Shown here: in pieces, positions 1 through 64,000 of the stretch
Position numbering within the stretch: position 1 is the stretch's first letter
How the letters are laid out: each line of letters begins with the position of its first letter
Assembly (NCBI RefSeq): GCF_000421565.1
Contig: NZ_ATXG01000013.1
Coordinates: forward strand, 1-64,000
Direction: 5' to 3'
Length of the DNA stretch: 64,000 bases
Origin: Agromyces subbeticus DSM 16689
Lineage (GTDB): Bacteria > Actinomycetota > Actinomycetes > Actinomycetales > Microbacteriaceae
Program-made: the position numbers and the translations under genes
The notes under the pieces: model-generated
Told to the model about the DNA's origin: nothing
What the model saw: the letters and a program-made list of their open reading frames with translations, nothing else
Database searches by the model: none

Positions 1-1133
1 CGGCTCCGGCGCTGACGTCGCTGGCTCCCGATGAGGGTCCGGTCGCGGGCGGCACGTTGGTCACCATCACCGGCACCGACCTGTCGGATGCCTCGGCCGT
101 CACGATCGACGGTGCATCCGTGCCGTTCACGCAAGTGAGCAGCACCGAGATCACGTTCGTCACTCCGCCGCACGCAGCAGGCGCGGTCGACGTGGTGGTG
201 ACGACACCGGGCGGCCCGAGCAATGCCTTGCCGTTCACCTACCTGGAGGTGCCAGCGCTGACGTCGCTCGCGCCCGATGAGGGACCGACTGCAGGTGGCA
301 CGTTGGTGACGATCACCGGCACCGATCTCGCCGGTGCGACCGAGGTGACGATCGACGGGGCATCCGTGCCGTTCACGCAAGTGAGCGCTACGGAGGTCAC
401 TTTCGTGACTCCGCCGCACGCAGCAGGCGCGGTCGATGTCGTCGTGACGACGCCGGGCGGTGAGAGCAACGCGTTGCCCTTCACCTACGTGCCGGTTCCG
501 GCTCCGACGAGTCTCAACCCCGACAACGGTCCCGAGACGGGTGGCACCACGGTGACCATCATCGGTACCGACCTCGGCGGGGCGACGAGCGTCACGGTCG
601 ACGGGGTGGAGGTGCCGTTCACCCAGGTGAGCGACACCGAGATCACGTTCGTGACGCCGCCGCACGCACCCGGTGAGGTGGACATCGTGGTCACCACCCC
701 CGGTGGCCCGTCAGCACCGCTCGTGTTCACCTACACGCCGGTCACCACGATCGACGGGGTCACCCCGCCGAGCGGGCCGACGACGGGTGGCACGCAGGTG
801 ACCATCTCGGGCCACTGCTTCACGGGTGCGACCGGAGTGCTGTTCGGCTCGAAGCCTGCCACGTCGTTCCGGGTCGTGAACGACACGACGATCGTGGCGG
901 TCTCGCCGGCCGGCACCGGCAAGGTCGACGTCACGGTGATCGGAAGCGCGAGCTGCGGCACGGCGATCCTGCCGGGCGGATTCACCTACATCGCGGCGGG
1001 CGCTTCGGCCGGGGGCGGCATCGCCGCGACCGGCATCGAGGCGATCGCGCCGATCGCACTCGGCGGAATCGCGATCGTGCTCGGCATGGTGGCGCTGTTC
1101 ATCGCACGACGCCGGCGGCTCTCGCAGCACTGA
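1..1133 (+). CDS. TIG/IPT-repeat surface protein, C-terminal part
   Basis: The reading frame enters from the left edge (first full codon at base 3), so the N-terminus and signal peptide are outside the window. It encodes four consecutive Ig-like IPT/TIG domains of about 82 residues. The first three are near-copies (GG-T-VTITGTDL, VPFTQVS, VTFVTPPHA, VDVVVTTPGG); the fourth is divergent and has two cysteines. The tail has an IAATG pentapeptide (bases 1020-1034), a hydrophobic helix and RRRR. This is the layout of a sortase-anchored protein, with IAATG resembling the LAxTG signal of actinobacterial class E sortases. TIG folds occur in extracellular proteins, so a wall-anchored adhesive or structural role is inferred. 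The anchor reading is less certain than the TIG assignment. Confidence 0.85.
   Translation, partial: APALTSLAPDEGPVAGGTLVTITGTDLSDASAVTIDGASVPFTQVSSTEITFVTPPHAAGAVDVVVTTPGGPSNALPFTYLEVPALTSLAPDEGPTAGGTLVTITGTDLAGATEVTIDGASVPFTQVSATEVTFVTPPHAAGAVDVVVTTPGGESNALPFTYVPVPAPTSLNPDNGPETGGTTVTIIGTDLGGATSVTVDGVEVPFTQVSDTEITFVTPPHAPGEVDIVVTTPGGPSAPLVFTYTPVTTIDGVTPPSGPTTGGTQVTISGHCFTGATGVLFGSKPATSFRVVNDTTIVAVSPAGTGKVDVTVIGSASCGTAILPGGFTYIAAGASAGGGIAATGIEAIAPIALGGIAIVLGMVALFIARRRRLSQH
3..722 (+). repeat. Tandem 246-nt TIG-domain repeats
   Basis: Three in-frame copies with a 246-nt period: the GCGCTGACGTCGCT word at base 9 returns at 255, and the third copy starts near 495. Long stretches are identical at nucleotide level, for example the block encoding VPFTQVS in copies 1 and 2. 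Recent duplication or gene conversion, and copy-number variation between strains, are likely. Confidence 0.8.
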
Positions 1134-1140
1134 TCGGTGA

Positions 1141-1178
1141 ACGGATGACCCGGGCGAGCGATCGCCCGGGTCATCCGT
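1141..1178. terminator. Bidirectional intrinsic terminator
   Basis: A perfect inverted repeat with a 17-bp stem (1141-1157 with 1162-1178) and GCGA loop lies between the convergent TIG gene and the zinc-finger gene. There is no clear T-run on either side, which is common in high-GC actinobacteria. Confidence 0.75.
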
Positions 1179-1227
1179 CTGCGCGGCTCGCGATTCGTCG
1201 GGGGAGTGCCCGGTCGTGTCGCGACCG

Positions 1228-1599
1228 TCAGCGGGCGAGCCGAGCGCAGTCGATGCAGAGCTCGGCGGTGGGTCGCGCGTCGAGCCGGGCTACGGTGATG
1301 CGCTTGCCGCAGTTGCGGCAGATGCCGTAGGTACCGTCGACGATGCGGGCGAGCGCGTGATCGACGTCGGCGAGCTCCGCGCGGGCATCGGCGAGCACGG
1401 CGCTGCGCTGCGACCACTCCTGCGTCATCGTCGGGCCCTCGGGGTCGTGCTCGTCGTCGGCCGACGCACCCGATCTGGCGGCGCGTACCTCGCTCATGAC
1501 GTCGTCGAACTCGGCGAACCGGCCCTCCGCGTCCGCGCGCTCCTTCAGGAGCTTCGCCTGGAACCGCTCGAGTTGCGCTGGGGTCATCGTCGAGGTCAT
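1228..1599 (-). CDS. DksA/TraR-type C4 zinc-finger protein
   Basis: A 123-residue protein. The C-terminal third carries a four-cysteine zinc finger (CRNC near residue 94 and CIDC near 115, 17 residues apart) typical of the DksA/TraR superfamily. The N-terminal part is predicted helical (PAQLERFQAKLLKERADAE), matching the coiled coil that DksA proteins insert into the RNA polymerase secondary channel. Actinobacterial members are shorter than E. coli DksA and their role is less well defined, so a modulating role on RNA polymerase is inferred from family only. The ATG at 1599 was chosen because AAGGAGGGGT sits just upstream; longer in-frame extensions run back through dnaX. It stands alone, divergent from dnaX across a 78-bp gap. 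Confidence 0.85.
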   Translation of the reverse strand: MTSTMTPAQLERFQAKLLKERADAEGRFAEFDDVMSEVRAARSGASADDEHDPEGPTMTQEWSQRSAVLADARAELADVDHALARIVDGTYGICRNCGKRITVARLDARPTAELCIDCARLAR

Positions 1600-1665
1600 C
1601 ACCCCTCCTTCCGATCCCCGAATGCTACGCCTTCGGCATCCGGCCGTGGTGTCGGACGCGGCAAC

Positions 1666-1671
1666 TACGAT
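1666..1671 (+). promoter_or_regulatory. dnaX -10 element, probable leaderless transcript
   Basis: TACGAT ends six bases before the GTG at 1678, placing the expected transcription start at or next to the start codon. No ribosome-binding site precedes the GTG. A -35 element is not convincing. Confidence 0.4.
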
Positions 1672-1677
1672 TGAGTC

Positions 1678-4206
1678 GTGGTCACCGCCCTCTATCGCCG
1701 CTACCGGCCCGAGACATTCGCCGAGATGATCGGCCAGTCCCAGGTGACGGAGCCGCTCATGACGGCGCTCCGCACCGATCGTGTCAATCACGCCTATCTC
1801 TTCAGCGGCCCTCGCGGCTGCGGCAAGACGACCTCGGCGCGCATTCTGGCGCGCTGCCTCAACTGCGCAGAAGGGCCGACGGATGTCCCGTGCGGGGTCT
1901 GCCCCAGCTGCGTCGAGCTCTCGCGGGGCGGCGGTGGTTCGCTCGATGTCGTCGAGATCGACGCCGCGAGCCACAACGGCGTCGACGATGCCCGCGACCT
2001 GCGCGAACGCGCGGTGTTCGCGCCGGCCCGCGACCGATTCAAGATCTTCATCCTCGACGAGGCCCACATGGTCACGCCGCAGGGCTTCAACGCACTGCTG
2101 AAGCTCGTCGAAGAGCCGCCCGAGCACATCAAGTTCATCTTCGCGACGACCGAGCCCGACAAGGTGCTCGGCACCATCCGCTCGCGCACCCACCACTACC
2201 CGTTCCGGCTCGTGCCACCCGGGCCGATGCTCGAATACGTGCAGCAGCTCTGCACCGAAGAGGGCGTCGAGGTCGCGCCCGGCGTGCTGCCGCTCGTGGT
2301 GCGTGCCGGTGGTGGCTCGCCGCGAGACACACTGTCGCTGCTCGACCAGCTCATCGCCGGCTCAGAGGGGCCCACGATCGACTACGAGCGCGCCGTGGCG
2401 CTGCTCGGCTACACCCACGGCGCCCTGCTCGACGAGGTCGTCGACGCGATCGGAGCCGGCGATGCCGCCGGTGCGTTCGCAGCGGCCGACCGGGTCGTGC
2501 AGACCGGGCAAGACCCGCGGCGCTTCGTCGAAGACCTGCTCGAGCGCCTGCGCGACCTCATCGTGGTCGCCGCATCTTCGCCCGAAGCCGCTGCGGCGGT
2601 GCTGCGGGGCATGCCCGAAGACGAGTTGGTCCGCATGGCGGCGCAATCGGCTGCCTTCGGGCAGGCAGAGCTCTCGCGGGTCGCCGACCTGGTCAACCAG
2701 ACCCTCACCGAGATGACCGGGGCCACGTCGCCGCGGCTCCACCTCGAGCTCATGCTGGCACGCGTGCTCGTGCCGGCCGCCGACGCGACCGAGCGCGGTG
2801 CGCTCGCCCGGGTCGAGCGACTCGAGCGTCGGGTCGGCGTCGCCGGCTCGTCTGCAGCTGAGGCGCAGGCACCCGTTGCATCGCAACCGCCCGCGCGAAG
2901 CTCGCGTGCGGCCGAGTCCGGCGCGACCACGGGCAACGCAGCGCCCGAGGGGGTCGCCGTGCGGCCGAGCTCCGGTTCGCCCGCCATTCCTGCACGTGCA
3001 GAATCAGCGGCAGCGGCCGAGCCGTCTCCCGTCGAACCGCCCGTCGCCGTTCCGGCCGCGGGTGCGTCGCCCACCGCGGCGGCGGTGCCTGTTGCGGGCT
3101 CGGACGCCCAGCCATCGACCGCAGCCTCCGAGGCGGTGAAACCCGTCGGTCCGGTCACCCTCCAGCAGATTCGCGATGCCTGGCCCGAGGTGCTCGCCTC
3201 GCTCCAGCGCACGAAGCGCAGCGCGTGGATGGTGGCCTTCACGGCGCAGGTGCGCGACTTCCGCGACGGTGACGTGCTCGTGCTGACCTTCCAGAGCGAG
3301 CACGACGTCGCGGGCTTCCGCGGCGGTGCGCCCGGTCAGAGCGTCAGCGAGTTGCTGCGCGGCGCCATCGTCGACGTGCTCGGCATCCGCGTGAAGTTCA
3401 TCGCCAAGGTCGACGGCTCCGGGGGAGCGCCGGCGGCACCGCCGGTGCCGCCGCCCGCGGCACCGACCGTCGCCCCGTCGGCCCCGGCCGGTCCGTCGGC
3501 TCCGGCAGCCCCGTCGGGCCCGGAAGCGGCACAGACGTCTCAGCAGGCACCGGCATCCGCGCCATCCTCGGCATCTCCGGTTGCCGCGTCCGGCCGACCC
3601 GCTGGGCCGAGCAGCGCAGCGCGTGCGGCCGCCACAGGGTCGGGCGGAGCGACATCCGTGCCGCAGGCGTCGCCAGTGCCCTCCGGCCCGGTCGACTCCT
3701 GGGCGACGGTGGCGATCCCGCGCGATCCGGTGGCCGACGACAGCGAGACCGTCTCGACGGCGTCGCGCACGGTCACGGCCGTGGCCGAGCGCCCGGCCGT
3801 CACGGCGTCCGATGGTGCGCCGACGGTCATGACCGGCGCCGCTCAGGCTCCGGGGCGCGACGACGACGGTGACGTGCCCGACGATGCAGACGCGCCGCCC
3901 GAAGACGAAGAGCCCCCGTTCGATCCCGGCCCCGTGCCCGACGGCTTCGAGACGCCGGCGGCCGTTCAGGCTCCCGCGGCCTCGGTTCAGGTCGCTCCGG
4001 TCCAGGCCGCTGCCGCTGCCGCTGCGGCTGCGGCCGCGGCCCCCGCTCCGCGTCGCGCCCCCCGGTCGTCGCCGACCATGGGCCCGGCGTCGGGCAATGG
4101 CGGCATCCAGCGTTACGGCGAGGCCGTCGTGCGCGAGGTGCTCGGCGCCACGTTCCTCGAAGAGGTCGAGGCGCCGGCGCGCCCCGGCTTCGGGGAGCGT
4201 GGGTAG
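1678..4206 (+). CDS. dnaX: DNA polymerase III subunit gamma/tau
   Basis: Clamp-loader ATPase of the replicative polymerase, 842 residues. The AAA+ module is intact: Walker A GPRGCGKTT (residues 44-52), the zinc-module cysteines C63, C72, C75 and C78, DEAH (127-130) and the SR arginine finger at about 169. Residues 375-500 and 590-800 are Ala/Pro/Ser-rich low-complexity linkers. Between them is a folded block (VTLQQIRDAWPEVLASLQ onward) typical of actinobacterial tau mid-domains. The protein ends with a conserved YGEAVVREVLGATFLEEVE tail followed by a short basic stretch. A poly-alanine run near residue 780 is encoded by a GCTGCC-like microsatellite. The GTG start gives the family N-terminus (ALYRRYRPETFAE). 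It is followed after 3 nt by recR, so the two are probably co-transcribed. Confidence 0.96.
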   Translation: MVTALYRRYRPETFAEMIGQSQVTEPLMTALRTDRVNHAYLFSGPRGCGKTTSARILARCLNCAEGPTDVPCGVCPSCVELSRGGGGSLDVVEIDAASHNGVDDARDLRERAVFAPARDRFKIFILDEAHMVTPQGFNALLKLVEEPPEHIKFIFATTEPDKVLGTIRSRTHHYPFRLVPPGPMLEYVQQLCTEEGVEVAPGVLPLVVRAGGGSPRDTLSLLDQLIAGSEGPTIDYERAVALLGYTHGALLDEVVDAIGAGDAAGAFAAADRVVQTGQDPRRFVEDLLERLRDLIVVAASSPEAAAAVLRGMPEDELVRMAAQSAAFGQAELSRVADLVNQTLTEMTGATSPRLHLELMLARVLVPAADATERGALARVERLERRVGVAGSSAAEAQAPVASQPPARSSRAAESGATTGNAAPEGVAVRPSSGSPAIPARAESAAAAEPSPVEPPVAVPAAGASPTAAAVPVAGSDAQPSTAASEAVKPVGPVTLQQIRDAWPEVLASLQRTKRSAWMVAFTAQVRDFRDGDVLVLTFQSEHDVAGFRGGAPGQSVSELLRGAIVDVLGIRVKFIAKVDGSGGAPAAPPVPPPAAPTVAPSAPAGPSAPAAPSGPEAAQTSQQAPASAPSSASPVAASGRPAGPSSAARAAATGSGGATSVPQASPVPSGPVDSWATVAIPRDPVADDSETVSTASRTVTAVAERPAVTASDGAPTVMTGAAQAPGRDDDGDVPDDADAPPEDEEPPFDPGPVPDGFETPAAVQAPAASVQVAPVQAAAAAAAAAAAAPAPRRAPRSSPTMGPASGNGGIQRYGEAVVREVLGATFLEEVEAPARPGFGERG

Positions 4207-4209
4207 ACC

Positions 4210-4806
4210 ATGTACGAAGGCATCGTTCAAGAGCTGATCGACGAGCTCGGCCGCCTGCCCGGCATCGGGCCGAAGTCGGCGCAGCGCATCGCGTTCCACA
4301 TCGTGCAGACCGAGCACTTCGACGTCACCAGGCTCGCCGAGATCCTCATGCAGATCCATGAGAAGGTGCGGTTCTGCGAGATCTGCGGCAACGTCTCCGA
4401 AGAGGCGACGTGCGGCATCTGTCGCGACCCGCGACGCGACCCCGCCCTCATCTGCGTCGTCGAAGAGGCCAAAGACGTCGTCGCCATCGAGCGCACCCGC
4501 GAGTTCCGCGGGCTCTACCACGTGCTCGGCGGGGCGATCAGCCCGATCGACGGCATCGGCCCCGATGAGCTCCGCATCCGCCAGTTGATGCAGCGCCTCG
4601 CCGACGCCACCGTCACCGAGGTGATCATCGCGACCGACCCGAACCTCGAGGGGGAGGCCACCGCGACCTACCTCAGCCGGCTCCTGACCACCCTCGAGAT
4701 CCGCGTCACGCGCCTCGCCTCGGGTCTGCCCGTCGGCGGCGACCTCGAATACGCCGACGAGGTCACCCTCGGTCGTGCGTTCGAGGGCCGCCGCGTCGTC
4801 AGCTGA
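4210..4806 (+). CDS. recR: Recombination mediator RecR
   Basis: A 198-residue protein of full family length. Visible parts are the helix-hairpin-helix [13 protein letters not shown] (residues 16-28), a C4 zinc finger (C56, C59, C68, C71) and a Toprim domain ([12 protein letters not shown], then [11 protein letters not shown]). RecR with RecF/RecO loads RecA onto gapped DNA in daughter-strand gap repair. It begins 3 nt after dnaX. In many bacteria ybaB/ebfC lies between dnaX and recR; here there is no room for it, so that gene must be elsewhere if present. Confidence 0.97.
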
Positions 4807-4845
4807 CCCTTGACGCTCCCGGCACGCGCAGCTAGAACGGGAGAC

Positions 4846-5205
4846 ATGGCGAGCAACGCAGAGAACTGGGTCGCGGGCTACGTCGCGGCATGGGAATCGA
4901 ACGATCCCGAGCAGATCGGGGCGCTCTTCACCGACGATGCCCGGTACCTCCCGAACCCCGATGACGAGCCGCGCGTCGGCCGTGATGCCATCGTGGAGGG
5001 CTGGCTCGAAGACCTCGACGAGCCCGGCACCTGGTCGTTCGAGTGGCACATCGTGCACGAAGACGGCGACTTCGTCGTGGTGCAGGGCCGCACCGAGTAT
5101 CCCGCGAGCAAGGACTACCTGAACCTCTGGATCCTCCGTCTCGCCGATGATGGCCGGGCGACCGAGTTCACCGAGTGGTACATGGCGAGGCCGCACGAGA
5201 GCTGA
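4846..5205 (+). CDS. SnoaL/NTF2-like fold protein
   Basis: A 119-residue protein with the signature of the NTF2-like superfamily: an N-terminal helix (VAGYVAAWESNDPEQIGALFTDDARY), then the typical RDAIVEGW segment and beta strands ending in ATEFTEWYM. Members are small cone-shaped domains used as isomerases, hydrolases or ligand binders; no substrate can be named. ATG 4846 is preferred over an upstream in-frame ATG because GGGAG lies just before it. It is 39 nt downstream of recR and may share that transcript. Confidence 0.8.
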   Translation: MASNAENWVAGYVAAWESNDPEQIGALFTDDARYLPNPDDEPRVGRDAIVEGWLEDLDEPGTWSFEWHIVHEDGDFVVVQGRTEYPASKDYLNLWILRLADDGRATEFTEWYMARPHES

Positions 5206-5232
5206 GGCGCGAGGCCAGCCGTTGCGGCTGCG

Positions 5233-5724
5233 TCAGCGCAGCACCTCGACGAGCACGATCCACGCGTGCAGGATCGCTGAGGCGACGGCCAGGATGCACG
5301 CGGCGGCGAGCAACCCGAGCCCCGCTTCCGGGGCGCCGGCCAGCACGGCGACCGCGCCGGCGACGAAGAGTGCGACCGGCAGCCACCCGGCGGCGGCCTT
5401 CGCGATCGGCGACCCGTGCTCGCGGCCCTCTGCGACGATGAGGCGCATCGCTCGGTACTCGAACACCGTGGCGAGCACCGCCGCGAGCAGCGCCCCGAGT
5501 CCGTACACGATGACGGGCATGTCGGGCACGAGCCCGAGCGCAGTCACGATGATCGCCGCCATGAGTGCCGCGAGGGCGGCTGCCGCGCGACCGGGCAGCG
5601 ACGGTGTCTTCAGGATCTCGCCGATGTTCACCGACATCGCGACGATCAGAAGGCCGGCGAGGGCGGCGGTCGCGCCGAGCATCGCGACGTTGAACTCCGA
5701 CCATCCATCGAGGAGCGTTGCCAT
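5233..5724 (-). CDS. Small integral membrane protein, function unknown
   Basis: A 163-residue protein with about five predicted transmembrane helices (around residues 13-33, 48-66, 70-90, 112-130 and 138-160). The first contains a GATAALAGLLIVAMSVNI pattern recurring in a family of uncharacterised bacterial membrane proteins. No catalytic motif, signal peptide or transport signature is visible. It converges with the SnoaL-like gene (27-bp gap) and diverges from aspartokinase. The start codon lacks a strong ribosome-binding site, so the N-terminus is approximate. Confidence 0.75.
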   Translation of the reverse strand: MATLLDGWSEFNVAMLGATAALAGLLIVAMSVNIGEILKTPSLPGRAAAALAALMAAIIVTALGLVPDMPVIVYGLGALLAAVLATVFEYRAMRLIVAEGREHGSPIAKAAAGWLPVALFVAGAVAVLAGAPEAGLGLLAAACILAVASAILHAWIVLVEVLR

Positions 5725-5773
5725 GCCCGCACTCTAGCGCCGTCACATAGCGAGCGGCGTATACGCGCCGCCG

Positions 5774-5779
5774 TATGAT
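5774..5779 (+). promoter_or_regulatory. Candidate -10 element for the aspartokinase gene
   Basis: TATGAT lies 58 bases before the GTG start of the aspartokinase gene, in the gap separating it from the divergent membrane-protein gene. No recognisable -35 hexamer is spaced correctly upstream, so the promoter is plausible but not firm. Confidence 0.35.
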
Positions 5780-5836
5780 GGTGACTCCGGCGTTCCGAGG
5801 TGCAATCCGGCGCCATTCCTACCCCTTGGAGACCAC

Positions 5837-8339
<2,503 letters not shown>

Positions 8340-8356
8340 CGACGGGCGGTCCCGCC

Positions 8357-9067
8357 ATGGCGGCACGATCGGTTCGGGCGGTGACGTCACACGTCGCCGC
8401 CGCATTGATCGCGGTCGCGGCCTCCGTGGCACTCGTGGCGTGTTCGGCCACGGGTGGCGACGCCCGATCGCCCGCGTCACCCACTGCGGGAGCAACGGTG
8501 GTCGCCTTCTATGGCGACTCGTACACACGTGGCACGGGTGCGACGTCGCCCGAACGGCGCTGGTCGACGATCGTCGCGGCCGACCGGGGCTGGTTCGAGT
8601 TCAACCCGAGTGTCGACGGGCTCGGCTTCGTGAACAATCGAGGCGGTGGCCTCGCAGGCCCGGGCGTCGACCTCGTCGATCAGATCGTCGACCATGAGCC
8701 GGCGCCCGACATCGTCATCGTCACGATGGGGCTCAACGACAACTTCTCGATGCCGAGCCGTGCCGACGAGATCGAAGCGGCCATCACCGATGACCTGGAG
8801 CGACTCCGCGAGGAACTGCCTTCCGCACGCCTGATCGTCGTCGAGCCGTTCTGGTACTCCGACGACCGGCCCGAGTCGGTCGAGCAGATCATCGGATGGG
8901 TCGAGGACGCTGCAGCCGAGGTCGGTGCCGACCACATCGCCGGCGCCTCGCGGTGGCTCGAAGGGCATCCCGAATGGATGGCCGCCGACCTCATCCATCC
9001 GAACGACGAGGGATACGCCGAGATGGCGCGCCGCATGGATGCGGAGCTCTCCGAGCTCGGGCTCTGA
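8357..9067 (+). CDS. SGNH/GDSL-type esterase lipoprotein
   Basis: A 236-residue exported lipoprotein with a signal peptide and lipobox LVAC (C29). The mature part is an SGNH hydrolase: GDSY with catalytic Ser55, GLND (block III) and DLIHPND with Asp211/His214. The family hydrolyses ester bonds in acylated sugars, lipids or thioesters; the substrate here is unknown. Being tethered outside the membrane suggests deacylation of wall, glycan or environmental esters. It starts 17 nt after asd on the same strand and ends at a strong terminator, so it may share the asd transcript. No good ribosome-binding site precedes ATG 8357, so the start is chosen by the signal peptide. Confidence 0.85.
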   Translation: MAARSVRAVTSHVAAALIAVAASVALVACSATGGDARSPASPTAGATVVAFYGDSYTRGTGATSPERRWSTIVAADRGWFEFNPSVDGLGFVNNRGGGLAGPGVDLVDQIVDHEPAPDIVIVTMGLNDNFSMPSRADEIEAAITDDLERLREELPSARLIVVEPFWYSDDRPESVEQIIGWVEDAAAEVGADHIAGASRWLEGHPEWMAADLIHPNDEGYAEMARRMDAELSELGL

Positions 9068-9071
9068 GATC

Positions 9072-9123
9072 GAACGACGGATGTCCCGTGGCCGGTCGGC
9101 CACGGGACATCCCTTCGTCGTTC
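9072..9123 (+). terminator. Intrinsic terminator after the SGNH gene
   Basis: Long inverted repeat: 14-bp perfect inner stem (9080-9093 with 9098-9111, loop GGTC), extended by 8 bp (9072-9079 with 9116-9123) after a small bulge. It closes the asd/SGNH unit before the carbohydrate island. Confidence 0.75.
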
Positions 9124-9155
9124 GCGCCGCTCAGGTCTCGATTCTGCGTCGGGGC

Positions 9156-9186
9156 TTGACGAAGCTGAGTTTTGTATACAGAATAC
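9156..9186 (+). promoter_or_regulatory. Promoter and GntR operator of ABC operon 1
   Basis: A TTGACG -35 (9156-9161) is followed after 17 bp by CAGAAT (9179-9184). TGTATACAGAATAC at 9173-9186 covers the -10. The same 14-mer occurs at 18242-18255 between the GntR gene and GH42. Its TGTATACA core fits the operator type of FCD-subfamily GntR regulators, so repression by the local GntR protein is inferred. Confidence 0.65.
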
Positions 9187-9252
9187 TGACGAAGCGATTC
9201 CCCGAGCCCCACCCAGGCGCGGCCCCCTTGCAATGACGAAAGAGGTAGCGGA

Positions 9253-10551
9253 ATGCCCCGCGCGAACTCGAAGATGAGGCGCCTGTTGGCGATCGGTGCA
9301 GCAAGCGCCGTCGCCATCGGCTTGGCAGCATGCAGCGGCGGGGGAGGTGCGAAAGACGAGAACACCGTCGTGTGGTCGACGTGGGGCACAGCCGAAGAGC
9401 TGACCCGCTACGAGGACTTCAACGCCGAGTTCATGAAGCGCCACCCCGACATCACGGTCAAGCTGCAGCCGGTCGCGAGCTACGAGGAGTACCACTCGAA
9501 GCTGCTCGCCCAGCTCACCAGCAACACCGCTCCCGACGTCTTCTACCTCGGCGACGACAAGATCGGCCAGTTCGTCGACTCGGGCCGCCTGATGCCGCTG
9601 AAGAAGCTCATGGAGTCGAAAGACAGCCAGACGAAGCCCGACGACTTCTTCCCGGGCCTCTTCGGTGCGGCCGAACAGGACGGCGAGTACTACGCCGCTC
9701 CGAACGACTCCAACCCCGACGTGCTCTGGTACGACAAGCAGGCGCTCGAGGCGGCCGGCATCACCGCCGACCCCGCAACGCTCGCCGAGAACGGCGAATG
9801 GACGACCGACGCCTACCTCGAGATGAACGACAAGCTGAAGGCCGCGGGCCTCACCGGCTCGATGTTCTGGAACTACTGGGCGACGCACTACAGCTGGATT
9901 TCGTCGCAGGGCGGCACCGCCTATGACGACTCGGGCGCCTTCGTCGCGAATACCGACCCGACGAGCATCGAGGCGATCGACACCCTCGGCAGCTACTTCC
10001 AGGACGGCACCTTCGTCGTGGCCGACACGCTGCCCGACGGAGCAGGCGCCGACAGCGTGTTCGTCACGCACAAGGCCGGCTTCTTCGTGCAGGGCCGCTA
10101 CACGATCGGCACGGTCGAGAGTGCCGGCGAGCCCGACAGCTACGACATCGTGCGCTGGCCGACGCCCGACGGCCAAGAGGCGCCGACCGGCGTGGCGACG
10201 TCCTACCTCGCCATCAACGGCAAGACCGATGCGAAGGATGCCGCGTTCACGTTCTGGACCGAGTTCCTGAGCGCCGAGGGGCAGACGTTCCGGCTCGAGG
10301 GCGGCGGCAACGCGGTGCCGTCGATCACGGGCGCCGACGAGGTCGTGCTCGAGGGCGGCTACCCTGCCCACGCGCAGACCTTCCTCGACATGCGTGACAT
10401 CGGCTTCGAGGACTACCCCACCGAGGCGCGCGTGCCCGGCCTCTCGACCGAGATCAGCGAGATCTTCCTGAAGCTCTACCAGGGCAAGTCCGACACGCAG
10501 TCCGCCCTCGACGAGGTCGCCGACCTCGTCGCCGAGAAGACGGCGGAGTGA
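9253..10551 (+). CDS. CUT1 ABC transporter sugar-binding lipoprotein (system 1)
   Basis: A 432-residue family-1 extracellular solute-binding protein. The signal peptide ends at lipobox GLAAC (C27), followed by a Gly/Ser linker. The mature lobe begins NTVVWSTWGTAEELTRYEDF and contains the family pattern TAPDVFYLGDDKIGQFVDSG. Such proteins deliver mono- or oligosaccharides to a MalF/MalG-type channel; specificity cannot be read from sequence, but the adjacent glycosidase points to an oligosaccharide. AGAGG lies 8 nt before the ATG. It is the first gene of a four-gene operon with overlapping stops and starts, behind a GntR-type operator. Confidence 0.92.
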   Translation: MPRANSKMRRLLAIGAASAVAIGLAACSGGGGAKDENTVVWSTWGTAEELTRYEDFNAEFMKRHPDITVKLQPVASYEEYHSKLLAQLTSNTAPDVFYLGDDKIGQFVDSGRLMPLKKLMESKDSQTKPDDFFPGLFGAAEQDGEYYAAPNDSNPDVLWYDKQALEAAGITADPATLAENGEWTTDAYLEMNDKLKAAGLTGSMFWNYWATHYSWISSQGGTAYDDSGAFVANTDPTSIEAIDTLGSYFQDGTFVVADTLPDGAGADSVFVTHKAGFFVQGRYTIGTVESAGEPDSYDIVRWPTPDGQEAPTGVATSYLAINGKTDAKDAAFTFWTEFLSAEGQTFRLEGGGNAVPSITGADEVVLEGGYPAHAQTFLDMRDIGFEDYPTEARVPGLSTEISEIFLKLYQGKSDTQSALDEVADLVAEKTAE

Positions 10552-11564
10552 GCGCTGAGATGACCGGCATCGCAGGCGGCGCGACCGGGCAACCGGTCGC
10601 GCCGCCGGTGCGGCCGCGCGACGTCGTGGCGACAGCGGCGACTGCGCCGGCCAGGCCGACCGGGCCGCGCAAGGAGGCGGGCTGGCGCCGCCGCGACCGG
10701 CGCTGGGGCTACCTCTTCGTCGCGCCGCAGCTGATCGGCATGACCGTCTTCGTCGTGCTGCCGTTCACGGCGAGTCTCGTGCTCGCGTTCGCGAGCTGGG
10801 ACGGCCTCACCGACCTCACCTGGGTCGGGTTCGAGAACTTCACCGCGCAGCTCCAAGACGAACTGCTGCTGCGATCGATCGTCAACACCCTGCTCATCGC
10901 CGTGATCACCGTGCCGATCGGCCTCGGCCTCGCCGTGATCATCGCCGTCGCGCTCGAGAAGCTCAAGACCCGCACCCTCTACCTGGTGCTGTTCTTCGCG
11001 CCGGTGGTCACGTCGACGGTCGCCGTCGCGATGATCTGGCAGCAGATGTTCCGCACTGATGGAGTGCTGTCGACCACGATCTCGACGATCTTCGGCATCG
11101 AACCGCCCGACTGGCTGGGCGACCCGAGGCTCGCCCTGCTCGCCGTCTGCATCGTGACGATCTGGTCGTCGCTCGGCCTCAACGTGATCATCTTCCTCGC
11201 CGGACTGCAGAACATCTCGCCGTCGGTCATCGAGGCCGCGCGCATCGACGGCGCCGGCGCCTGGCGGCTCTTCCGCAGCATCCGCCTGCCCCTGCTCTCG
11301 CCGATCGTCTTCTTCTCGTCGGTCGTCGCGTTCATCTCGTCGCTCCAGACCTTCGACACGGTGTACGTGCTCGTGTCGAACGCCGGGCCCGACAACGCGA
11401 CCCGCACGATCGTCTACCACATCTACGATCTCGGCTTCGGAAAGTTCGAGTTCGGCCCATCGAGCGCCGCGAGCGTGATCCTGCTCGTGCTCACGCTCGT
11501 GATCACGGCGATCCAGTTCGGCGCCCAGAAGAAGTTCGTGCACTACGAGGATGACGCAGCATGA
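10548..11564 (+). CDS. CUT1 ABC sugar permease, MalF type (system 1)
   Basis: A 338-residue permease with six predicted transmembrane helices and the EAA loop characteristic of importers (VIEAARIDGAGAWRLFRSIRLP). The hydrophilic N-terminal 45 residues are Pro/Arg-rich. It pairs with the next gene to form the channel. GTG 10548 overlaps the stop of the binding-protein gene; ATG 10560 is an alternative start 12 nt later. No ATPase gene lies in the operon, so a shared MsiK-like ATPase encoded elsewhere is expected, as in other actinobacteria. Confidence 0.92.
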   Translation: MSAEMTGIAGGATGQPVAPPVRPRDVVATAATAPARPTGPRKEAGWRRRDRRWGYLFVAPQLIGMTVFVVLPFTASLVLAFASWDGLTDLTWVGFENFTAQLQDELLLRSIVNTLLIAVITVPIGLGLAVIIAVALEKLKTRTLYLVLFFAPVVTSTVAVAMIWQQMFRTDGVLSTTISTIFGIEPPDWLGDPRLALLAVCIVTIWSSLGLNVIIFLAGLQNISPSVIEAARIDGAGAWRLFRSIRLPLLSPIVFFSSVVAFISSLQTFDTVYVLVSNAGPDNATRTIVYHIYDLGFGKFEFGPSSAASVILLVLTLVITAIQFGAQKKFVHYEDDAA

Positions 11565-12508
11565 GCCTCACGAATCCGCGCCTGACCGACGGCGTGCAGT
11601 TGCCCCCGACCGACTCCACGATCGCGATCGCCGCGCCCGGCTATGACTACCGGCCGACGGGTCAACGCGTCGGCAAGGGTCGGCGTCGAGCGAGCGCGAC
11701 GGTGCTGCACATCGTGCTGGTCGTCGCCGGCGTCGCGATGGTCTTCCCGTTCATCTGGATGCTGCTCACCTCGTTCAAGTCGCTGCCGCAACTGCTGCAG
11801 GACCCGCTCGCCTTCTGGCCGCAGCCGTGGACCTTCGACAACTACGCCGAGGCCTGGAACGCCGTGCCGTTCGGCCAGGCCTACGTCAACAGCATCTACA
11901 TCGCGGCACTCGTCGTGGTCGGCACGCTGATCACCGCGTCCATGGCCGGCTATGCGTTCGCGCGTATCCGGTTCCGCGGCAGCAAGACGCTGTTCGTGCT
12001 CTTCCTCGCGACGCAGATGATCCCAGCCCAAGTCACGCTCATCCCGTTCTACCTGCTCATGACGCAGCTCGGATGGGTCGACTCGCACCTGGCGCTCATC
12101 GTGCCCGGCATGATGGCGAACCCGTTCGCGGTGTTCCTCATGCGTCAGTTCGTGCTGTCGCTGCCGAAAGAGCTCGAGGAGGCCGCGCTCGTCGATGGAG
12201 CAGGGCGCTGGCGCATCTTCTGGAGCGTCGTGCTGCCGAACCTCAAGCCGGGGCTCGCGGCGCTCAGCATCATCGTCTCGCTGAGCGTGTGGAACGCGTT
12301 CCTCTTCCCGCTCGTGCTGCTGAACACGCCCGACCTGTTCACGGTGCCGCTGCTGCTCGCCTCGTTCCAGGGCCAGTTCGGCTCGATCAACTACGGGCTC
12401 GTGATGGCGGCGTCGGCGATCTCGACGATTCCGATGCTGATCGTCTTCGTGATCGGGCAGCGCCGGATCCTCAACAGCATGGCCGCGTCGGGGCTGGGAG
12501 GACGATGA
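11561..12508 (+). CDS. CUT1 ABC sugar permease, MalG type (system 1)
   Basis: A 315-residue permease with six predicted membrane spans, the MalG-type opening VFPFIWMLLTSFKS and the EAA loop ELEEAALVDGAGRWRIFWSV. ATG 11561 overlaps the upstream permease stop by 4 nt, indicating translational coupling. The first 45 residues are a cytoplasmic tail before helix 1. It forms the inner-membrane channel with the preceding permease. Confidence 0.92.
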   Translation: MSLTNPRLTDGVQLPPTDSTIAIAAPGYDYRPTGQRVGKGRRRASATVLHIVLVVAGVAMVFPFIWMLLTSFKSLPQLLQDPLAFWPQPWTFDNYAEAWNAVPFGQAYVNSIYIAALVVVGTLITASMAGYAFARIRFRGSKTLFVLFLATQMIPAQVTLIPFYLLMTQLGWVDSHLALIVPGMMANPFAVFLMRQFVLSLPKELEEAALVDGAGRWRIFWSVVLPNLKPGLAALSIIVSLSVWNAFLFPLVLLNTPDLFTVPLLLASFQGQFGSINYGLVMAASAISTIPMLIVFVIGQRRILNSMAASGLGGR

Positions 12509-14274
12509 GCGCCTCGGATGCCGCGGAGCTGGCCAGTCTCGCCGGTCGTCATCTCGATCTCGTGCAGGCGCCGTTCACGTTGCCGCGCTCGCGCGTGCTC
12601 GTGTTCCGGAGCGATCACGTCGAACTCGCCGAGTCGGCCGCCACCGAGCCGGTCGCGGACGCAATCGGCACCGCCCCCGCGACCGCGCTGCGGGTGCATA
12701 CCTCGGAGTACGAGCGCCGGCTCGACCAGTGCCGGGTCATCGACGAACTCGTGATCAGGGATGGCGACGGCGAGTCGATGCCGGTCACGGCTGTGCTGCC
12801 GCACGCCATCGAGTTCGCCGGGGGAGCGGTGACCCTCACCTTCGCCGGCACCGCCGCGCTGACCGTCGGCCTCGCCGCCGTCGGTCGAGTAGCGACGAAC
12901 GAGCGTATCGAGACCACCGTCGAGTGGACGACCCCGGATGGCGCGCGAACCCGCGTCGAACTGACGGCAGAGGCGCCCGCGGTGCGATTGAGCATCGGGC
13001 CGGAGCGACGCGTGCGCCACGAGGCATCCGTGCTGCACGATCGGGATGCCGCCGCAACGCGCTCGCTGTGGGCCGACTGGTTCGCGAAGTGCCCGATCGT
13101 GCGCGACGACCTGCAATCGATGACCGCGTTCTGCTGGTGGGTGCTCGGCGCGAACATCGTCGAGCTGCCGTCGCTTGGCGAGGCGCGCGGCGTGGTGCCG
13201 TCGAAGATCGGGTACGTCGGTGTGTGGCAATGGGACGCCTACTTCATCGCGGTGGGACTGCGTCATGGCGACCCCGAACTCGCCCGTGAGCAGCTCGAGA
13301 TCGCGTTCCGATTCGCGAGCGCCGACGGGCAATTGCCCGATGTCGTGCACGAGCAGGGCGTGCTCGCCACGAGCGACGACCTGCCCCAGGCCGATCGCGA
13401 TCGACTGCGCCGTGCCGGTTCGCAGATCGCCGACCCGAACGCTCCCGTGCCGCTCACGAAGCCGCCGCTCGCAGCCTGGGCGCTGGCCAAGGTGCTCGAG
13501 GTCGAGGATGCGCCCGAGTGGGCGCGCGAGCAGCTCACCACGATCCGCCGCTCGCAGGACTGGTGGTTCGTCGGCAGCGACCTCGACGCCGACGGCATGC
13601 CCGAGTACGGCCACCCGTATTCGTCGGGTCTCGACGACAGCCCCATCTTCGACGGGCCACTGCCGACCACGGCGCCCGACCTCGGCGCCTACCTCGTGCT
13701 GCAGGACCTCGAACTCGCCAGGCTCGCCGAGCGATACGGCACGGATGCCGCGGGGGATTCAGCCGCGCACCGCGCCCGCGCGGAACGCACGCTCGCTCTG
13801 CTGCTCGAGCTGTGGAGCGGGGCCTCCGGTCGGTTCGCGGCACGTGCCGCCGGCGCGGTGGTCGCCAGTGATGCGATCGTCGGGTTGATGCCGCTGCTCA
13901 CCGGCCGGCTGCCGGCTGATGTCGTCGAGGCCCTCGTGGGAGCGCTCGGCGATCCCGAGCGATACGGTCTGCCATGGACGGTGCCGACCGTCTCTGCGTC
14001 CGACCCCGACTTCTCACCCGAGCGCATGTGGCGCGGCCCCGTGTGGGTCAACACCAACGTGCTCATCGTCGAGGGGCTGCGGGCATCGGGGCATCCCGAG
14101 CTCGCGCGAGCGCTCGCCGAGCGAACCGTTGCACTCGTCGTGCACGCAGGCGGCCCCCACGAGTACTTCAATCCGCTCACCGGTCGCAAGGCCCGCACCG
14201 CGACGACGGCGTTCGGCTGGTCGGCCGCGCTGTTCATCGACCTCGCGGTCGGTCTGACGCACTTGCCCGACTAG
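12505..14274 (+). CDS. GH63-like (MGH1-type) glycoside hydrolase
   Basis: A 589-residue cytoplasmic protein with no signal peptide. From about residue 180 it has the (alpha/alpha)6 toroid of the GH37/63/78-like clan: VWQWDAYFIAVGL (general-acid region), QLPDVVHEQG, PEYGHPYSSGLDDSPIFDG, MWRGPVWVNTN and GGPHEYFNPLTG, whose Glu matches the catalytic base position of bacterial GH63 enzymes. The N-terminal 180 residues are a beta-rich domain. It probably hydrolyses the oligosaccharide imported by the three upstream gene products. Bacterial relatives act on glucosyl or mannosyl linkages, so specificity is open. ATG 12505 overlaps the permease stop, with GGGAGGAC upstream. Longer in-frame extensions would overlap the permease gene. 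Confidence 0.82.
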   Translation: MSASDAAELASLAGRHLDLVQAPFTLPRSRVLVFRSDHVELAESAATEPVADAIGTAPATALRVHTSEYERRLDQCRVIDELVIRDGDGESMPVTAVLPHAIEFAGGAVTLTFAGTAALTVGLAAVGRVATNERIETTVEWTTPDGARTRVELTAEAPAVRLSIGPERRVRHEASVLHDRDAAATRSLWADWFAKCPIVRDDLQSMTAFCWWVLGANIVELPSLGEARGVVPSKIGYVGVWQWDAYFIAVGLRHGDPELAREQLEIAFRFASADGQLPDVVHEQGVLATSDDLPQADRDRLRRAGSQIADPNAPVPLTKPPLAAWALAKVLEVEDAPEWAREQLTTIRRSQDWWFVGSDLDADGMPEYGHPYSSGLDDSPIFDGPLPTTAPDLGAYLVLQDLELARLAERYGTDAAGDSAAHRARAERTLALLLELWSGASGRFAARAAGAVVASDAIVGLMPLLTGRLPADVVEALVGALGDPERYGLPWTVPTVSASDPDFSPERMWRGPVWVNTNVLIVEGLRASGHPELARALAERTVALVVHAGGPHEYFNPLTGRKARTATTAFGWSAALFIDLAVGLTHLPD

Positions 14275-14320
14275 GGAGCGTCGCGATCGATCCGGCATGC
14301 GGGATCAGTGTTCACTGCTG

Positions 14321-14338
14321 TTGTATTCAATATTCAGA
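14321..14338 (+). promoter_or_regulatory. Degenerate GntR operator before ABC operon 2
   Basis: TTGTATTCAATATTCAGA matches the extended site at 9172-9189 (TTGTATACAGAATACTGA) at 13 of 18 positions and lies just ahead of the second binding-protein gene. It is AT-rich against its GC-rich surroundings. Inferred weaker site for the same GntR regulator. Confidence 0.5.
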
Positions 14339-14356
14339 TCAGACAAGGAAGTCAGA

Positions 14357-15673
14357 ATGAGATCACGCACCCTTCTCCTCCCGGCCGCATCCCTGGCCGC
14401 TGCCGCCCTGCTCGCCGGCTGCGCCATGGGCGGCGGGTCGTCGGCCGCGCCGGTCGTGCTCGACCCTGACGCGAAGGTCTCGGATGAGATCACCGTCTGG
14501 TCGTGGGACGTCGCGGCCACCGCGCTCGAGCGCCTCGGTGCCGAGTTCGAGGCCGACCATCCCGGCACCACGGTCAACGTGGTCGACGTCGGCTACGACA
14601 ATGCGTACGACAAGCTCTCGGTGGGTCTCCAGGCCGGCAGCGGACTGCCTGACGTGGTGACGATCGAGACCGACCGCGCGCCCGGCTACATCAACGAGTT
14701 CCCGGCGGGCTTCGTCGACCTCACGCCAGTGCTCGGCGACGCTGAAGCGGACTTCGATCCGTTCAAGTGGTCGGCGCAGTCGGATGCCGACGGTGCGCTG
14801 AAGGTGGCACCGTGGGATTCCGGCACGGTCGGCCTCTTCTTCCGCAGCGACTACTTCGTCGACGCCGGCATCGACCCCGCCGCGATCGAGACCTGGGACG
14901 ACGTCGTCTCCGCCGGCGAGACGATCAAGCAGACGACGGGGCATACCCTGCTCTCGCTCGACGTGGCCACCGGTGCCGGCTTCCAGATGCTGCTCCAGCA
15001 GCAGGGGCAGGGCCTCTTCGATGACGAGGGCGATATCACGATCACCTCGCCGGAAGCCGTCGAGGCGCTCACCCTGTTGCAGACCATGAACGAGAAGGGG
15101 CTGCTCAAGAACGTCAAAGGCTGGGACGGCCGCGTCACTTCGGCGAAAGACGGCGACTCCGCCGTGACGCCGGAGGCGGTCTGGTGGATCGGCACCCTGC
15201 TCGGCGATGCGCCCGAGCTCTCGGGCACGTACGGCGTCACCGAGCTGCCGGCGTTCGAGATCGGCGGCGTGCGCACGTCGAACAGCGGCGGCTCCGGCCT
15301 CGCCGTGCCGGCGCAGGCAGAGAACCCGCAACTGGCCGCGGCCTTCGTCGAATACGCGCTCGCCGACGCCGATCGCCAGGCGTCGATGATGGAGCACGAG
15401 GGTCTCTTCCCCTCGTACCTGCCCGCGCTGCAGGGCGACTACTTCCACGAGCCGCAGGAGTACTTCGGCGGGCAACCGGTGTACGAGCTCTTCGCCGAGC
15501 AGACCGCGAACATCCCGCCGATCACCTTTACGACCGACAACGCCGAGGCGAGCGACATCGTCGCCAATGCGGTCGTCGCAGCGGTGCTGAACGGCGCAGA
15601 TCCCGAGAGCGCGCTTCAGGATGCCGCGGAGCAGATCGCGACCGCGACCGGGCGCGAGATCGCGGGCGAGTAG
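14357..15673 (+). CDS. CUT1 ABC transporter sugar-binding lipoprotein (system 2)
   Basis: A 438-residue family-1 solute-binding lipoprotein with lipobox LLAGC (C22), a short Gly/Ser linker and the mature start DEITVWSWDVAATALERLGAEFEADHPG. The VWSWD opening and SGLPDVVTIETDRAPGYINEFP are typical of sugar-binding proteins next to MalF/MalG permeases. ATG 14357 follows AAGGAAG. An upstream in-frame ATG at 14297 would put a charged stretch ahead of the signal peptide and overlap the operator. It heads the second CUT1 operon, 82 nt after the glycosidase. Confidence 0.92.
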   Translation: MRSRTLLLPAASLAAAALLAGCAMGGGSSAAPVVLDPDAKVSDEITVWSWDVAATALERLGAEFEADHPGTTVNVVDVGYDNAYDKLSVGLQAGSGLPDVVTIETDRAPGYINEFPAGFVDLTPVLGDAEADFDPFKWSAQSDADGALKVAPWDSGTVGLFFRSDYFVDAGIDPAAIETWDDVVSAGETIKQTTGHTLLSLDVATGAGFQMLLQQQGQGLFDDEGDITITSPEAVEALTLLQTMNEKGLLKNVKGWDGRVTSAKDGDSAVTPEAVWWIGTLLGDAPELSGTYGVTELPAFEIGGVRTSNSGGSGLAVPAQAENPQLAAAFVEYALADADRQASMMEHEGLFPSYLPALQGDYFHEPQEYFGGQPVYELFAEQTANIPPITFTTDNAEASDIVANAVVAAVLNGADPESALQDAAEQIATATGREIAGE

Positions 15674-16593
15674 TGGTCGCCAGCCCGCTCGCCGGGCGCC
15701 GCCCGGCGACGAAGGAGTCCGGGCGTCGCACCCTGGCCCGTCGACTCCAGCGCCCGGGCGTGTGGTTCGTGCTGCCCGCCGCGCTGCTGCTCGTGATCTT
15801 CTTCACCTACCCGCTCGTCACTTCGCTCTGGCAGAGCTTCTTCGCAACCTCGGGCGGCGTCACCAGCTGGGTCGGGCTCGAGCAGTACGCGCGCCTCTTC
15901 GCCGACCCTCTGATCGGCAAGAGCCTCGCGAACGCGGCACTCATCCTCATCGTGCAGGTGCCGCTGATGATCGCGCTTGCAGTGGGCCTCGCGTACCTGC
16001 TGAACCAGTCGTGGCTGCGGTTCCGCGGGGGCTTCCGGCTGTTCGCGTTCCTGCCGGCCGTCACGACGCTCGTCGCGTACGCCGTCGTGTTCCGGGTGAT
16101 GCTCGCGACAGACGGGGGCGCCGTGAACCAGGTGTTCGCCGTGTTCGGCGTCGAGCCCGTCGATTGGCTGAACAACGAGTGGTGGGCTCGCGTCGCCCTC
16201 ATCGCGGCGATCACCTGGCGCTGGACGGGCTACAACATGGTGATCATCCTCGCCGGGCTGCAGTCGATTCCCGCCGAGCTCTACGAGGCCGCTCGCATCG
16301 ATGGCGCGGGGCGGTGGCAGATCTTCACGAGGATCGTCATTCCGCAACTGCGGCCGGTCCTCATCTTCACGACCGTCACGTCGACGATCGGTGCGCTGCA
16401 GCTGTTCGACGAGAACTACATCCTCACCGAGGGCGGGCCGAACGACGCGACGCTCACGCCCGTGCTCTATCTGTACAAGGTCGGGTTCCGGCAATTCGAC
16501 TTCGGGTACGCCTCCGCGATCGCATGGCTCCTGGTCGTGCTGACCGCGGTCATCGCGATCATCCAGTTCCGGCTCATGAGGGAGAAGAAGTGA
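15673..16593 (+). CDS. CUT1 ABC sugar permease, MalF type (system 2)
   Basis: A 306-residue permease with six predicted transmembrane helices and EAA loop LYEAARIDGAGRWQIFTRIVIP. The assigned GTG shares its first base with the stop codon of the binding-protein gene, a one-nucleotide overlap. Longer in-frame extensions would overlap that gene extensively. It forms a heterodimeric channel with the next gene; no ATPase is encoded beside it. Confidence 0.9.
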   Translation: MVASPLAGRRPATKESGRRTLARRLQRPGVWFVLPAALLLVIFFTYPLVTSLWQSFFATSGGVTSWVGLEQYARLFADPLIGKSLANAALILIVQVPLMIALAVGLAYLLNQSWLRFRGGFRLFAFLPAVTTLVAYAVVFRVMLATDGGAVNQVFAVFGVEPVDWLNNEWWARVALIAAITWRWTGYNMVIILAGLQSIPAELYEAARIDGAGRWQIFTRIVIPQLRPVLIFTTVTSTIGALQLFDENYILTEGGPNDATLTPVLYLYKVGFRQFDFGYASAIAWLLVVLTAVIAIIQFRLMREKK

Positions 16594-17495
16594 GCGTCAC
16601 CTCGACCCTGACGTCCGTCAACCCACGCACGACCGATGCGCGCGACTCGAGGCCCGCCGGCGCCGGGCCGGCGCTGCGCCGCGGCATCCTGCGCGCACCC
16701 GTCTACCTGCTGCTGGCGGTGACGAGCGTGCTCGCCGTGGTGCCGTTCCTCTGGATGGTCGTCGCGTCGACGCATCCGACCTCCGAGCTGTTCGGCACGC
16801 CGCTCCCGGTGCTGCCCGGCGGCGAGCTCTGGGCCAACCTCGCCCGGCTGCAGGAATCGGTGAACTTCAGCCAGGTGATGCTGAACAGCCTCGGCATCGC
16901 GGTGATCTATACCGTGTTCTCGTCGATCGTCAGCATCATGTGCGGCTACGGCCTCGCGACGTACCGGTTCCGCGGCCGCGGCATCCTGCTCGGTGTCGTG
17001 CTCGTCACGATGATGATCCCGATGCAGGTGCTCCTGGTGCCGCTCTTCCAGATGATGGCGAGCGCCGGATGGATCGACAGCTACCAGGCCGTGATCCTGC
17101 CGTTCCTCGCGAACGCGTTCGGCATCTTCCTCATGCGGCAGGGGTTCCTCGATTTTCCGGTGAGCCTCATCGAGGCAGCGCGCATCGACGGGGCGAGCGA
17201 GTTCCGCACCTTCTATCGCATCGTGCTGCCGGTCGCCCGGCCGCAGATCGCCGCGCTCGTGATCTACACCTTCATCAGCCAGTGGAACGCCTTCATCTGG
17301 CCGCTGCTGATGCTCAACACCGAGGACCGGTACACCGTGCCGGTCGCCCTCAACACGATGATCGGCATGTCGCGCGTGGACTACTCGGGCCTCATGCTCG
17401 GCTCGCTGCTCGCAACGCTGCCCCTCATGCTGCTGTTCCTGGTCTTCCAGAAGCAGTTCGTCTCCGGCCTGCTCGGCGGCGCCGTGAAGGGGTAG
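16590..17495 (+). CDS. CUT1 ABC sugar permease, MalG type (system 2)
   Basis: A 301-residue permease with the MalG-type start VVPFLWMVVASTHPTSELFG, six predicted membrane spans and EAA loop LIEAARIDGASEFRTFYRIVLP. GTG 16590 overlaps the upstream stop by 4 nt and follows GGAGAAG. It ends 11 nt before the convergent GntR gene with no terminator hairpin between, so the two transcripts probably overlap. Confidence 0.9.
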   Translation: MSVTSTLTSVNPRTTDARDSRPAGAGPALRRGILRAPVYLLLAVTSVLAVVPFLWMVVASTHPTSELFGTPLPVLPGGELWANLARLQESVNFSQVMLNSLGIAVIYTVFSSIVSIMCGYGLATYRFRGRGILLGVVLVTMMIPMQVLLVPLFQMMASAGWIDSYQAVILPFLANAFGIFLMRQGFLDFPVSLIEAARIDGASEFRTFYRIVLPVARPQIAALVIYTFISQWNAFIWPLLMLNTEDRYTVPVALNTMIGMSRVDYSGLMLGSLLATLPLMLLFLVFQKQFVSGLLGGAVKG

Positions 17496-17506
17496 GCCCA
17501 GTGGCG

Positions 17507-18163
17507 TCAGGCGCTGAAGTACGGGCTCGAGGCGTTGTCGAGGATGCGGCGCATGCCGTTCATCCAGTTGGCCTCGAGGGCGACAACGGCCCCGGGCACG
17601 TCGCCATCGGCGAGGTGCTTCGCGATCTCGGCGTGCTCGGCCGCCACTCGGCCGACCATCACGTCGTTGGGCACGAGCAGCGACTCGTAGCGATGGAATG
17701 CCCCGCGCACGCTCGCGATCACGTCGAGCAGGCGCTGGTTCGGGCACGCCGAGAGCATGATGCCGTGCCACTCGTCGTCTTTCGAGACCACGAGCGCGTG
17801 CTCGACGACCTCTTGCGAGAACTCGGCGGCGATCGTCGCGAGCCGGCCTCCGATCACGCGAAGCTCGTCGAGAGGGCTGAGCTTCAGCGCGAGACCCTCG
17901 AGCGCGGCCATGACGGGCGCGAGGTCTTCGAACTCGCGGGCGCTCAGTGGTACGAAGCGGAAGCCCTTGCCGTTCTCGCTCTCGATCTGGCCCTCGCTCT
18001 CGAGAGCGATGAGCGCCTCGCGCAGCGGTGTGCGGCTGACGCCGAGTTCTGCGGCGAGCTGTACCTCGTTGATGCCCTCGCCGGGTTGCACCGCGCCCGT
18101 GCGCATGCGCGCCAGCAGCTCTTCACGAACCTGCGACCGCAGGTTCTTGCGTTCGATCGCCAT
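17507..18163 (-). CDS. GntR-family (FCD subfamily) transcriptional regulator
   Basis: A 218-residue regulator. The N-terminal winged helix-turn-helix (residues 8-72) has the family core INEVQLAAELGVSRTPLREALIALESEG. The C-terminal all-helical FCD domain senses a ligand and contains candidate metal-binding histidines (EWHGIM, FHRYE, EHAEIAKHLADG). FCD regulators typically release DNA when a sugar acid or other small metabolite binds. It is divergent from the GH42 gene, and TGTATACAGAATAC between them also occurs before ABC operon 1, so it is the likely repressor of both operons and of itself. The effector is unknown. Confidence 0.9.
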   Translation of the reverse strand: MAIERKNLRSQVREELLARMRTGAVQPGEGINEVQLAAELGVSRTPLREALIALESEGQIESENGKGFRFVPLSAREFEDLAPVMAALEGLALKLSPLDELRVIGGRLATIAAEFSQEVVEHALVVSKDDEWHGIMLSACPNQRLLDVIASVRGAFHRYESLLVPNDVMVGRVAAEHAEIAKHLADGDVPGAVVALEANWMNGMRRILDNASSPYFSA

Positions 18164-18209
18164 AACGTCGCCCTCCGGGCCGCTCCGGCCGTCGCGGCAA
18201 GCCTAGGGC

Positions 18210-18255
18210 TTGACCGCTTCCGGCATCCGGCATACTGTGTCTGTATACAGAATAC
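18210..18255 (+). promoter_or_regulatory. Promoter and GntR operator of the GH42 operon
   Basis: TTGACC (18210-18215) is a candidate -35, with CATACTGT about 16 bp downstream as -10 region. TGTATACAGAATAC follows at 18242-18255, its first eight bases part of the perfect 10-bp palindrome CTGTATACAG (18241-18250). The site lies 79 bp from the divergent GntR start, consistent with control of both genes. Confidence 0.6.
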
Positions 18256-18304
18256 ATTCTGCAATTCAGACTGTACACCCCGAAGCTACTCAGAGAGGAG
18301 CGGC

Positions 18305-20425
18305 ATGGCCGACGAGTCCCCACGGCGCATCCGTCTCGACGCACTCGCCTACGGCGGCGACTACAACCCCGACCAGTGGGCCGAGCACATCTGGCTCGAC
18401 GACGCGCGCCTGATGCGCGAGGCCGGCGTGAACCTCGTGAGCCTTCCGGTCTTCTCGTGGCCGCAACTCGAACCCGAGCCCGGCGTCTACGACTGGGGCT
18501 GGCTCGACCGGGTCATCGAGGTGCTTTGGGGCGCCGGCATCCGCATCGACCTGGCCACCGCGACGGCGACGCCACCGTCGTGGCTCATCCGCAGCCACCC
18601 CGAGATGCTGCCGTGGAACGAAGACGGACAGCGACTGGAGTTCGGCTCGCGACAGGCCTACTGCCCGAGCTCGCCGGTGTGGCGGGAACACGTCGGGCGG
18701 ATGACGCGCGCGATCGCCGAGCGCTACGGCGAGCACCCCGCGCTCGCCCTCTGGCACGTCTCGAACGAGTACGGCGATCATGTGTCGCGGTGCTGGTGCC
18801 CTGAGTCATCCGCCCACTTCCGCCGCTGGCTCGAGGCGCGCTACGGCGACCTCGACGGCCTCAACGAGGCGTGGGGCGTGAACGTGTGGGGGCAGCGCTA
18901 CGTCGCGTGGGAGCACATCGAGGCACCGCGTCGTGCGACCGGCCCGGTGAATCCGACACAACTGCTCGACTTCGAGCGATTCTCCTCCGACGCGCTGCTC
19001 GAGCTCTTCCAGCTCGAGGTCGACGTGCTGCGCGAGGTCACGCCCGACATCGCCGTGACGACGAACTTCATGAGCCTGCTGCGCGACCTCGACTACTGGG
19101 ACTTCGCCGCAGCCGAAGACCTCGTCACCGACGACGCCTACCCCGACCCGGCCGATGCGAACGCGCACGTGCCGGCAGCCCTCAACTACGGGCTCATGCG
19201 CTCGCTGAAGGGCGGCCGGCCGTGGTTGCTGCTCGAACAGGCCGCGAGCGCCGTCAGCTGGCGCGACGTCAACGTGCCAAAGGCACCCGGTCAGATGCGC
19301 GTCGACAGCCTGCAGGCGATCGCCCATGGCTCCGACGGCGCGATGTTCTTCCAGTGGCGCCAGGCCAAGTACGGCCAGGAGAAGTTCCACTCGGCGATGC
19401 TCGGACACCGCGGCGAGGCGTCGCGCAGCTTCCAGGAGACGAAGGCGTTCGGCGCCGAACTCGCGAGGCTCGCGCCGGTGCGCGGCACGCGGGTGCGGGC
19501 ATCCGTCGCCCTCGTCGTCGACTGGGACTCGTGGTGGGGCTCCTCCGCGACCGAGTCGCTGCCCTCACAGCGCCTGGACTGGCTGACACAGGCCCGCGCG
19601 TGGAACGCCGCGTTCTTCGCGCTCGGCCAGCCGGTCGACACGGTGCGCGCCACCGGCCCCTTCGACGGCTACGACGTCGTCGTGGTGCCGAACCTCTACG
19701 TTTCGGATGCCGCGCAGGCGGGCGCGCTCGCCGACTTCGTCGCCCGAGGCGGCCAACTCGTCGTCGGGCCGTTCTCGGGCGTCGTCGATGCCACAGAGAA
19801 GGTGCACGACGGCGGCGCGCCCGGGCCGCTGCGCGAGCTGCTCGGCATCGAGGTCGACGAGCAGTGGCCCGTGCCGGACGGAGTGTCGGAGAGCGTCGAG
19901 TTCGTTCCCGCCGGCCTGGCGGGTCTCGGTACGCTCGCTGGCGCTCGCTACTCGACCGGCGTGTGGAGCGAGTGGCTCGAGGTGCACGAGGGCACCGAGG
20001 TGCTCGCCAGCTACGCGAGCGGCGAGCTCGCCGGGCGGGCCGCGATCACGCGGCGGCCCGCGGCATCCGCCGACTCCGCGGCATCCGCTGCCGGTGGCGC
20101 TTGGTACGTGAGCGCCGTGCTCGAACCCGCCGGTACCGTCGAGCTGTTCCGCGAGGTGCTCGCCGCGGCCGGCCTGCCGGCGCGCGACGCTCTCGACACC
20201 GATCTCGAGGCCGTGACCCGCTCGGACGAGACCACCGACTTCACCTTCGTGCTGAACCACGGGCGACGCGAGCTCGTCGTCGACGTTCCCACCGGCGCTG
20301 CCGAGCTGCTCACCGGCGAGACGACGACGGGCCGGCTCACCCTGCCGCGCTTCGGCGTCGCCGTGCTCGCCACCCCGCGTGCGGCGATCGCACCCTTCAT
20401 CACCCTGTCCGACACCACCGACTGA
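18305..20425 (+). CDS. GH42 beta-galactosidase
   Basis: A 706-residue intracellular glycosidase. The TIM barrel begins ALAYGGDYNPDQW. The acid/base Glu155 is in HVSNEYG and the nucleophile Glu311 in LLLEQAAS. Cysteines in YCPSSP and SRCWCPESS match the zinc site of GH42 trimers. A beta-galactosidase trimerisation domain follows (about 400-620), then a C-terminal beta domain. GH42 enzymes cleave terminal beta-D-galactosides or, in some members, alpha-L-arabinopyranosides. ATG 18305 follows GAGAGGAGC; longer in-frame extensions cross the GntR operator. The next gene starts 7 nt later, so this gene heads a GH42-gcvPA-gcvPB-kinase-SDR run, an unusual association. Confidence 0.92.
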   Translation: MADESPRRIRLDALAYGGDYNPDQWAEHIWLDDARLMREAGVNLVSLPVFSWPQLEPEPGVYDWGWLDRVIEVLWGAGIRIDLATATATPPSWLIRSHPEMLPWNEDGQRLEFGSRQAYCPSSPVWREHVGRMTRAIAERYGEHPALALWHVSNEYGDHVSRCWCPESSAHFRRWLEARYGDLDGLNEAWGVNVWGQRYVAWEHIEAPRRATGPVNPTQLLDFERFSSDALLELFQLEVDVLREVTPDIAVTTNFMSLLRDLDYWDFAAAEDLVTDDAYPDPADANAHVPAALNYGLMRSLKGGRPWLLLEQAASAVSWRDVNVPKAPGQMRVDSLQAIAHGSDGAMFFQWRQAKYGQEKFHSAMLGHRGEASRSFQETKAFGAELARLAPVRGTRVRASVALVVDWDSWWGSSATESLPSQRLDWLTQARAWNAAFFALGQPVDTVRATGPFDGYDVVVVPNLYVSDAAQAGALADFVARGGQLVVGPFSGVVDATEKVHDGGAPGPLRELLGIEVDEQWPVPDGVSESVEFVPAGLAGLGTLAGARYSTGVWSEWLEVHEGTEVLASYASGELAGRAAITRRPAASADSAASAAGGAWYVSAVLEPAGTVELFREVLAAAGLPARDALDTDLEAVTRSDETTDFTFVLNHGRRELVVDVPTGAAELLTGETTTGRLTLPRFGVAVLATPRAAIAPFITLSDTTD

Positions 20426-20432
20426 GGCAACA

Positions 20433-21878
20433 ATGACCGACCCCTTCGTACATCCGTACATTCCGAACACCGCGCCCGAGTCGAAGGCGGCGATGCTCGC
20501 GGCCGTCGGCGCGGCATCCGTCGACGAGTTCTACGCCGACGTGCCGGCCGAGCTGCGCCTCGACCGTGCGCTCGACCTGCCGGCGCCCTTCACGGCCGAG
20601 CAGGACCTCGTGCGCCACGTCGAGGGCCTGCTCGCGAAGAACGTCTCGACCCGGAATCGACTGAGCTTCCTCGGCGCCGGCACCTACCACCACTACGTGC
20701 CCGCCGTCGTCGACGAGGTGATCAACCGCAGCGAGTTCCTCACCGCCTACGCGGGCGAGCCCTATGAAGACCACGGCCGCTTCCAGGCCCTGTTCGAGTA
20801 CCAGTCGCTCATGGCCGAGCTGCTCGCGATGGACGTCGTGAACGTGCCGACCTACGACGGCTACCAGGCCACGGCGACGGCCCTCTCGATGGCCGGGCGG
20901 ATGTCGGGCCGCCGCCGGGTGCTCGTCGCGAGCGACGTCCTGCCCGCGAAACTCTCGAAGGTGCGCGACTTCGTGCGCGTGCACCTCGACCTCGAGTTCG
21001 TCGACACCGTCGACGGCGTGACGGATGTCGCGGGCCTCGCCGCGCGACTCGGTGACGACGTGGCCGCGGTCTGGGTCGAGACGCCGAGCCACACCGGCGC
21101 GGTCGAGGCGCGCCTGCGCGAGATCGCGGATGCCGCGCATGCCGCCGGTGCAGTGCTCGTGGTCGGCACCGACCCCATCGGCTACGGCGTGCTCACGCCG
21201 CCCGCCGAGCAGGGCGCCGACATCGTCTGCGGCGACATCCAATCGCTCGGGCTGCACCAGTGGTTCGGGGGCGCGCATGGCGGCTTCATCGCGGTGCACG
21301 ACGACCCGAAGTTCATCATGGAGATGCCGTCGCGCCTCTTCGGCCTCGCGACGACCGACGTGCCGGGGGAGTACGGCTTCGGCGATGTCGCGTACGACCG
21401 GACGTCGTTCGCGCAGCGAGAGGACGGCAAGGAGTGGGTCGGCACGGCCGCCGCCCTCTGGGGCATCGCCGCCGGCGTCTACCTCGCCCTCATGGGGCCC
21501 GAGGGCATGCGCGAGCTCGGCGAGGTGCTGCTCGCGCGCACCCGGTACGCGCAGCAGGCACTCGTCGCCGTTCCGGGCATCGCGCTCGGCGACGACGCGC
21601 TGCACCTGCGCGAGTTCACGATCGACCTCGCCGGCACCGGCCTGACGGCGACCGCCGTCATCGCCGCGCTGCGCGCACAGGGCCTCGAGCCCGGCGTGCG
21701 CGTCGGCGAGCACACCCTGCTCGTCTGCGTCACCGAGATGACCTCGCAGCTCGACATCGACCGGCTCGCCCGCGCGCTGCGCGAGCTCGTCAGCGGCACG
21801 GGCGCCGAGGCATCCGACCCCACCGACTCCGGCGCGACGACCGTGTCCGCCCCGATCCTCGAGGAACAGAGCGCATGA
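20433..21878 (+). CDS. Divergent glycine dehydrogenase subunit 1 (GcvPA-like)
   Basis: A 481-residue protein of the GcvP N-terminal fold, type-I PLP family. It keeps the family opening FVHPYIPNT and FLGAGTYHHYVPAVVDEV. The stretch usually reading TAYTPYQPEISQG is TAYAGEPYEDHGRF here, and the usual SMYDGATA is PTYDGYQATA. True GcvPA works with GcvPB, GcvH and GcvT to decarboxylate glycine. No gcvT or gcvH lies in the window and the changed segment borders the active site, so a different amino substrate is plausible. ATG 20433 has GAGG upstream. It follows GH42 by 7 nt and overlaps gcvPB by 4 nt. Confidence 0.8.
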   Translation: MTDPFVHPYIPNTAPESKAAMLAAVGAASVDEFYADVPAELRLDRALDLPAPFTAEQDLVRHVEGLLAKNVSTRNRLSFLGAGTYHHYVPAVVDEVINRSEFLTAYAGEPYEDHGRFQALFEYQSLMAELLAMDVVNVPTYDGYQATATALSMAGRMSGRRRVLVASDVLPAKLSKVRDFVRVHLDLEFVDTVDGVTDVAGLAARLGDDVAAVWVETPSHTGAVEARLREIADAAHAAGAVLVVGTDPIGYGVLTPPAEQGADIVCGDIQSLGLHQWFGGAHGGFIAVHDDPKFIMEMPSRLFGLATTDVPGEYGFGDVAYDRTSFAQREDGKEWVGTAAALWGIAAGVYLALMGPEGMRELGEVLLARTRYAQQALVAVPGIALGDDALHLREFTIDLAGTGLTATAVIAALRAQGLEPGVRVGEHTLLVCVTEMTSQLDIDRLARALRELVSGTGAEASDPTDSGATTVSAPILEEQSA

Positions 21879-23449
21879 GCCTCCCCGTCGCCCCCAAGCC
21901 CGCCCTCCGCCGCTTCCACCAGGCCAGCTGGGACGAACCGATCATCTTCGAGCTCTCGACCCCCGGCGAGCGCGGCGTGCTCGTCACGAGCATCGAGCCC
22001 GGCGTGCGCGAGGCCGTCGGCGACGTGGTCGCCGCGCTTCCGGCGGGGCTGCGTCGCGATACCCCGCCCGCGCTGCCCGAGATGGGCCAGATGCGCGTGC
22101 TGAAGCACTACCTGCGGCTCTCGCAGGAGAATCTCGGCGCCGACTTCAACGTCGACATCGGTCAGGGCACCTGCACCATGAAGTACGCGCCGAAGGTCAA
22201 TGAACAGCTCATCCGCACCCCCGGGCTGACGGCGATGCACCCGCTGCAGAACCCCGATGACGCGCAGGGCGTGCTCGAGATCGTCTGGAACACCGAGCGC
22301 ATGCTCGCCGAGATCTCGGGCATGGACGAGGTGTCGCTGCACACCCAGGGCGGCTCGGCGGCGATCTGGTCGAACGTCGCGATGATCCGCGCGTACCACG
22401 AGGCCAACGGCGAGGGGGAGCAGCGGCGCGAGGTCATCACGACGATCTTCAGCCACCCGTCGAACGCGGCTGCCGCGAAGGCGGCCGGGTACGACGTCGT
22501 GACGGTGCACCCCGATGCCGACGGCTATCCCCACCTCGAGGCGCTCAAGCGCGCCCTGTCACCCCGCACCGCGGCGATCATGGTCACGAACCCCGAGGAC
22601 ACCGGCATCTACAACCCGGCCATCAAGCAGTGGGTCGATGCCGCGCACGCGGTCGGGGCACTCGCCTCCTACGACCAGGCGAACGCGAACGGCATCCTCG
22701 GCATCACGCGGGCGCGCGACGCCGGCTTCGACGTCTGCCACTTCAACCTGCACAAGACGTTCGGCACGCCGCACGGGTCCGGAGGCCCGGGAGCCGGCGC
22801 CAATGGCGTGAGCGCTGCGCTCGCCCCGTTCCTGCCGGGTCCGAGGGTCGCCCGCGAGGGCGACCGGTTCGTCGTCCGCGAGGCGGGCGAGCGGTCGATC
22901 GGCGCCGTGGCACCGTTCTTCGGCGTCATTCCGAACATCGTGCGGGCCTACTCGTGGATGATGGCGCTCGGGGCTGAAGGGCTGCGCACGGTCGCCGAGA
23001 TCGCGGTGCTCAACAACAACTACCTGCTGCAGCGCGTGCTCGAGATCCCCGGCGCCTCCGCACCGTACGCGACCGGCCGGCGCCGCATCGAGCAGGTGCG
23101 GTACTCGTGGCAGCAACTGTTCGAGCAGACCGGCGTCACGTCGGAGGAGATCGGCGTGCGGGCAGCCGACTTCGGCATGCACTACTGGACCAGCCATCAC
23201 CCCTACGTCGTGCCGCAGCCGTTCACGCTCGAGCCCACCGAGTCGTATTCGATGGCGGAACTCGACGAATACGTCGCCGTGCTCGCCGAGGTCGCCCGCG
23301 AGGCGCGAGAGCAGCCCGAGATCGTGCGCACGGCCCCGCACAACCAGACGGTGCACCACACGCACCACGATGACCTCGACGAACCCGAGCGCTGGGCGAT
23401 CACCTGGCGCGCGTACCAGCGCAAGTACTTCGCCGAGGCGGCCGCCTGA
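21875..23449 (+). CDS. Glycine dehydrogenase subunit 2-like (GcvPB-like)
   Basis: A 524-residue PLP enzyme matching the C-terminal half of glycine decarboxylase. The PLP lysine is K294 in HFNLHKTFGTPHGSGGPG, the canonical P-protein signature. MKYAPKVNE, MHPLQNPDDAQGVLEI and YDQANANGILG are also typical. The C-terminus is His-rich (HNQTVHHTHH). The split PA/PB arrangement is common in Gram-positives and archaea, but normally with gcvT and gcvH. Here the partners are a beta-galactosidase, a NAD-kinase-like protein and an SDR. The ATG overlaps the gcvPA stop. Catalysis looks intact; the physiological substrate is uncertain. Confidence 0.85.
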   Translation: MSLPVAPKPALRRFHQASWDEPIIFELSTPGERGVLVTSIEPGVREAVGDVVAALPAGLRRDTPPALPEMGQMRVLKHYLRLSQENLGADFNVDIGQGTCTMKYAPKVNEQLIRTPGLTAMHPLQNPDDAQGVLEIVWNTERMLAEISGMDEVSLHTQGGSAAIWSNVAMIRAYHEANGEGEQRREVITTIFSHPSNAAAAKAAGYDVVTVHPDADGYPHLEALKRALSPRTAAIMVTNPEDTGIYNPAIKQWVDAAHAVGALASYDQANANGILGITRARDAGFDVCHFNLHKTFGTPHGSGGPGAGANGVSAALAPFLPGPRVAREGDRFVVREAGERSIGAVAPFFGVIPNIVRAYSWMMALGAEGLRTVAEIAVLNNNYLLQRVLEIPGASAPYATGRRRIEQVRYSWQQLFEQTGVTSEEIGVRAADFGMHYWTSHHPYVVPQPFTLEPTESYSMAELDEYVAVLAEVAREAREQPEIVRTAPHNQTVHHTHHDDLDEPERWAITWRAYQRKYFAEAAA

Positions 23450-23451
23450 CC

Positions 23452-24594
23452 ATGCTCGCCCTGCTCGTCAATCCCGTCGCCGGCATCGGTGGACCGGCCG
23501 GCCTCGCGGGAAGCGACGGTGCTGCGGTGCAGCAGCGTGCGAACGAACGCGGTGCGTCGTCACGTGCGACCGAACGTGCGCTCGCCGCGCTCGCCGAGGT
23601 CGCCGCGGCGCATCCCGGTGCGCGAGTGCTGACGGTGGTGGGCACGATGGGAGCGGATGTCGCGCGCGCGGCCGGACTCGAGCCGGTCGTGATCGCCCGG
23701 CACGGCGAGCCGAGCGACGCCGCAGACACCACGGCGGCCGCCCGTGCGCTCGCCGACGGCGGGGCATCGCTGCTCCTCTTCGTCGGCGGCGACGGCACGG
23801 CGCGGGATGTCGCGGCGGGGCTCGGTGCCGGCGGGCGCACCGCCGTGCTGGGCGTGCCGGCCGGCGTGAAGATGTACTCGCCGGTGTTCGCGGTGAGTCC
23901 CCGCGCTGCGGGCGGGGTCGCCGCCGCGTGGCTCACCGACGGCGGGCTCCCGGTTCGCGAGCAGGAGGTGCTCGACATCGACGAGGAGGCCTTGCGACAC
24001 GCTCGTGTCGAGCCGCGCCTCTTCGGCACGCTGCCGGTTCCGTTTCGGCCGGGGCGAACCCAGGCGCGAAAGGCGGCAACACCCGCCGACGAGCAGGCGG
24101 CCGTGCGTGCCGCGGCGCGAGGCGCGGCATCCGCTCTTCGCCCTGGAGTGCGCTATCTGCTCGGCCCCGGCGGCACGATGACCGAGCTCGCCCGCCTGCT
24201 CGGCGTGCCGAAGACGCCGCTCGGCGTCGACGTCGTGCTCGACGGGCGGCGAGTGCTCGCCGGAGCCTCGGAGCACGAGTTGCTCGACGAGATCGCCCGC
24301 GGGCCCGCGGCCGCCGTGATCACCGTCATCGGCGGGCAGGGCTTTCTGCTCGGCCGCGGAAACCAGCAGCTCTCGGCGCGCGTGCTGCGCGCCCTCGGTG
24401 CCGACGCGCTGATCGTCGTTGCACCCGAGCAGAAACTCATCGACCTCGGCGGGCGCCCCCTGCTCGTCGACACCGGCGACCCCGAGGTGGACGCCGGCCT
24501 CGCCGGCTTCATCCGGGTCATCACCGGAACATCCACCACGAGCATCTACCCTGTCGATGCACCGGAACACGAAGGAGAAGGCCATGCGCCTTGA
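23452..24594 (+). CDS. ATP-NAD kinase-like (AcoX/COG3199-type) protein
   Basis: A 380-residue protein. The N-terminus LALLVNPVAGIGGPAGLAGSDG and the FVGGDGTARDV motif (GGDGT, about residues 107-111) mark the NAD kinase/diacylglycerol kinase superfamily. The longer architecture with VITVIGGQGFLLGRGNQQLS fits the COG3199/AcoX group rather than housekeeping NadK. AcoX proteins sit in acetoin operons with undefined function; others are predicted NAD kinases. It follows gcvPB by 2 nt and overlaps the SDR gene by 11 nt, so production of NADP for the SDR, or phosphorylation of another small molecule in this pathway, is possible. Confidence 0.75.
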   Translation: MLALLVNPVAGIGGPAGLAGSDGAAVQQRANERGASSRATERALAALAEVAAAHPGARVLTVVGTMGADVARAAGLEPVVIARHGEPSDAADTTAAARALADGGASLLLFVGGDGTARDVAAGLGAGGRTAVLGVPAGVKMYSPVFAVSPRAAGGVAAAWLTDGGLPVREQEVLDIDEEALRHARVEPRLFGTLPVPFRPGRTQARKAATPADEQAAVRAAARGAASALRPGVRYLLGPGGTMTELARLLGVPKTPLGVDVVLDGRRVLAGASEHELLDEIARGPAAAVITVIGGQGFLLGRGNQQLSARVLRALGADALIVVAPEQKLIDLGGRPLLVDTGDPEVDAGLAGFIRVITGTSTTSIYPVDAPEHEGEGHAP

Positions 24595-25342
24595 GCACAA
24601 GCAGGCGATCGTCACCGGCGGAGCCGGCGGCATCGGCCGCGCCACCTCGATCGCCCTCGCCGCAGAAGGCGCCGCGGTCGCGGTCGTCGACATCGACGCC
24701 GAGGCGGCAGAGGCGGTCGCCGCCGAGATCCGCGAGGCCGGTGGTACGGCCATCGCCATCGCAGCGGATGTCTCGAGCGAGCCCGACATCGAACGCATCA
24801 TCGCCGGCACCGTGGCCGAGTTCGGGGGCGTGAACATCGTCTTCAACAACGCCGGCATCATTCGCCGCACGACGGCGGTCGAGACCACGGTCGAGGAATG
24901 GGACCGGGTGTTCGGCGTGAACGTGCGCTCGATCTTCCTCATGTGCAAGCACGTCGTGCCGATCATGGCGGCATCGGGCGGCGGGTCGATCGTCAACACC
25001 GGCTCGGGCTGGGGCCTCAAGGGCGGCGGCCAGGCGATCTCGTACTGCGCCTCGAAGGGCGCTGTCGTGAACATGACGCGGGCTCTCGCGATCGACCACG
25101 GCCCGCAGGGAATCCGGGTGAACTCGGTGAACCCGGGCGACGTGAACACGGGGATGCTCCGCGACGAGGCGCGCCAGCTCTCGCAAGACGCCGACGCATT
25201 CCTCGCCGAGGCCGCCGACCGCCCGTTGCAGCGCATGGGCGAGCCGCGCGAGATCGCGGCGGCGGTCGTGTGGCTCGCGAGCGACGAGTCGAGCTACGTC
25301 ACGGGCTCTGCGCTCGTCGTCGACGGCGGCGGCATCGCCTGA
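24584..25342 (+). CDS. Short-chain dehydrogenase/reductase
   Basis: A 252-residue classical SDR: cofactor motif TGGAGGIG (residues 11-18), NNAG, the NTGSGWG serine region and catalytic Y154/K158 in YCASK. An acidic residue after beta-2 (VVDID) suggests NAD(H) preference. The C-terminus VTGSALVVDGG is typical of oxidoreductases acting on sugars, polyols or 3-oxoacyl compounds. GAAGGAGAAG precedes ATG 24584, which lies inside the end of the kinase-like gene. It is the last gene of the GH42 operon before a hairpin. Confidence 0.9.
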   Translation: MRLEHKQAIVTGGAGGIGRATSIALAAEGAAVAVVDIDAEAAEAVAAEIREAGGTAIAIAADVSSEPDIERIIAGTVAEFGGVNIVFNNAGIIRRTTAVETTVEEWDRVFGVNVRSIFLMCKHVVPIMAASGGGSIVNTGSGWGLKGGGQAISYCASKGAVVNMTRALAIDHGPQGIRVNSVNPGDVNTGMLRDEARQLSQDADAFLAEAADRPLQRMGEPREIAAAVVWLASDESSYVTGSALVVDGGGIA

Positions 25343-25354
25343 GCCGAATGGAGG

Positions 25355-25385
25355 GGCGGCACTCCGGGCCCGTACGGATGCCGCC
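25355..25385 (+). terminator. Probable terminator after the SDR gene
   Basis: GGCGGCA-TCCG pairs with CGGATGCCGCC with one bulged base and an 8-nt loop. It closes the GH42-SDR operon before the LGFP-repeat gene. Confidence 0.5.
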
Positions 25386-25483
25386 TCAACGCATCGTGAT
25401 CAGAGTGGGCCTCGCCGCAGAACGTCAACCGGCGCTCCGCGGAGCGGCGCCCGACAGGGCGCACGAGTGTCAGGAGCATGACG

Positions 25484-26524
25484 ATGTCCGATATCCGACA
25501 ATTGCGGCGGTTCACGATCAGTGAGTCCGCGAAGACCATCGCGGTGAAGGCCGAGCTGTACTCCCCGCCCGGACTGATCGCGGCGAAGCACGCCGCCACA
25601 GCGTGGCTCGGCGCTCCGCAGAACGAGCCGACCCGCACGCCGAACGGTCGCGGGTGGTACCGCCACTTCGAGCACGGTTCGATCTACTACACGCCCGAGC
25701 TCGGCGCGTTCGAAGTGCACGGAGCGATCCGTGACAAGTGGGCGAGCTTCGGTTGGGAGCAGGGATTCCTCGGGTTCCCGACCACCGACGAGACCACGAC
25801 CCCCGACGGTGTCGGTCGGTTCACGCACTTCGAGGGAGGCTCCGTCTATTGGACGCCGTCCACTGGTGCCTGGGAGGTGCACGGAGACATCCGCGGTCGA
25901 TGGGCAGCGCTCGGCTGGGAACGTTCGTTTCTCGGTTACCCCGTTTCCGACGAGCACGACGGACCCGACGGAACGCGCGTCAGTGATTTCCAGTCGGGCC
26001 AGATCGCGTGGTCGTCCGCCATCGGCGCCGCCGTTTCGGCGACCTCCTTCGTGCGGGGCCAAGCCGGTCCGGGCGGAGTGACGATCCAGGGTCTCGGCGG
26101 AGCCGCCGGGCCGGGCGCTCCGGAGGTGCGCCGCCGCGTGGTGATCAGCGCTCACATGGAGCTCACCGACGACGAGACGTTCGGCAGCAACGAGCACGGT
26201 TCCGGCGACAAGTCCGGTGAGGTGGTCGTGACGAACGGTTCACCCCAGGAGATCATCAACATGGTGACCACCGCGGGCGGCGAGATGCGCGTCGAACTGC
26301 CGATCAGCGTGCAGGTGCGCGACACCGGCGACACGAAGGCGACCGGTACCGCGAAGCTCTACGAGGGAACGAGCGAGCAGACTGACGATCTCGACGGAAC
26401 TCTCGACGTCGACTTCCTGATTCCCCGCGATGGCTTCGTCTCGAAGGAGTACACGATTCGCAACACCGACGAGGGCGGCGACTTCGCCGTCATCAAGCTG
26501 ACGGCGAGCAACTTCCCGTCGTGA
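25484..26524 (+). CDS. LGFP-repeat protein with C-terminal beta-rich domain
   Basis: A 346-residue protein. Residues 30-180 hold three LGFP-type repeats (AWLGAPQNEPT, GFLGFPTTDE, SFLGYPVSDE), each with a G-Y/F-HFEHGSIYYTP-like strand and a WASLGWE-like helix. LGFP repeats are normally found in secreted actinobacterial proteins that bind the cell wall. Here no signal peptide or membrane segment is visible, and residues 215-346 form an unrecognised acidic, beta-rich domain. The second of two nearby ATGs is preferred because AGGAG is correctly spaced only for 25484. It stands alone between terminators. Function unknown; non-classical export or an intracellular role are both possible. Confidence 0.75.
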   Translation: MSDIRQLRRFTISESAKTIAVKAELYSPPGLIAAKHAATAWLGAPQNEPTRTPNGRGWYRHFEHGSIYYTPELGAFEVHGAIRDKWASFGWEQGFLGFPTTDETTTPDGVGRFTHFEGGSVYWTPSTGAWEVHGDIRGRWAALGWERSFLGYPVSDEHDGPDGTRVSDFQSGQIAWSSAIGAAVSATSFVRGQAGPGGVTIQGLGGAAGPGAPEVRRRVVISAHMELTDDETFGSNEHGSGDKSGEVVVTNGSPQEIINMVTTAGGEMRVELPISVQVRDTGDTKATGTAKLYEGTSEQTDDLDGTLDVDFLIPRDGFVSKEYTIRNTDEGGDFAVIKLTASNFPS

Positions 26525-26562
26525 TCGGTCGGAGCCGGTCGTTCGCCCCGAATGCGAACACT

Positions 26563-26594
26563 GATGCCGCGTGGTCGGTCGACCACGCGGCATC
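26563..26594. terminator. Bidirectional terminator
   Basis: A perfect 14-bp stem (26563-26576 with 26581-26594) with GGTC loop lies between the convergent LGFP-repeat and RidA genes. Confidence 0.75.
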
Positions 26595-26609
26595 CGTCGT
26601 TCGACCGGT

Positions 26610-27002
26610 CTACCCGTAGGTGCGCGTCGGGATCGCCGCGACCACGTCGATCTCGACGAGGATGTTCGCGAGGCGCGAGCCGACCGTGGTGCGCACGGGG
26701 TAGGGCTCGGTGAAGAACTCGGCGTAGGCCACGTTGTACTCCGCGAAGTCGGCGAGGTCTTCGAGATGGGCCGTGACCTTCACGACATCGTCGAAGGTGA
26801 GGGCGTACTCGGCGAGCACCGCGCCGATGTTGCGCAGCACCTGGCGGGTCTGCTCCGCGACGCCGCCGGGCACGACCTCACCGGTCGCCGGGTCCTGCGG
26901 GCCGAAGCCCGCCGTGTAGAGAAAGCCGTTGGCGACGACGCCGTGGCTGTACGGGCCCGCGGGCTTCGGGGCGTTCGGCAGGGTGACGGCGATCTTGGGC
27001 AT
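26610..27002 (-). CDS. RidA-family enamine/imine deaminase
   Basis: A 130-residue protein of the YjgF/YER057c/UK114 fold, starting PKIAVTLPNAPKPAGPYSHGVVANGFLYTAG. The arginine of YPVRTTVG aligns with the residue needed for imine hydrolysis in RidA, and VEIDVVA matches the C-terminal strand. RidA speeds hydrolysis of reactive 2-imino or 2-enamino acids released by PLP dehydratases to 2-keto acids plus ammonia. The DSD-family deaminase encoded upstream on the same strand would make such an intermediate. AGGAGGAACC precedes ATG 27002; a longer start at 27074 is unlikely. A hairpin 80 nt upstream separates it from the IclR gene. Confidence 0.88.
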   Translation of the reverse strand: MPKIAVTLPNAPKPAGPYSHGVVANGFLYTAGFGPQDPATGEVVPGGVAEQTRQVLRNIGAVLAEYALTFDDVVKVTAHLEDLADFAEYNVAYAEFFTEPYPVRTTVGSRLANILVEIDVVAAIPTRTYG

Positions 27003-27081
27003 GGTTCCTCCTGGGTGGTGAGCGGTCGGTCTCGTGGCTGGTTCGTGCGGTCGTTCGATGGTCGATCGGGTCACGGTCGGT

Positions 27082-27105
27082 GAGCGGATGCCGCGGCATC
27101 CGCTC
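27082..27105. terminator. Palindromic hairpin between the IclR and RidA genes
   Basis: A 24-nt perfect palindrome (half-site GAGCGGATGCCG) folds to a 10-bp stem with CGCG loop just after the IclR stop. It could attenuate read-through into RidA. The GGATGCCGCGGCATCC core is a very frequent word in this genome, so function is uncertain. Confidence 0.4.
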
Positions 27106-27107
27106 GC

Positions 27108-27839
27108 TCAGTCGAGCTCGCCCGCGATGAGCTCGGCGGCCTCGCGCATCGCCGGCAGGTTCGCGCGCAATCGGTCGAGATCGGCGACCATGTGGATGGC
27201 GGTCACCGAGAGTGCGCCGACCACGCCCAGCGGCGTGCGGATCGGCACGGCGATGCAGTTCACGAACGCCTCGAACTCGCGGTCGTCGACGGCCCACCCG
27301 CGCGAGCTCGTCAGGGCGAGCTCGCGGTCGAGCCGCTCGCGGCTGGTGATCGTGAAGTCGGTGTGCCGCTCCCACGTGACGCCGGCGAGCACCGCGTCGC
27401 GCCGGGCGGGGTCGAGTTCGGCGAGGATCGCCTTGCCGACGGCCGAGCAGTAGGGAATCACGGCGCGGCCGATGCGCGAGTACATGCGCACGCCCGACTC
27501 GTCTTCGGCCTTGTCGACGTAGACGATCGACCGGTCCATGAGCGCGGCGAGATGCACGGTGTTGCCCGTGCGGCGCTGCAGCCGGCGCACGTGCTCGGCG
27601 CCGGCCTCGCGCAGGTCGAGCGTGTCGAGCGCCTCCTTCGAGAGCGAGACGAGTCGCATGCCGAGCGCATAGCGACCCGAGCGCCGCTTGCGCACCCAGC
27701 CCACCTCTTCGAGCGCCTGCAACTCGCGGAACATCGTCGAGCGGTGCAACCCGAAGGCCTCGGCGAGTTCGGCGACCGTGCGCGGATCGGCCGCGATCGC
27801 GTCGATGATGCGGGCGGCGCGTTTCACGCTCTGCGACAT
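27108..27839 (-). CDS. IclR-family transcriptional regulator
   Basis: A 243-residue regulator. The N-terminal winged helix-turn-helix (RAARIIDAIAADPRTVAELAEAFGLHRSTMFRELQALEEVGWV) is followed by the IclR effector domain (HLAALMDRSIVYVDK, PYCSAVGKAILAEL, DDREFEAFVNCIAVPI). IclR proteins often govern aromatic or sugar-acid catabolism, and several control 2-keto-3-deoxygluconate pathways. It is the third gene of the run deaminase-deacylase-iclR, starting 1 nt past the deacylase stop with GAGGAGG upstream. The palindrome GTTGCA-N5-TGCAAC in the divergent promoter region is its probable target; KDG or KDPG is a plausible effector. Confidence 0.92.
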   Translation of the reverse strand: MSQSVKRAARIIDAIAADPRTVAELAEAFGLHRSTMFRELQALEEVGWVRKRRSGRYALGMRLVSLSKEALDTLDLREAGAEHVRRLQRRTGNTVHLAALMDRSIVYVDKAEDESGVRMYSRIGRAVIPYCSAVGKAILAELDPARRDAVLAGVTWERHTDFTITSRERLDRELALTSSRGWAVDDREFEAFVNCIAVPIRTPLGVVGALSVTAIHMVADLDRLRANLPAMREAAELIAGELD

Positions 27840-27840
27840 G

Positions 27841-29568
27841 TCAGGCCTCCTCGGACACGAGTGGTCCCGAACCGAGCGCGGCGGAGTCGGCAGATGCGCG
27901 ACGGATGCCCCGCCCCGGCGTCGCCCCAGTGAGCTCGCTGCCCGCGAGCACGGGCACGCCCGCGACGAGCACGTCGTCGATGCCGACTCCGAGGCCGAGC
28001 GGCGAGTCGTACGTCGACGTCGCCCGCACCGCGTCGGGGTCGACGAGCACGAGGTCGGCGATGAACCCCTCGCGCACGGCACCGCGCTCGCCGAGGCCGA
28101 ACCGGGCCGCCGCACGGGCAGACACGAGTGCCGAGGCACCAGCCCAGTCCATGACCGACTGCTCGCGCACGAGAAGCGACAGGAAGCGCGAGAACGAGCC
28201 GCGGGCGCGCGGATGCGGATGGCGGCCGAGGAAGATGCCGTCGGAACCGCCGATCGCGGCCGGGTGCGCGAGGATCTCGGCCAGCTCCGCGTCGCTGCGC
28301 TCGTGCTGCACCGACATCACGACGTTGACCTCGAGGTTCGACGCGACGAGCACGTCGAGCGCGAAGTCGATCGCGTCGATCGTGTCGACCGGCCCGCCCG
28401 GCCCGCCCCGGTCGCGTGCGGCGCCACCCGCGACACCGTTCGCTGCTGCGCGAGCGGATGCCGCCGCTGCACCCTGCGCGATGGTGAGGCCGTGCGCCCA
28501 GTCGTAGCCGGGGGCGGCGACGTGGGCGAGCGTGAGCATCGACGGCCAGTCGGGCCCGAGGCTCGCGTACCCGGCGATGCCCGGGAACCACTCGGCCCGA
28601 AGACGTGCACGGGCGGCTGGATCGGCGAGCTCCGCGACGACCTCGGCGGTCGGCCGCACGGTGAGCGCTGCGGGCAGGAGCGGCATCGCGAGCATCGAGC
28701 AGCCGCGGGTGAACGGGTACGCGTCGAAGCTCGCGTCGATGCCCTCGGCGGCGAGCGATGCGAGCAGGCCGTGCACGAGCTGCGGCTCGGCGTGGAAGTG
28801 CGACACGTGCACTCGGGCTCCCGATGCGTGCGCGATGGCCGCGATCTCGGCGATGCCGTCGCCCGAGTTCGCCTCGTAGCCGCCGCGCATGTGCGAGACG
28901 TAGACGCCGCCGGCATCGGCCACGAGGCCGGCCAGCTCGGCGAGCTCGCCGGTCGAGGCGAAGATGCCGGGCGCGTAGTCGAGTCCGGTCGAGATGCCGA
29001 GGGCGCCCTCCGCGAGGCCCTCGACCACGAGGGCCCGCATCGCGGTGAGCTCGGCCGGCGTCGGGACATCCGTCGACCGGCCGCACACCACGAACCGCAC
29101 GGTGCCCGCCGGCACGAGATAGCCGGCGTTCAGCGCGGTCGCTCCGTCGTAGGCGGCGAGCAGCGAGGCGACCCCGCCGCCGCGATAGCCGGGATGCCGG
29201 CCGTTGATCGCCGCGAAGTACTCCGTGGCGTAGTCGCCGCCACCCGGCGCGTACGACACGCCGTCTTGACCGCCGATGACGGTCGTCACGCCCTGCCGCA
29301 GCAGCGCGAACTGCACGTCGGGGTCGAAGAGCGCGCCGTCGGCATGCGAGTGGGCGTCGATGAAGCCCGGCATGAGCAGGCGGCCACGGCCGTCGATTCG
29401 GTGCGGGGCCCCACTGCCGTCGCTCGCGTCGCTCGCGTCGCTCGCGTCGGCGAGCGTGCCCGCTGCGCCGACGCGCACGATGCGCCCGCCGTCGATGAGC
29501 ACGTCGGATGCCTCGTCGCCGATGCCGTCGGCATCGGCGACGATCACGTTGCAGATCAGCACGCTCAC
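27841..29568 (-). CDS. N-acyl-D-amino-acid deacylase family amidohydrolase
   Basis: A 575-residue metal-dependent amidohydrolase of the D-aminoacylase group. It has the HxH site in DAHSHADG (H73, H75), SHMRGGYEAN, RVHVSHFHAEPQ and the late PGIAGYASLG and ASALVSARAAARFGL segments. In characterised D-aminoacylases the strand after TTV reads GNCG, with the Cys bridging zinc; here it is GGQDGVS, with no cysteine. That suggests divergent metal chemistry and substrate. In context it may remove the acetyl group from N-acetyl-D-glucosaminate before the adjacent deaminase. GTG 29568 lies 8 nt after the deaminase stop. A three-unit CTCGCGTCG microsatellite encodes a DAS repeat near residue 45. Confidence 0.8.
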   Translation of the reverse strand: MSVLICNVIVADADGIGDEASDVLIDGGRIVRVGAAGTLADASDASDASDGSGAPHRIDGRGRLLMPGFIDAHSHADGALFDPDVQFALLRQGVTTVIGGQDGVSYAPGGGDYATEYFAAINGRHPGYRGGGVASLLAAYDGATALNAGYLVPAGTVRFVVCGRSTDVPTPAELTAMRALVVEGLAEGALGISTGLDYAPGIFASTGELAELAGLVADAGGVYVSHMRGGYEANSGDGIAEIAAIAHASGARVHVSHFHAEPQLVHGLLASLAAEGIDASFDAYPFTRGCSMLAMPLLPAALTVRPTAEVVAELADPAARARLRAEWFPGIAGYASLGPDWPSMLTLAHVAAPGYDWAHGLTIAQGAAAASARAAANGVAGGAARDRGGPGGPVDTIDAIDFALDVLVASNLEVNVVMSVQHERSDAELAEILAHPAAIGGSDGIFLGRHPHPRARGSFSRFLSLLVREQSVMDWAGASALVSARAAARFGLGERGAVREGFIADLVLVDPDAVRATSTYDSPLGLGVGIDDVLVAGVPVLAGSELTGATPGRGIRRASADSAALGSGPLVSEEA

Positions 29569-29576
29569 GCTTGCCC

Positions 29577-30893
29577 CTAGAAGAACGTGCGCACGAGTTC
29601 GACGACCCGGTCGGAGCCGCCGCCCTCGACCACCGGGATGAACCGCCACTTGTCGAACGCCGTGCACGGGTGCGAGAGACCGAGCGAGACGACCTCGCCG
29701 ATCGCGATCGGCAACGCCGAGTCCGAGCGCAGGTAGGCGTGCTGGTCGTTGAGCGCGGTGACGGATGCCGCGGCGAGCGGTCGCTCGTCGGCTCCCGGTG
29801 CTGCGGCGACGCCGAACGGCACCGGCAGCCCCTCGTCATAGGGGAAGTCGCGCTTGCCGCCGTCGAGCAGCGCGAGCCCTGGCTCCGGGTGCGAGACGAC
29901 GCGCGCGTAGCCCCGCATGGCGGGCGTCAGCTCAGCGTCGAGGGGCGAGATGCCGCGGTAGAAGCCGTCGTCGTGCAGCAATGAGGCGCCCGAGCGCAGG
30001 ATCCACCGCGTGCCGTCGCCGGCGGCCGTTGCGGCGCTGATCGCCGGCGCGAACACCTCGGCCACGAGGTCGAGGTAGGCGCTGCCGCCGGCCGTGATGA
30101 TGAGCTCACGGGCACCGTCGTGGTCGGCGGCGGCGCCGTCGCCGCCGCCGCCGGTGATGGCGCCCACGATGTCGTGCAGCTCGAGCATCTCGGCGAGGTA
30201 GCCGCGCACCGCCGCGACGGCCTCGGGGGAGCGGTCGTGACCGAGGCTGCCCTCGTAGCCGGCGGTGCCCGCCAGTCGCAGCACCGGGGAGGCCGCGACC
30301 CGTTCGGCGACGCGCGCCGCCTCGCTGACGCCGCGTGCGCCCGTGCGCCCGCCGGCTCCACCGAGCTCGACGAGCACGTCGATGCGGCGAGGGAGCGGCG
30401 CCGGCGGCCCCGTGAGCCCGCGCTCCATCGCCTCGACCGACTCGACGGAGTCGACCCACGCACGGAACGCGAACCCGGGATCAGCCAGCTCGGCGGCGAT
30501 GAACGCGAGGGCTGCCGGCGCCACCACGGTGTTCGCGAGCATGATCGAGGCGACGCCGAACGAGCGCGCCGTTCGCACCTGGCCCGGTGTGGCGAGAGTG
30601 AGGCCGGTGGCACCGGCATCGAGCTGACGCTCCCAGAGGGCCGGGGCCATGGTCGTCTTGCCGTGCGGCATCAACTCGAGGCCTCGGTCATTGCACCAAC
30701 CCTGGATGACGCGGGCGTTGGCGGCGAGGGCGCGATCGTCGAGCGCGAGCAGGGGCGTCCAGAACTCGGCGAGCCGGGGCGAAGTCGCGAGGAACTCGCG
30801 CACGGTGAGGCCGTCGGCGCGAGCGGGCAGGCCCTTGTCGGCGGCAGTGAGCCGTTCGTCGCCGAGTTCGGCGAGCCGCGTGTGCTGTGACAT
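29577..30893 (-). CDS. DSD-family PLP amino-acid deaminase (D-glucosaminate dehydratase-like)
   Basis: A 438-residue fold-III PLP enzyme. The alanine-racemase-like barrel carries the PLP lysine K79 in MPHGKTTMAP. The C-terminal D-serine-dehydratase-like domain has the zinc pair H408 and C410 (SHPCTAFDKW) and NDQHAYL. Members include D-serine dehydratase, D-threonine aldolase and D-glucosaminate dehydratases. The divergent KDG kinase and KDPG aldolase favour the last: D-glucosaminate to 2-keto-3-deoxygluconate plus ammonia. ATG 30893 has GGGAGAG upstream. It is the first gene of the leftward IclR operon. Confidence 0.82.
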   Translation of the reverse strand: MSQHTRLAELGDERLTAADKGLPARADGLTVREFLATSPRLAEFWTPLLALDDRALAANARVIQGWCNDRGLELMPHGKTTMAPALWERQLDAGATGLTLATPGQVRTARSFGVASIMLANTVVAPAALAFIAAELADPGFAFRAWVDSVESVEAMERGLTGPPAPLPRRIDVLVELGGAGGRTGARGVSEAARVAERVAASPVLRLAGTAGYEGSLGHDRSPEAVAAVRGYLAEMLELHDIVGAITGGGGDGAAADHDGARELIITAGGSAYLDLVAEVFAPAISAATAAGDGTRWILRSGASLLHDDGFYRGISPLDAELTPAMRGYARVVSHPEPGLALLDGGKRDFPYDEGLPVPFGVAAAPGADERPLAAASVTALNDQHAYLRSDSALPIAIGEVVSLGLSHPCTAFDKWRFIPVVEGGGSDRVVELVRTFF

Positions 30894-30935
30894 CCGGTTC
30901 TCTCCCGCTTTCATCGCATCGGTACTTCGGGAAGT

Positions 30936-30952
30936 GTTGCATATGCTGCAAC
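30936..30952. promoter_or_regulatory. Probable IclR operator in divergent promoter region
   Basis: GTTGCA-TATGC-TGCAAC, a perfect 6-bp inverted repeat with 5-bp spacer, is centred in the 99-bp gap between the deaminase (left) and KDG kinase (right). IclR-family dimers bind short palindromes of this kind. One site could serve both directions. Confidence 0.6.
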
Positions 30953-30992
30953 GCGTTTGCGCACTCTCTGCACATTCGACAGCATAGAGCGC

Positions 30993-31955
30993 GTGACCAC
31001 CGCGCCGCTGCCCGAGATCGTCGCTCTCGGCGAGACGATGGCGCTCGTCGCGCCCGCACTCGCCGAACCGCTCGAGATCGCCGAGCACTTCCACGTCGAC
31101 TCGGCCGGCGCAGAGGCGAACGTCGCCGCGCACCTGGCGGCCCTCGGGCGCCGCGCGGCATGGGCGGGCCGGGTCGGCGACGACGCGCTCGGCCGCCGCG
31201 TCGTGACGCACCTGCGTTCGCGCGGCGTCGACACCCGCTGGGTCGAGGCCGACCCCGAGGCGCCCACGGGCGTGTACTTCAAAGACCCGGGCCGAGGCGT
31301 GCTCTATTACCGCGCCGGCTCTGCGGCCTCGCGCATGGCGCCGTCATTCCTCGACGGGCTGCCGCTCGACACTGCACGAGTGGTGCACGTGAGCGGCATC
31401 ACTCCCGCGCTCTCCGAATCCTGCGACGCGCTCGTCGACGCCCTGTTCGAACGGGTCGCGGCGTCGCCCGCCATGCTGAGCTTCGACGTCAATCACCGCG
31501 CGGTGCTCTGGCGGCCGGGCATCGCGCCGGGCCGGCTGCTCGACCTCGCAGCACGAGCCGACGTCGTGCTCGTCGGCCTCGACGAAGCCGAGGCGCTCTG
31601 GGGCACCGCCTCGCCCGAAGACGTGCGCGCTCTGCTGCCCGAGCCGGCGCTCCTCGTCGTGAAAGACGGCGACGTCGAGGCGATCGAGTTCCGCGGCCGG
31701 GCCGACGGCTCGCCGTCAACGCTCTCCGGCCTCCCGCTCACGCCCGGCGCGACCCGGGTCGCCGCGAGGTCGGTCGAGGTCGTGGAGACCGTGGGGGCAG
31801 GGGACGCCTTCGCGGCGGGCTATCTCGACGCGCTGCTCGCCGGTGCCGACCCCGATGATCGCCTCGCCGCCGGGCACGCTCGTGCCGTGACGGTGCTCGG
31901 CGATACCGCCGACTTCCCCCGCGCCGCCGCCACCTCGAGGAGCCTCCTGTCATGA
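30993..31955 (+). CDS. kdgK: PfkB-family 2-keto-3-deoxygluconate kinase
   Basis: A 320-residue ribokinase-fold sugar kinase. The N-terminus IVALGETMALVAP, the DSAGAEANVAAHLAALG substrate-loop region, GVYFKDPGRGVLYYRAGSAAS, and the C-terminal VGAGDAFAAGYLDAL (catalytic Asp and anion hole) fit KDG kinases, which make KDPG. The KDPG aldolase gene directly downstream overlaps it by 4 nt and supports the assignment. GTG 30993 is preferred to ATG 30957, because the latter would put extra residues ahead of the conserved start; the ribosome-binding site is weak. Divergent from the deaminase operon across the IclR site. Confidence 0.88.
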   Translation: MTTAPLPEIVALGETMALVAPALAEPLEIAEHFHVDSAGAEANVAAHLAALGRRAAWAGRVGDDALGRRVVTHLRSRGVDTRWVEADPEAPTGVYFKDPGRGVLYYRAGSAASRMAPSFLDGLPLDTARVVHVSGITPALSESCDALVDALFERVAASPAMLSFDVNHRAVLWRPGIAPGRLLDLAARADVVLVGLDEAEALWGTASPEDVRALLPEPALLVVKDGDVEAIEFRGRADGSPSTLSGLPLTPGATRVAARSVEVVETVGAGDAFAAGYLDALLAGADPDDRLAAGHARAVTVLGDTADFPRAAATSRSLLS

Positions 31956-32560
31956 CCATCAGCAACGCCCGGTTCGACGACATCTTCGCCGGCCAGTCGC
32001 TCATGGCGATCTTCCGGGGCATGGGGGCCGAGCGCACGCTCGAGCTCGCCGAACGCGCCTGGAGCCTCGGCATCGACGTCGTCGAACTGCCCATCCAGAG
32101 TGAACGCGACCTCGAGGCGCTCGCCGTCGTGGCGGCCGCCGGGCGCAAGGCCGGTCGTCTCGTCGGGGCGGGCACCGTCGTCTCGGTGCGGCATGTCGAG
32201 CTCGCGGCATCCGCCGGCGCAGCCTTCACCGTGAGCCCGGGGTTCGATCCGCTCGTCTCCCGCGCGTCGGCCGAGGCCGGCCTGCCGCCGCTGCCCGGCG
32301 TGGCGACGGCTACCGAGGTGCAGGCTGCCATGGCCGATGGCCTCACCTGGCTCAAGGCCTTCCCGGCATCACTGCTCGGCTCGGCGTGGTTCCCGGCTAT
32401 GGCCGGCCCGTTCCCCGATGCGCGATTCGTCGCCACGGGCGGCATGGATGCCTCGAATGCGCGAGAGTTCCTCGGCCGCGGTGTGCGCACGGTCGCCGTC
32501 GGTTCGGCACTCGAAGACCCGGCGCAACTGCCGGCGCTCGCCGACCTCGTCGCGAAGTAG
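31952..32560 (+). CDS. eda: 2-keto-3-deoxy-6-phosphogluconate aldolase
   Basis: A 202-residue class I aldolase splitting KDPG into pyruvate and glyceraldehyde-3-phosphate. The Schiff-base lysine is K135 in LKAFPAS, the catalytic Glu lies in IDVVELPI, and FVATGGM forms the phosphate site. The family GAGTV motif is present. It begins inside the end of the kinase gene (ATGA overlap) and ends before a strong terminator, so kdgK-eda is a two-gene unit. It supplies the last step of the proposed amino-sugar acid pathway. Confidence 0.94.
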   Translation: MTISNARFDDIFAGQSLMAIFRGMGAERTLELAERAWSLGIDVVELPIQSERDLEALAVVAAAGRKAGRLVGAGTVVSVRHVELAASAGAAFTVSPGFDPLVSRASAEAGLPPLPGVATATEVQAAMADGLTWLKAFPASLLGSAWFPAMAGPFPDARFVATGGMDASNAREFLGRGVRTVAVGSALEDPAQLPALADLVAK

Positions 32561-32579
32561 CTCCGACCGACGCTTCTCG

Positions 32580-32615
32580 AACGCCCCGTCTCGCACGCCG
32601 AGACGGGGCGTTTCT
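32580..32615 (+). terminator. Rho-independent terminator after eda
   Basis: A perfect 14-bp stem (AACGCCCCGTCTCG with its complement at 32599-32612, loop CACGC) is followed by a short T-rich tail. It separates kdgK-eda from the ABC importer operon. Confidence 0.85.
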
Positions 32616-32643
32616 GCGTGCTCGGAAGGCATGAGGACAGAAA

Positions 32644-32684
32644 CTGAATATATTGTTTCCAGTTAGAACCTTTTCTGTTAGGGT
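32644..32684 (+). promoter_or_regulatory. Promoter/operator region of the family-5 ABC operon
   Basis: An AT-rich patch holds CTGAATATATTGTTTCCAG (32644-32662), related at 13 of 19 positions to the element upstream of the ROK gene at 38356-38374. A TTAGGGT sequence (32678-32684) may be the -10. Inferred operator for the ROK regulator. Confidence 0.5.
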
Positions 32685-32771
32685 CACTTTCAGTAACGCC
32701 GGAGCACGAGCACCAGCAGGCGGCGAACTGCACCACCTTCCATGCAACGAAGCTCGAGAGGAATGTCCGAG

Positions 32772-34436
32772 ATGACTCGAACCAAACGCTCGCTCGCGGT
32801 GGCACTCGCCGCCGGAGCGGCCGCACTCGCCCTGGGAATGACCGGATGCACGCCCTCCGCCGGAGGAGGCGGAGACGACTCCTCGGTCCTCCGCGTCTGG
32901 GCCGGCAGCGCCACCCCCATCAACAACAACTTCAACCCGTTCGCCGTCGACACGGCCGTGCACGCCACCTTCGGCGCGATCTACGAGCCGCTGTTCTTCT
33001 TCAACCAGCTCTCGGCCGATGCGCCCGTCGGCCTGATCGGCGACACGTACGAGTACAGCGAAGACGGCACGACCCTCACGGTCACGATCAAGCCCGGCCA
33101 GAAGTGGAGCGACGGCGAAGACCTCACCGCCGCCGATGTCGCATTCACCTTCGGCTACGGCTCGAACAAGTCCGAGCAGTTCGTCTCGGCCGAGGCGACC
33201 GATGACAGCACGGTCGTGCTCACCTACTCCGAACCGCAGTTCACGAGTGCCTCGCTCATCCTCGGCTCGACCTACATCATTCCCGAGCACGAGTGGGCCG
33301 ACATCGACGACTTCATGGCAGAGACCAACCCCGAGCCCGTCGGCTCGGGTCCGTTCGTGCTGAAGAGCTTCTCGGACGCCGCCTACACGGTCGAGGCGAA
33401 CGAGCTCTTCCGCGACGGCGCCCCCGCGGTGAAAGAGGTGCAGTACCTCGGCCTCGACTCGAACCAGTCGTCGCAAGACCTTCTGACCACCGGCAAGATC
33501 GACTGGGTCGGTCAGTTCATCGCGAACCCCGACGCCGTCACGGGCGCTGGCGACATCACCACGCTGAACCTGCAGCAGGACCCGACGACGATCACGACGT
33601 GCTCGAACGCCGAGCTCGGCTGCGTCGGGCCGCAGACCGACTCGGCCGTGCGGCAGGCGATCGACCTCGCGATCGACCGCGCCACGATCGCCGAGAAGGC
33701 GTTCGCCGGTCTCGCGGGCGAATCGTCGCCGTCGTTCACCCTGCAGCCGCGCGACGAACAGTGGCTCAGCGACCCCGAGCTCGCCACGAGCCCGCAGGCA
33801 GCGGAAGTCGCTGAAGCCGGCGCGATCCTCGAGGCCGCCGGCTACACGAAGGACGCCGACGGCTTCTACGGCAAGGACGGTACGGCGATCGAGATCGACC
33901 TGTTCTCGCCCGACGGCTGGACCGATTACAACGACGCGGCGAAGCTCATCTCCGAGCAGGCCGCCGAAGCCGGCATCCGCATCAACGCACGCACCGTCTC
34001 CGATGCCGAGTACTGGACCCCCATCCAGTCGGGCGACTTCCAGATGGCGCTCTACGGCCTCACCCAGAGCCTCGTCGCCGACCCGTACTCGAACTACCAC
34101 GAGTACTTCGCCGCGAGCTCGACCGTGAAGGTCGGCGAGAGCCCCCTCGACGGGCAGAACTACTCGCGCTATTCGAACCCGGTCGTCGACGCCGCGGTGC
34201 TCGCCGCCGGTGCGACGCAGGATGTCGCGGCCAAGCAGGCCGCCTACGCGACGATCCAGACCGAGATCGCCCGCGACCTGCCCTACATCCCGGTGGTGCT
34301 GAACGCCTCGCAGTCGTTCTTCAACACCGAGAAGTTCTCGGGGTGGCCGAGCGAGGGCGACCTCTACGCCGCACCACTGCCGTACCTCGCGGTGGCCAAC
34401 GCGGTCGTGCTCTCGCACCTCACTCCGGCGAAGTAG
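32772..34436 (+). CDS. Family-5 ABC substrate-binding lipoprotein
   Basis: A 554-residue peptide/oligosaccharide-type solute-binding lipoprotein. Signal peptide with lipobox MTGC (C26). The mature part starts SVLRVWAGSATPINNNFNPF and has LTVTIKPGQKWSDGEDLTAADVAFTF and PVGSGPFVLKSF, the SBP_bac_5 signature. Family 5 proteins bind di- and oligopeptides but also cellobiose, chitobiose and other oligosaccharides. The neighbouring GH4 and sugar-kinase genes favour an oligosaccharide. Three in-frame ATGs (32742, 32763, 32772) exist; 32772 is preferred, with GAGAGGA upstream and a compact signal peptide. It heads a five-gene importer operon. Confidence 0.9.
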   Translation: MTRTKRSLAVALAAGAAALALGMTGCTPSAGGGGDDSSVLRVWAGSATPINNNFNPFAVDTAVHATFGAIYEPLFFFNQLSADAPVGLIGDTYEYSEDGTTLTVTIKPGQKWSDGEDLTAADVAFTFGYGSNKSEQFVSAEATDDSTVVLTYSEPQFTSASLILGSTYIIPEHEWADIDDFMAETNPEPVGSGPFVLKSFSDAAYTVEANELFRDGAPAVKEVQYLGLDSNQSSQDLLTTGKIDWVGQFIANPDAVTGAGDITTLNLQQDPTTITTCSNAELGCVGPQTDSAVRQAIDLAIDRATIAEKAFAGLAGESSPSFTLQPRDEQWLSDPELATSPQAAEVAEAGAILEAAGYTKDADGFYGKDGTAIEIDLFSPDGWTDYNDAAKLISEQAAEAGIRINARTVSDAEYWTPIQSGDFQMALYGLTQSLVADPYSNYHEYFAASSTVKVGESPLDGQNYSRYSNPVVDAAVLAAGATQDVAAKQAAYATIQTEIARDLPYIPVVLNASQSFFNTEKFSGWPSEGDLYAAPLPYLAVANAVVLSHLTPAK

Positions 34437-34485
34437 CTCCTCGTCCCATGGAACGAACCTTCCCATTCTCGAGAACGGCAGCGGC

Positions 34486-35490
34486 ATGAGCTTCTACCTT
34501 CGGCGGGTCGCCTTCTACCTGGTGACCTTCTGGGCAGCGATCTCGCTCAACTTCCTGCTGCCCCGGCTGCTGCCGGGCGACCCCGCAGCGATCATGCTCG
34601 GCAAGCTGAGGCGTGCCAGCGGCGGGCGCCCGCTCTCGGAAGAGACGATCGAGGCGATCACCTCGATCCTCGGCGCCGGGAAGGACATGTCCCTGTGGGA
34701 CCAGTACGTCGCGTACTGGGGCCGGCTGCTTCAGGGAGACCTCGGCGTCTCCTCGACGAGGTATCCGGCCCCGGTCGCCGAGCTGATCGCGAACGCGCTG
34801 CCGTGGACGATCATCCTGGTCGGTGTCGCGACCGTCATCTCGTTCGTGCTCGGCATCGTCGTCGGCGCATGGGTGGGGTGGCGGCGCGGCACCTGGCTCG
34901 ACCACCTGGTGCCGATCACGACCGTGTTCCAGTCGATCCCGTACTTCTGGCTCGCACTCGTGCTCGTGGCCGTGTTCTCGGTGCAACTCGGGCTGTTCCC
35001 GATCATCGGCGGGTACGACGTCTTCGAATTCCCAGCCGGACCCGAACTGAGCTGGGCCTTCATCGGCAGCGCGGTCACCCACGCCATCCTTCCCGCGATC
35101 ACGATCGTGCTCTCGTCGGTCGGCGGCTGGCTCCTCGGCATGCGCAACATGATGGTGTCGACGATGTCGGAGGACTACGTCGTCACCGCAGAGGCGAAGG
35201 GCCTCACACCGCGTCGGGTGCGCACGAAATACGCGTCGCGCAACGCCGCGATCCCGAGCCTTGCGGGCTTCGGCATCGCGCTCGGCTTCGTCGTCGCCGG
35301 CTCCATCGTGATGGAGCAGGTGTTCAGTTACCCCGGCATCGGCAAGCTCATGATCCAGGCGGTGCAGGGGCTCGACTACGCGCTCATGCAGGGCGTGTTC
35401 CTCGTGATCACGCTCACGGTGCTCGCCGCGAACTTCTTCATGGACCTCATCTACGGCTTCATCGACCCGAGGGTGCGACACAATGGATGA
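34486..35490 (+). CDS. Dpp/Opp-type ABC permease 1
   Basis: A 334-residue DppB/OppB-type permease. The N-terminus YLRRVAFYLVTFWAAISLNFLLPRLLPGDP is diagnostic of this subfamily. There are six predicted membrane helices and a C-terminal EAA-like loop (AKGLTPRRVRTKYASRNAAIPS). It lies 49 nt after the binding-protein gene and overlaps permease 2 by 8 nt. With that permease it forms the channel for the substrate delivered by the family-5 binding protein. Confidence 0.92.
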   Translation: MSFYLRRVAFYLVTFWAAISLNFLLPRLLPGDPAAIMLGKLRRASGGRPLSEETIEAITSILGAGKDMSLWDQYVAYWGRLLQGDLGVSSTRYPAPVAELIANALPWTIILVGVATVISFVLGIVVGAWVGWRRGTWLDHLVPITTVFQSIPYFWLALVLVAVFSVQLGLFPIIGGYDVFEFPAGPELSWAFIGSAVTHAILPAITIVLSSVGGWLLGMRNMMVSTMSEDYVVTAEAKGLTPRRVRTKYASRNAAIPSLAGFGIALGFVVAGSIVMEQVFSYPGIGKLMIQAVQGLDYALMQGVFLVITLTVLAANFFMDLIYGFIDPRVRHNG

Positions 35491-36577
35491 CTCTCAGCCC
35501 ACCCTTGATCGCGAGGTGCTCGACTCGTACGCCACGGGTGACGACGCGCCGTTCCAATCGCCGGCCTCGGCCGAGGCGGTGCGCGAGACGGCGAGGGAGA
35601 CGACCGCCACGGCGGCCATCGCCGCTGCCCGGTCGAGTCGCGGCGGCCGCTTCCGGCACATCCTGCCGAGCCGATCGGGCAAGCTCATCACGGGCATCGT
35701 GATCGTCGGCCTCATCGCCCTGTTCGGCATCTTCGGGCCGCTGATCGCCCAGCCGCCACGCGACTCCGACAACGATGCACTGCTGCCGCCGTCGCCCGAG
35801 CACTGGCTCGGCACGACGAAACTCGGTTACGACGTGTTCTCGCAGCTCGCGTGGGGCACCCAAGGCTCCCTCTTCATCGGTCTCGTCGCGGGCATCGTCG
35901 CCCTGCTGCTCGCCGTGATCTTCGGCGTGTTCGCCGGCTACTTCGGCGGCGTGCTCGACGAGGTGCTCACCCTGTTCACGAACATCGTGCTCGTCATTCC
36001 GGGCCTTCCGGTCGTGATGGTGATCGCCGCGTACGTGCAGAACGCCGAGGGCCTCGGCCCGCTCGCACGCAGCTCGCTGCTCGTCGCCCTCGTGCTCGGC
36101 ATCACGGGCTGGGCCGGCTCGGCCGTGGTGCTGCGCGCCCAGGCGAGGTCGCTGCGCACCCGTGAGTACGTCGCCGCGGCCCGGGTCGCCGGCGAGAAGC
36201 CCGGCCGCATCATCTTCGTCGAGATCCTGCCGAACCTCGTGCCGCTGCTCGCTGCCCAGTTCATCTTCGGCGTCATCTTCGCGGTGCTCGGCGAGGCCGG
36301 GCTCTCCTACCTCGGTCTGGGACCGACCGGCTCGATCACGCTCGGCACGATGCTGAACGACGCCCAGACCGGGCAGGCCGTCGGCACCGGCGCCTGGTGG
36401 TGGTTTGTGCCGCCCGGCGCGATCATCGCTGCGCTCGGCGCCGGCCTCTCACTCATCAACTTCGCGATCGACGAGGTCGTGAACCCCAAGCTCAGGCTCG
36501 CGCCAGAGAACGCCAAACGCCAGCGCAAGGCCGCAAAGGCCGGCAAGGGCATCGCCGACACGGGAGCATTCGCATGA
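35483..36577 (+). CDS. Dpp/Opp-type ABC permease 2
   Basis: A 364-residue DppC/OppC-type permease. An unusually long hydrophilic N-terminus of about 65 residues (acidic, then Ala/Arg-rich) precedes helix 1. HWLGTTKLGYDVFSQLAWGTQGSL is the family hallmark and ARVAGEKPGRIIFVEILPNL the ATPase-contact loop. The C-terminus is lysine-rich. The ATG overlaps the previous gene and its stop overlaps the next ATG, indicating coupled translation. Confidence 0.92.
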   Translation: MDDSQPTLDREVLDSYATGDDAPFQSPASAEAVRETARETTATAAIAAARSSRGGRFRHILPSRSGKLITGIVIVGLIALFGIFGPLIAQPPRDSDNDALLPPSPEHWLGTTKLGYDVFSQLAWGTQGSLFIGLVAGIVALLLAVIFGVFAGYFGGVLDEVLTLFTNIVLVIPGLPVVMVIAAYVQNAEGLGPLARSSLLVALVLGITGWAGSAVVLRAQARSLRTREYVAAARVAGEKPGRIIFVEILPNLVPLLAAQFIFGVIFAVLGEAGLSYLGLGPTGSITLGTMLNDAQTGQAVGTGAWWWFVPPGAIIAALGAGLSLINFAIDEVVNPKLRLAPENAKRQRKAAKAGKGIADTGAFA

Positions 36578-37491
36578 ACGCCGGCACCGTCAACCACCTC
36601 ACCGAGAATGCTGCCGATGGCGTCGTCGACGACACCGCGCTCGGCGAACCGGTGCTGAGCGCCCGCGGCGTCTCGATCGAATACGAGGTCGATCCGCCCG
36701 TGAAGGCCGTGCGCAACGCGACCATCACCCTGCACCGGGGCGAGATCCTCGGCCTCGCCGGCGAGTCGGGCTGTGGCAAGACGACCCTCGCCTACGGCCT
36801 CAACCGCCTCTTGAAGGCCCCGGCGCTGATGACCGGCGGCGAGGTGGTGTTCCACGATGCATCCGGCCGCGACATCGACGTGGTCTCGCTCGACGGCGAG
36901 GCCCTGCGCGCCTTCCGCTGGAACAAGGTCTCGATGGTCTTCCAGGGCTCGATGAACTCGCTGAACCCCGTCATGAACGTGCGCAAGCAGTTGCACGACG
37001 TGTTCACGACGCACCGGCCCGCGATGAGACGTGCAGAGCGCGAGTCGAGAAGCGCCGAACTGCTGAACCTCGTCGGCGTCGACCCCAGTCGACTCTCGAG
37101 CTTTCCGCACGAGCTGTCGGGCGGCATGCGCCAGCGCGTCATGATCGCGATGGCGCTCGCCCTCGACCCGCAGATCATGATCATGGACGAGCCGACCACA
37201 GCGCTCGACGTCGTCGTGCAACGCGGCATCATCCGCGAGATCATGCGGCTGCGCGAGCGACTCGGTTTCGCGGTGATCTTCATCACGCACGACCTGCCGC
37301 TGCTCATCGAGATCAGCGACCGCATCGCGATCATGCTCGACGGCGAGATCATCGAGCAGGGTGACGCCGAGCAGATCTACCGGGCGCCGGGGCATCCGTA
37401 CACCCGGCGGCTGCTCTCGAGCTTCCCGAGCCTGCGCGGCGATCGCGGCGACTTCATCCGCACCGGCGTCGCGGCGGGAGGTGCGGCATGA
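36574..37491 (+). CDS. Dpp/Opp-type ABC ATPase 1
   Basis: A 305-residue ATPase with Walker A GESGCGKTT, Q-loop MVFQGSMNSLNP, signature LSGGM, Walker B IMIMDEPTTALD and H-loop ITHD. The C-terminal extension (PYTRRLLSSFPSLRG) is typical of oligopeptide/dipeptide ATPases, but the usual cysteine-containing Fe-S or zinc motif of DppD/OppD tails is absent. ATG 36574 overlaps the permease stop. It pairs with the following ATPase to drive the importer. Confidence 0.92.
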   Translation: MNAGTVNHLTENAADGVVDDTALGEPVLSARGVSIEYEVDPPVKAVRNATITLHRGEILGLAGESGCGKTTLAYGLNRLLKAPALMTGGEVVFHDASGRDIDVVSLDGEALRAFRWNKVSMVFQGSMNSLNPVMNVRKQLHDVFTTHRPAMRRAERESRSAELLNLVGVDPSRLSSFPHELSGGMRQRVMIAMALALDPQIMIMDEPTTALDVVVQRGIIREIMRLRERLGFAVIFITHDLPLLIEISDRIAIMLDGEIIEQGDAEQIYRAPGHPYTRRLLSSFPSLRGDRGDFIRTGVAAGGAA

Positions 37492-38336
37492 GCGGGCGGG
37501 CGACGGCAGTCGAGGCCACGACCCTCGAGGCGCGCAACCTGGTGAAGGACTTCCGGTCGCGCAGCGGCACCAAGGTGCGCACGCTCCATGCGGTGAAGGA
37601 TGTCTCGTTCACGCTCGAACCCGGTCGCACGATCGCCCTCGTGGGCGAGAGCGGGTCGGGCAAGTCGACGATCGCGCGCATGATGGCCAAGCTCGAGACG
37701 CCGAGCTCGGGCGAGGTGCTGCTCGACGGCGAGCCGAGCGCGAATCGTGGCCGCGGGCTCGCGCGGTACCGGCGCGACGTGCAGATGGTCTTCCAGGACC
37801 CGTTCGGCTCGCTCAATCCGTTCCACCCGATTCGGCACCACCTCGAGCGGCCACTGCACATCCACAACCCGCGGCTCTCGTCGCGGCAGATCCGCGAGCG
37901 AGCCGAGGAGCTGCTCGAGCGCGTGCGCCTCTCGCCGGCGGCGACGTTCGCCGATCGTCGGCCGCACGAACTCTCTGGCGGTCAGCGGCAGCGCGTCGCG
38001 ATCGCGCGCGCGCTCGCCCCTGGCTCACGGTTCATCATCGCCGACGAGCCGGTGTCGATGCTCGACGTGTCGATCCGCCTCGGCGTGCTGAACCTGCTCG
38101 CCGAACTGCAGCGGCAGGAGCAGCTCGGCGTGCTGTACATCACGCACGACCTGGCGACCGCCCGGCACTTCTCCGACGAGATCCTCGTGATGTACCGCGG
38201 CGAGATCGTCGAGCGCGGGCCGAGCGAGCAGGTGATCCTCGATCCGCAGCACGACTACACGAAGACGCTGCTCGAGGCGGCGGCGGATCCCGAGCGACTC
38301 GGGATGCTGCGCGACGACGTGCGGAACGGCGGCTGA
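37488..38336 (+). CDS. Dpp/Opp-type ABC ATPase 2
   Basis: A 282-residue DppF/OppF-type ATPase: Walker A GESGSGKST, Q-loop MVFQDPFGSLNPFHP, signature LSGGQRQR, Walker B FIIADEPVSMLD, H-loop ITHD. It is somewhat shorter than usual because the C-terminal extension is reduced. It overlaps ATPase 1 by 4 nt and ends the importer operon. Unlike the two CUT1 systems in this window, this importer has its own ATPases. Confidence 0.92.
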   Translation: MSGRATAVEATTLEARNLVKDFRSRSGTKVRTLHAVKDVSFTLEPGRTIALVGESGSGKSTIARMMAKLETPSSGEVLLDGEPSANRGRGLARYRRDVQMVFQDPFGSLNPFHPIRHHLERPLHIHNPRLSSRQIRERAEELLERVRLSPAATFADRRPHELSGGQRQRVAIARALAPGSRFIIADEPVSMLDVSIRLGVLNLLAELQRQEQLGVLYITHDLATARHFSDEILVMYRGEIVERGPSEQVILDPQHDYTKTLLEAAADPERLGMLRDDVRNGG

Positions 38337-38355
38337 ATCACCGTCGAACCTCAAA

Positions 38356-38374
38356 CAGTAAAGATTCTTTTCAG
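38356..38374. promoter_or_regulatory. Probable ROK-regulator operator (autoregulation)
   Basis: CAGTAAAGATTCTTTTCAG is an imperfect palindrome in an AT-rich patch upstream of the ROK gene. It shares 13 of 19 positions with the site at 32644-32662 before the importer operon, in either orientation. This suggests one regulator for both promoters. Confidence 0.5.
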
Positions 38375-38411
38375 ATAGAGTACGAGCAGGATGACAACGG
38401 AAGGCGGCACG

Positions 38412-39566
38412 ATGAACCAGATCGACCCGGGCACCCCGACCTGGCTCGCGGCGCGCAACGACCGCACCGCCTTCCGCCTGCTGCTCGAGCACGGACCGCT
38501 CACCCGCTCGCGTCTCGGCGAGCTCACCGGGTTGTCGAAGCCGACCGCCTCGCAGATGCTCGCCCGCCTCGAGCGGGTCGGGCTGATCCGCCCCGTCGGC
38601 GAGCGTTCGGGCGGCCGCGGCCCGAACGCCGTCACCTACGGCGTGCGCACCGACCGCATCACGGGCGTCGCGATCTCGATCCTCGACCGCTCGATCCAGG
38701 CCGTCGTGGTCGACGCCATCGATCACGACCACCCCATCGTGCAGATCGCGACCGATCCCGCTGACCGCACGCCCGAGGGTGACGTGCGCGCCGCCGTGCA
38801 CGCGGCGTGCGCGGAGGCGGGCATCGACGAGGCAACCGTCAGTCGTGTCGTGATCGGCGTGCAGGCGGCGTTCTTCGTCGAGGGCGACGAGCTCTCGTTC
38901 ACCGACACGCTCCCGGGCTGGCCGGCGGTCGGCGCGCGCGCCCGCATCGAGCGGGCGCTCGGCCTGCAGGTGACGATCGACAACGACGTGAACCTCGCGA
39001 CGATGGCCGAGCGGTCGGCCGGCGCCGCGCAGCTCGCCGCGAGCTTCGCCCTGTTCTGGATCGGCGACGGCCTCGGCGTCGGCGTCGAACTCGGGGGAGT
39101 GCTGCACCGCGGCGCGTCGGGCGGCGCGGGCGAGATCGGCTACCTCGCGGTGCCGCGCACTGCGGCCAGGCTCGCTCCGGCGGCGGGCGACTTCACCGAC
39201 CTGCTCGGCGGGCCGGCGGTGGCACGCCTCCTCGGCGGCGACGGCGAACCCCTCGCGGAGCTGCTGCCGCGGCTCTCGGGCGACGAGACGGCGCTCGCCG
39301 CGCTCGCCGACCGGGTGATCCTCGCCGTCAACCCACTGCTGGCCATCCTCGATCCGTCGATGATCGTGCTCGGCGGCCCGACGGGCGGTGCGGGCGGCGA
39401 CCGACTCGCCGAGCTCGTGGCCGAGCGCGTCGATGCGTCGGCCCACCCGAAGCTCGCGGTACGCACGAGCGGCACGGGCGCTCAGCCGGTGTTGCTCGGC
39501 GCGCGCCAGCAGCTCGTCGAGCAGATCAGAGACCATCTCGAGGCCGACATCTCACTCGCCACCTGA
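38412..39566 (+). CDS. ROK-family transcriptional regulator
   Basis: A 384-residue repressor. The N-terminal winged helix (FRLLLEHGPLTRSRLGELTGLSKPTASQMLARLERVGLI) is followed by the ROK sugar-kinase-like fold (IDNDVNLATMAER, LFWIGDGLGVGVELGG, GGAGEIGYLAVP). The cysteine-rich zinc motif found after GEIGH in many ROK proteins is missing. NagC- and XylR-type ROK regulators respond to amino-sugar phosphates or sugars. ATG 38412 (GGAAGG upstream) is preferred to 38391. It lies between the importer operon and the GH4/kinase pair, both likely targets. Confidence 0.88.
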   Translation: MNQIDPGTPTWLAARNDRTAFRLLLEHGPLTRSRLGELTGLSKPTASQMLARLERVGLIRPVGERSGGRGPNAVTYGVRTDRITGVAISILDRSIQAVVVDAIDHDHPIVQIATDPADRTPEGDVRAAVHAACAEAGIDEATVSRVVIGVQAAFFVEGDELSFTDTLPGWPAVGARARIERALGLQVTIDNDVNLATMAERSAGAAQLAASFALFWIGDGLGVGVELGGVLHRGASGGAGEIGYLAVPRTAARLAPAAGDFTDLLGGPAVARLLGGDGEPLAELLPRLSGDETALAALADRVILAVNPLLAILDPSMIVLGGPTGGAGGDRLAELVAERVDASAHPKLAVRTSGTGAQPVLLGARQQLVEQIRDHLEADISLAT

Positions 39567-39672
39567 CGCACGTCGACTGCTCGCGGATGTCGCCGCGGCA
39601 TCCGTCGACCGACCCCGAACCCCGCTCTCGCGCGCTTCTGCGCGCCACGAACCACGCACGGAATGAGGACCA

Positions 39673-40932
39673 ATGAAGCTCGCCATCGTCGGCGGAGGTT
39701 CGACGTACACCCCCGAACTCATCGACGGCTTCGCGCGACTGCGCGACACGCTGCCGCTCGAGGAGATCCGACTCGTCGACCCCGACGAGCACCGTCTCGC
39801 ACTCGTCGCGGGGATGTCGCAGCGCATGCTCGCGCATGCCGGGCATCCGGCACGGGTGATCGGCACGACCGACCTCGTCGCCGGTGTGGCCGACGCCGAT
39901 GCCGTGCTGATCCAGCTGCGCGTCGGCGGACAGGACGCCAGGCACGCCGACGAGACCTGGCCGCACGAGGCCGGCTGCATCGGCCAGGAGACCACGGGCC
40001 CCGGCGGGCTCGCGAAGGCCCTGCGCACGGTGCCGGTGGTGCTGCGCATCGCCGACGTGGTGCGAGAGCACGCCAAGCCCGACGCGTGGATCGTCGACTT
40101 CACGAACCCGGTCGGCATCGTGACCCGCGCGCTGCTCGAGGCCGGCCACCGTGCCGTGGGGCTCTGCAATGTCGCGATCGGCTTCCAGCGGCGCTTCGCC
40201 TCGCTGTTCGACGTGGCGCACGATCGGGTGAGCCTCGGGCACGTCGGCCTCAACCACCTCACGTGGGAACGCAGCGTCGTCATCGACGGCGACGACCGTC
40301 TGCCCGGCCTGCTGCAGCACCGGCTCGGGGTGCTCGCCGACGAGGTGCACCTCGCGCCGGCGCTCATCGCGCAGCTCGGCGTCGTGCCCTCGTACTACCT
40401 GCGCTACTACTACGCGCACGATGAGGTGCTGCGCGATCAGCTGCAGGAGCCGACGCGGGCCGAGGCGGTGCGTGCGATCGAGCGCGAGCTGCTCGAGCTC
40501 TACGCCGACCCCGCTCAGCACGAGAAGCCGGCCGCCCTCGAAGGGCGCGGCGGCGCGTTCTACTCCGAAGCGGCGATCGAGCTGCTCGCCGCGATGCGCG
40601 ACGGGGCGAGCCGAGCCCGCGTGGTCAACCTGCGCAACGACGGCGTGCTGCCGTTCCTGCCCGACGACCACGTGATCGAGGTGCCGGCCGTGTTCCGCGA
40701 CGGGGGATTCGTCGCGGAACCGGTCGCGCCGCTGCCAGACGACATCCGGGGCCTGATCTCGGGCGTCGCGGGCTACGAGCGGCTCGCCCTCGACGCCGCC
40801 GTGCGCGGCGGACGCGACCGGGTGCTCCGCGCGATGCGCGCGCACCCGCTCGTGCTGCAGCACGATCGGGCCGAGCGGCTCACCGACCTGCTGATGGCCG
40901 AGAACGCGCCGTTCCTGGAGTGGGCTCGATGA
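39673..40932 (+). CDS. GH4 6-phospho-beta-glycosidase
   Basis: A 419-residue NAD- and Mn-dependent glycosidase. The N-terminal Rossmann motif is IVGGGSTYTPEL. The metal ligands are C165 (GLCNVAIG) and H195 (GLNHLTW), and the YYLRYYY segment holds candidate base tyrosines. Sequence details (RVGGQDARHADE, TGPGGLAKALRT) place it with 6-phospho-beta-glucosidases (LicH/ChbF-like) rather than alpha-galactosidases. The family cleaves 6-phosphorylated disaccharides such as cellobiose-6P or diacetylchitobiose-6P by oxidation-elimination. There is no PTS here, so the phosphate must come from a kinase, and the next gene encodes one. ATGAGGACCA precedes the ATG. Confidence 0.9.
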   Translation: MKLAIVGGGSTYTPELIDGFARLRDTLPLEEIRLVDPDEHRLALVAGMSQRMLAHAGHPARVIGTTDLVAGVADADAVLIQLRVGGQDARHADETWPHEAGCIGQETTGPGGLAKALRTVPVVLRIADVVREHAKPDAWIVDFTNPVGIVTRALLEAGHRAVGLCNVAIGFQRRFASLFDVAHDRVSLGHVGLNHLTWERSVVIDGDDRLPGLLQHRLGVLADEVHLAPALIAQLGVVPSYYLRYYYAHDEVLRDQLQEPTRAEAVRAIERELLELYADPAQHEKPAALEGRGGAFYSEAAIELLAAMRDGASRARVVNLRNDGVLPFLPDDHVIEVPAVFRDGGFVAEPVAPLPDDIRGLISGVAGYERLALDAAVRGGRDRVLRAMRAHPLVLQHDRAERLTDLLMAENAPFLEWAR

Positions 40933-41933
40933 ACGGCGTCATCGTCGCGGTCGACGGCGGCGGCTCGAAGACCGACGCCGTGGCGCTCACGATCGACGGC
41001 GAGCTCGTCGCGCACGATCGCGGCCCGGGGTCGAGCCCGCACTTCGAGGGGCTCGCCGAGGCGGTGGCCGTCGTCGACGGGCTCGTGCGCCGTGTCGCGG
41101 CTGGCGAGCGCGTCGCGCAGGCGAGCCTCTACATCTCGGGCCTCGACCTGCCGTCCGAGATCGAGCAGTACGCCGCCGAGATCTCGCGGCTCGACTGGGC
41201 GGGGAAGTCGACCGTCGTCGACAACGACCTCTACGCGCTGCTGCGCGCCGGCACCGACGAGCCCGATGCGGTCGCGATCGTGTGCGGCACGGGCGTGAAC
41301 GCGATCGGCGTGCGCGCCGACGGCGCCCAGGTGCGGTTCCCGTCGCTCGGCGGTATCTCGGGCGACTGGGGCGGCGGCAGCGGCATCGGCGAGCAGGCCC
41401 TCTGGCACGCCGCACGCCACGCCGACGGCCGCGGCCCGGCCACGATGCTCTCGGCGATCATCGTCGAGCAGCTCGGCGTCGCGTCGGTGCCCGCGCTCAT
41501 CGAGGAGCTGCACTTCGGTCGCCGCGAGTCGAGCGAGCTCACGGCGTTGGCCCCGGCGGTGTTCGCCGCGGCGCGAGTGGGCGACGCCGTCGCGATCGGC
41601 CTCGTCGACCGCCAGGCCGAGGAGCTCGTGGCGTTCGCCCGCGCGTGCGTGGTGCGACTCGGGCTCGAGTCCCGAGCGATTCCGATCGTGCTCGGCGGAG
41701 GCATCGTGCGCGCGGGTGATGAGCGCCTGATCGCCGGCATCACGTCGGGCCTCGCGGAGGTGGCGCCCGAAGCGCGCATCGAGATCCTCGATTCGCCGCC
41801 CATCGTCGGCGCGGCGCTGCTCGCGCTCGGGCACGCCGGTGCGAGCGGCGAGGCACTCGACCGGGCGCGCACGGAAGTGGCAGCCGCGACGCGGTCGGAT
41901 GTCGCACGCGAGGGGCAGCCCGTCGGGTCGTGA
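40929..41933 (+). CDS. BadF/BadG-type sugar kinase (N-acetylglucosamine kinase-like)
   Basis: A 334-residue kinase of the ASKHA superfamily: phosphate-1 VAVDGGGSKTDAVAL (residues 6-20), VVDNDLYALLRAGTDEPDAVAIVCGTGVNAIG (phosphate-2) and VLGGGIVRAG (adenosine). The BadF/BcrA-type family includes N-acetylglucosamine and glucosamine kinases. The ATG overlaps the GH4 stop, so the two are translationally coupled. It may phosphorylate the imported disaccharide to create the GH4 substrate, or phosphorylate the free hexosamine; the former would explain a GH4 enzyme without a PTS. Confidence 0.85.
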   Translation: MNGVIVAVDGGGSKTDAVALTIDGELVAHDRGPGSSPHFEGLAEAVAVVDGLVRRVAAGERVAQASLYISGLDLPSEIEQYAAEISRLDWAGKSTVVDNDLYALLRAGTDEPDAVAIVCGTGVNAIGVRADGAQVRFPSLGGISGDWGGGSGIGEQALWHAARHADGRGPATMLSAIIVEQLGVASVPALIEELHFGRRESSELTALAPAVFAAARVGDAVAIGLVDRQAEELVAFARACVVRLGLESRAIPIVLGGGIVRAGDERLIAGITSGLAEVAPEARIEILDSPPIVGAALLALGHAGASGEALDRARTEVAAATRSDVAREGQPVGS

Positions 41934-41946
41934 AGCCGTCGAGGGC

Positions 41947-42567
41947 TCAGCCGGGCCGACCGAGCCGGCGCACCGCGGCGTCCTGGTGCGCGAGCCGGCG
42001 CAGCGCGAGCAGCACCGGTTCGTAGAGCGCCGTGCCGAGCACCGTGTACTCCACCGCGGCGTGGGGCTCCGCAGGCATCCGCTCGAGGTCGTAGGCGGCC
42101 AGCTCGGCGGTCGTGCGTCCGTAGTGGGCGAGTCTCTCGGGAGAGATCGGCATGCCCGCGTCTGCGGCAGCGGCGAGCGCGCGCTCGAGCTGCGCGACGG
42201 CCGCGAAGTCGGGGTCGTAGACCTGGCCGAGCGACTCGAGGGCGGCTCGGGCGCGCGGAAACGGATCGGACGCTTCGCCCGGCTCTGCGCCGCCGGGGGG
42301 AAGTGCGCCGACGGCTCGACCGAGAGTGGAGTAGAGGTCGTCGCCGGGTTCGTCGACGAGCTGCAGCACGGCCCGCGCCTGCTGCACGCTGAGCCCGACC
42401 GGCCCGGTGAGCGCGCGCACGAGGCGGAGCCGTCGCACATGTCCGTCGTCATAGCTCGCCTGCGTGGCCGAGCTCGCGGCGCCGGCGTGCAGCAGTCCCT
42501 CGCGCAGGTAGAACTTCACGGTCGCGACCGGGAGGCCGACCTCGGCGGCGAGTGCGGAGATGCGCAT
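41947..42567 (-). CDS. MerR-family transcriptional regulator
   Basis: A 206-residue regulator. The N-terminal MerR helix-turn-helix (MRISALAAEVGLPVATVKFYLREGLLHAG) is followed by the wing and coiled coil. A helical domain to the C-terminus (YTVLGTALYEPVLLALRRLAHQDAAVRR) has no cysteine ligands, so metal sensing is unlikely. AAGGAGCCC precedes ATG 42567. It is divergent from a small membrane-protein gene across a nested palindrome and converges on the BadF kinase gene with only 13 bp between. Confidence 0.9.
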   Translation of the reverse strand: MRISALAAEVGLPVATVKFYLREGLLHAGAASSATQASYDDGHVRRLRLVRALTGPVGLSVQQARAVLQLVDEPGDDLYSTLGRAVGALPPGGAEPGEASDPFPRARAALESLGQVYDPDFAAVAQLERALAAAADAGMPISPERLAHYGRTTAELAAYDLERMPAEPHAAVEYTVLGTALYEPVLLALRRLAHQDAAVRRLGRPG

Positions 42568-42580
42568 CTGGGCTCCTTGC

Positions 42581-42626
42581 ATTGGATAGTGCAACTCTCT
42601 AATATTGGAGAGTCCCACTATCCAAT
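42581..42626. promoter_or_regulatory. Nested palindromic MerR operator
   Basis: The outer repeat ATTGGATAGTG (42581-42591) pairs exactly with CACTATCCAAT (42616-42626). Inside it ACTCTC (42594-42599) pairs with GAGAGT (42608-42613) across an 8-bp AT-rich centre. TTGGAT and TATT elements can be read on both strands, so this is probably a shared divergent promoter held by MerR. Confidence 0.7.
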
Positions 42627-42655
42627 CACGCCTCACCACCCAGGAAGGACCGGCC

Positions 42656-43075
42656 ATGCCGTCCGCAGACGACCTCATCCTCATCGGCATCCTGCTGCTC
42701 GCCCTCGTGACCGTCGAGAGCGGCGGCTACTTCCTCACTCGCGTGCTGCGCGGCAGGGTGCCCGCGAACGGGCTGCAGCTCAGCTTCTTCCGGGCGGGGC
42801 ACGCGCACGCCGCAGTGCTCCTCGTGCTGTCGATCACGATCCTCGCGGTGATCTCGCACGCGGCCCTCGACGGATTCTGGTTCTGGCTCGCCCGCACGGG
42901 CGTTCCGATCGCCGCGATCCTGATGCCGGCGGGTTTCTTCCTCTCCGTGATCGGGCGCGACCCCGAGAAGCCCAATCGTCTCATCGTGCTGCTCTGGCTC
43001 GGCGTCGCCTCGCTCACCGCGGCGCTCATCACGGCGGGCATCGGCCTGATCGCGGGCGGTGTCGCCGCGCTCTGA
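42656..43075 (+). CDS. Small four-helix membrane protein
   Basis: A 139-residue protein with four predicted transmembrane helices (residues 6-26, 43-66, 72-96, 110-136). It contains a FFRAGHAHAAVLLVLSI segment with two histidines in helix 2 and a GRDPEKPNRL cytoplasmic loop. No family of known function is recognised. GGAAGGA precedes ATG 42656. The divergent MerR gene and shared palindrome indicate that this is the regulated target, so it may act in response to a compound sensed by MerR. Confidence 0.8.
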   Translation: MPSADDLILIGILLLALVTVESGGYFLTRVLRGRVPANGLQLSFFRAGHAHAAVLLVLSITILAVISHAALDGFWFWLARTGVPIAAILMPAGFFLSVIGRDPEKPNRLIVLLWLGVASLTAALITAGIGLIAGGVAAL

Positions 43076-43093
43076 GCCGCCTCCCGCCTCGCC

Positions 43094-43188
43094 GCCGTGC
43101 CGCAATTCAGGAGCGGAGTGGCGTGTCTCACCGGCAAGCCGCTCGGTATCGCCCGCGACACGCCTCCCATCCTGAATTGCTGCACGGC
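43094..43188. repeat. Long imperfect inverted repeat, possible mobile palindromic element
   Basis: Arms 43094-43127 and 43157-43188 share, in inverted orientation, GCCGTGC-GCAATTCAGGA, a variable 4-base block, AG and GCGTGTC. A 29-nt unpaired centre separates them. It fills most of the 140-bp gap between the membrane-protein and VOC genes. Too long for an ordinary terminator; it could be a REP-like or MITE-like element, or a stable structure ending the upstream transcript. Confidence 0.55.
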
Positions 43189-43215
43189 CGCGGCGACAGG
43201 CGTAGCGTCGAGCGC

Positions 43216-43662
43216 ATGGCCATTCCGCAGCGCTACTCGCTCATCACGCTCGGCGTCGCCGACGTCGAGGTCGCCACGGCGTTCTACCGAAGACTCGGCT
43301 GGCACGAGGCGCCGTCGTCGGTCGCCGGCGAGGTCTCGTTCTTCGCCACGCCGGGCGGCGTGCTCGCCCTGTGGGAGACCGCAGAGCTCGCGAAGGATGC
43401 CGCATTGCCGACGATGCACGCGAACGCGCCCGGGTTCCGCGCGGTGGCGCTCGCCATCAACCTCGCCTCGAAAGAAGAGGTCGACGACGCCGTCGGCGAC
43501 TGGGTGCTCGCGGGCGGGTCCATCTCGAAACGCGCCGCCGAGACCGAGTGGGGCGGCTACAGCGGCTATGTCGCCGACCCCGACGGCAACCTCTGGGAAC
43601 TCGCGTACAACCCGTCGTGGCCGCTCGACGAGCGCGGCCTGCCGGTGCTCCGCGGCGCGTGA
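43216..43662 (+). CDS. VOC-family (glyoxalase/dioxygenase fold) protein
   Basis: A 148-residue protein with two beta-alpha-beta-beta-beta modules: RYSLITLGVADVEVATAFYRRLGWHEA and ending SGYVADPDGNLWELAYNPSW, the usual VOC closing motif. The His and Glu expected of metal-binding members are only partly evident, so it may be a catalytic enzyme or a binding protein (VOC folds also serve in antibiotic sequestration). The ribosome-binding site before ATG 43216 is weak; a short or absent leader is possible. No neighbour suggests a substrate. Confidence 0.85.
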   Translation: MAIPQRYSLITLGVADVEVATAFYRRLGWHEAPSSVAGEVSFFATPGGVLALWETAELAKDAALPTMHANAPGFRAVALAINLASKEEVDDAVGDWVLAGGSISKRAAETEWGGYSGYVADPDGNLWELAYNPSWPLDERGLPVLRGA

Positions 43663-43738
43663 CCGGCGCGTGATCGCGGCGTGATCGCGCGTGGTCTGCG
43701 CCTGATCGGCGCCGGTCGGGCACACCTCTGTCGGCATC

Positions 43739-43744
43739 TACACT
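43739..43744 (+). promoter_or_regulatory. mqo -10 element, probable leaderless transcript
   Basis: TACACT ends seven bases before the GTG of mqo, so transcription would begin at or beside the start codon. No canonical Shine-Dalgarno is present. The -35 region is weak. Confidence 0.4.
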
Positions 43745-43751
43745 GGAATCC

Positions 43752-45230
43752 GTGACTTCAGAGGAAACCGTCGACGTCGTGCTGATCGGTGGCGGCATCA
43801 TGAGCGCCACGCTCGGCTCCCTGCTCTCGCAGCTCCAGCCAGACTGGTCGATCCGCGTCTACGAGCGACTCGGCGAGGTCGCCCAAGAGTCGTCGAACGC
43901 GTGGAACAACGCCGGCACCGGGCACGCAGCGCTCTGCGAGCTCAATTACATGCCCGAGAACCCCGACGGCACGGTCAGCGCCGACAAGGCCGTCGCGATC
44001 AACGAGCAGTTCCAGATCAGTCGTCAGTACTGGTCGTATCTCGTGCAGCAGGGCGCGCTGCCCGAGCCTCACAACTTCATCAACTCGACGCCGCACATGA
44101 CCTTCGTCAAGGGCAAGGCCAACATCGAGTACCTCAAGAAGCGCGTCGCCGCGCTGCGCGAGCAGCCGCTGTTCCCCGACATGGAGTACACCGAAGACCT
44201 CGAGCGCATCGCCGAGTGGACTCCGCTGCTCGCCAAGAAGCGCAACCCCAAGGCCCGCGTGGCCGCGACCCGCATCGTGTCGGGCACCGACGTCGACTTC
44301 GGTGCGCTCACCAAGCTGCTGCTGCGCGACATCGAACAGCGTGGGGCGCAGATCGCCACCAACCACCAGGTGACTCGCCTGAAGCGGCAGAGCGACGGCA
44401 CGTGGAAGATCCGCCTGCGCCACGTCGTCGGCAATACGCCCAAGACCATCAACGCGCGATTCGTGTTCGTCGGTGCCGGTGGCGGCGCCCTCGCACTGCT
44501 GCAGCACTCGGGCATCCCCGAGATCAAGGGCTTCGGCGGCTTCCCGATCTCGGGCCAGTTCTTCCGCACCACGAACCCCAAGCTCGTCGCGCAGCACCAG
44601 GCGAAGGTCTACGGCAAGGCCTCGGTGGGTGCCCCGCCGATGTCGGTGCCGCACCTCGACACCCGCGTCGTCGACGGCGAGAGCGCGCTCCTCTTCGGCC
44701 CCTATGCCGGCTTCACGCCGAAGTTCCTGAAGACCTCGACGTGGTTCGATCTGCCGTTCTCGGTGCGCCTGCACAACATCGGCCCGATGCTGCAGGTCGC
44801 CTTCAAGAACTTCGATCTCGTGAAGTACCTCGTCGGCGAGCTGCTCGCGTCGCGCGACAAGAAGCTCGCCGCACTGCGCGAGTTCATGCCGACCGCCAAG
44901 CACGAAGACTGGGAGCTCATCACGGCCGGCCAGCGCGTGCAGGTCATGAAGAAAGACCCGGACAAGGGCGGCGTCCTGCAGTTCGGCACCGAGGTCATCA
45001 CCGGTGCCGACGGCACGATCGCCGGCCTGCTCGGTGCATCGCCCGGCGCCTCGACGGCGGCTCCGATCATGCTCGACATCCTCGGTCGCTGCTTCCCCGA
45101 TCGCATGGCCGGCTGGGAGCCGAAGCTGCGCGAGATGATCCCGAGCTACGGCACGAAGCTCACGAGCGACCCCGTGCGCGCCGCCGCGACGCTCGCGGCC
45201 ACCGCGAAGGTGCTCGACCTCACGGCCTGA
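43752..45230 (+). CDS. mqo: Malate:quinone oxidoreductase
   Basis: FAD-dependent membrane-associated enzyme oxidising L-malate to oxaloacetate and passing electrons to menaquinone. The 492-residue protein begins VDVVLIGGGIMSATLGSLLSQLQPDW (FAD Rossmann) and has the Mqo hallmarks ESSNAWNNAGTGHAALCELNY and FGGFPISGQFF. Actinobacteria commonly use Mqo in the TCA cycle. Its GTG start lies one promoter-length from TACACT, suggesting leaderless translation. A strong hairpin follows the stop, making it a single-gene unit. Confidence 0.97.
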   Translation: MTSEETVDVVLIGGGIMSATLGSLLSQLQPDWSIRVYERLGEVAQESSNAWNNAGTGHAALCELNYMPENPDGTVSADKAVAINEQFQISRQYWSYLVQQGALPEPHNFINSTPHMTFVKGKANIEYLKKRVAALREQPLFPDMEYTEDLERIAEWTPLLAKKRNPKARVAATRIVSGTDVDFGALTKLLLRDIEQRGAQIATNHQVTRLKRQSDGTWKIRLRHVVGNTPKTINARFVFVGAGGGALALLQHSGIPEIKGFGGFPISGQFFRTTNPKLVAQHQAKVYGKASVGAPPMSVPHLDTRVVDGESALLFGPYAGFTPKFLKTSTWFDLPFSVRLHNIGPMLQVAFKNFDLVKYLVGELLASRDKKLAALREFMPTAKHEDWELITAGQRVQVMKKDPDKGGVLQFGTEVITGADGTIAGLLGASPGASTAAPIMLDILGRCFPDRMAGWEPKLREMIPSYGTKLTSDPVRAAATLAATAKVLDLTA

Positions 45231-45240
45231 CGTGCGACAG

Positions 45241-45268
45241 GCGCCCGGCCGCGGCTTCGGCCGGGCGC
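45241..45268 (+). terminator. Terminator after mqo
   Basis: A perfect 11-bp stem GCGCCCGGCCG / CGGCCGGGCGC with CGGCTT loop lies ten bases after the mqo stop. It marks the start of the 352-nt gene-poor gap 45231-45582, which otherwise holds the ABC-F promoter, leader ORF and hairpin. Confidence 0.8.
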
Positions 45269-45284
45269 GCTGGCGGCGATAGGG

Positions 45285-45313
45285 TTTGCTTTCGCCGCGA
45301 GCTCTGGTACCGT
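45285..45313 (+). promoter_or_regulatory. Promoter of the ABC-F leader
   Basis: TTTGCT (45285-45290) and TACCGT (45308-45313) are separated by 17 bp, with TGG ahead of the -10. Transcription from about 45320 would give an unusually long leader of about 260 nt before the ABC-F start. Confidence 0.45.
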
Positions 45314-45328
45314 CGTCTTCGCTATGAA

Positions 45329-45406
45329 GTGAGTACACACCATCGTCCCGCGCCCGAGGCGCCGTTGACGTTGGGTGTGCACACGGTTCTGATCACACCG
45401 TGTTGA
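45329..45406 (+). CDS. Putative 25-residue leader peptide of the ABC-F gene
   Basis: A GTG-initiated ORF encodes a 25-residue peptide starting VSTHHRPAP and ending VLITPC. It starts within about ten bases of the predicted transcript start and ends in the hairpin formed by ACACGGT (45381-45387) and ACCGTGT (45397-45403). Another minimal ORF, ATG-AAG-TGA, overlaps at 45324. Leader peptides that stall under antibiotic commonly control ABC-F resistance genes; this role is inferred. No ribosome-binding site is visible, so it would need leaderless translation. Confidence 0.4.
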   Translation: MSTHHRPAPEAPLTLGVHTVLITPC

Positions 45407-45582
45407 TCGCGACGGCATCTGCGCGCACCCATCGACGGCAATGCCCGGCGGGGCTCATCTCCGCTCCCGGGCGGTCGCCGGCGCCGCGCGCCCGCGTTCC
45501 GCCGATTCGGTGCACCGTTCCGAAGAACGTGCGCCGCGGCATCCGCCGACCGCCCGGGGGCATTCTCGCAAAGGGCGTTCGC

Positions 45583-47448
<1,866 letters not shown>

Positions 47449-47460
47449 GCACGACGAGCG

Positions 47461-47500
47461 AGCGGATGCCTCGGCGACACGCCGCGCCGAGGCATCCGCT
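47461..47500 (+). terminator. Terminator after the ABC-F gene
   Basis: A perfect 16-bp stem AGCGGATGCCTCGGCG / CGCCGAGGCATCCGCT with 8-nt loop. Its 3' end touches the presumed -35 region of the radical SAM gene. Confidence 0.8.
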
Positions 47501-47510
47501 TGCTTCTCAT

Positions 47511-47526
47511 TCGAACATGTGTTCGA
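47511..47526 (+). promoter_or_regulatory. LexA-binding site (SOS box)
   Basis: TCGAACATGTGTTCGA matches the actinobacterial LexA consensus TCGAAC-N4-GTTCGA exactly. It lies 8 bp before the ATG of the radical SAM gene, between a TTGCTT -35 candidate (47500-47505) and the start codon, where bound LexA would block transcription. The M. tuberculosis homologue Rv2578c is, to my recollection, also in the LexA regulon. Confidence 0.85.
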
Positions 47527-47534
47527 CTGTCTGC

Positions 47535-49685
47535 ATGCGGTGGAGCGGGCAGGAACTGGGCGTCGACCAGCTCGGCGCGCTGCCCGGGCTCGCGAAACTC
47601 AGCAACCTCGTGCGCTCGGTGCAGACGCCCGACTTCGCTGGCGTCACCTTTCACGAGGTGCTCGCGAAGTCCGCACTCAATCGCGTGCCCGGCCAGTCGG
47701 CGATGCCCTTCGGGTGGACCATCAACCCCTATCGGGGCTGCACCCACGCGTGCTCCTACTGCCTGCATCCCGACACGCTCATCACCATGGCCGACGGGCG
47801 GGAGCGGGCGTTGAGATCGCTGGAGGTCGGCGACGAAGTGCTCGGCACGCGTGTCGATGGGCGGTATCGGCGGTACGCGGCATCGACGGTCGTCGCGAAG
47901 TGGTCGACGCGCAAGCCGGCGTTCAGGGTCACGCTCGCCGACGGCACCCGACTCGTCGCGAGCGGCGACCACCGGTTCCTCACAGCACGCGGGTGGAAGC
48001 ACGTGACGGGGCGAATGTCCGGAAGCGCTCGTCGCCCGTATCTCACGACGTCGAACTCGCTCATGGGATTCGGGAATCGCGGCAGGGGGGCCGCGCCAGG
48101 TTCATTCTCCGACGACTACAGACGCGGATACCTGACGGGCATGATCCGTGGCGATGGCATGATGCTGCGACGAACCTACCCGCGCGCGAACGGTGGCGAA
48201 TACTTGGCCAGCCGCTTTCGACTGGCTCTCGCCGACGATGAGGCGTTGGCACGGACGCAGGATTTTCTCGCGGCCGTCGGCGTAGCGACGACGCGATTCC
48301 CGTTCAGCCCGGCAGCACCGACCCGGCGGGCAATGGATGCCATCCGCACGAGCCGCACCGCGGACTACGACCGAATCACGTCGACCATCGAATGGCCGAC
48401 GAACAGATCGATCGACTGGAGCGCCGGGTATCTCGGAGGTGTCTTCGACGCCGAGGGCTCCTGCTCACGTGGAGTGCTGCGGATCAGCAATTCTGATGAA
48501 GCGATACTGACGGAGATCGAAGATGCACTCGACCGATTCGAATTCGCATTCGTGCGTGAGCCGCAGCGGGAGAACGGCGTCACGAACATCCGTCTGCGCG
48601 GTGGACTCCCGGTGCGAAACGCGTTCTTCGCACTCGCCAGACCGGCTATCTCCAAGAAGCTCGCGCTCGTGGGTTCCGCCGTGAAGACCTCGAGCAACCT
48701 GCAGGTCGTCTCGATCGAACCGCTCGATGACATCGTCGACCTGATCGACATCACCACGACGACCGGGGACTTCATCGCCAACGGCGTCGTCAGTCACAAT
48801 TGTTTCGCCCGCCCGACCCACACCTACCTCGATCTCGACGCCGGCGACGACTTCGACCGTCAGATCATCGTGAAGGTCAATGTGGCCGATGTGCTCCGAG
48901 CCGAACTCGCGAAGCCGTCGTGGCGGCGCGAGCCGGTGGCGCTCGGCACCAACACCGACCCCTACCAGCGGGCCGAGGGGCGCTATTCGCTCATGCCCGG
49001 CATCATCGAGGCCCTCGCCGACAGCGGCACGCCGTTCAGCATCCTCACGAAGGGCACCCTGCTGCGGCGCGACCTGCCGCTCCTCGTCGCAGCGGCCGAG
49101 CGCGTTCCGGTCGACCTCGCCCTGTCGATCGCGATCTACGACCACGAGCTGCAGCAGTCGGTCGAGCCCGGCACGCCGAGCACGAAGGCGCGTCTCGCCA
49201 CGGTCACCGCCGTGCGCGACGCCGGGTTCGACTGCTCGGTCTTCCTGATGCCGATCCTGCCGTACCTCACCGATTCGAAAGCGCACCTCGACGGGGCGCT
49301 CCGCAGCGTGAAGGCGGCGGGCGGCACGAGCGTGCTCTACACGGCCCTGCATCTGCGCGGCGGCGTGAAGCCGTGGTTCATGCAGTGGCTCGAGCACGCC
49401 CACCCCGAACTCGTGCCGAAGTACCGCTCCATGTACTACGGCAACAACGCCTACGCACCGAAGGCGTATCGACACTGGCTCGGCGAACGCATTCGCCCGC
49501 TGATCAGGGCGCACGGTCTCGAACGAGGGCGCGAAGACCCCGTCACCGGGGGAGTCCGCTCCTCTGCGCTCGCGCAGGGTCCAGCCACGTTTCGCAGGCC
49601 GCCGGTCGGGGTGCCCGCGCCGGTTTCGGGCGCAGAGCTCCCCGACGCCTTCGGGCTTCCCGTCGACCCATCGGCACTGTTCTGA
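47535..49685 (+). CDS. Rv2578c-family radical SAM protein interrupted by an intein
   Basis: A 716-residue precursor; the spliced host protein is 369 residues. The N-extein starts RWSGQELGVDQLGALPGL and carries the cluster motif CTHACSY. The third cluster cysteine is supplied by the first C-extein residue (CFARPTHTYLDLDAGDDFD). The rest, NTDPYQRAEGRYSLMPGIIEAL and ILTKGTLLRRDLP, is typical of this SplB-like family, suspected to act in DNA repair. ATG 47535 matches the N-terminus of relatives; an in-frame ATG at 47517 lies inside the LexA box. No Shine-Dalgarno is present, so a leaderless mRNA is likely. Confidence 0.9.
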   Translation: MRWSGQELGVDQLGALPGLAKLSNLVRSVQTPDFAGVTFHEVLAKSALNRVPGQSAMPFGWTINPYRGCTHACSYCLHPDTLITMADGRERALRSLEVGDEVLGTRVDGRYRRYAASTVVAKWSTRKPAFRVTLADGTRLVASGDHRFLTARGWKHVTGRMSGSARRPYLTTSNSLMGFGNRGRGAAPGSFSDDYRRGYLTGMIRGDGMMLRRTYPRANGGEYLASRFRLALADDEALARTQDFLAAVGVATTRFPFSPAAPTRRAMDAIRTSRTADYDRITSTIEWPTNRSIDWSAGYLGGVFDAEGSCSRGVLRISNSDEAILTEIEDALDRFEFAFVREPQRENGVTNIRLRGGLPVRNAFFALARPAISKKLALVGSAVKTSSNLQVVSIEPLDDIVDLIDITTTTGDFIANGVVSHNCFARPTHTYLDLDAGDDFDRQIIVKVNVADVLRAELAKPSWRREPVALGTNTDPYQRAEGRYSLMPGIIEALADSGTPFSILTKGTLLRRDLPLLVAAAERVPVDLALSIAIYDHELQQSVEPGTPSTKARLATVTAVRDAGFDCSVFLMPILPYLTDSKAHLDGALRSVKAAGGTSVLYTALHLRGGVKPWFMQWLEHAHPELVPKYRSMYYGNNAYAPKAYRHWLGERIRPLIRAHGLERGREDPVTGGVRSSALAQGPATFRRPPVGVPAPVSGAELPDAFGLPVDPSALF
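47760..48800 (+). other. Intein with LAGLIDADG homing endonuclease
   Basis: A 347-residue in-frame insertion. Splice residues are Cys1 (CLHPDTLITMADG), SGDHRF (block B, residues 68-73), the terminal His-Asn of FIANGVVSHN and Cys+1 of the host. Two dodecapeptide motifs of the endonuclease are visible: YLTGMIRGDG (124-133) and YLGGVFDAEG (224-233), both with the acidic residue intact. The insertion splits CxxxCxxC just before its third cysteine, so the host is inactive until splicing. The 48100-48700 part is visibly less GC-rich than its surroundings, consistent with horizontal origin. Confidence 0.93.
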
Positions 49686-49718
49686 TCGAGTCGTCCACGC
49701 AGCGGGCCGTGGAACTGC

Positions 49719-49750
49719 GATAATCCGCAGGGGCCCGAACTTCGGTTCGG
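49719..49750 (+). promoter_or_regulatory. Promoter and hairpin ahead of the two-component operon
   Basis: GATAAT (49719-49724) is a good -10 candidate. CCGAAC-TTCG-GTTCGG (49735-49750) forms a UUCG-capped hairpin in the presumed 5' leader. No good -35 is evident. Confidence 0.4.
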
Positions 49751-49777
49751 CGCGCGCAGCACGAGCGGAGGACGACG

Positions 49778-51088
49778 ATGACCCTGGGGTTGCCGGGCCA
49801 CCTCGCGCGGGAATCGTCGAGTCGCGCGCTCGCCAATGCCGGCCACTGGGCCGCCTTCGCCTGTCTCGGCATCGCGGCCATCCTCGGCATCGTCATGGCG
49901 ACGATCGGCGGCGAAACGAGATCCTGGCCGGCGGTCGCGCTGGTGGGCATCATGGTCGTGCTGCTCGCCTTCGTCGTTCGATTCCCCTCGGTGACGCTGA
50001 CGGTCGCGTACCTCGTCGTCGGCACCGGGGTGGTGTGCGTGCTCACCGTGCTGGTCATGGAGCCGGGGAGCGTGTTCACCACGACGAACAATTCGGTGCT
50101 CGCCCTGCCGCGAATCGCGTTGATCCTCGTGGGCGGCGCCGGCAGCGGCTCGGTCATCGCGGTCGTGTGGGCGACCCTCGGCTTCGGCCTCGGCGAAGCC
50201 GCCATGTTCCTCGGCGTCGCGCTCGTCGGCGGCACCTACGCGCCGAGCACGGCGACCACGCTCGCGTTCGCCCTGGTGGTGATCGCGCGGGTCTTCGACG
50301 GCGTCACGCGTCGACCCGACATGCGCCGCGAGACGGGCCTGCACCGGGCGAGCCAGCAGACCCGTGAGCTCGCGATCCGGCACGACATCGAGCTCCGCGC
50401 GACGGCACGCTTGCACGACACCGCGCTCAGCCACCTCGTGGCGATCGCCGCTGCCGGCTCCGGGCCCGTGGATGAACGCCTCCGCCTCGGCATCCGGCAA
50501 GATCTCGGTCTCATCGTCGGTCGTGACTGGGCGAGTGATCACGCAGCCGAGGCCGTGACGAGGCCGGCTACCGGCGCACCGCGAGGCCGGCGTTCGAGGG
50601 GCGACGGGAGGCCGCCCTGGGGCGGCAGAAGCACGCAGGCCACCGATGCAGTGCGAGCCGATTCGAGCCGACGCATCGACGGCACGACGCCCGACGATGA
50701 GGCTCCCTCGCTCACGAACGCGTTCTCGGCGGCGGCCAACGCCGGGCTCGAGGTGCGCGTCACCGGCGACGTCGCGGTGCTCGGCACGCTCGGCCCGGCT
50801 CGTGCGGCAGCGCTCGACGCGGCGGTTGCGCAGTGCCTCATCAATGTCGCCCGGCATGCCGGCGTCGACCAGGCAGAACTCGCGATCGGGCTCGGCGGCG
50901 GCGAGGTCACCGTTGCCGTGATGGACAGCGGCGCCGGGTTCGACGAGCGCGAGGTGCCGCCCGACCGCATCGGGCTGCGCACCTCCATCCGAGCCCGCAT
51001 CGAGCAGGAGCGGGGCACGGTGCGGCTCTGGTCGACGAAGGGTATCGGCACGACCATCGTGCTGACCGTGCCCGAGGGCGGCGAATGA
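49778..51088 (+). CDS. Membrane sensor histidine kinase (NarL/DesK-like)
   Basis: A 436-residue kinase with about six predicted membrane helices in residues 22-175, forming an integral sensor with no large external domain. The phosphoacceptor region is ARLHDTALSHL (H213), followed by a degenerate linker, then the HATPase domain: N box CLINVARHAGVDQAEL, G1 DSGAGFDE and the GIGTTIVL end. This HisKA_3-type layout goes with LuxR-type response regulators, and one is encoded two genes downstream. GGAGGACGACG precedes the ATG. It overlaps the next gene by 4 nt. Signal unknown. Confidence 0.87.
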   Translation: MTLGLPGHLARESSSRALANAGHWAAFACLGIAAILGIVMATIGGETRSWPAVALVGIMVVLLAFVVRFPSVTLTVAYLVVGTGVVCVLTVLVMEPGSVFTTTNNSVLALPRIALILVGGAGSGSVIAVVWATLGFGLGEAAMFLGVALVGGTYAPSTATTLAFALVVIARVFDGVTRRPDMRRETGLHRASQQTRELAIRHDIELRATARLHDTALSHLVAIAAAGSGPVDERLRLGIRQDLGLIVGRDWASDHAAEAVTRPATGAPRGRRSRGDGRPPWGGRSTQATDAVRADSSRRIDGTTPDDEAPSLTNAFSAAANAGLEVRVTGDVAVLGTLGPARAAALDAAVAQCLINVARHAGVDQAELAIGLGGGEVTVAVMDSGAGFDEREVPPDRIGLRTSIRARIEQERGTVRLWSTKGIGTTIVLTVPEGGE

Positions 51089-52236
51089 GCGGACGCATGC
51101 GGCTCACCCAGCAGGAGGCCGACCCGGTCGGGGCGATCACCGCGTACCCGATCGTGACGATCGGGGCAGTTCTGGCGTTCTCGCTGGCCGTGGCCATGAC
51201 CTGGGTGCACTGGGGCGAGGTCGGCTCACCGATCGCGGCGGTGCTCGCGCTGCTGCTCGTCGCCGCGGCCGGCATCATCGCGGCCGTGTCGGCGACACCG
51301 GCCCGCGCGCCGTTCCCCGTCGAACGCCTCTGGCTCGTCGTGACGCTCTCGGTCGGAGCCGCGATCGCCGAGTATGTGAGCTCGATCGGCAACAACCGAT
51401 TCCTCTACGACGACTTCGGCCCCGCCGTGATCGGCCTGCTGATCCTCTCGCTCGCCCCGTTCTGCACGTGGGTGTCGGCGGCGATGGCCGGAGTGCTGTC
51501 GGCGGCAGTGCTCTCGATCCTCGTGTTCGGGGCGGCGGCCTACACGGCATCGGATGCCCCGGTCGCCGCGCTCATCGCCGTGAACTCGGCACCGGTGCTG
51601 TCGATGTCGGCGGCCGCGGCCGGGTATTCGTACGGCATCATCTCGGAGACGCTCGCCTGGCAGCGGGAGGCGAATCGTGCGGCGTTGCACCGCGACGCCG
51701 AATTGCGTGCCGGCATCGCGCGATCGGTGCAGCAGGGCCGAGTGTCCGTGCTCGGGCGGGAGGTGCTGCCCTTCCTCGCCGGGGTCATGACGGCCGATCG
51801 CATCTCCGTCGCCGACGCAGACCGGGCGCGTGAACTCGCCGAAGCGCTGCGGCGAGCGCTTCGGGCCGGCATCGAATCGACGTGGCTCGACGATCTCGCC
51901 GCGAATGTGCGCTTGAGCCGCGGCATCGACACGATCATCGACGACCCGACCGGCGCGGCCGCCGATCTCAGTGCCGATCAGCGCTCCGCATTGACCGCGC
52001 TCATCTCGTGGCTCGGTGACGCCGAGCGGTCGCAGCTGATCAGGGTCGCGTTCACGAACGAGGGCGAAGACGGTGAGCGCGGCGCCATCACGCTCGTCAC
52101 CGACGTCGGCGCGGCGGCGCCGACCCGACGCGAGCTCGATCGCTTCGTCGCCGTGGCGCGCGCGGTCGCGTTACGAGCGGATTCCGCGCTGACGCGAGAG
52201 AATGTGACCGTGGAGTTGAGCTATGACATCGACTGA
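51085..52236 (+). CDS. Membrane protein of the two-component operon, function unknown
   Basis: A 383-residue protein with about six predicted membrane helices in residues 15-200, followed by a soluble C-terminal domain of about 175 residues. The layout mirrors the preceding kinase, but no phosphoacceptor His, N box or glycine loops are visible, so it is not an obvious histidine kinase. It may be a degenerate paralogue that senses the signal or modulates the real kinase. It overlaps the kinase gene by 4 nt and the regulator gene by 14 nt, so its product is presumably made in step with both. Confidence 0.7.
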   Translation: MSGRMRLTQQEADPVGAITAYPIVTIGAVLAFSLAVAMTWVHWGEVGSPIAAVLALLLVAAAGIIAAVSATPARAPFPVERLWLVVTLSVGAAIAEYVSSIGNNRFLYDDFGPAVIGLLILSLAPFCTWVSAAMAGVLSAAVLSILVFGAAAYTASDAPVAALIAVNSAPVLSMSAAAAGYSYGIISETLAWQREANRAALHRDAELRAGIARSVQQGRVSVLGREVLPFLAGVMTADRISVADADRARELAEALRRALRAGIESTWLDDLAANVRLSRGIDTIIDDPTGAAADLSADQRSALTALISWLGDAERSQLIRVAFTNEGEDGERGAITLVTDVGAAAPTRRELDRFVAVARAVALRADSALTRENVTVELSYDID

Positions 52237-52906
52237 GCCGTTTCCGTCGGCGGTCGCCCCTGCGCCGCCGCATCGGCTGGCGCTGCTCGACGACCACGAG
52301 CTCATCGTCGACAGCCTCGCCCGCTGGTTCACCGACTTCGCCCCCGATTTCGAGGTCGTGGTCCGCGCCACGAGCTGGATGGAGCTCGTGCGCGATCCCG
52401 CGTTCCCCGTCGACCTCGTGCTGATGGATCTCCAGCTCGGCGACACCGTGTCGATCGAATCGCGCATCAGGGCGTGCCGTGCTGCCGGGGCGAAAGTGCT
52501 CGTCGTCACGGCGATCGATGACGAGGACTCGCGGCAGCGCTCGCTCGTGGCGGGCGCCGCAGGGTTCGTCTCCAAGACGACGCCCGCTCACGACCTCGTC
52601 GACCACGCACGCCGCGTCATGCGCGGTGAGCGCTTGCAGCGGCATCCGCATGGTTCAGATCACGGCGACGCCGCGGCCGCCGGAGCGCACGAGCCGGTGG
52701 CCCTCAGCGCCGCCGAAGAGAAGGCGCTCCGCTACTACGCGCAGGGCCTCAGCACGGTCGAGGTCGGTCGGCGCATGGAGATCGGCTACGAGACGGCGAA
52801 GACGTACTTGCGGCGGGTGCGCGACAAGTACGCCAAGGCGGGGCGCCCGGCGAGCCGCAAGTCCGAACTGATCCGCCGTGCGGCGGAAGACGGGTACCTC
52901 GAATAG
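52223..52906 (+). CDS. LuxR/NarL-type response regulator
   Basis: A 227-residue regulator. The receiver domain has the acidic pair in LLDDHELIVD (D23, D24), phosphoacceptor D69 in VLMDLQL and the conserved lysine in GFVSKTTP. The C-terminal LuxR-type DNA-binding domain is ALSAAEEKALRYYAQGLSTVEVGRRMEIGYETAKTYLRRVRDKY. It lies downstream of its likely kinase and overlaps the intervening membrane-protein gene. The next gene, tdk, starts directly after its stop. Targets are unknown. Confidence 0.92.
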   Translation: MTSTEPFPSAVAPAPPHRLALLDDHELIVDSLARWFTDFAPDFEVVVRATSWMELVRDPAFPVDLVLMDLQLGDTVSIESRIRACRAAGAKVLVVTAIDDEDSRQRSLVAGAAGFVSKTTPAHDLVDHARRVMRGERLQRHPHGSDHGDAAAAGAHEPVALSAAEEKALRYYAQGLSTVEVGRRMEIGYETAKTYLRRVRDKYAKAGRPASRKSELIRRAAEDGYLE

Positions 52907-53521
52907 ATGGCGAAGCTGTACTTCCGCTATGGGGCGATGAACTCCGGCAAATCGACGGCGTTGCTCCAGGCGGCCTTCAACTACGAGGAGCGCGGCCATC
53001 AGGTGCTGCTCGCGAAGCCGGCGGTCGACACGAAGGGCGACCGCGACATCGTGTCGCGACTCGGCGTGGTGCGCGAGGTCGACTTCACGATCGCGCCCGA
53101 GAGCAACGTGCTCGACCTGTTCCAGTCGTTGCGCAACCGCATCATCGAGCAGCACGGCCGAGACGTGAGCTGCCTCCTCGTCGACGAGGCGCAATTCCTG
53201 AACGCCGACCAGGTCGACGACCTGCTGCGCATCGCGCTCATCGACGGCGTGCCGGTGCTCGCCTACGGCATTCGCACCGACTTCCAGACCGTGGCCTTTC
53301 CCGGCAGCCGCCGCCTGCTCGAGATCGCGCACAGCCTCGAAGAGCTCAAGACCATCTGCCGCTGCGGCCGCAAGGCGATCTTCAACGCGCGGCTCATCGA
53401 CGGCCTGTTCGTCTTCGACGGCGCCCAGGTCGCGATCGACGGCGAGGCCGTCACCTACGAGTCGCTCTGCGGCGTCTGCTATCTCGAAGAGAGCGGCGGG
53501 GTGCTGAACGGCCGCCACTGA
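52907..53521 (+). CDS. tdk: Thymidine kinase
   Basis: Salvage enzyme phosphorylating thymidine with ATP. A 204-residue type II thymidine kinase with P-loop GAMNSGKST (residues 9-17), LLVDEAQFL (Walker B and catalytic Glu), YGIRTDFQ, and zinc-binding cysteines in ICRCGRKA and CGVCY. The ATG abuts the response-regulator stop with no gap, so it is probably on the same transcript although functionally unrelated. Confidence 0.96.
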   Translation: MAKLYFRYGAMNSGKSTALLQAAFNYEERGHQVLLAKPAVDTKGDRDIVSRLGVVREVDFTIAPESNVLDLFQSLRNRIIEQHGRDVSCLLVDEAQFLNADQVDDLLRIALIDGVPVLAYGIRTDFQTVAFPGSRRLLEIAHSLEELKTICRCGRKAIFNARLIDGLFVFDGAQVAIDGEAVTYESLCGVCYLEESGGVLNGRH

Positions 53522-53597
53522 GCGAGCGCTCGCGCAAGGGGCTGGCGCCGCCGTGCGCCGCGCGTGAAGATGGAGTGAGAACCCGCGGAGGTGCGCC

Positions 53598-54458
53598 ATG
53601 AACGAGATCGCGGTCGGTGTCAGCACCGGAGGCTCCGCCACCATGCGGGCGGTGCGCTGGGCGGCGGAGCGCGCGTCGGCTCGAAGCCTCACGCTTCGCC
53701 TCGTGCACGTCGTCGACGAGTCCGAGGGTCTCGGCGCAGACCTCACGGGCGGCGAGCTGCTGCGTGCCGCAGAAGACCGCGCGCACGGATGCCTCGACGA
53801 GGCGTCGTTCGCGGCGGCGGGTGTCGACCCGGCCCTCGAGGTCGTGACCACGCTCGAGCGCGGATCGCCCGTCGAGGTGTTCGAGCGCATCTCCGATGGC
53901 GCCGCGATGCTCGTGGTCGGCAGCGACTGGCACGGCGGCCAGCGAGCGAGTCGCCGTCGCGTGCACAGCCTGCGCATCGCGGCGGCGAGCCACGCCCCCG
54001 TGGCGGTGATCCCCGATCTCGACCTGAGCGGGCGCAGCGGTGTCGTCGTGGGCGTCGACGGCTCGCACATCTCAGACAACGCGCTCTCGTTCGCCGCCGA
54101 AGAGGCCGATCGCATCGGTGAACCGCTCATCGCCGTCCACTCGTGGGACGTTGTGGCCATGGTCGGCGGCGAGTACGGCTACGGTGCGCCGGTGATCGCC
54201 ACCGACGACCTGGCGCGAGCCGAGTCCGAGATCCTCGACGCCGCGCTCGCGCCGGTGGTGGCCGACCATCCCGGTCTCGAGCTGCGGCGGGTCGTGGTGG
54301 CGGGCGACCCGGTGCACGACCTGTCGGATGCCGCCGCGGGCGCGACACTGCTCGTGGTCGGCAGCCATGGGCGAGGCGTCATTGCACGATTCCTGCTCGG
54401 CTCGGTCAGCCAGGGCGTGCTGGCGAACCTCGAGGCGCCGACGGTCGTCATCAGGTGA
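53598..54458 (+). CDS. Tandem universal stress protein
   Basis: A 286-residue protein with two UspA domains (about 1-140 and 148-286). The second ends with the ATP-binding pattern LLVVGSHGRGVIARFLLGSVSQGVL. The first has the degenerate counterpart LVVGSDWHGG followed by RRRVHSLRIAAASHAPVAVIP. Actinobacterial tandem Usp proteins respond to hypoxia, stationary phase or oxidative stress; the role here is not specified. GCGGAGGTGCGCC precedes the ATG. Confidence 0.93.
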   Translation: MNEIAVGVSTGGSATMRAVRWAAERASARSLTLRLVHVVDESEGLGADLTGGELLRAAEDRAHGCLDEASFAAAGVDPALEVVTTLERGSPVEVFERISDGAAMLVVGSDWHGGQRASRRRVHSLRIAAASHAPVAVIPDLDLSGRSGVVVGVDGSHISDNALSFAAEEADRIGEPLIAVHSWDVVAMVGGEYGYGAPVIATDDLARAESEILDAALAPVVADHPGLELRRVVVAGDPVHDLSDAAAGATLLVVGSHGRGVIARFLLGSVSQGVLANLEAPTVVIR

Positions 54459-54476
54459 GTCGGCGCGAATGCCGGA

Positions 54477-55250
54477 TCAGCGCGCGAGCAGCGCGGCGAT
54501 GAGGGTGCCGTTGAACACCACGTGAGCGATGATCGCGCTCCCGAGCCGGCCGGTGGTCGCGGCGAGCACACCGGTCGCGAGCCCGAGCACGAGGGCCCCG
54601 GTGAACGTCATCCACGCAGCCGTGCCCGAGAGCCCGACACTCACGGCGAGGTGCATGAGCGCGAAGACGGTCGCGCACACCACGACGGCGAGGGCCAGCG
54701 CCACGACGTGTGCACCTCGGGTGCGCCGAGCGAGTGCGCGGAGCAGGAGGCCTCGGTAGAACGTCTCTTCGACGAGCGGCGCCAGCACGACGGGTGCGAG
54801 GATCACGCCGAACCAGAGGGCGAACCCGGTCGGCAACGCGAGCACTCCTCCATCGAGCGACGTACGGCCGGTCGCGCCGAGCTCGACGAGGCTCGCGATG
54901 CCGCGGGCCACCAGGCCCGCACCGGCGCCCCAGAGCAGGTCGATCCAGGTGATTCCGAAGCCGAAGTCCCGCCACCTCGAGCGACGCCCGCGCACGGCGT
55001 CGGCCACCCAGAGCACGACCACGAGCGGCAGCCACACCGCGAGATAGCCGGCGAGCACCTGCAGCCACTCATCGATCACGACCGTGCGAGTGATCCACGT
55101 CCAGCCCAGCGAGCATGCGAACACGAGAAGCATGCCGATCGCGGCATCCGAAAGCCCCCAGCGCTGGCCATTCGCGTCGAAGATGGCAGATCGGGGAGTG
55201 TCGGTTGTTGACAGCCCCCCATCCGGCGGGGCATCTTGAGAGGGTGCCAC
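54477..55250 (-). CDS. CPBP-family intramembrane protein
   Basis: A 257-residue protein with six to eight predicted membrane helices. It carries the CPBP (Abi/CAAX-like) motifs APLVEETFYRGLLLRAL (EExxxR), FALMHL and the final IIAHVVFNGTL, all with the expected Glu, Arg, His and Asn residues. Relatives include CAAX-prenyl endopeptidase-like proteases and bacteriocin-immunity proteins; the substrate is unknown. The GTG at 55250 has no good ribosome-binding site, and the divergent EPS promoter overlaps its first codons, so the start is uncertain. Confidence 0.85.
   Translation of the reverse strand: MAPSQDAPPDGGLSTTDTPRSAIFDANGQRWGLSDAAIGMLLVFACSLGWTWITRTVVIDEWLQVLAGYLAVWLPLVVVLWVADAVRGRRSRWRDFGFGITWIDLLWGAGAGLVARGIASLVELGATGRTSLDGGVLALPTGFALWFGVILAPVVLAPLVEETFYRGLLLRALARRTRGAHVVALALAVVVCATVFALMHLAVSVGLSGTAAWMTFTGALVLGLATGVLAATTGRLGSAIIAHVVFNGTLIAALLAR
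55208..55237 (+). promoter_or_regulatory. Promoter of the exopolysaccharide operon
   Basis: A perfect TTGACA (55208-55213) is followed after 18 bp by CATCTT (55232-55237), a weak -10. The transcript would start about 65 nt before the BY-kinase start. The promoter overlaps the first codons assigned to the divergent CPBP gene. Confidence 0.45.
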
Positions 55251-55307
55251 GGGGCAAGCGTAACCGTGTCGCGTTTCAGCACGCTGTGGGGACGGGGACT
55301 GAACAAC

Positions 55308-56735
55308 GTGGAATTGCGCGACTACATCCGTATCTTGCGGCAGAGTTGGGTGTTGATCGTGTTGCTCACGCTCCTCGGCCTGGCCGCCGGTGTGCTGCTC
55401 TCGATCGCACAGACGCCCAAGTTCAGCTCATCGGCGAAGGTGTTCGTGTCGACCTCGAACGGCGGCACGATCGGTGAGATCCAGCAGGGAAGCGCTTTCA
55501 CGCAACAGCGAGTGAAGACCTACGCAGACCTCACGACGACGCCCATCGTTCTGCTGCCCGTGATCGCCGAGCTGCAGCTCGACCTGACGAGCGAGGAACT
55601 GGCCCGTGATGTCACGGCGGTCATCCTCCCCGACACGACCCTCATCGAGATCGCGGTGGTCGGCGAAGATCCCGCGCTCGCCGCCGAGGTCGCGACCGCG
55701 ATCTCCGAGAGTCTGACGACGGTCGTCGAGTCGATCGAGACGACGGGAACCGGCGAGGCGGACGCCGAGGGCCAGCCCGTGACGGCCTCACCCGTGAGCC
55801 TCACGCTGGTGCAGCATGCCTCCGTGCCGCAGCAGCCCGTGAGCCCGAACGTCGTGCTCAACATCGCGCTCGGCGGACTCATCGGGCTCGTGCTCGGTGT
55901 CGGCGCAGCGGTGTTGCGCGAGACGCTCGACACGAGGATCCGGAATCAGCGCGACCTCGAATCGGTCACCGAGGTGCCGGTCATCGGCGGCATCGTCTTC
56001 GATCCGAAGGCGAAGGACCGACCGCTCATCGTGCACGCCGATCCGCACTCGCCGCGCGCCGAATCCTTCCGTGCGCTGCGCACGAACCTGCAGTTCCTCG
56101 ATGCGGCTCGGCCCGAGCGCTCGTTCGTGGTCACCTCGTCGATCGAGTCCGAGGGCAAGTCGACCACTGCCGCGAACCTCGCGATCGCCTTGTCGGATGC
56201 CGGTGCGAAGGTGCTGCTCGTCGACGCCGACCTGCGCCGGCCGAAGGTCGCGTCGTATCTCGGCATCGAGGGGGCGGTCGGCCTGACCGATGTGCTGATC
56301 GGCAGAACCGAGCTCGTCGACGTGATCCAGCCCTGGGGTCGGAGCCAGATGTACGTCCTGCCCGCCGGCCGAGTGCCGCCGAACCCGAGCGAGCTGCTGG
56401 GCTCGTCGGCGATGGTCGAGACGGTCGCCGAACTGAACGCCGCATTCGACGTGGTGCTCTTCGATGCACCGCCGCTGCTCCCGGTCACGGATGCTGCGGT
56501 GCTGACCCGCGCCGCCGGCGGGGCCATCCTCGTGGTGGCCGCCGGGCGGGCGCACAAGGGACAGGTCAGGGGAGCGTTCTCCGTGCTCGAGAACGTCGAC
56601 GCGAAGGTCTCGGGCATCGTGCTGACCATGCTGCCCACGAAGGGACCCGACGCCTACGGCTACGGCTACGGCAGCTACGGCTACGGGTATGGATACGGCT
56701 ACGCACCCAAAGAGGAGACGGTGGGCGGCGTGTGA
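55308..56735 (+). CDS. Wzz-BY-kinase: polysaccharide copolymerase/tyrosine autokinase
   Basis: A 475-residue fused protein. The Wzz domain has two membrane helices (about residues 16-38 and 185-207) flanking an external segment. The cytoplasmic bacterial tyrosine kinase has Walker A SSIESEGKSTTAANLA, Walker A' VLLVDADLRRP and Walker B VVLFDAPPLLP. The C-terminal tail has eight tyrosines alternating with glycine (after TKGPDA), the autophosphorylation cluster. Such proteins control chain length and export with a Wzy polymerase, cycling between phospho-forms. GTG 55308 gives the family start ELRDYIRILRQSW; an in-frame start at 55236 would lie in the promoter. The matching phosphatase gene overlaps the end. 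Confidence 0.93.
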   Translation: MELRDYIRILRQSWVLIVLLTLLGLAAGVLLSIAQTPKFSSSAKVFVSTSNGGTIGEIQQGSAFTQQRVKTYADLTTTPIVLLPVIAELQLDLTSEELARDVTAVILPDTTLIEIAVVGEDPALAAEVATAISESLTTVVESIETTGTGEADAEGQPVTASPVSLTLVQHASVPQQPVSPNVVLNIALGGLIGLVLGVGAAVLRETLDTRIRNQRDLESVTEVPVIGGIVFDPKAKDRPLIVHADPHSPRAESFRALRTNLQFLDAARPERSFVVTSSIESEGKSTTAANLAIALSDAGAKVLLVDADLRRPKVASYLGIEGAVGLTDVLIGRTELVDVIQPWGRSQMYVLPAGRVPPNPSELLGSSAMVETVAELNAAFDVVLFDAPPLLPVTDAAVLTRAAGGAILVVAAGRAHKGQVRGAFSVLENVDAKVSGIVLTMLPTKGPDAYGYGYGSYGYGYGYGYAPKEETVGGV

Positions 56736-57343
56736 ACGTGCTCGTCGTGTGCACCGGGAACGTGTGCCGTTCTCCCGTGGCCGAGCAACTGCTCGCCGCG
56801 CGGCTCGATGCCGCAGGCTTCGACGATGTGCGCGTCTCGAGCGCGGGAACCCGCGCGCTCGCCGGCAGCCCGATGACGCCTCAAGCTGCCGACCTCTCGC
56901 GCCGATACGGTGTCGACCCGGGTGATCATGTCGCGCGTCAACTGACCGAGCAGCTCGCGCTCGAGGCCGACCTCGTGCTCACCGCGACTCGCGCCCAGCG
57001 TGCCGAGGTCGCAGAGCTCGTGCCGCGCGCTGCCCGTCGCACCTACACCCTGCGCGAGTTCGCGAGAGTGCTTCACTTCCTCGCGAGCGATGACGCGCTC
57101 GAAGCTCCAGAGACGCTCGGCACCGGCGCCGGATCCCGCATGCAGCGGGCCGCGGATGCCGCCAGCCGATCCCGAGGCCTTGCGCCACCGCCGTCCGACC
57201 CGAACGACGACGACATCCTCGATCCGTACCGCGCTTCCCACGCGGTCTACGACGAGGCCGGCCGACTGATCGACGATGCCGTCGATGCTGTCGTGACCGC
57301 GCTCGCTGCTCCATCGGTGTCGGGCGGTCGCGGTGGCTCGTAA
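56732..57343 (+). CDS. Low-molecular-weight protein-tyrosine phosphatase
   Basis: A 203-residue phosphatase. The P-loop CTGNVCRS gives C7-x5-R13 and the general acid is in DILDPYR. The protein is longer than the usual 150 residues because of an insertion before the DP motif. It is the Wzb-type partner that dephosphorylates the tyrosine tail of the preceding BY-kinase. GTG 56732 overlaps the kinase stop by 4 nt. Confidence 0.93.
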   Translation: MNVLVVCTGNVCRSPVAEQLLAARLDAAGFDDVRVSSAGTRALAGSPMTPQAADLSRRYGVDPGDHVARQLTEQLALEADLVLTATRAQRAEVAELVPRAARRTYTLREFARVLHFLASDDALEAPETLGTGAGSRMQRAADAASRSRGLAPPPSDPNDDDILDPYRASHAVYDEAGRLIDDAVDAVVTALAAPSVSGGRGGS

Positions 57344-57394
57344 CGATTCAGGAATCGGGCAACAGCGCGCGCACGCCCAGACGGGGGCCGGCTC

Positions 57395-58867
57395 ATGGTG
57401 ATGGGCCGGTTCTATGCTGCTGCCACGATGACGACGTCGGCGTGGTCGTCGAAGCTCGCGTCGCGCGTGCGCCTCACCGACCTGCTCGTGCTGCTCTGGG
57501 TCGTCTTCGGCACCCAGATCGGGTGGGTCGGCCTCGACCGCACCGCGAGAGGCTTCAGCGGGTCGCGCGGCGATATCGCCGTCAGTTACACGATCGTCTC
57601 GTTCGTCATCGTCGCGGCGTGGATGATCGCGCTCGAACTCTTCGACACGCGCTCGCCGCGCGTACTCGGCCTCGGAACCCAGGAGTACCGGGCGGTCGCC
57701 GACTCCGCGGTGCGACTGTTCGGGCTCGTCGCCATCGTGGCCTTCCTGTTCAAGATCGACATCGGTCGCGGCTACATCCTGATCGCATTCCCCCTCGGCG
57801 TTCTCGTGCTGGTCTTCTCGCGGTGGATGTGGCGGCAATGGCTCGGGGTCATGCGCCGACGGGGGGAGTATTCATCCCGCGTGCTCCTCGTGGGTTCCGA
57901 AGCATCCGTGACCGTGATCGCCCGCGAGTTCGCCAGGATGCCGGAGGCCGGCTACCGCGTCGCCGGGGCGTGCGTGCCCGGCAGTGGTGGCGATCACCTG
58001 CCGGGCACACGCATCCCCGTCGAGTACGGAGTCGAACACGCGCTCGCCGTGATGCGCGACTTCGGCGCCGACACCGTCGTGATCACGAGTGCCGATGAGC
58101 TCGGACCCGATCAAGTACGTCGATTGAGCTGGGGATTGATCCCCGGCGCTGAGCACCTCGTCGTGGCGCCGAGCCTCATCGACATCGGCGGCCCGCGCAT
58201 TCACACGAGGCCCGTTGCGGGACTGCCGCTCATGCACGTGGAGACCCCGAGGTTCGAGGGTCGAAAACTCGTGGCGAAGCGGATCTTCGACCTCATCATC
58301 TCGTTCGCCATCGTGGTGATGCTCTCGCCGCTCCTGGCGGTGCTCGCCATCTGCGTCAAGGCCACGTCACCCGGCCCCGTCTTCTATCGTCAGGTTCGCG
58401 TCGGGCTCAAGGGCCGGCCGTTCACGATGCTGAAGTTCCGCTCGATGAGCGACGGAGCCGACGCGCACCTCGCCGCGTTGCTCGCTCGCGACGGCACCGA
58501 CACGAAACCGCTGTTCAAGGTGCAGAACGACCCGCGGGTCACGTCCATCGGCAGCGTGCTCCGCAAGTACTCGCTCGACGAGCTGCCGCAACTGTTCAAC
58601 GTGCTCCACGGCAGCATGAGTCTCGTGGGTCCGCGTCCGCAGCGCAGCGCCGAGGTCGAACTGTACGACCACGCTGCCGGCCGTCGGCTGTTCGTGCAGC
58701 CGGGAATGACCGGACTCTGGCAGGTGAGCGGCCGTTCGACCCTCTCGTGGGAGGAGAGCGTTCGCCTCGACCTCTATTACGTCGAGAACTGGTCGATCAC
58801 GGGCGACCTGACCATTCTGGTGCGGACGTTCCGCGCCGTGATCCTCCCCGGACGGAGCGCGATATGA
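57395..58867 (+). CDS. Polyprenyl-phosphate sugar phosphotransferase (initiating)
   Basis: A 490-residue WbaP/CpsE-type enzyme. Four predicted N-terminal membrane helices and a CoA-binding-like middle domain (RVLLVGSEASVTVIAREFARMPEAGYRVAG) precede the catalytic sugar-transferase domain. That domain starts KRIFDLIISF and includes KFRSMSDGADAH, RKYSLDELPQLFNVLHGSMSLVGPRP and PGMTGLWQVSGRS. It starts repeat-unit assembly by moving a hexose-1-phosphate to undecaprenyl phosphate. The start could instead be ATG 57428. It overlaps the next glycosyltransferase by 4 nt. Confidence 0.93.
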   Translation: MVMGRFYAAATMTTSAWSSKLASRVRLTDLLVLLWVVFGTQIGWVGLDRTARGFSGSRGDIAVSYTIVSFVIVAAWMIALELFDTRSPRVLGLGTQEYRAVADSAVRLFGLVAIVAFLFKIDIGRGYILIAFPLGVLVLVFSRWMWRQWLGVMRRRGEYSSRVLLVGSEASVTVIAREFARMPEAGYRVAGACVPGSGGDHLPGTRIPVEYGVEHALAVMRDFGADTVVITSADELGPDQVRRLSWGLIPGAEHLVVAPSLIDIGGPRIHTRPVAGLPLMHVETPRFEGRKLVAKRIFDLIISFAIVVMLSPLLAVLAICVKATSPGPVFYRQVRVGLKGRPFTMLKFRSMSDGADAHLAALLARDGTDTKPLFKVQNDPRVTSIGSVLRKYSLDELPQLFNVLHGSMSLVGPRPQRSAEVELYDHAAGRRLFVQPGMTGLWQVSGRSTLSWEESVRLDLYYVENWSITGDLTILVRTFRAVILPGRSAI

Positions 58868-59790
58868 ACGACATCGATGGAGGCAGTGCGGAGCGGATCG
58901 TGGATCTCGATGTCGTCATCGTCACGTACGGCAGGAGCGACCTCGTTCGCGAATGCCTGGACTCGCTCGAGTCCGCGAAGCCACGCATCCCCATTCGCGT
59001 GTCGGTGGTCGACAACAATTCGCCGGACGACACACCTGCGATGGTCGAGCGCGAGTTCCCCAACGTGTTGCTGACACGCCGATCGGGAAACGACGGGTTC
59101 GCGGTGGCGAACAACGTCGTGCTTCGTGAGTCGGCCGCGGCCTATGTGCTGCTGCTCAATCCCGATACTCGCGTGGAGCCCGGCACCATCGATCACCTCA
59201 TCGAGGTGCTCGAACGAGAAACGGATGTCGGCATGATCGGTTGCCGCCTCCTGACTGCCGACGGCTCGCCTGACCATGCGGCGAAGCGGAGCATCCCGAC
59301 CCTGTCGACCGCAGCCCACTACTTTCTGCTTCGCGCACTCGGTCGGACCGGCTCCGCCTATGTCCGTCCGGATATCACCGATGACACGGTTGCGGACGTC
59401 GATGCCGTCAATGGCGCATTCATGTTGGTGAGGAGGGAGGCGCTGGCCGAGGTCGGCCCGCTCGATGAGCGCTATTGGATGTACGCCGAAGATCTCGATT
59501 GGTGCGTGAGGTTTCGGAACACCGGTTGGCGAGTGGTCTACGACGGAAGCGTCATCGCACATCACCTCAAGGGTGGCAGCTCGAGCGGGCCACGGCGTGT
59601 TCCGCTGAACTACCAGTTCCACCGCAGCATGGCGCTGTTCTACCTTCGGCACCTGCGATCGCGCAGCGTTGTCGTCGACGTGCTCGTGGTGGCCGCCATC
59701 TGGAGCCGGTTCGGCGTGTCGGTGGTCGTCAACGCGATGAGCCGGGGTGCTGGGCGTCTTCGTGCGGTGGCAGTCGGTGCGCATGCCTGA
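58864..59790 (+). CDS. Family 2 glycosyltransferase (rhamnosyltransferase-like)
   Basis: A 308-residue GT-A enzyme: VDLDVVIVTYGRSDLVRECLDSL, VVDNNSPDDT, GNDGFAVANNV and LLLNPDTRVEP (DxD-like nucleotide-sugar site), then DERYWMYAEDLDWCVRFRNTGWRV. The late ED(L)DW motif is typical of WbbL-like rhamnosyltransferases, so a rhamnose or similar deoxysugar transfer is plausible. ATG 58864 overlaps the sugar-transferase stop. Adds a residue to the lipid-linked repeat unit. Confidence 0.9.
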   Translation: MNDIDGGSAERIVDLDVVIVTYGRSDLVRECLDSLESAKPRIPIRVSVVDNNSPDDTPAMVEREFPNVLLTRRSGNDGFAVANNVVLRESAAAYVLLLNPDTRVEPGTIDHLIEVLERETDVGMIGCRLLTADGSPDHAAKRSIPTLSTAAHYFLLRALGRTGSAYVRPDITDDTVADVDAVNGAFMLVRREALAEVGPLDERYWMYAEDLDWCVRFRNTGWRVVYDGSVIAHHLKGGSSSGPRRVPLNYQFHRSMALFYLRHLRSRSVVVDVLVVAAIWSRFGVSVVVNAMSRGAGRLRAVAVGAHA

Positions 59791-60601
59791 CGTGGTGAGC
59801 GTGATCATGCCGACGTACAACCGGCTCCACGTTCTCGCACGCGCGATGGACAGTGTGCTCGAGCAGACTGCGGCGGTTCTGGAGCTCATCGTGGTCGACG
59901 ACGGTTCCACGGACGGCTCGGTCGAATATCTGCGACATCGCGCGTCGGCCGACCCACGGATCAAGGTCATCGAGACCGCGCATGCGGGCGCTGCGGCCGC
60001 TCGGAACCGCGGAATCGAGGCTGCCGGTGGCGAGTTCATCGCGTTCCAGGACAGTGACGACGAATGGCATCCCGACTTCATCGAGCGTCTGCTGCCGCAT
60101 GTACGCGGCCGGTCCGATCTCGTGGCATTCGTCTCGCACAGCGTCCGTTTCCGTGACGGCTCGCAGATGGTCGTGCCCCGATCGGCGATCGAACGACCAG
60201 AGCGTGAGCTGCTGTACCGGAGCGTGGCATCGACGCAGACACTGCTCATCCCATCCGTACTGCTGCGTGACGGAGCGTTCGACCCCGCGCTTCGTCGCTT
60301 CCAGGACTGGGACCTGTGCCTGAGCCTGCTCGAGCGAGGCGGAGTCACGTTCCGACATGTCCCGGTGATCGCGGCCACCCTGTACCGCTTGGACGACAGC
60401 ATCTCGGAAGGCAGCACGAAGTTGCGATCCGCGAGCCTCCGCAGAATCCTGCGACGGCATCGGCCGTTGTTCCGGCGGCATCCGCTCGCGCTGGCCAGGC
60501 TCCTCGTGCGCGCCTACTTGCGGCCGGGCATCGGATCTCGGAGCACGGCGGTCGATCGGTCACCTGAGGCGGCCGGTCTTCGCGACTTGGGGGCACTGTG
60601 A
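59783..60601 (+). CDS. Family 2 glycosyltransferase
   Basis: A 272-residue GT-A enzyme: VVSVIMPTYNRLHVLARAMDSVLEQ, LELIVVDDGSTDGSVE, AHAGAAAARNRGIEAAGGEFIAFQDSDDEWHPDF (DxD) and RRFQDWDLCLSLLERG. No membrane helix. The donor sugar cannot be deduced. ATG 59783 is preferred to GTG 59747; it overlaps the preceding gene by 8 nt, in keeping with the coupled organisation of the operon. Confidence 0.9.
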   Translation: MPDVVSVIMPTYNRLHVLARAMDSVLEQTAAVLELIVVDDGSTDGSVEYLRHRASADPRIKVIETAHAGAAAARNRGIEAAGGEFIAFQDSDDEWHPDFIERLLPHVRGRSDLVAFVSHSVRFRDGSQMVVPRSAIERPERELLYRSVASTQTLLIPSVLLRDGAFDPALRRFQDWDLCLSLLERGGVTFRHVPVIAATLYRLDDSISEGSTKLRSASLRRILRRHRPLFRRHPLALARLLVRAYLRPGIGSRSTAVDRSPEAAGLRDLGAL

Positions 60602-61923
60602 GCCGGGTCGCGACCAGTGCCGCGGTCACTGTTCCTCTGATGCCGACCGCGGCGGCACCATCGCGTCGAGCGGCCACCGGTGTCACGGTGTCCGTCGTCA
60701 TCGCGATCGTCGGTGCTCTGCTCAGCTACAAGATCGGGGGGCGATTCGCTCTGTCGAATGTGGCGCAGATCGTTGCGGTCGTCGTGCTCTTCGCCTCGCT
60801 GCCCCGTCTTCTGCGTGCTCGCGACGTCATGTTCCTGCTGCTCGGTTTCGCGGGAGTGCTGCTCGCCGCCGTGCTCGTCTCGAACGAGTACGGCTACCGG
60901 CTCGCTCCCGAGTTCAGCGCGTACTACGGCCTCGCGGCGCTCTGGCTGCTGGGGATCTATCGCGCATGCCGAACCTATGACGCGGGCGCTGCCGTCGCAC
61001 AGGGGTTCCGCTGGGCGATCCCGTTCGCGCTCGTCTACCTCCTACTCCAACTCGGTCTCGACCTGTCCGGTGGAACTGATCGTCGCCGACTCGGATTCGA
61101 CGACAAATCGCATGCGTCCGTCTACGCCAGCTTTCTCGCATTCGCGGCGCTTCGCTTCCTTCCGGGGCGTGCTCGGCTGCTGGTCTCGCTGGTGTTCCTG
61201 ATCGTGGCCTTCCTGACGATCTCTCGGCTGCCGTTCGTGTTCGCGCCGGTGTACGTGCTCGCATTCCTCGTGGAGTACCGAAAGGTGCGTGCTGAAGCGC
61301 GGACTCCGTTGGAGGTCTATTTCGCTCACCTCACGCTCGCCGGCACCGTCCTCACGCCGCTCGTGCTTGCCGCGCAGGCCGCAGGTCTCTTCCGCTCGTT
61401 CGATCGGTTCTTCGGGTCGGGCGAGTTCACGAACGCGTCCACCACCGCTCACCTACTCCTCCTCCAGTACGCCGCGCAGCTGAAAATCGATACGGTCGGA
61501 AACATGCTCTTCGGCATCACGCCGGGTGGGTTCGCGGGCGTTCTCTCTCGAAGCGATATCGACGTCGGCCAATTCGCGATGACCGATCCACCCGGGTATG
61601 AGAAGTTGTTGGAGGGCACCGCGCCGATGCATTCGAGCCTCGGTTCGATCGTCCTCGAGTTCCCCTTGTGGGTATCAGTTGCATATCTCGTGCTCGTGGC
61701 ATGGGCGTTCCTGCGCTTGTATCGCAACCGCGAGTGGGTGATGCTCTGTTTCCTGACGGGGTTCTTCGCGGCGACCATCTTCTACAGCAGCCAGACCGAG
61801 CTGTACTTCTGCGTGGCGTGGACGAGCATCATCGCGGTCGCGGCCGCCTCGGTCCCGACGCCAAGCGACTCCGGCGGCCGTGCTCGCCGCTCGCCGCCCC
61901 GGGCCGGAGGTGTGCGATGGTGA
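60598..61923 (+). CDS. Wzy-type polysaccharide polymerase/O-antigen ligase-like protein
   Basis: A 441-residue polytopic protein with about ten predicted membrane helices and a large external loop between residues 275 and 350 (FRSFDRFFGSGEFTN to PGYEKLLEGTAPMHSSLGSIVLEFPLW). The His-Ser segment in that loop recalls the O-antigen polymerase/ligase superfamily. Sequence conservation of Wzy is low, so the call rests on topology and on position between glycosyltransferases and the BY-kinase system. It would polymerise repeat units on the outer face of the membrane. GTG 60598 overlaps the previous stop. Confidence 0.8.
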   Translation: MSRVATSAAVTVPLMPTAAAPSRRAATGVTVSVVIAIVGALLSYKIGGRFALSNVAQIVAVVVLFASLPRLLRARDVMFLLLGFAGVLLAAVLVSNEYGYRLAPEFSAYYGLAALWLLGIYRACRTYDAGAAVAQGFRWAIPFALVYLLLQLGLDLSGGTDRRRLGFDDKSHASVYASFLAFAALRFLPGRARLLVSLVFLIVAFLTISRLPFVFAPVYVLAFLVEYRKVRAEARTPLEVYFAHLTLAGTVLTPLVLAAQAAGLFRSFDRFFGSGEFTNASTTAHLLLLQYAAQLKIDTVGNMLFGITPGGFAGVLSRSDIDVGQFAMTDPPGYEKLLEGTAPMHSSLGSIVLEFPLWVSVAYLVLVAWAFLRLYRNREWVMLCFLTGFFAATIFYSSQTELYFCVAWTSIIAVAAASVPTPSDSGGRARRSPPRAGGVRW

Positions 61924-63029
61924 CCAACGAACTCGACGCGCCGACGCAGGAGGCGACCTCGGATGGGGGTCGACAGCGCATCGTGCATGTGTGGCTGAGC
62001 GGGCAGAGCGACAACGTCGGCGACTCCATGCTCCGCCGGGTCTATGCCGACCGCCTGCGCGTCTTGGGCCGTCTCTCCGCATGGGTCGGCGCACCAGAGT
62101 CGGGATACGCCGCCGGCTTGCGCCTCGGATCCGACGAGGTCGCCTCGAGCTACGCCAAGTGGTGCGCGGAGTTCGCCCGCACGGCCGCGACAGGCAATGG
62201 CGTCTTCGCCTTCAACGCGGGTGAATTCGTGCCCACTCGACGCTATGTCGCCGGTGTTGCGGCGCTCCTGCCCCTGATCCTCCTGCTCAAGCTTCGGGGT
62301 GGCCACATCGTCTGGCTCGGCGCGGGTGTGCGACGAACACGCCCAGGTTTCACCTGGCCGTTCTCACTCCTCGCTCGGTGGAGCGATCTCCTGCTCTGGC
62401 GCGATGCGACGTCTGTCCGACTGATGGGCCGTGGAGGCACGATGCCCGACTGGGCATTCGCGTCGAGGGGGCGCTCCCCTGAGGAGTCCACGGCGACGCG
62501 CGACCTCCTGACGGTCTCACTTCGAGGGGATCGAGAGCCGCCTGGAGACCGCTGGGTGGAGGCGGTACGGTCGCTCGCCGAACGACTGGATCTCGCCGTC
62601 GTCGTTGTCGTGCAGGTCGCCAGAGACCAGTCTGCGGCCGAGGTGCTGGCCACCCGCCTCGGATCGCCCCTGCACTCGTGGGCGACGGAGAATCATTGGG
62701 AGCAGGAACTCGCCGTCCGAGCGTTGTATCGAAGATCGCGTCTCGTGCTCTCCGACCGGCTTCACGCGCTGGTGATGGGCATGACCGAGTCGGCTGTGCC
62801 TCTCGGATGGTGCGAGTCGGCGGGTGACAAGATCACGCGGCATTTCGATGTGATCGGTGCATCGTGGGTGAGTACCGGAAGCGTCGACCCGGCGAAACTC
62901 GTGGATCGACTCGACGCGAGCAGACTCCTGGAGCTCGAGGAGGCGACCAGATCAGCCCTGTCGACCGCACAGCACGAGATCGAGGGGGTGAGCGTCCGGA
63001 TGTCACGGCTCACTGGGACGCGCACGTGA
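61917..63029 (+). CDS. Polysaccharide pyruvyl transferase family protein
   Basis: A 370-residue protein with the family layout: an N-terminal GQSDNVGDSMLRRVYADRLRVLG segment, VFAFNAGEFVPT, GGHIVWLGAGVRRTRPGF, an allied LLLWRDATSVRLMG, and a C-terminal RSRLVLSDRLHALVMGMTESAVPLGW with the conserved DRLHA. The family adds a pyruvate ketal from phosphoenolpyruvate to sugars of exopolysaccharides. The polymer of this operon may therefore be pyruvylated and anionic. GGAGG precedes ATG 61917, which overlaps the polymerase by 7 nt. Confidence 0.88.
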   Translation: MVTNELDAPTQEATSDGGRQRIVHVWLSGQSDNVGDSMLRRVYADRLRVLGRLSAWVGAPESGYAAGLRLGSDEVASSYAKWCAEFARTAATGNGVFAFNAGEFVPTRRYVAGVAALLPLILLLKLRGGHIVWLGAGVRRTRPGFTWPFSLLARWSDLLLWRDATSVRLMGRGGTMPDWAFASRGRSPEESTATRDLLTVSLRGDREPPGDRWVEAVRSLAERLDLAVVVVVQVARDQSAAEVLATRLGSPLHSWATENHWEQELAVRALYRRSRLVLSDRLHALVMGMTESAVPLGWCESAGDKITRHFDVIGASWVSTGSVDPAKLVDRLDASRLLELEEATRSALSTAQHEIEGVSVRMSRLTGTRT

Positions 63030-64000
63030 TCCGAGTTCTGCATACGCTGGCGGCTCCCGACGGGACGACCAGGTACGTCGACCATATGCTCGGTAGCGCT
63101 CCGCCCGATGTGCACGTGCTGACATTCTCATGGCCTCGAGCGATCTTCGGGCGCTATGACGTGTTGCACGTGCATTGGCCCGAGTATCTCGTACGTCATC
63201 GCAGCCGAGTCGGCCAGTTCGCCAAGCGCACCGCTCTCCGAGTGCTGCTCGCTCGGCTTCGATGGACGCGCACGCCGATCGTTCGCACCGCGCACAACAG
63301 AGAGCCGCACGAGAGCGGTTCGGCACGCGAGCACCGACTCATCGCCATGATCGACGAGCGCACGATGTTGTGGATACGTCTGAATCCCACGACGGAGGTT
63401 GCTCCAGGCGCAAGCTCCATCGATATTCCTCACGGTCATTATCGAGAGGTGTACTCCGGTGAAGATCACCCACCGGTCGCGGGCCGCATACTGCAATTCG
63501 GGCTTCTGCGCCCGTACAAGGGCGTCGAGACGCTGATCTCCGCGTTCCAACTGCTTCACGAGCCTTCGGCGAGCCTGCGACTCGTCGGCCGGCCCTACAC
63601 CGCCGAATATGGTGCTCGGATCCGAGACCTCTGCGCAGAGACGGCGGCCATCTCATTGAAGCTCGAGTTCGTCCCCGACAGCGAGCTCGCTGAGGAGGTC
63701 CGCCGGGCAGAACTGGTCGTCCTTCCGTACACCGAGATGCACAACTCCGGCGCGATCCTCGTCGCGCTCTCGCTCGCCCGACCGGTGCTCGCCCCGAGAA
63801 CGCGCGCGAACGAGATGTTGGCCGAAGAAGTGGGAGCGGGGTGGATCGAACTCTTCGACGGCGTGCTGGAACGCAGCGACATCGAGTCAGCGCTCCGGGC
63901 GATACGGTCGAGCGAGCGCGGCCGGGCCCCCGATCTCTCGTCGCGCGACTGGTCGGTCGTCGGGCAGCGGCATCGCGACGCCTACCTGCGGGCGCTCGAC
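63026..64000 (+). CDS. Glycosyltransferase family 4-like, 3' truncated by window edge
   Basis: 325 codons are visible and the frame is open at the right edge. The N-terminus VIRVLHTLAAPDGTTRYVDHM is followed by YDVLHVHWPEY, PIVRTAHNREPHE, ILQFGLLRPYKGVETLISAF (family fingerprint), LVGRPYTAEYG and VLPYTEMHNSGAILVALSLARPVL. This fits GT-B enzymes resembling GumK/mannosyl- or glucuronosyltransferases of exopolysaccharide clusters; donor unknown. GTG 63026 overlaps the pyruvyl-transferase stop by 4 nt, so it continues the operon. Confidence 0.88.
   Translation, partial: MIRVLHTLAAPDGTTRYVDHMLGSAPPDVHVLTFSWPRAIFGRYDVLHVHWPEYLVRHRSRVGQFAKRTALRVLLARLRWTRTPIVRTAHNREPHESGSAREHRLIAMIDERTMLWIRLNPTTEVAPGASSIDIPHGHYREVYSGEDHPPVAGRILQFGLLRPYKGVETLISAFQLLHEPSASLRLVGRPYTAEYGARIRDLCAETAAISLKLEFVPDSELAEEVRRAELVVLPYTEMHNSGAILVALSLARPVLAPRTRANEMLAEEVGAGWIELFDGVLERSDIESALRAIRSSERGRAPDLSSRDWSVVGQRHRDAYLRALD

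Follow-up and report, generated by a model that had tools for sequence, protein, structure and literature searches.

A six-gene module was identified in the window, a 64,000-nucleotide stretch of the Agromyces subbeticus DSM 16689 genome (contig NZ_ATXG01000013.1, positions 1 to 64,000), and it probably degrades a 2-acetamido-2-deoxy-aldonate, most likely N-acetyl-D-glucosaminate, to pyruvate and glyceraldehyde-3-phosphate under the control of an IclR-family regulator. The module has a defined gene content and layout, its genes are co-located in a conserved manner around a conserved operator, and Streptomyces and other relatives carry a largely similar set of genes.

We infer every reaction and the substrate as follows. 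The amidohydrolase Dac would take the acetyl group off N-acetyl-D-glucosaminate, and a DSD-family enzyme would convert D-glucosaminate to 2-keto-3-deoxygluconate (KDG) by dehydration and deamination, with RidA hydrolyzing the enamine/imine that is released. KdgK would then phosphorylate KDG to KDPG, which Eda would cleave to pyruvate and glyceraldehyde-3-phosphate. By analogy with the marine ong pathway, the gene context fits such a conversion of an N-acetyl-hexosaminate to KDG.

Two divergent operons and one operator

The six genes reported in the first-pass annotation were borne out, and RidA, IclR, Dac, DSD, KdgK and Eda all scored over their Pfam cut-offs. They form two divergent operons, DSD-Dac-IclR-RidA on the minus strand and KdgK-Eda on the plus strand, with one palindrome common to both. 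The minus-strand operon comprises the DSD-family PLP deaminase (29,577–30,893, alternative start 30,914; PF14031, D-ser_dehydrat, 2e-17), the proposed D-glucosaminate dehydratase/deaminase; Dac, a D-aminoacylase-like amidohydrolase with a GTG start (27,841–29,568; PF07969, Amidohydro_3, 2.8e-19), the proposed N-acetyl-D-glucosaminate deacetylase; the IclR-family regulator proposed for both operons (27,108–27,839; PF01614, IclR_C, 1.7e-38, and PF09339); and RidA, a Rid-family imine/enamine deaminase (26,610–27,002; PF01042, Ribonuc_L-PSP, 4.6e-33; TIGR00004, 109.7 bits against a cut-off of 106.25). On the plus strand are KdgK, a PfkB-family protein and proposed KDG kinase with a GTG start (30,993–31,955, alternative TTG start 30,957; PF00294, 9.2e-44), and Eda, a KDPG/KHG-type aldolase (31,952–32,560; PF01081, Aldolase, 1.9e-33, 116 bits against a cut-off of 27.8), whose gene has an ATGA overlap with kdgK.

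That a single operator lies between the two sides was also confirmed. The 17-bp palindrome GTTGCATATGCTGCAAC (GTTGC-N7-GCAAC; 30,936–30,952) is approximately 40 bp from the start codons on both sides and is the sole perfect copy in the 4.3-Mb host genome, where four more sites had one mismatch and a backwards control pattern had ten matches. The one other match in the window, with two mismatches at the start of iclR (27,821–27,837), was at chance level. The palindrome was present in 28 of 52 KdgK|DSD spacers (shuffle mean 0.05, maximum 1), and a lenient operator pattern in 41 of the 52, a figure without a shuffle control. Across 140 loci, 37 of the 43 palindrome copies were no more than 400 bp upstream of DSD. 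Copies were found upstream of a GH20 gene (L121), in the gap separating a GH20 gene from a LacI-type regulator gene (L168), and in that separating a GH18 gene from DSD (L117). The top NCBIfam model for the regulator was KdgR, at 145.1 bits under a cut-off of 275. We infer that IclR would bind the single palindrome between the divergent operons and control both, with KDG or the substrate as its likely effector.

RNA folding identified a hairpin 3' of each operon, both of them possible terminators without a T-run: one at 26,563–26,594 on the minus strand (fold of 26,560–26,615, -33.9 kcal/mol, z -4.94, with 0 of 200 shuffles equally stable) and one with a 15-bp stem at 32,579–32,613 on the plus strand (fold of 32,570–32,625, -33.2 kcal/mol, z -5.10). 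A terminator scan that required a T-run listed neither hairpin, its sole listed site being inside RidA, and a scan of the locus for sigma-70-type promoters found none.

The genes at 32,742–41,933 (an Opp-type ABC transporter, ROK, GH4 and BadF) were considered as part of the same regulon and rejected, as a hairpin separates them from the module, and the palindrome, sought across the window with up to two mismatches, had no copy among them. Within the genus, all or part of this set also adjoins the module in other loci (L035, L036 and L038), so a looser link is possible.

Co-location and partner genes in relatives

Within 9 kb of Dac in 55 Microbacteriaceae regions, which are those with a Dac outside the five Cys-type rows, we found DSD in 52, RidA in 45, and IclR, KdgK and Eda in 33 each. 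Gene calls and starts were from a simple caller that missed some genes, e.g., the Eda of L038, which tblastn finds, and kdgK and eda counts based on these calls are lower bounds. The regions came from opening 57 of the 75 other Dac-positive genomes, mostly the better-scoring ones, as 60 regions. DSD, KdgK and Eda were all by Dac in 32 of the 55 regions (13 of 25 genera), and neither KdgK nor Eda was near it in 22.

Among the named loci, the best 80 of 308, 73 were from Actinomycetota, and the earlier view of an actinobacterial version was supported. DSD was found in 64 of these 80, RidA in 63, IclR in 50, KdgK in 45 and Eda in 18, and DSD and KdgK occurred together in 43, under 13 genus labels, one of which is blank. 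There were at least seven gene orders over all loci, and by the simple gene calls Dac overlapped kdgK (L084) or eda (L081, L132) by 4–8 bp. A chance neighborhood was rejected since the linkage recurs among relatives. Because the co-location repeats with rearranged orders, and with a conserved, shared operator, these data supported the proposal that the deacylase, deaminase, RidA, KDG kinase and KDPG aldolase constitute one pathway.

In some relatives, a GH20, GH18, sugar lactonase, sugar dehydrogenase or GntP permease gene was in or beside the operon, the cluster names GntP, GH20, GH18, lactonase, SDR and Gfo being assigned from scans of one to three members of each cluster. GH20 overlapped Dac by 4 bp in L103, L105 and L106, and in-operon partners elsewhere were a PF10282 lactonase, a Gfo/Idh/MocA dehydrogenase and a GntP permease, with an acetyl-CoA synthetase nearby. 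L126 and L138 had a dehydrogenase, Dac, DSD and a lactonase behind transport-like genes; the permeases of these loci and of L089 and L094 are putative. GH20 and GH18 were each near Dac in a minority of the named loci (8 of the best 80 of 308). The host module itself contains no dehydrogenase, lactonase or GH20, and the host genome has six GH20 matches elsewhere, in about five genes.

The GH20, GH18, lactonase and sugar-dehydrogenase neighbors suggest that the aldonate is made from an N-acetylhexosamine. We tentatively consider, as a possible but rather doubtful extension, a general LPMO-independent, non-phosphorylating oxidative N-acetylhexosamine route into the Entner-Doudoroff trunk. GlcNAc freed by GH18/GH20 would be oxidized at C1 by a Gfo/Idh/MocA or SDR dehydrogenase, a beta-propeller lactonase would open the lactone to N-acetylglucosaminate, and an amidohydrolase of a distinct subfamily, with a metal-site Asp, would deacetylate this product before deamination to KDG. 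Pieces of the route co-occur in relatives, with GH20 and/or a lactonase by Dac in several Actinomycetota; no single examined locus had every step, and the window has the common trunk only.

AA10 LPMO (PF03067) was absent from the host genome, and there is therefore no support in this host for a substrate of LPMO origin. It was found in 10 of 299 family genomes and in 34 of 50 genomes of the named relatives (50 from the best 80 of 308 loci). An LPMO was present in 8 of 76 Dac-positive genomes versus 2 of 223 others (Fisher p 0.0004), in a test that assumes the same 299 genomes in both searches and in which the 76 include some Cys-type deacylases.

Enzyme families and the identity of the substrate

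KdgK aligned over 300 residues to 1v19, the KDG kinase of Thermus thermophilus (4.6e-33, 118.2 bits), with the motifs YYR-GSA, D-N-R-LW and GAGDAFA in common; 1v19 ranked second, behind 4du5, a PfkB protein without a named function. No NCBIfam equivalog cut-off was passed by KdgK, whose top match was a bifunctional KDG/KDGal kinase model (149.3 against 440). In Eda, the K, F, P and A residues of KxFPA were kept in 49 of 49 sequences, the Schiff-base Lys being K135. Eda passed no NCBIfam cut-off (TIGR01182, 134.5 bits against 156.05; KDPGal aldolase model, 113.6 bits). At the position that we take to be Thr161 of E. coli Eda, 48 of the 49 sequences had Thr/Ser and one had Val, and a Thr161-type residue marks KDPG versus KDPGal aldolases.

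The kinase match, although far under its cut-off, and the sub-threshold aldolase scores would be compatible with the same chemistry acting on N-acetyl-D-galactosaminate, via 2-keto-3-deoxygalactonate and its 6-phosphate, or on mixed 2-acylamino-2-deoxy-aldonates with D configuration at C2. We consider this unlikely, as the Thr/Ser residue presumably argues against it and the GH18 chitinase neighbors favor glucosamine.

Dac had D-aminoacylases, N-acyl-D-amino-acid deacylases and OngB as its nearest solved structures (AlphaFold2 model, pLDDT 93.0), and AfDam (D-aminoacylase, 1m7j) and BbDam (N-acyl-D-glutamate deacylase, 3gip) were its best sequence and fold matches. It has the same fold as PpOngB (PDB 9kb1, 9kb3; Foldseek E 1.1e-32, TM 0.86 by target, rmsd ~4 Å, 23% identity), a GlcNAc1A deacetylase defined by activity exclusive to GlcNAc1A. 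OngB residues were mapped through the AfDam alignment, and four of the 55 Microbacteriaceae regions (L076, L079, L088 and L090) were outside the residue alignment. Dac keeps both metal His of the Cys/His/His site (OngB Cys97, His222, His252), together with the HxH, catalytic Asp, Tyr and Arg: the counterparts of OngB Asp368, His68, His70, Tyr194, Tyr285 and Arg379 (D443, H73, H75, Y198, Y284 and R454) were invariant in a 46-sequence alignment. However, Dac failed the full metal-site test of OngB and D-aminoacylases, as Cys97 is replaced by Asp102 (Asp in 52 and Cys in 5 of 57 aligned sequences; Asp in 46 of 46 in the second alignment, a count that is partly by construction because one search pattern held GQDG). 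Lys254, which binds the substrate carboxylate in OngB, is absent from the window Dac, which has His259 there (His 35, Thr 17 and Lys 5 of 57). At the position of the OngB specificity marker Ser292, the window Dac has Ser (residue 291) and its relatives vary (Thr 43, Ser 14 of 57); the other such marker, Gln298, had no safe alignment.

As Cys97 and Lys254 are strictly conserved in OngB and D-aminoacylases (PMC12017989), the window Dac was rejected as a true OngB. The same two departures set Dac apart from AfDam and BbDam, and its genomic partners suggest sugar acids, not amino acids. We predict that Dac and its relatives form a subfamily of deacetylases in which one metal-site residue is unusual; we know of no experimentally tested protein from this subfamily.

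The DSD enzyme has a solved relative, 3gwq (6.7e-56), and the Lys of PHGKT and the His and Cys of HPC, which we take to be the PLP lysine and the His-x-Cys zinc site, were each present in 110 of 110 aligned sequences. It is not separable by family from D-amino-acid deaminases, because OngC acts on D-serine and D-threonine (PMC9537276), and because GntP proteins encoded at Dac loci have matches to the D-serine permease DsdX as well. These two points, the family annotation of Dac and DSD, and the 22 of 55 regions without KdgK and Eda favor a minus-strand operon that degrades N-acyl-D-amino acids of the D-serine and D-threonine type, with kdgK-eda a separate sugar-acid operon and chance neighbor. 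That reading is improbable, and a plain D-amino-acid operon was rejected: in several layouts Dac or DSD shares a run of genes with KdgK and/or Eda, sometimes with overlaps, a single conserved operator serves both sides, and the GH20, GH18 and lactonase partners are ill-suited to D-amino acids. In addition, KdgK was near none of the five Cys-type (classical) deacylases, one of which is on a 7-kb contig. Very unlikely indeed is a module that detoxifies or salvages a natural product with an amino-sugar acid and does not serve a carbon source, for although the genes are widespread in Streptomyces and other genera reputed as antibiotic producers, and RidA guards against reactive imines, its partners are glycoside hydrolases and transporters, alongside central aldolase chemistry, and the core set recurs across families.

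Comparison with the marine ong pathway

Actinobacteria are prominent soil chitin degraders, and in the open-licence literature we found no description of actinobacterial use of C1-oxidized chitin sugars. If N-acetyl-D-glucosaminate is the substrate, the module would extend to actinobacteria a pathway hitherto demonstrated in Gram-negative organisms. As a candidate, the conserved genes and their own operator can be put directly to the test in Streptomyces, which is genetically tractable. The module also raises the question of whether amino-sugar aldonates arise intracellularly, via a dehydrogenase and lactonase, as well as through LPMOs. Overall, the first-pass interpretation was supported in part: the single pathway, the marine-like gene set and the actinobacterial version stood, with N-acetyl-D-glucosaminate as the putative substrate. 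The departures from the OngB metal site, the absence of an AA10 LPMO from the host genome, and the 22 of 55 regions without KdgK and Eda speak against carrying the known case over unchanged.

The ong cluster of Pseudoalteromonas prydzensis ACAM 620 comprises OngB, OngC, OngD, KdgK, OngR, OngA and OngIT. It has an SSS transporter, the GH20 OngA and a TonB receptor, whereas the host module has none of the three, and no SSS-family inner-membrane transporter was found among the scanned genes adjoining it. OngR is of the MurR/RpiR type and does not control the kdgK operon (PMC9537276), whereas the host regulator is an IclR and kdgK shares the operator. The definition of the ong oxidative-chitin cluster used for comparison includes an AA10 LPMO in the genome, which the host lacks. 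The ong cluster is mainly found in Gammaproteobacteria, with the complete pathway reported in these and one betaproteobacterium in the ong survey, and the host module in Actinomycetota. With a Cys-type query, 12 of 398 Pseudomonadota genomes matched, and the ong cluster was in 0 of the 12 regions. By the definition used, the host module falls outside the ong clusters, as its Dac has Asp for Cys97 and no Lys254 and its regulator is of the IclR and not the RpiR type.

The correspondence with the marine chitin-oxidation pathway is nevertheless supported at the level of families. A matching enzyme set for GlcNAc1A was demonstrated genetically and biochemically in Pseudoalteromonas, and both systems have a local regulator, a D-aminoacylase-like deacetylase, a fold-type III PLP deaminase, RidA and a KDG kinase, with an extra kdgA aldolase gene in the ong versions of Vibrio, Klebsiella and Serratia (PMC9537276).

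Layout of the module and its putative operator

Gene calls and family scans of the window confirmed the six genes at the positions claimed in the first-pass annotation. The minus strand carries genes for a PLP deaminase (DSD, 29577-30893), a D-aminoacylase-like amidohydrolase (Dac, 27841-29568), an IclR regulator (27108-27839) and RidA (26610-27002), and the plus strand those for 2-keto-3-deoxygluconate (KDG) kinase (KdgK, 30993-31955) and KDPG aldolase (Eda, 31952-32560), which overlap by ATGA. A single palindrome of 17 bp, GTTGCATATGCTGCAAC (30936-30952), was found in the dsd-kdgK spacer, between the first genes of both operons and with roughly 40 bp to the start codon on either side, consistent with the proposal of one common operator. 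This is its sole perfect copy in the 4.3-Mb host genome, with one-mismatch matches at four other places; the reversed pattern, used as a control, had ten matches. Both operons have a stable hairpin 3' of the last gene, neither with a T-run; a simple terminator scan listed neither hairpin, and the same scan found no sigma-70-type promoter.

The motif GTTGC-N7-GCAAC was present in 28 of 52 spacers separating divergent kdgK and dsd genes, compared with a mean of 0.05 and a maximum of 1 in 60 rounds of dinucleotide shuffling; the core TTGC-N7-GCAA, counted without a shuffle control, was present in 41. Across 140 loci (2.38 Mb) there were 43 palindrome copies, 37 of them within 400 bp upstream of dsd, and 0 and 6 copies of two control palindromes of similar composition. 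Of the remaining six, one lay inside a called dsd gene (L147), probably because the dsd start was called too early; another adjoined an IclR gene (L090), and those in L108 and L109 were a different, GC-rich palindrome. The L121 palindrome precedes a GH20 gene; that of L168 is flanked by a GH20 gene on one side and, on the other, by a divergent gene for a LacI-type regulator, to which the site may belong. Based on these two sites, the putative operator takes in a hexosaminidase gene in one lineage, and a second lineage may be a further case. The L117 copy separates a GH18 gene from dsd. The best model score for the window IclR was that of KdgR, yet below the cut-off, which suggests that KDG may be its effector.

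Linkage of the genes within and beyond Microbacteriaceae

A Dac search of 299 Microbacteriaceae genomes (host included) at E 1e-20 gave matches in 76 genomes, spread over 34 of the 85 genera. Of the 75 non-host Dac-positive genomes we examined 57, as 60 regions no longer than about 20 kb each; excluding five in which Dac has an OngB-like metal-site Cys (Cys-type) left 55, a count that includes four regions left out of the residue alignment (L076, L079, L088 and L090), whose Dac may be of either type. Within 9 kb of Dac, DSD was present in 52 of the 55, RidA in 45, and IclR, KdgK and Eda in 33 each; DSD, KdgK and Eda occurred jointly in 32 regions (13 of 25 genera) and all five partners in 24. 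For scale, eda-like places number two in the 4.3-Mb host genome, which puts the chance of finding one in a given 20-kb stretch at roughly 1%. KdgK and Eda were both missing from 22 of the 55, which counts against a universal link. The five Cys-type regions, one of only 7 kb, contained neither KdgK nor Eda.

Gene order varies by clade, the divergent arrangement of the window being one version. Others are kdgK-eda-dsd ahead of dac-ridA, dsd-iclR-kdgK-eda-dac, kdgK facing dsd-eda-dac-gntP, dac-kdgK-eda-dsd-lactonase, kdgK facing dsd-dac-eda, and dac-iclR-dsd-kdgK-ridA. By our gene calls, some pathway genes share 4-8 bases in L081, L084 and L132. A small gene adjoins eda in L042 (13563-13970) and six other loci; that of L042, the sole representative scanned, has a rhodanese-like domain. 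The host genome encodes another KdgK-Eda pair (contig C25, about 19.2 kb), which has diverged from that of the module (41% and 43% identity), so the module pair is not its only one.

An alignment of 16 Dac proteins, used to scan genomes at one per species, led to at least 308 confirmed relatives, the best 80 of which are our named loci, some on short contigs. These 80 comprised 73 Actinomycetota, 4 Chloroflexota, 2 Pseudomonadota and 1 Bacillota, and had near Dac DSD (64), RidA (63), IclR (50), KdgK (45) and Eda (18). The pair DSD and KdgK occurred in 43 of the best 80, 28 of them Streptomycetaceae, with Kribbella, Nocardia, Lentzea, Saccharothrix and Tsukamurella among the other carriers. The locus type is widespread in Actinomycetota, in agreement with the suggestion of an actinobacterial version of the pathway, of which a literature search of open-licence full texts found no description. 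On a tree of 130 Dac proteins built with FastTree, kdgK presence changed at least 21 times, a figure from a fast method with a long-branch warning and inflated by missed genes and contig ends; it suggests repeated gain or loss of kdgK.

Candidate substrate and its origin

DSD-type enzymes act on D-configured 2-amino-3-hydroxy acids, and KdgK and Eda require a 2-keto-3-deoxy-hexonate. Combined, these demands of family chemistry point to D-glucosaminate or D-galactosaminate as the most probable deaminase substrate. The position that we take to be Eda Thr161, and to be informative of the sugar series, is Thr or Ser in 48 of 49 aldolases, which appears to favour the gluco series.

The relatives' neighbouring genes, whose names (lactonase, Gfo/Idh/MocA, SDR) rest on scanned representatives, hint at the pathway chemistry. 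Among the best 80 of at least 308 relatives, GntP permease occurred in 28 loci, GH18 in 8 (the representative also having a carbohydrate-binding domain) and GH20 in 8; in L103, L105 and L106 the GH20 gene shares 4 bp with dac. In nine loci the operon includes a seven-bladed sugar lactonase (PF10282), four of these loci being from one Microbacteriaceae genus with the order dac-kdgK-eda-dsd-lactonase or similar; Gfo/Idh/MocA dehydrogenases occur in six loci and SDR dehydrogenases in six. Two alphaproteobacterial loci (L126 and L138; Paracoccaceae and Kaistia) have a Gfo/Idh/MocA dehydrogenase, an Asp-type Dac, DSD and a beta-propeller lactonase in a single run, preceded by three putative transport-like genes; a Pfam scan of the putative binding protein of L126 gave no match.

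The host genome has two GH18 matches, six GH20 matches (about five genes), one PF10282 lactonase elsewhere than in the module and no AA10 LPMO. LPMOs are rare in Microbacteriaceae (10 of 299 genomes), commoner alongside Dac (8 of 76 Dac-positive versus 2 of 223 other genomes), and present in 34 of 50 genomes of named relatives. The host's substrate would be either oxidised chitin from neighbours or an internal aldonate formed via dehydrogenase and lactonase.

Downstream of the module (32742-41933) lie genes for an SBP5 binding protein, Opp-type ABC permeases and ATPases, a ROK regulator, a GH4 hydrolase and a BadF/NagK-like kinase, which look like a set for taking up and cleaving an oligomer that contains sugar, perhaps GlcNAc among it; some or most adjoin the module elsewhere in the genus (L035, L036, L038). 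The window also has a malate:quinone oxidoreductase gene (PF06039, 43752-45230) and, upstream of the module, glycine-dehydrogenase-like (20379-21878), NAD-kinase-like (23452-24594, plus strand) and SDR dehydrogenase (24587-25342, plus strand) genes. In two other Microbacteriaceae genera (L089, 6534-10474; L094, 6889-10364), a Cys-type deacylase with an OngB-like metal site is in a run with GH20 and putative sugar ABC transporter genes, with DSD and RidA nearby and KdgK and Eda absent.

Comparison with the ong pathway

The marine Gram-negative chitin oxidation to which the first-pass annotation likened this chemistry is the Pseudoalteromonas ong pathway. Jiang et al. (2022, PMC9537276) showed that OngB deacetylates N-acetylglucosaminate (GlcNAc1A), that OngC, which also accepts D-serine and D-threonine, turns glucosaminate into KDG, and that KDG is the substrate phosphorylated by KdgK; mutants lacking ongB, ongC, ongD or kdgK no longer grew on GlcNAc1A. 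Their survey, which took four co-occurring genes at >30% identity as its criterion, reported the complete pathway from Gammaproteobacteria and one betaproteobacterium.

The OngB structure has been solved and its residues named, as described by Wang et al. (2025, PMC12017989). The window Dac is predicted to share this fold (pLDDT 93.0), and its nine best Foldseek matches were D-aminoacylases, other N-acyl-D-amino-acid deacylases and OngB. Like OngB, the modelled Dac keeps the HxH motif, both metal histidines and three catalytic-site residues (the catalytic Asp, a Tyr and an Arg), but Asp102 takes the place of OngB's metal-binding Cys, and a His that of its Lys254. Among 57 aligned family sequences the Cys position was Asp in 52 and Cys in 5, and the Lys254 position H in 35, T in 17 and K in 5; a wider set had Asp in 46 of 46, partly by construction as one of the two search patterns contained this Asp. 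These two substitutions place the window Dac outside the OngB and Cys-type D-aminoacylase groups as defined. If the pathway reading is right, Dac would act as OngB does.

As a putative catabolic locus for an amino-sugar acid, the module holds up well against the comparative evidence, and it would differ from the known case by its own regulator and a distinct putative deacetylase subfamily.
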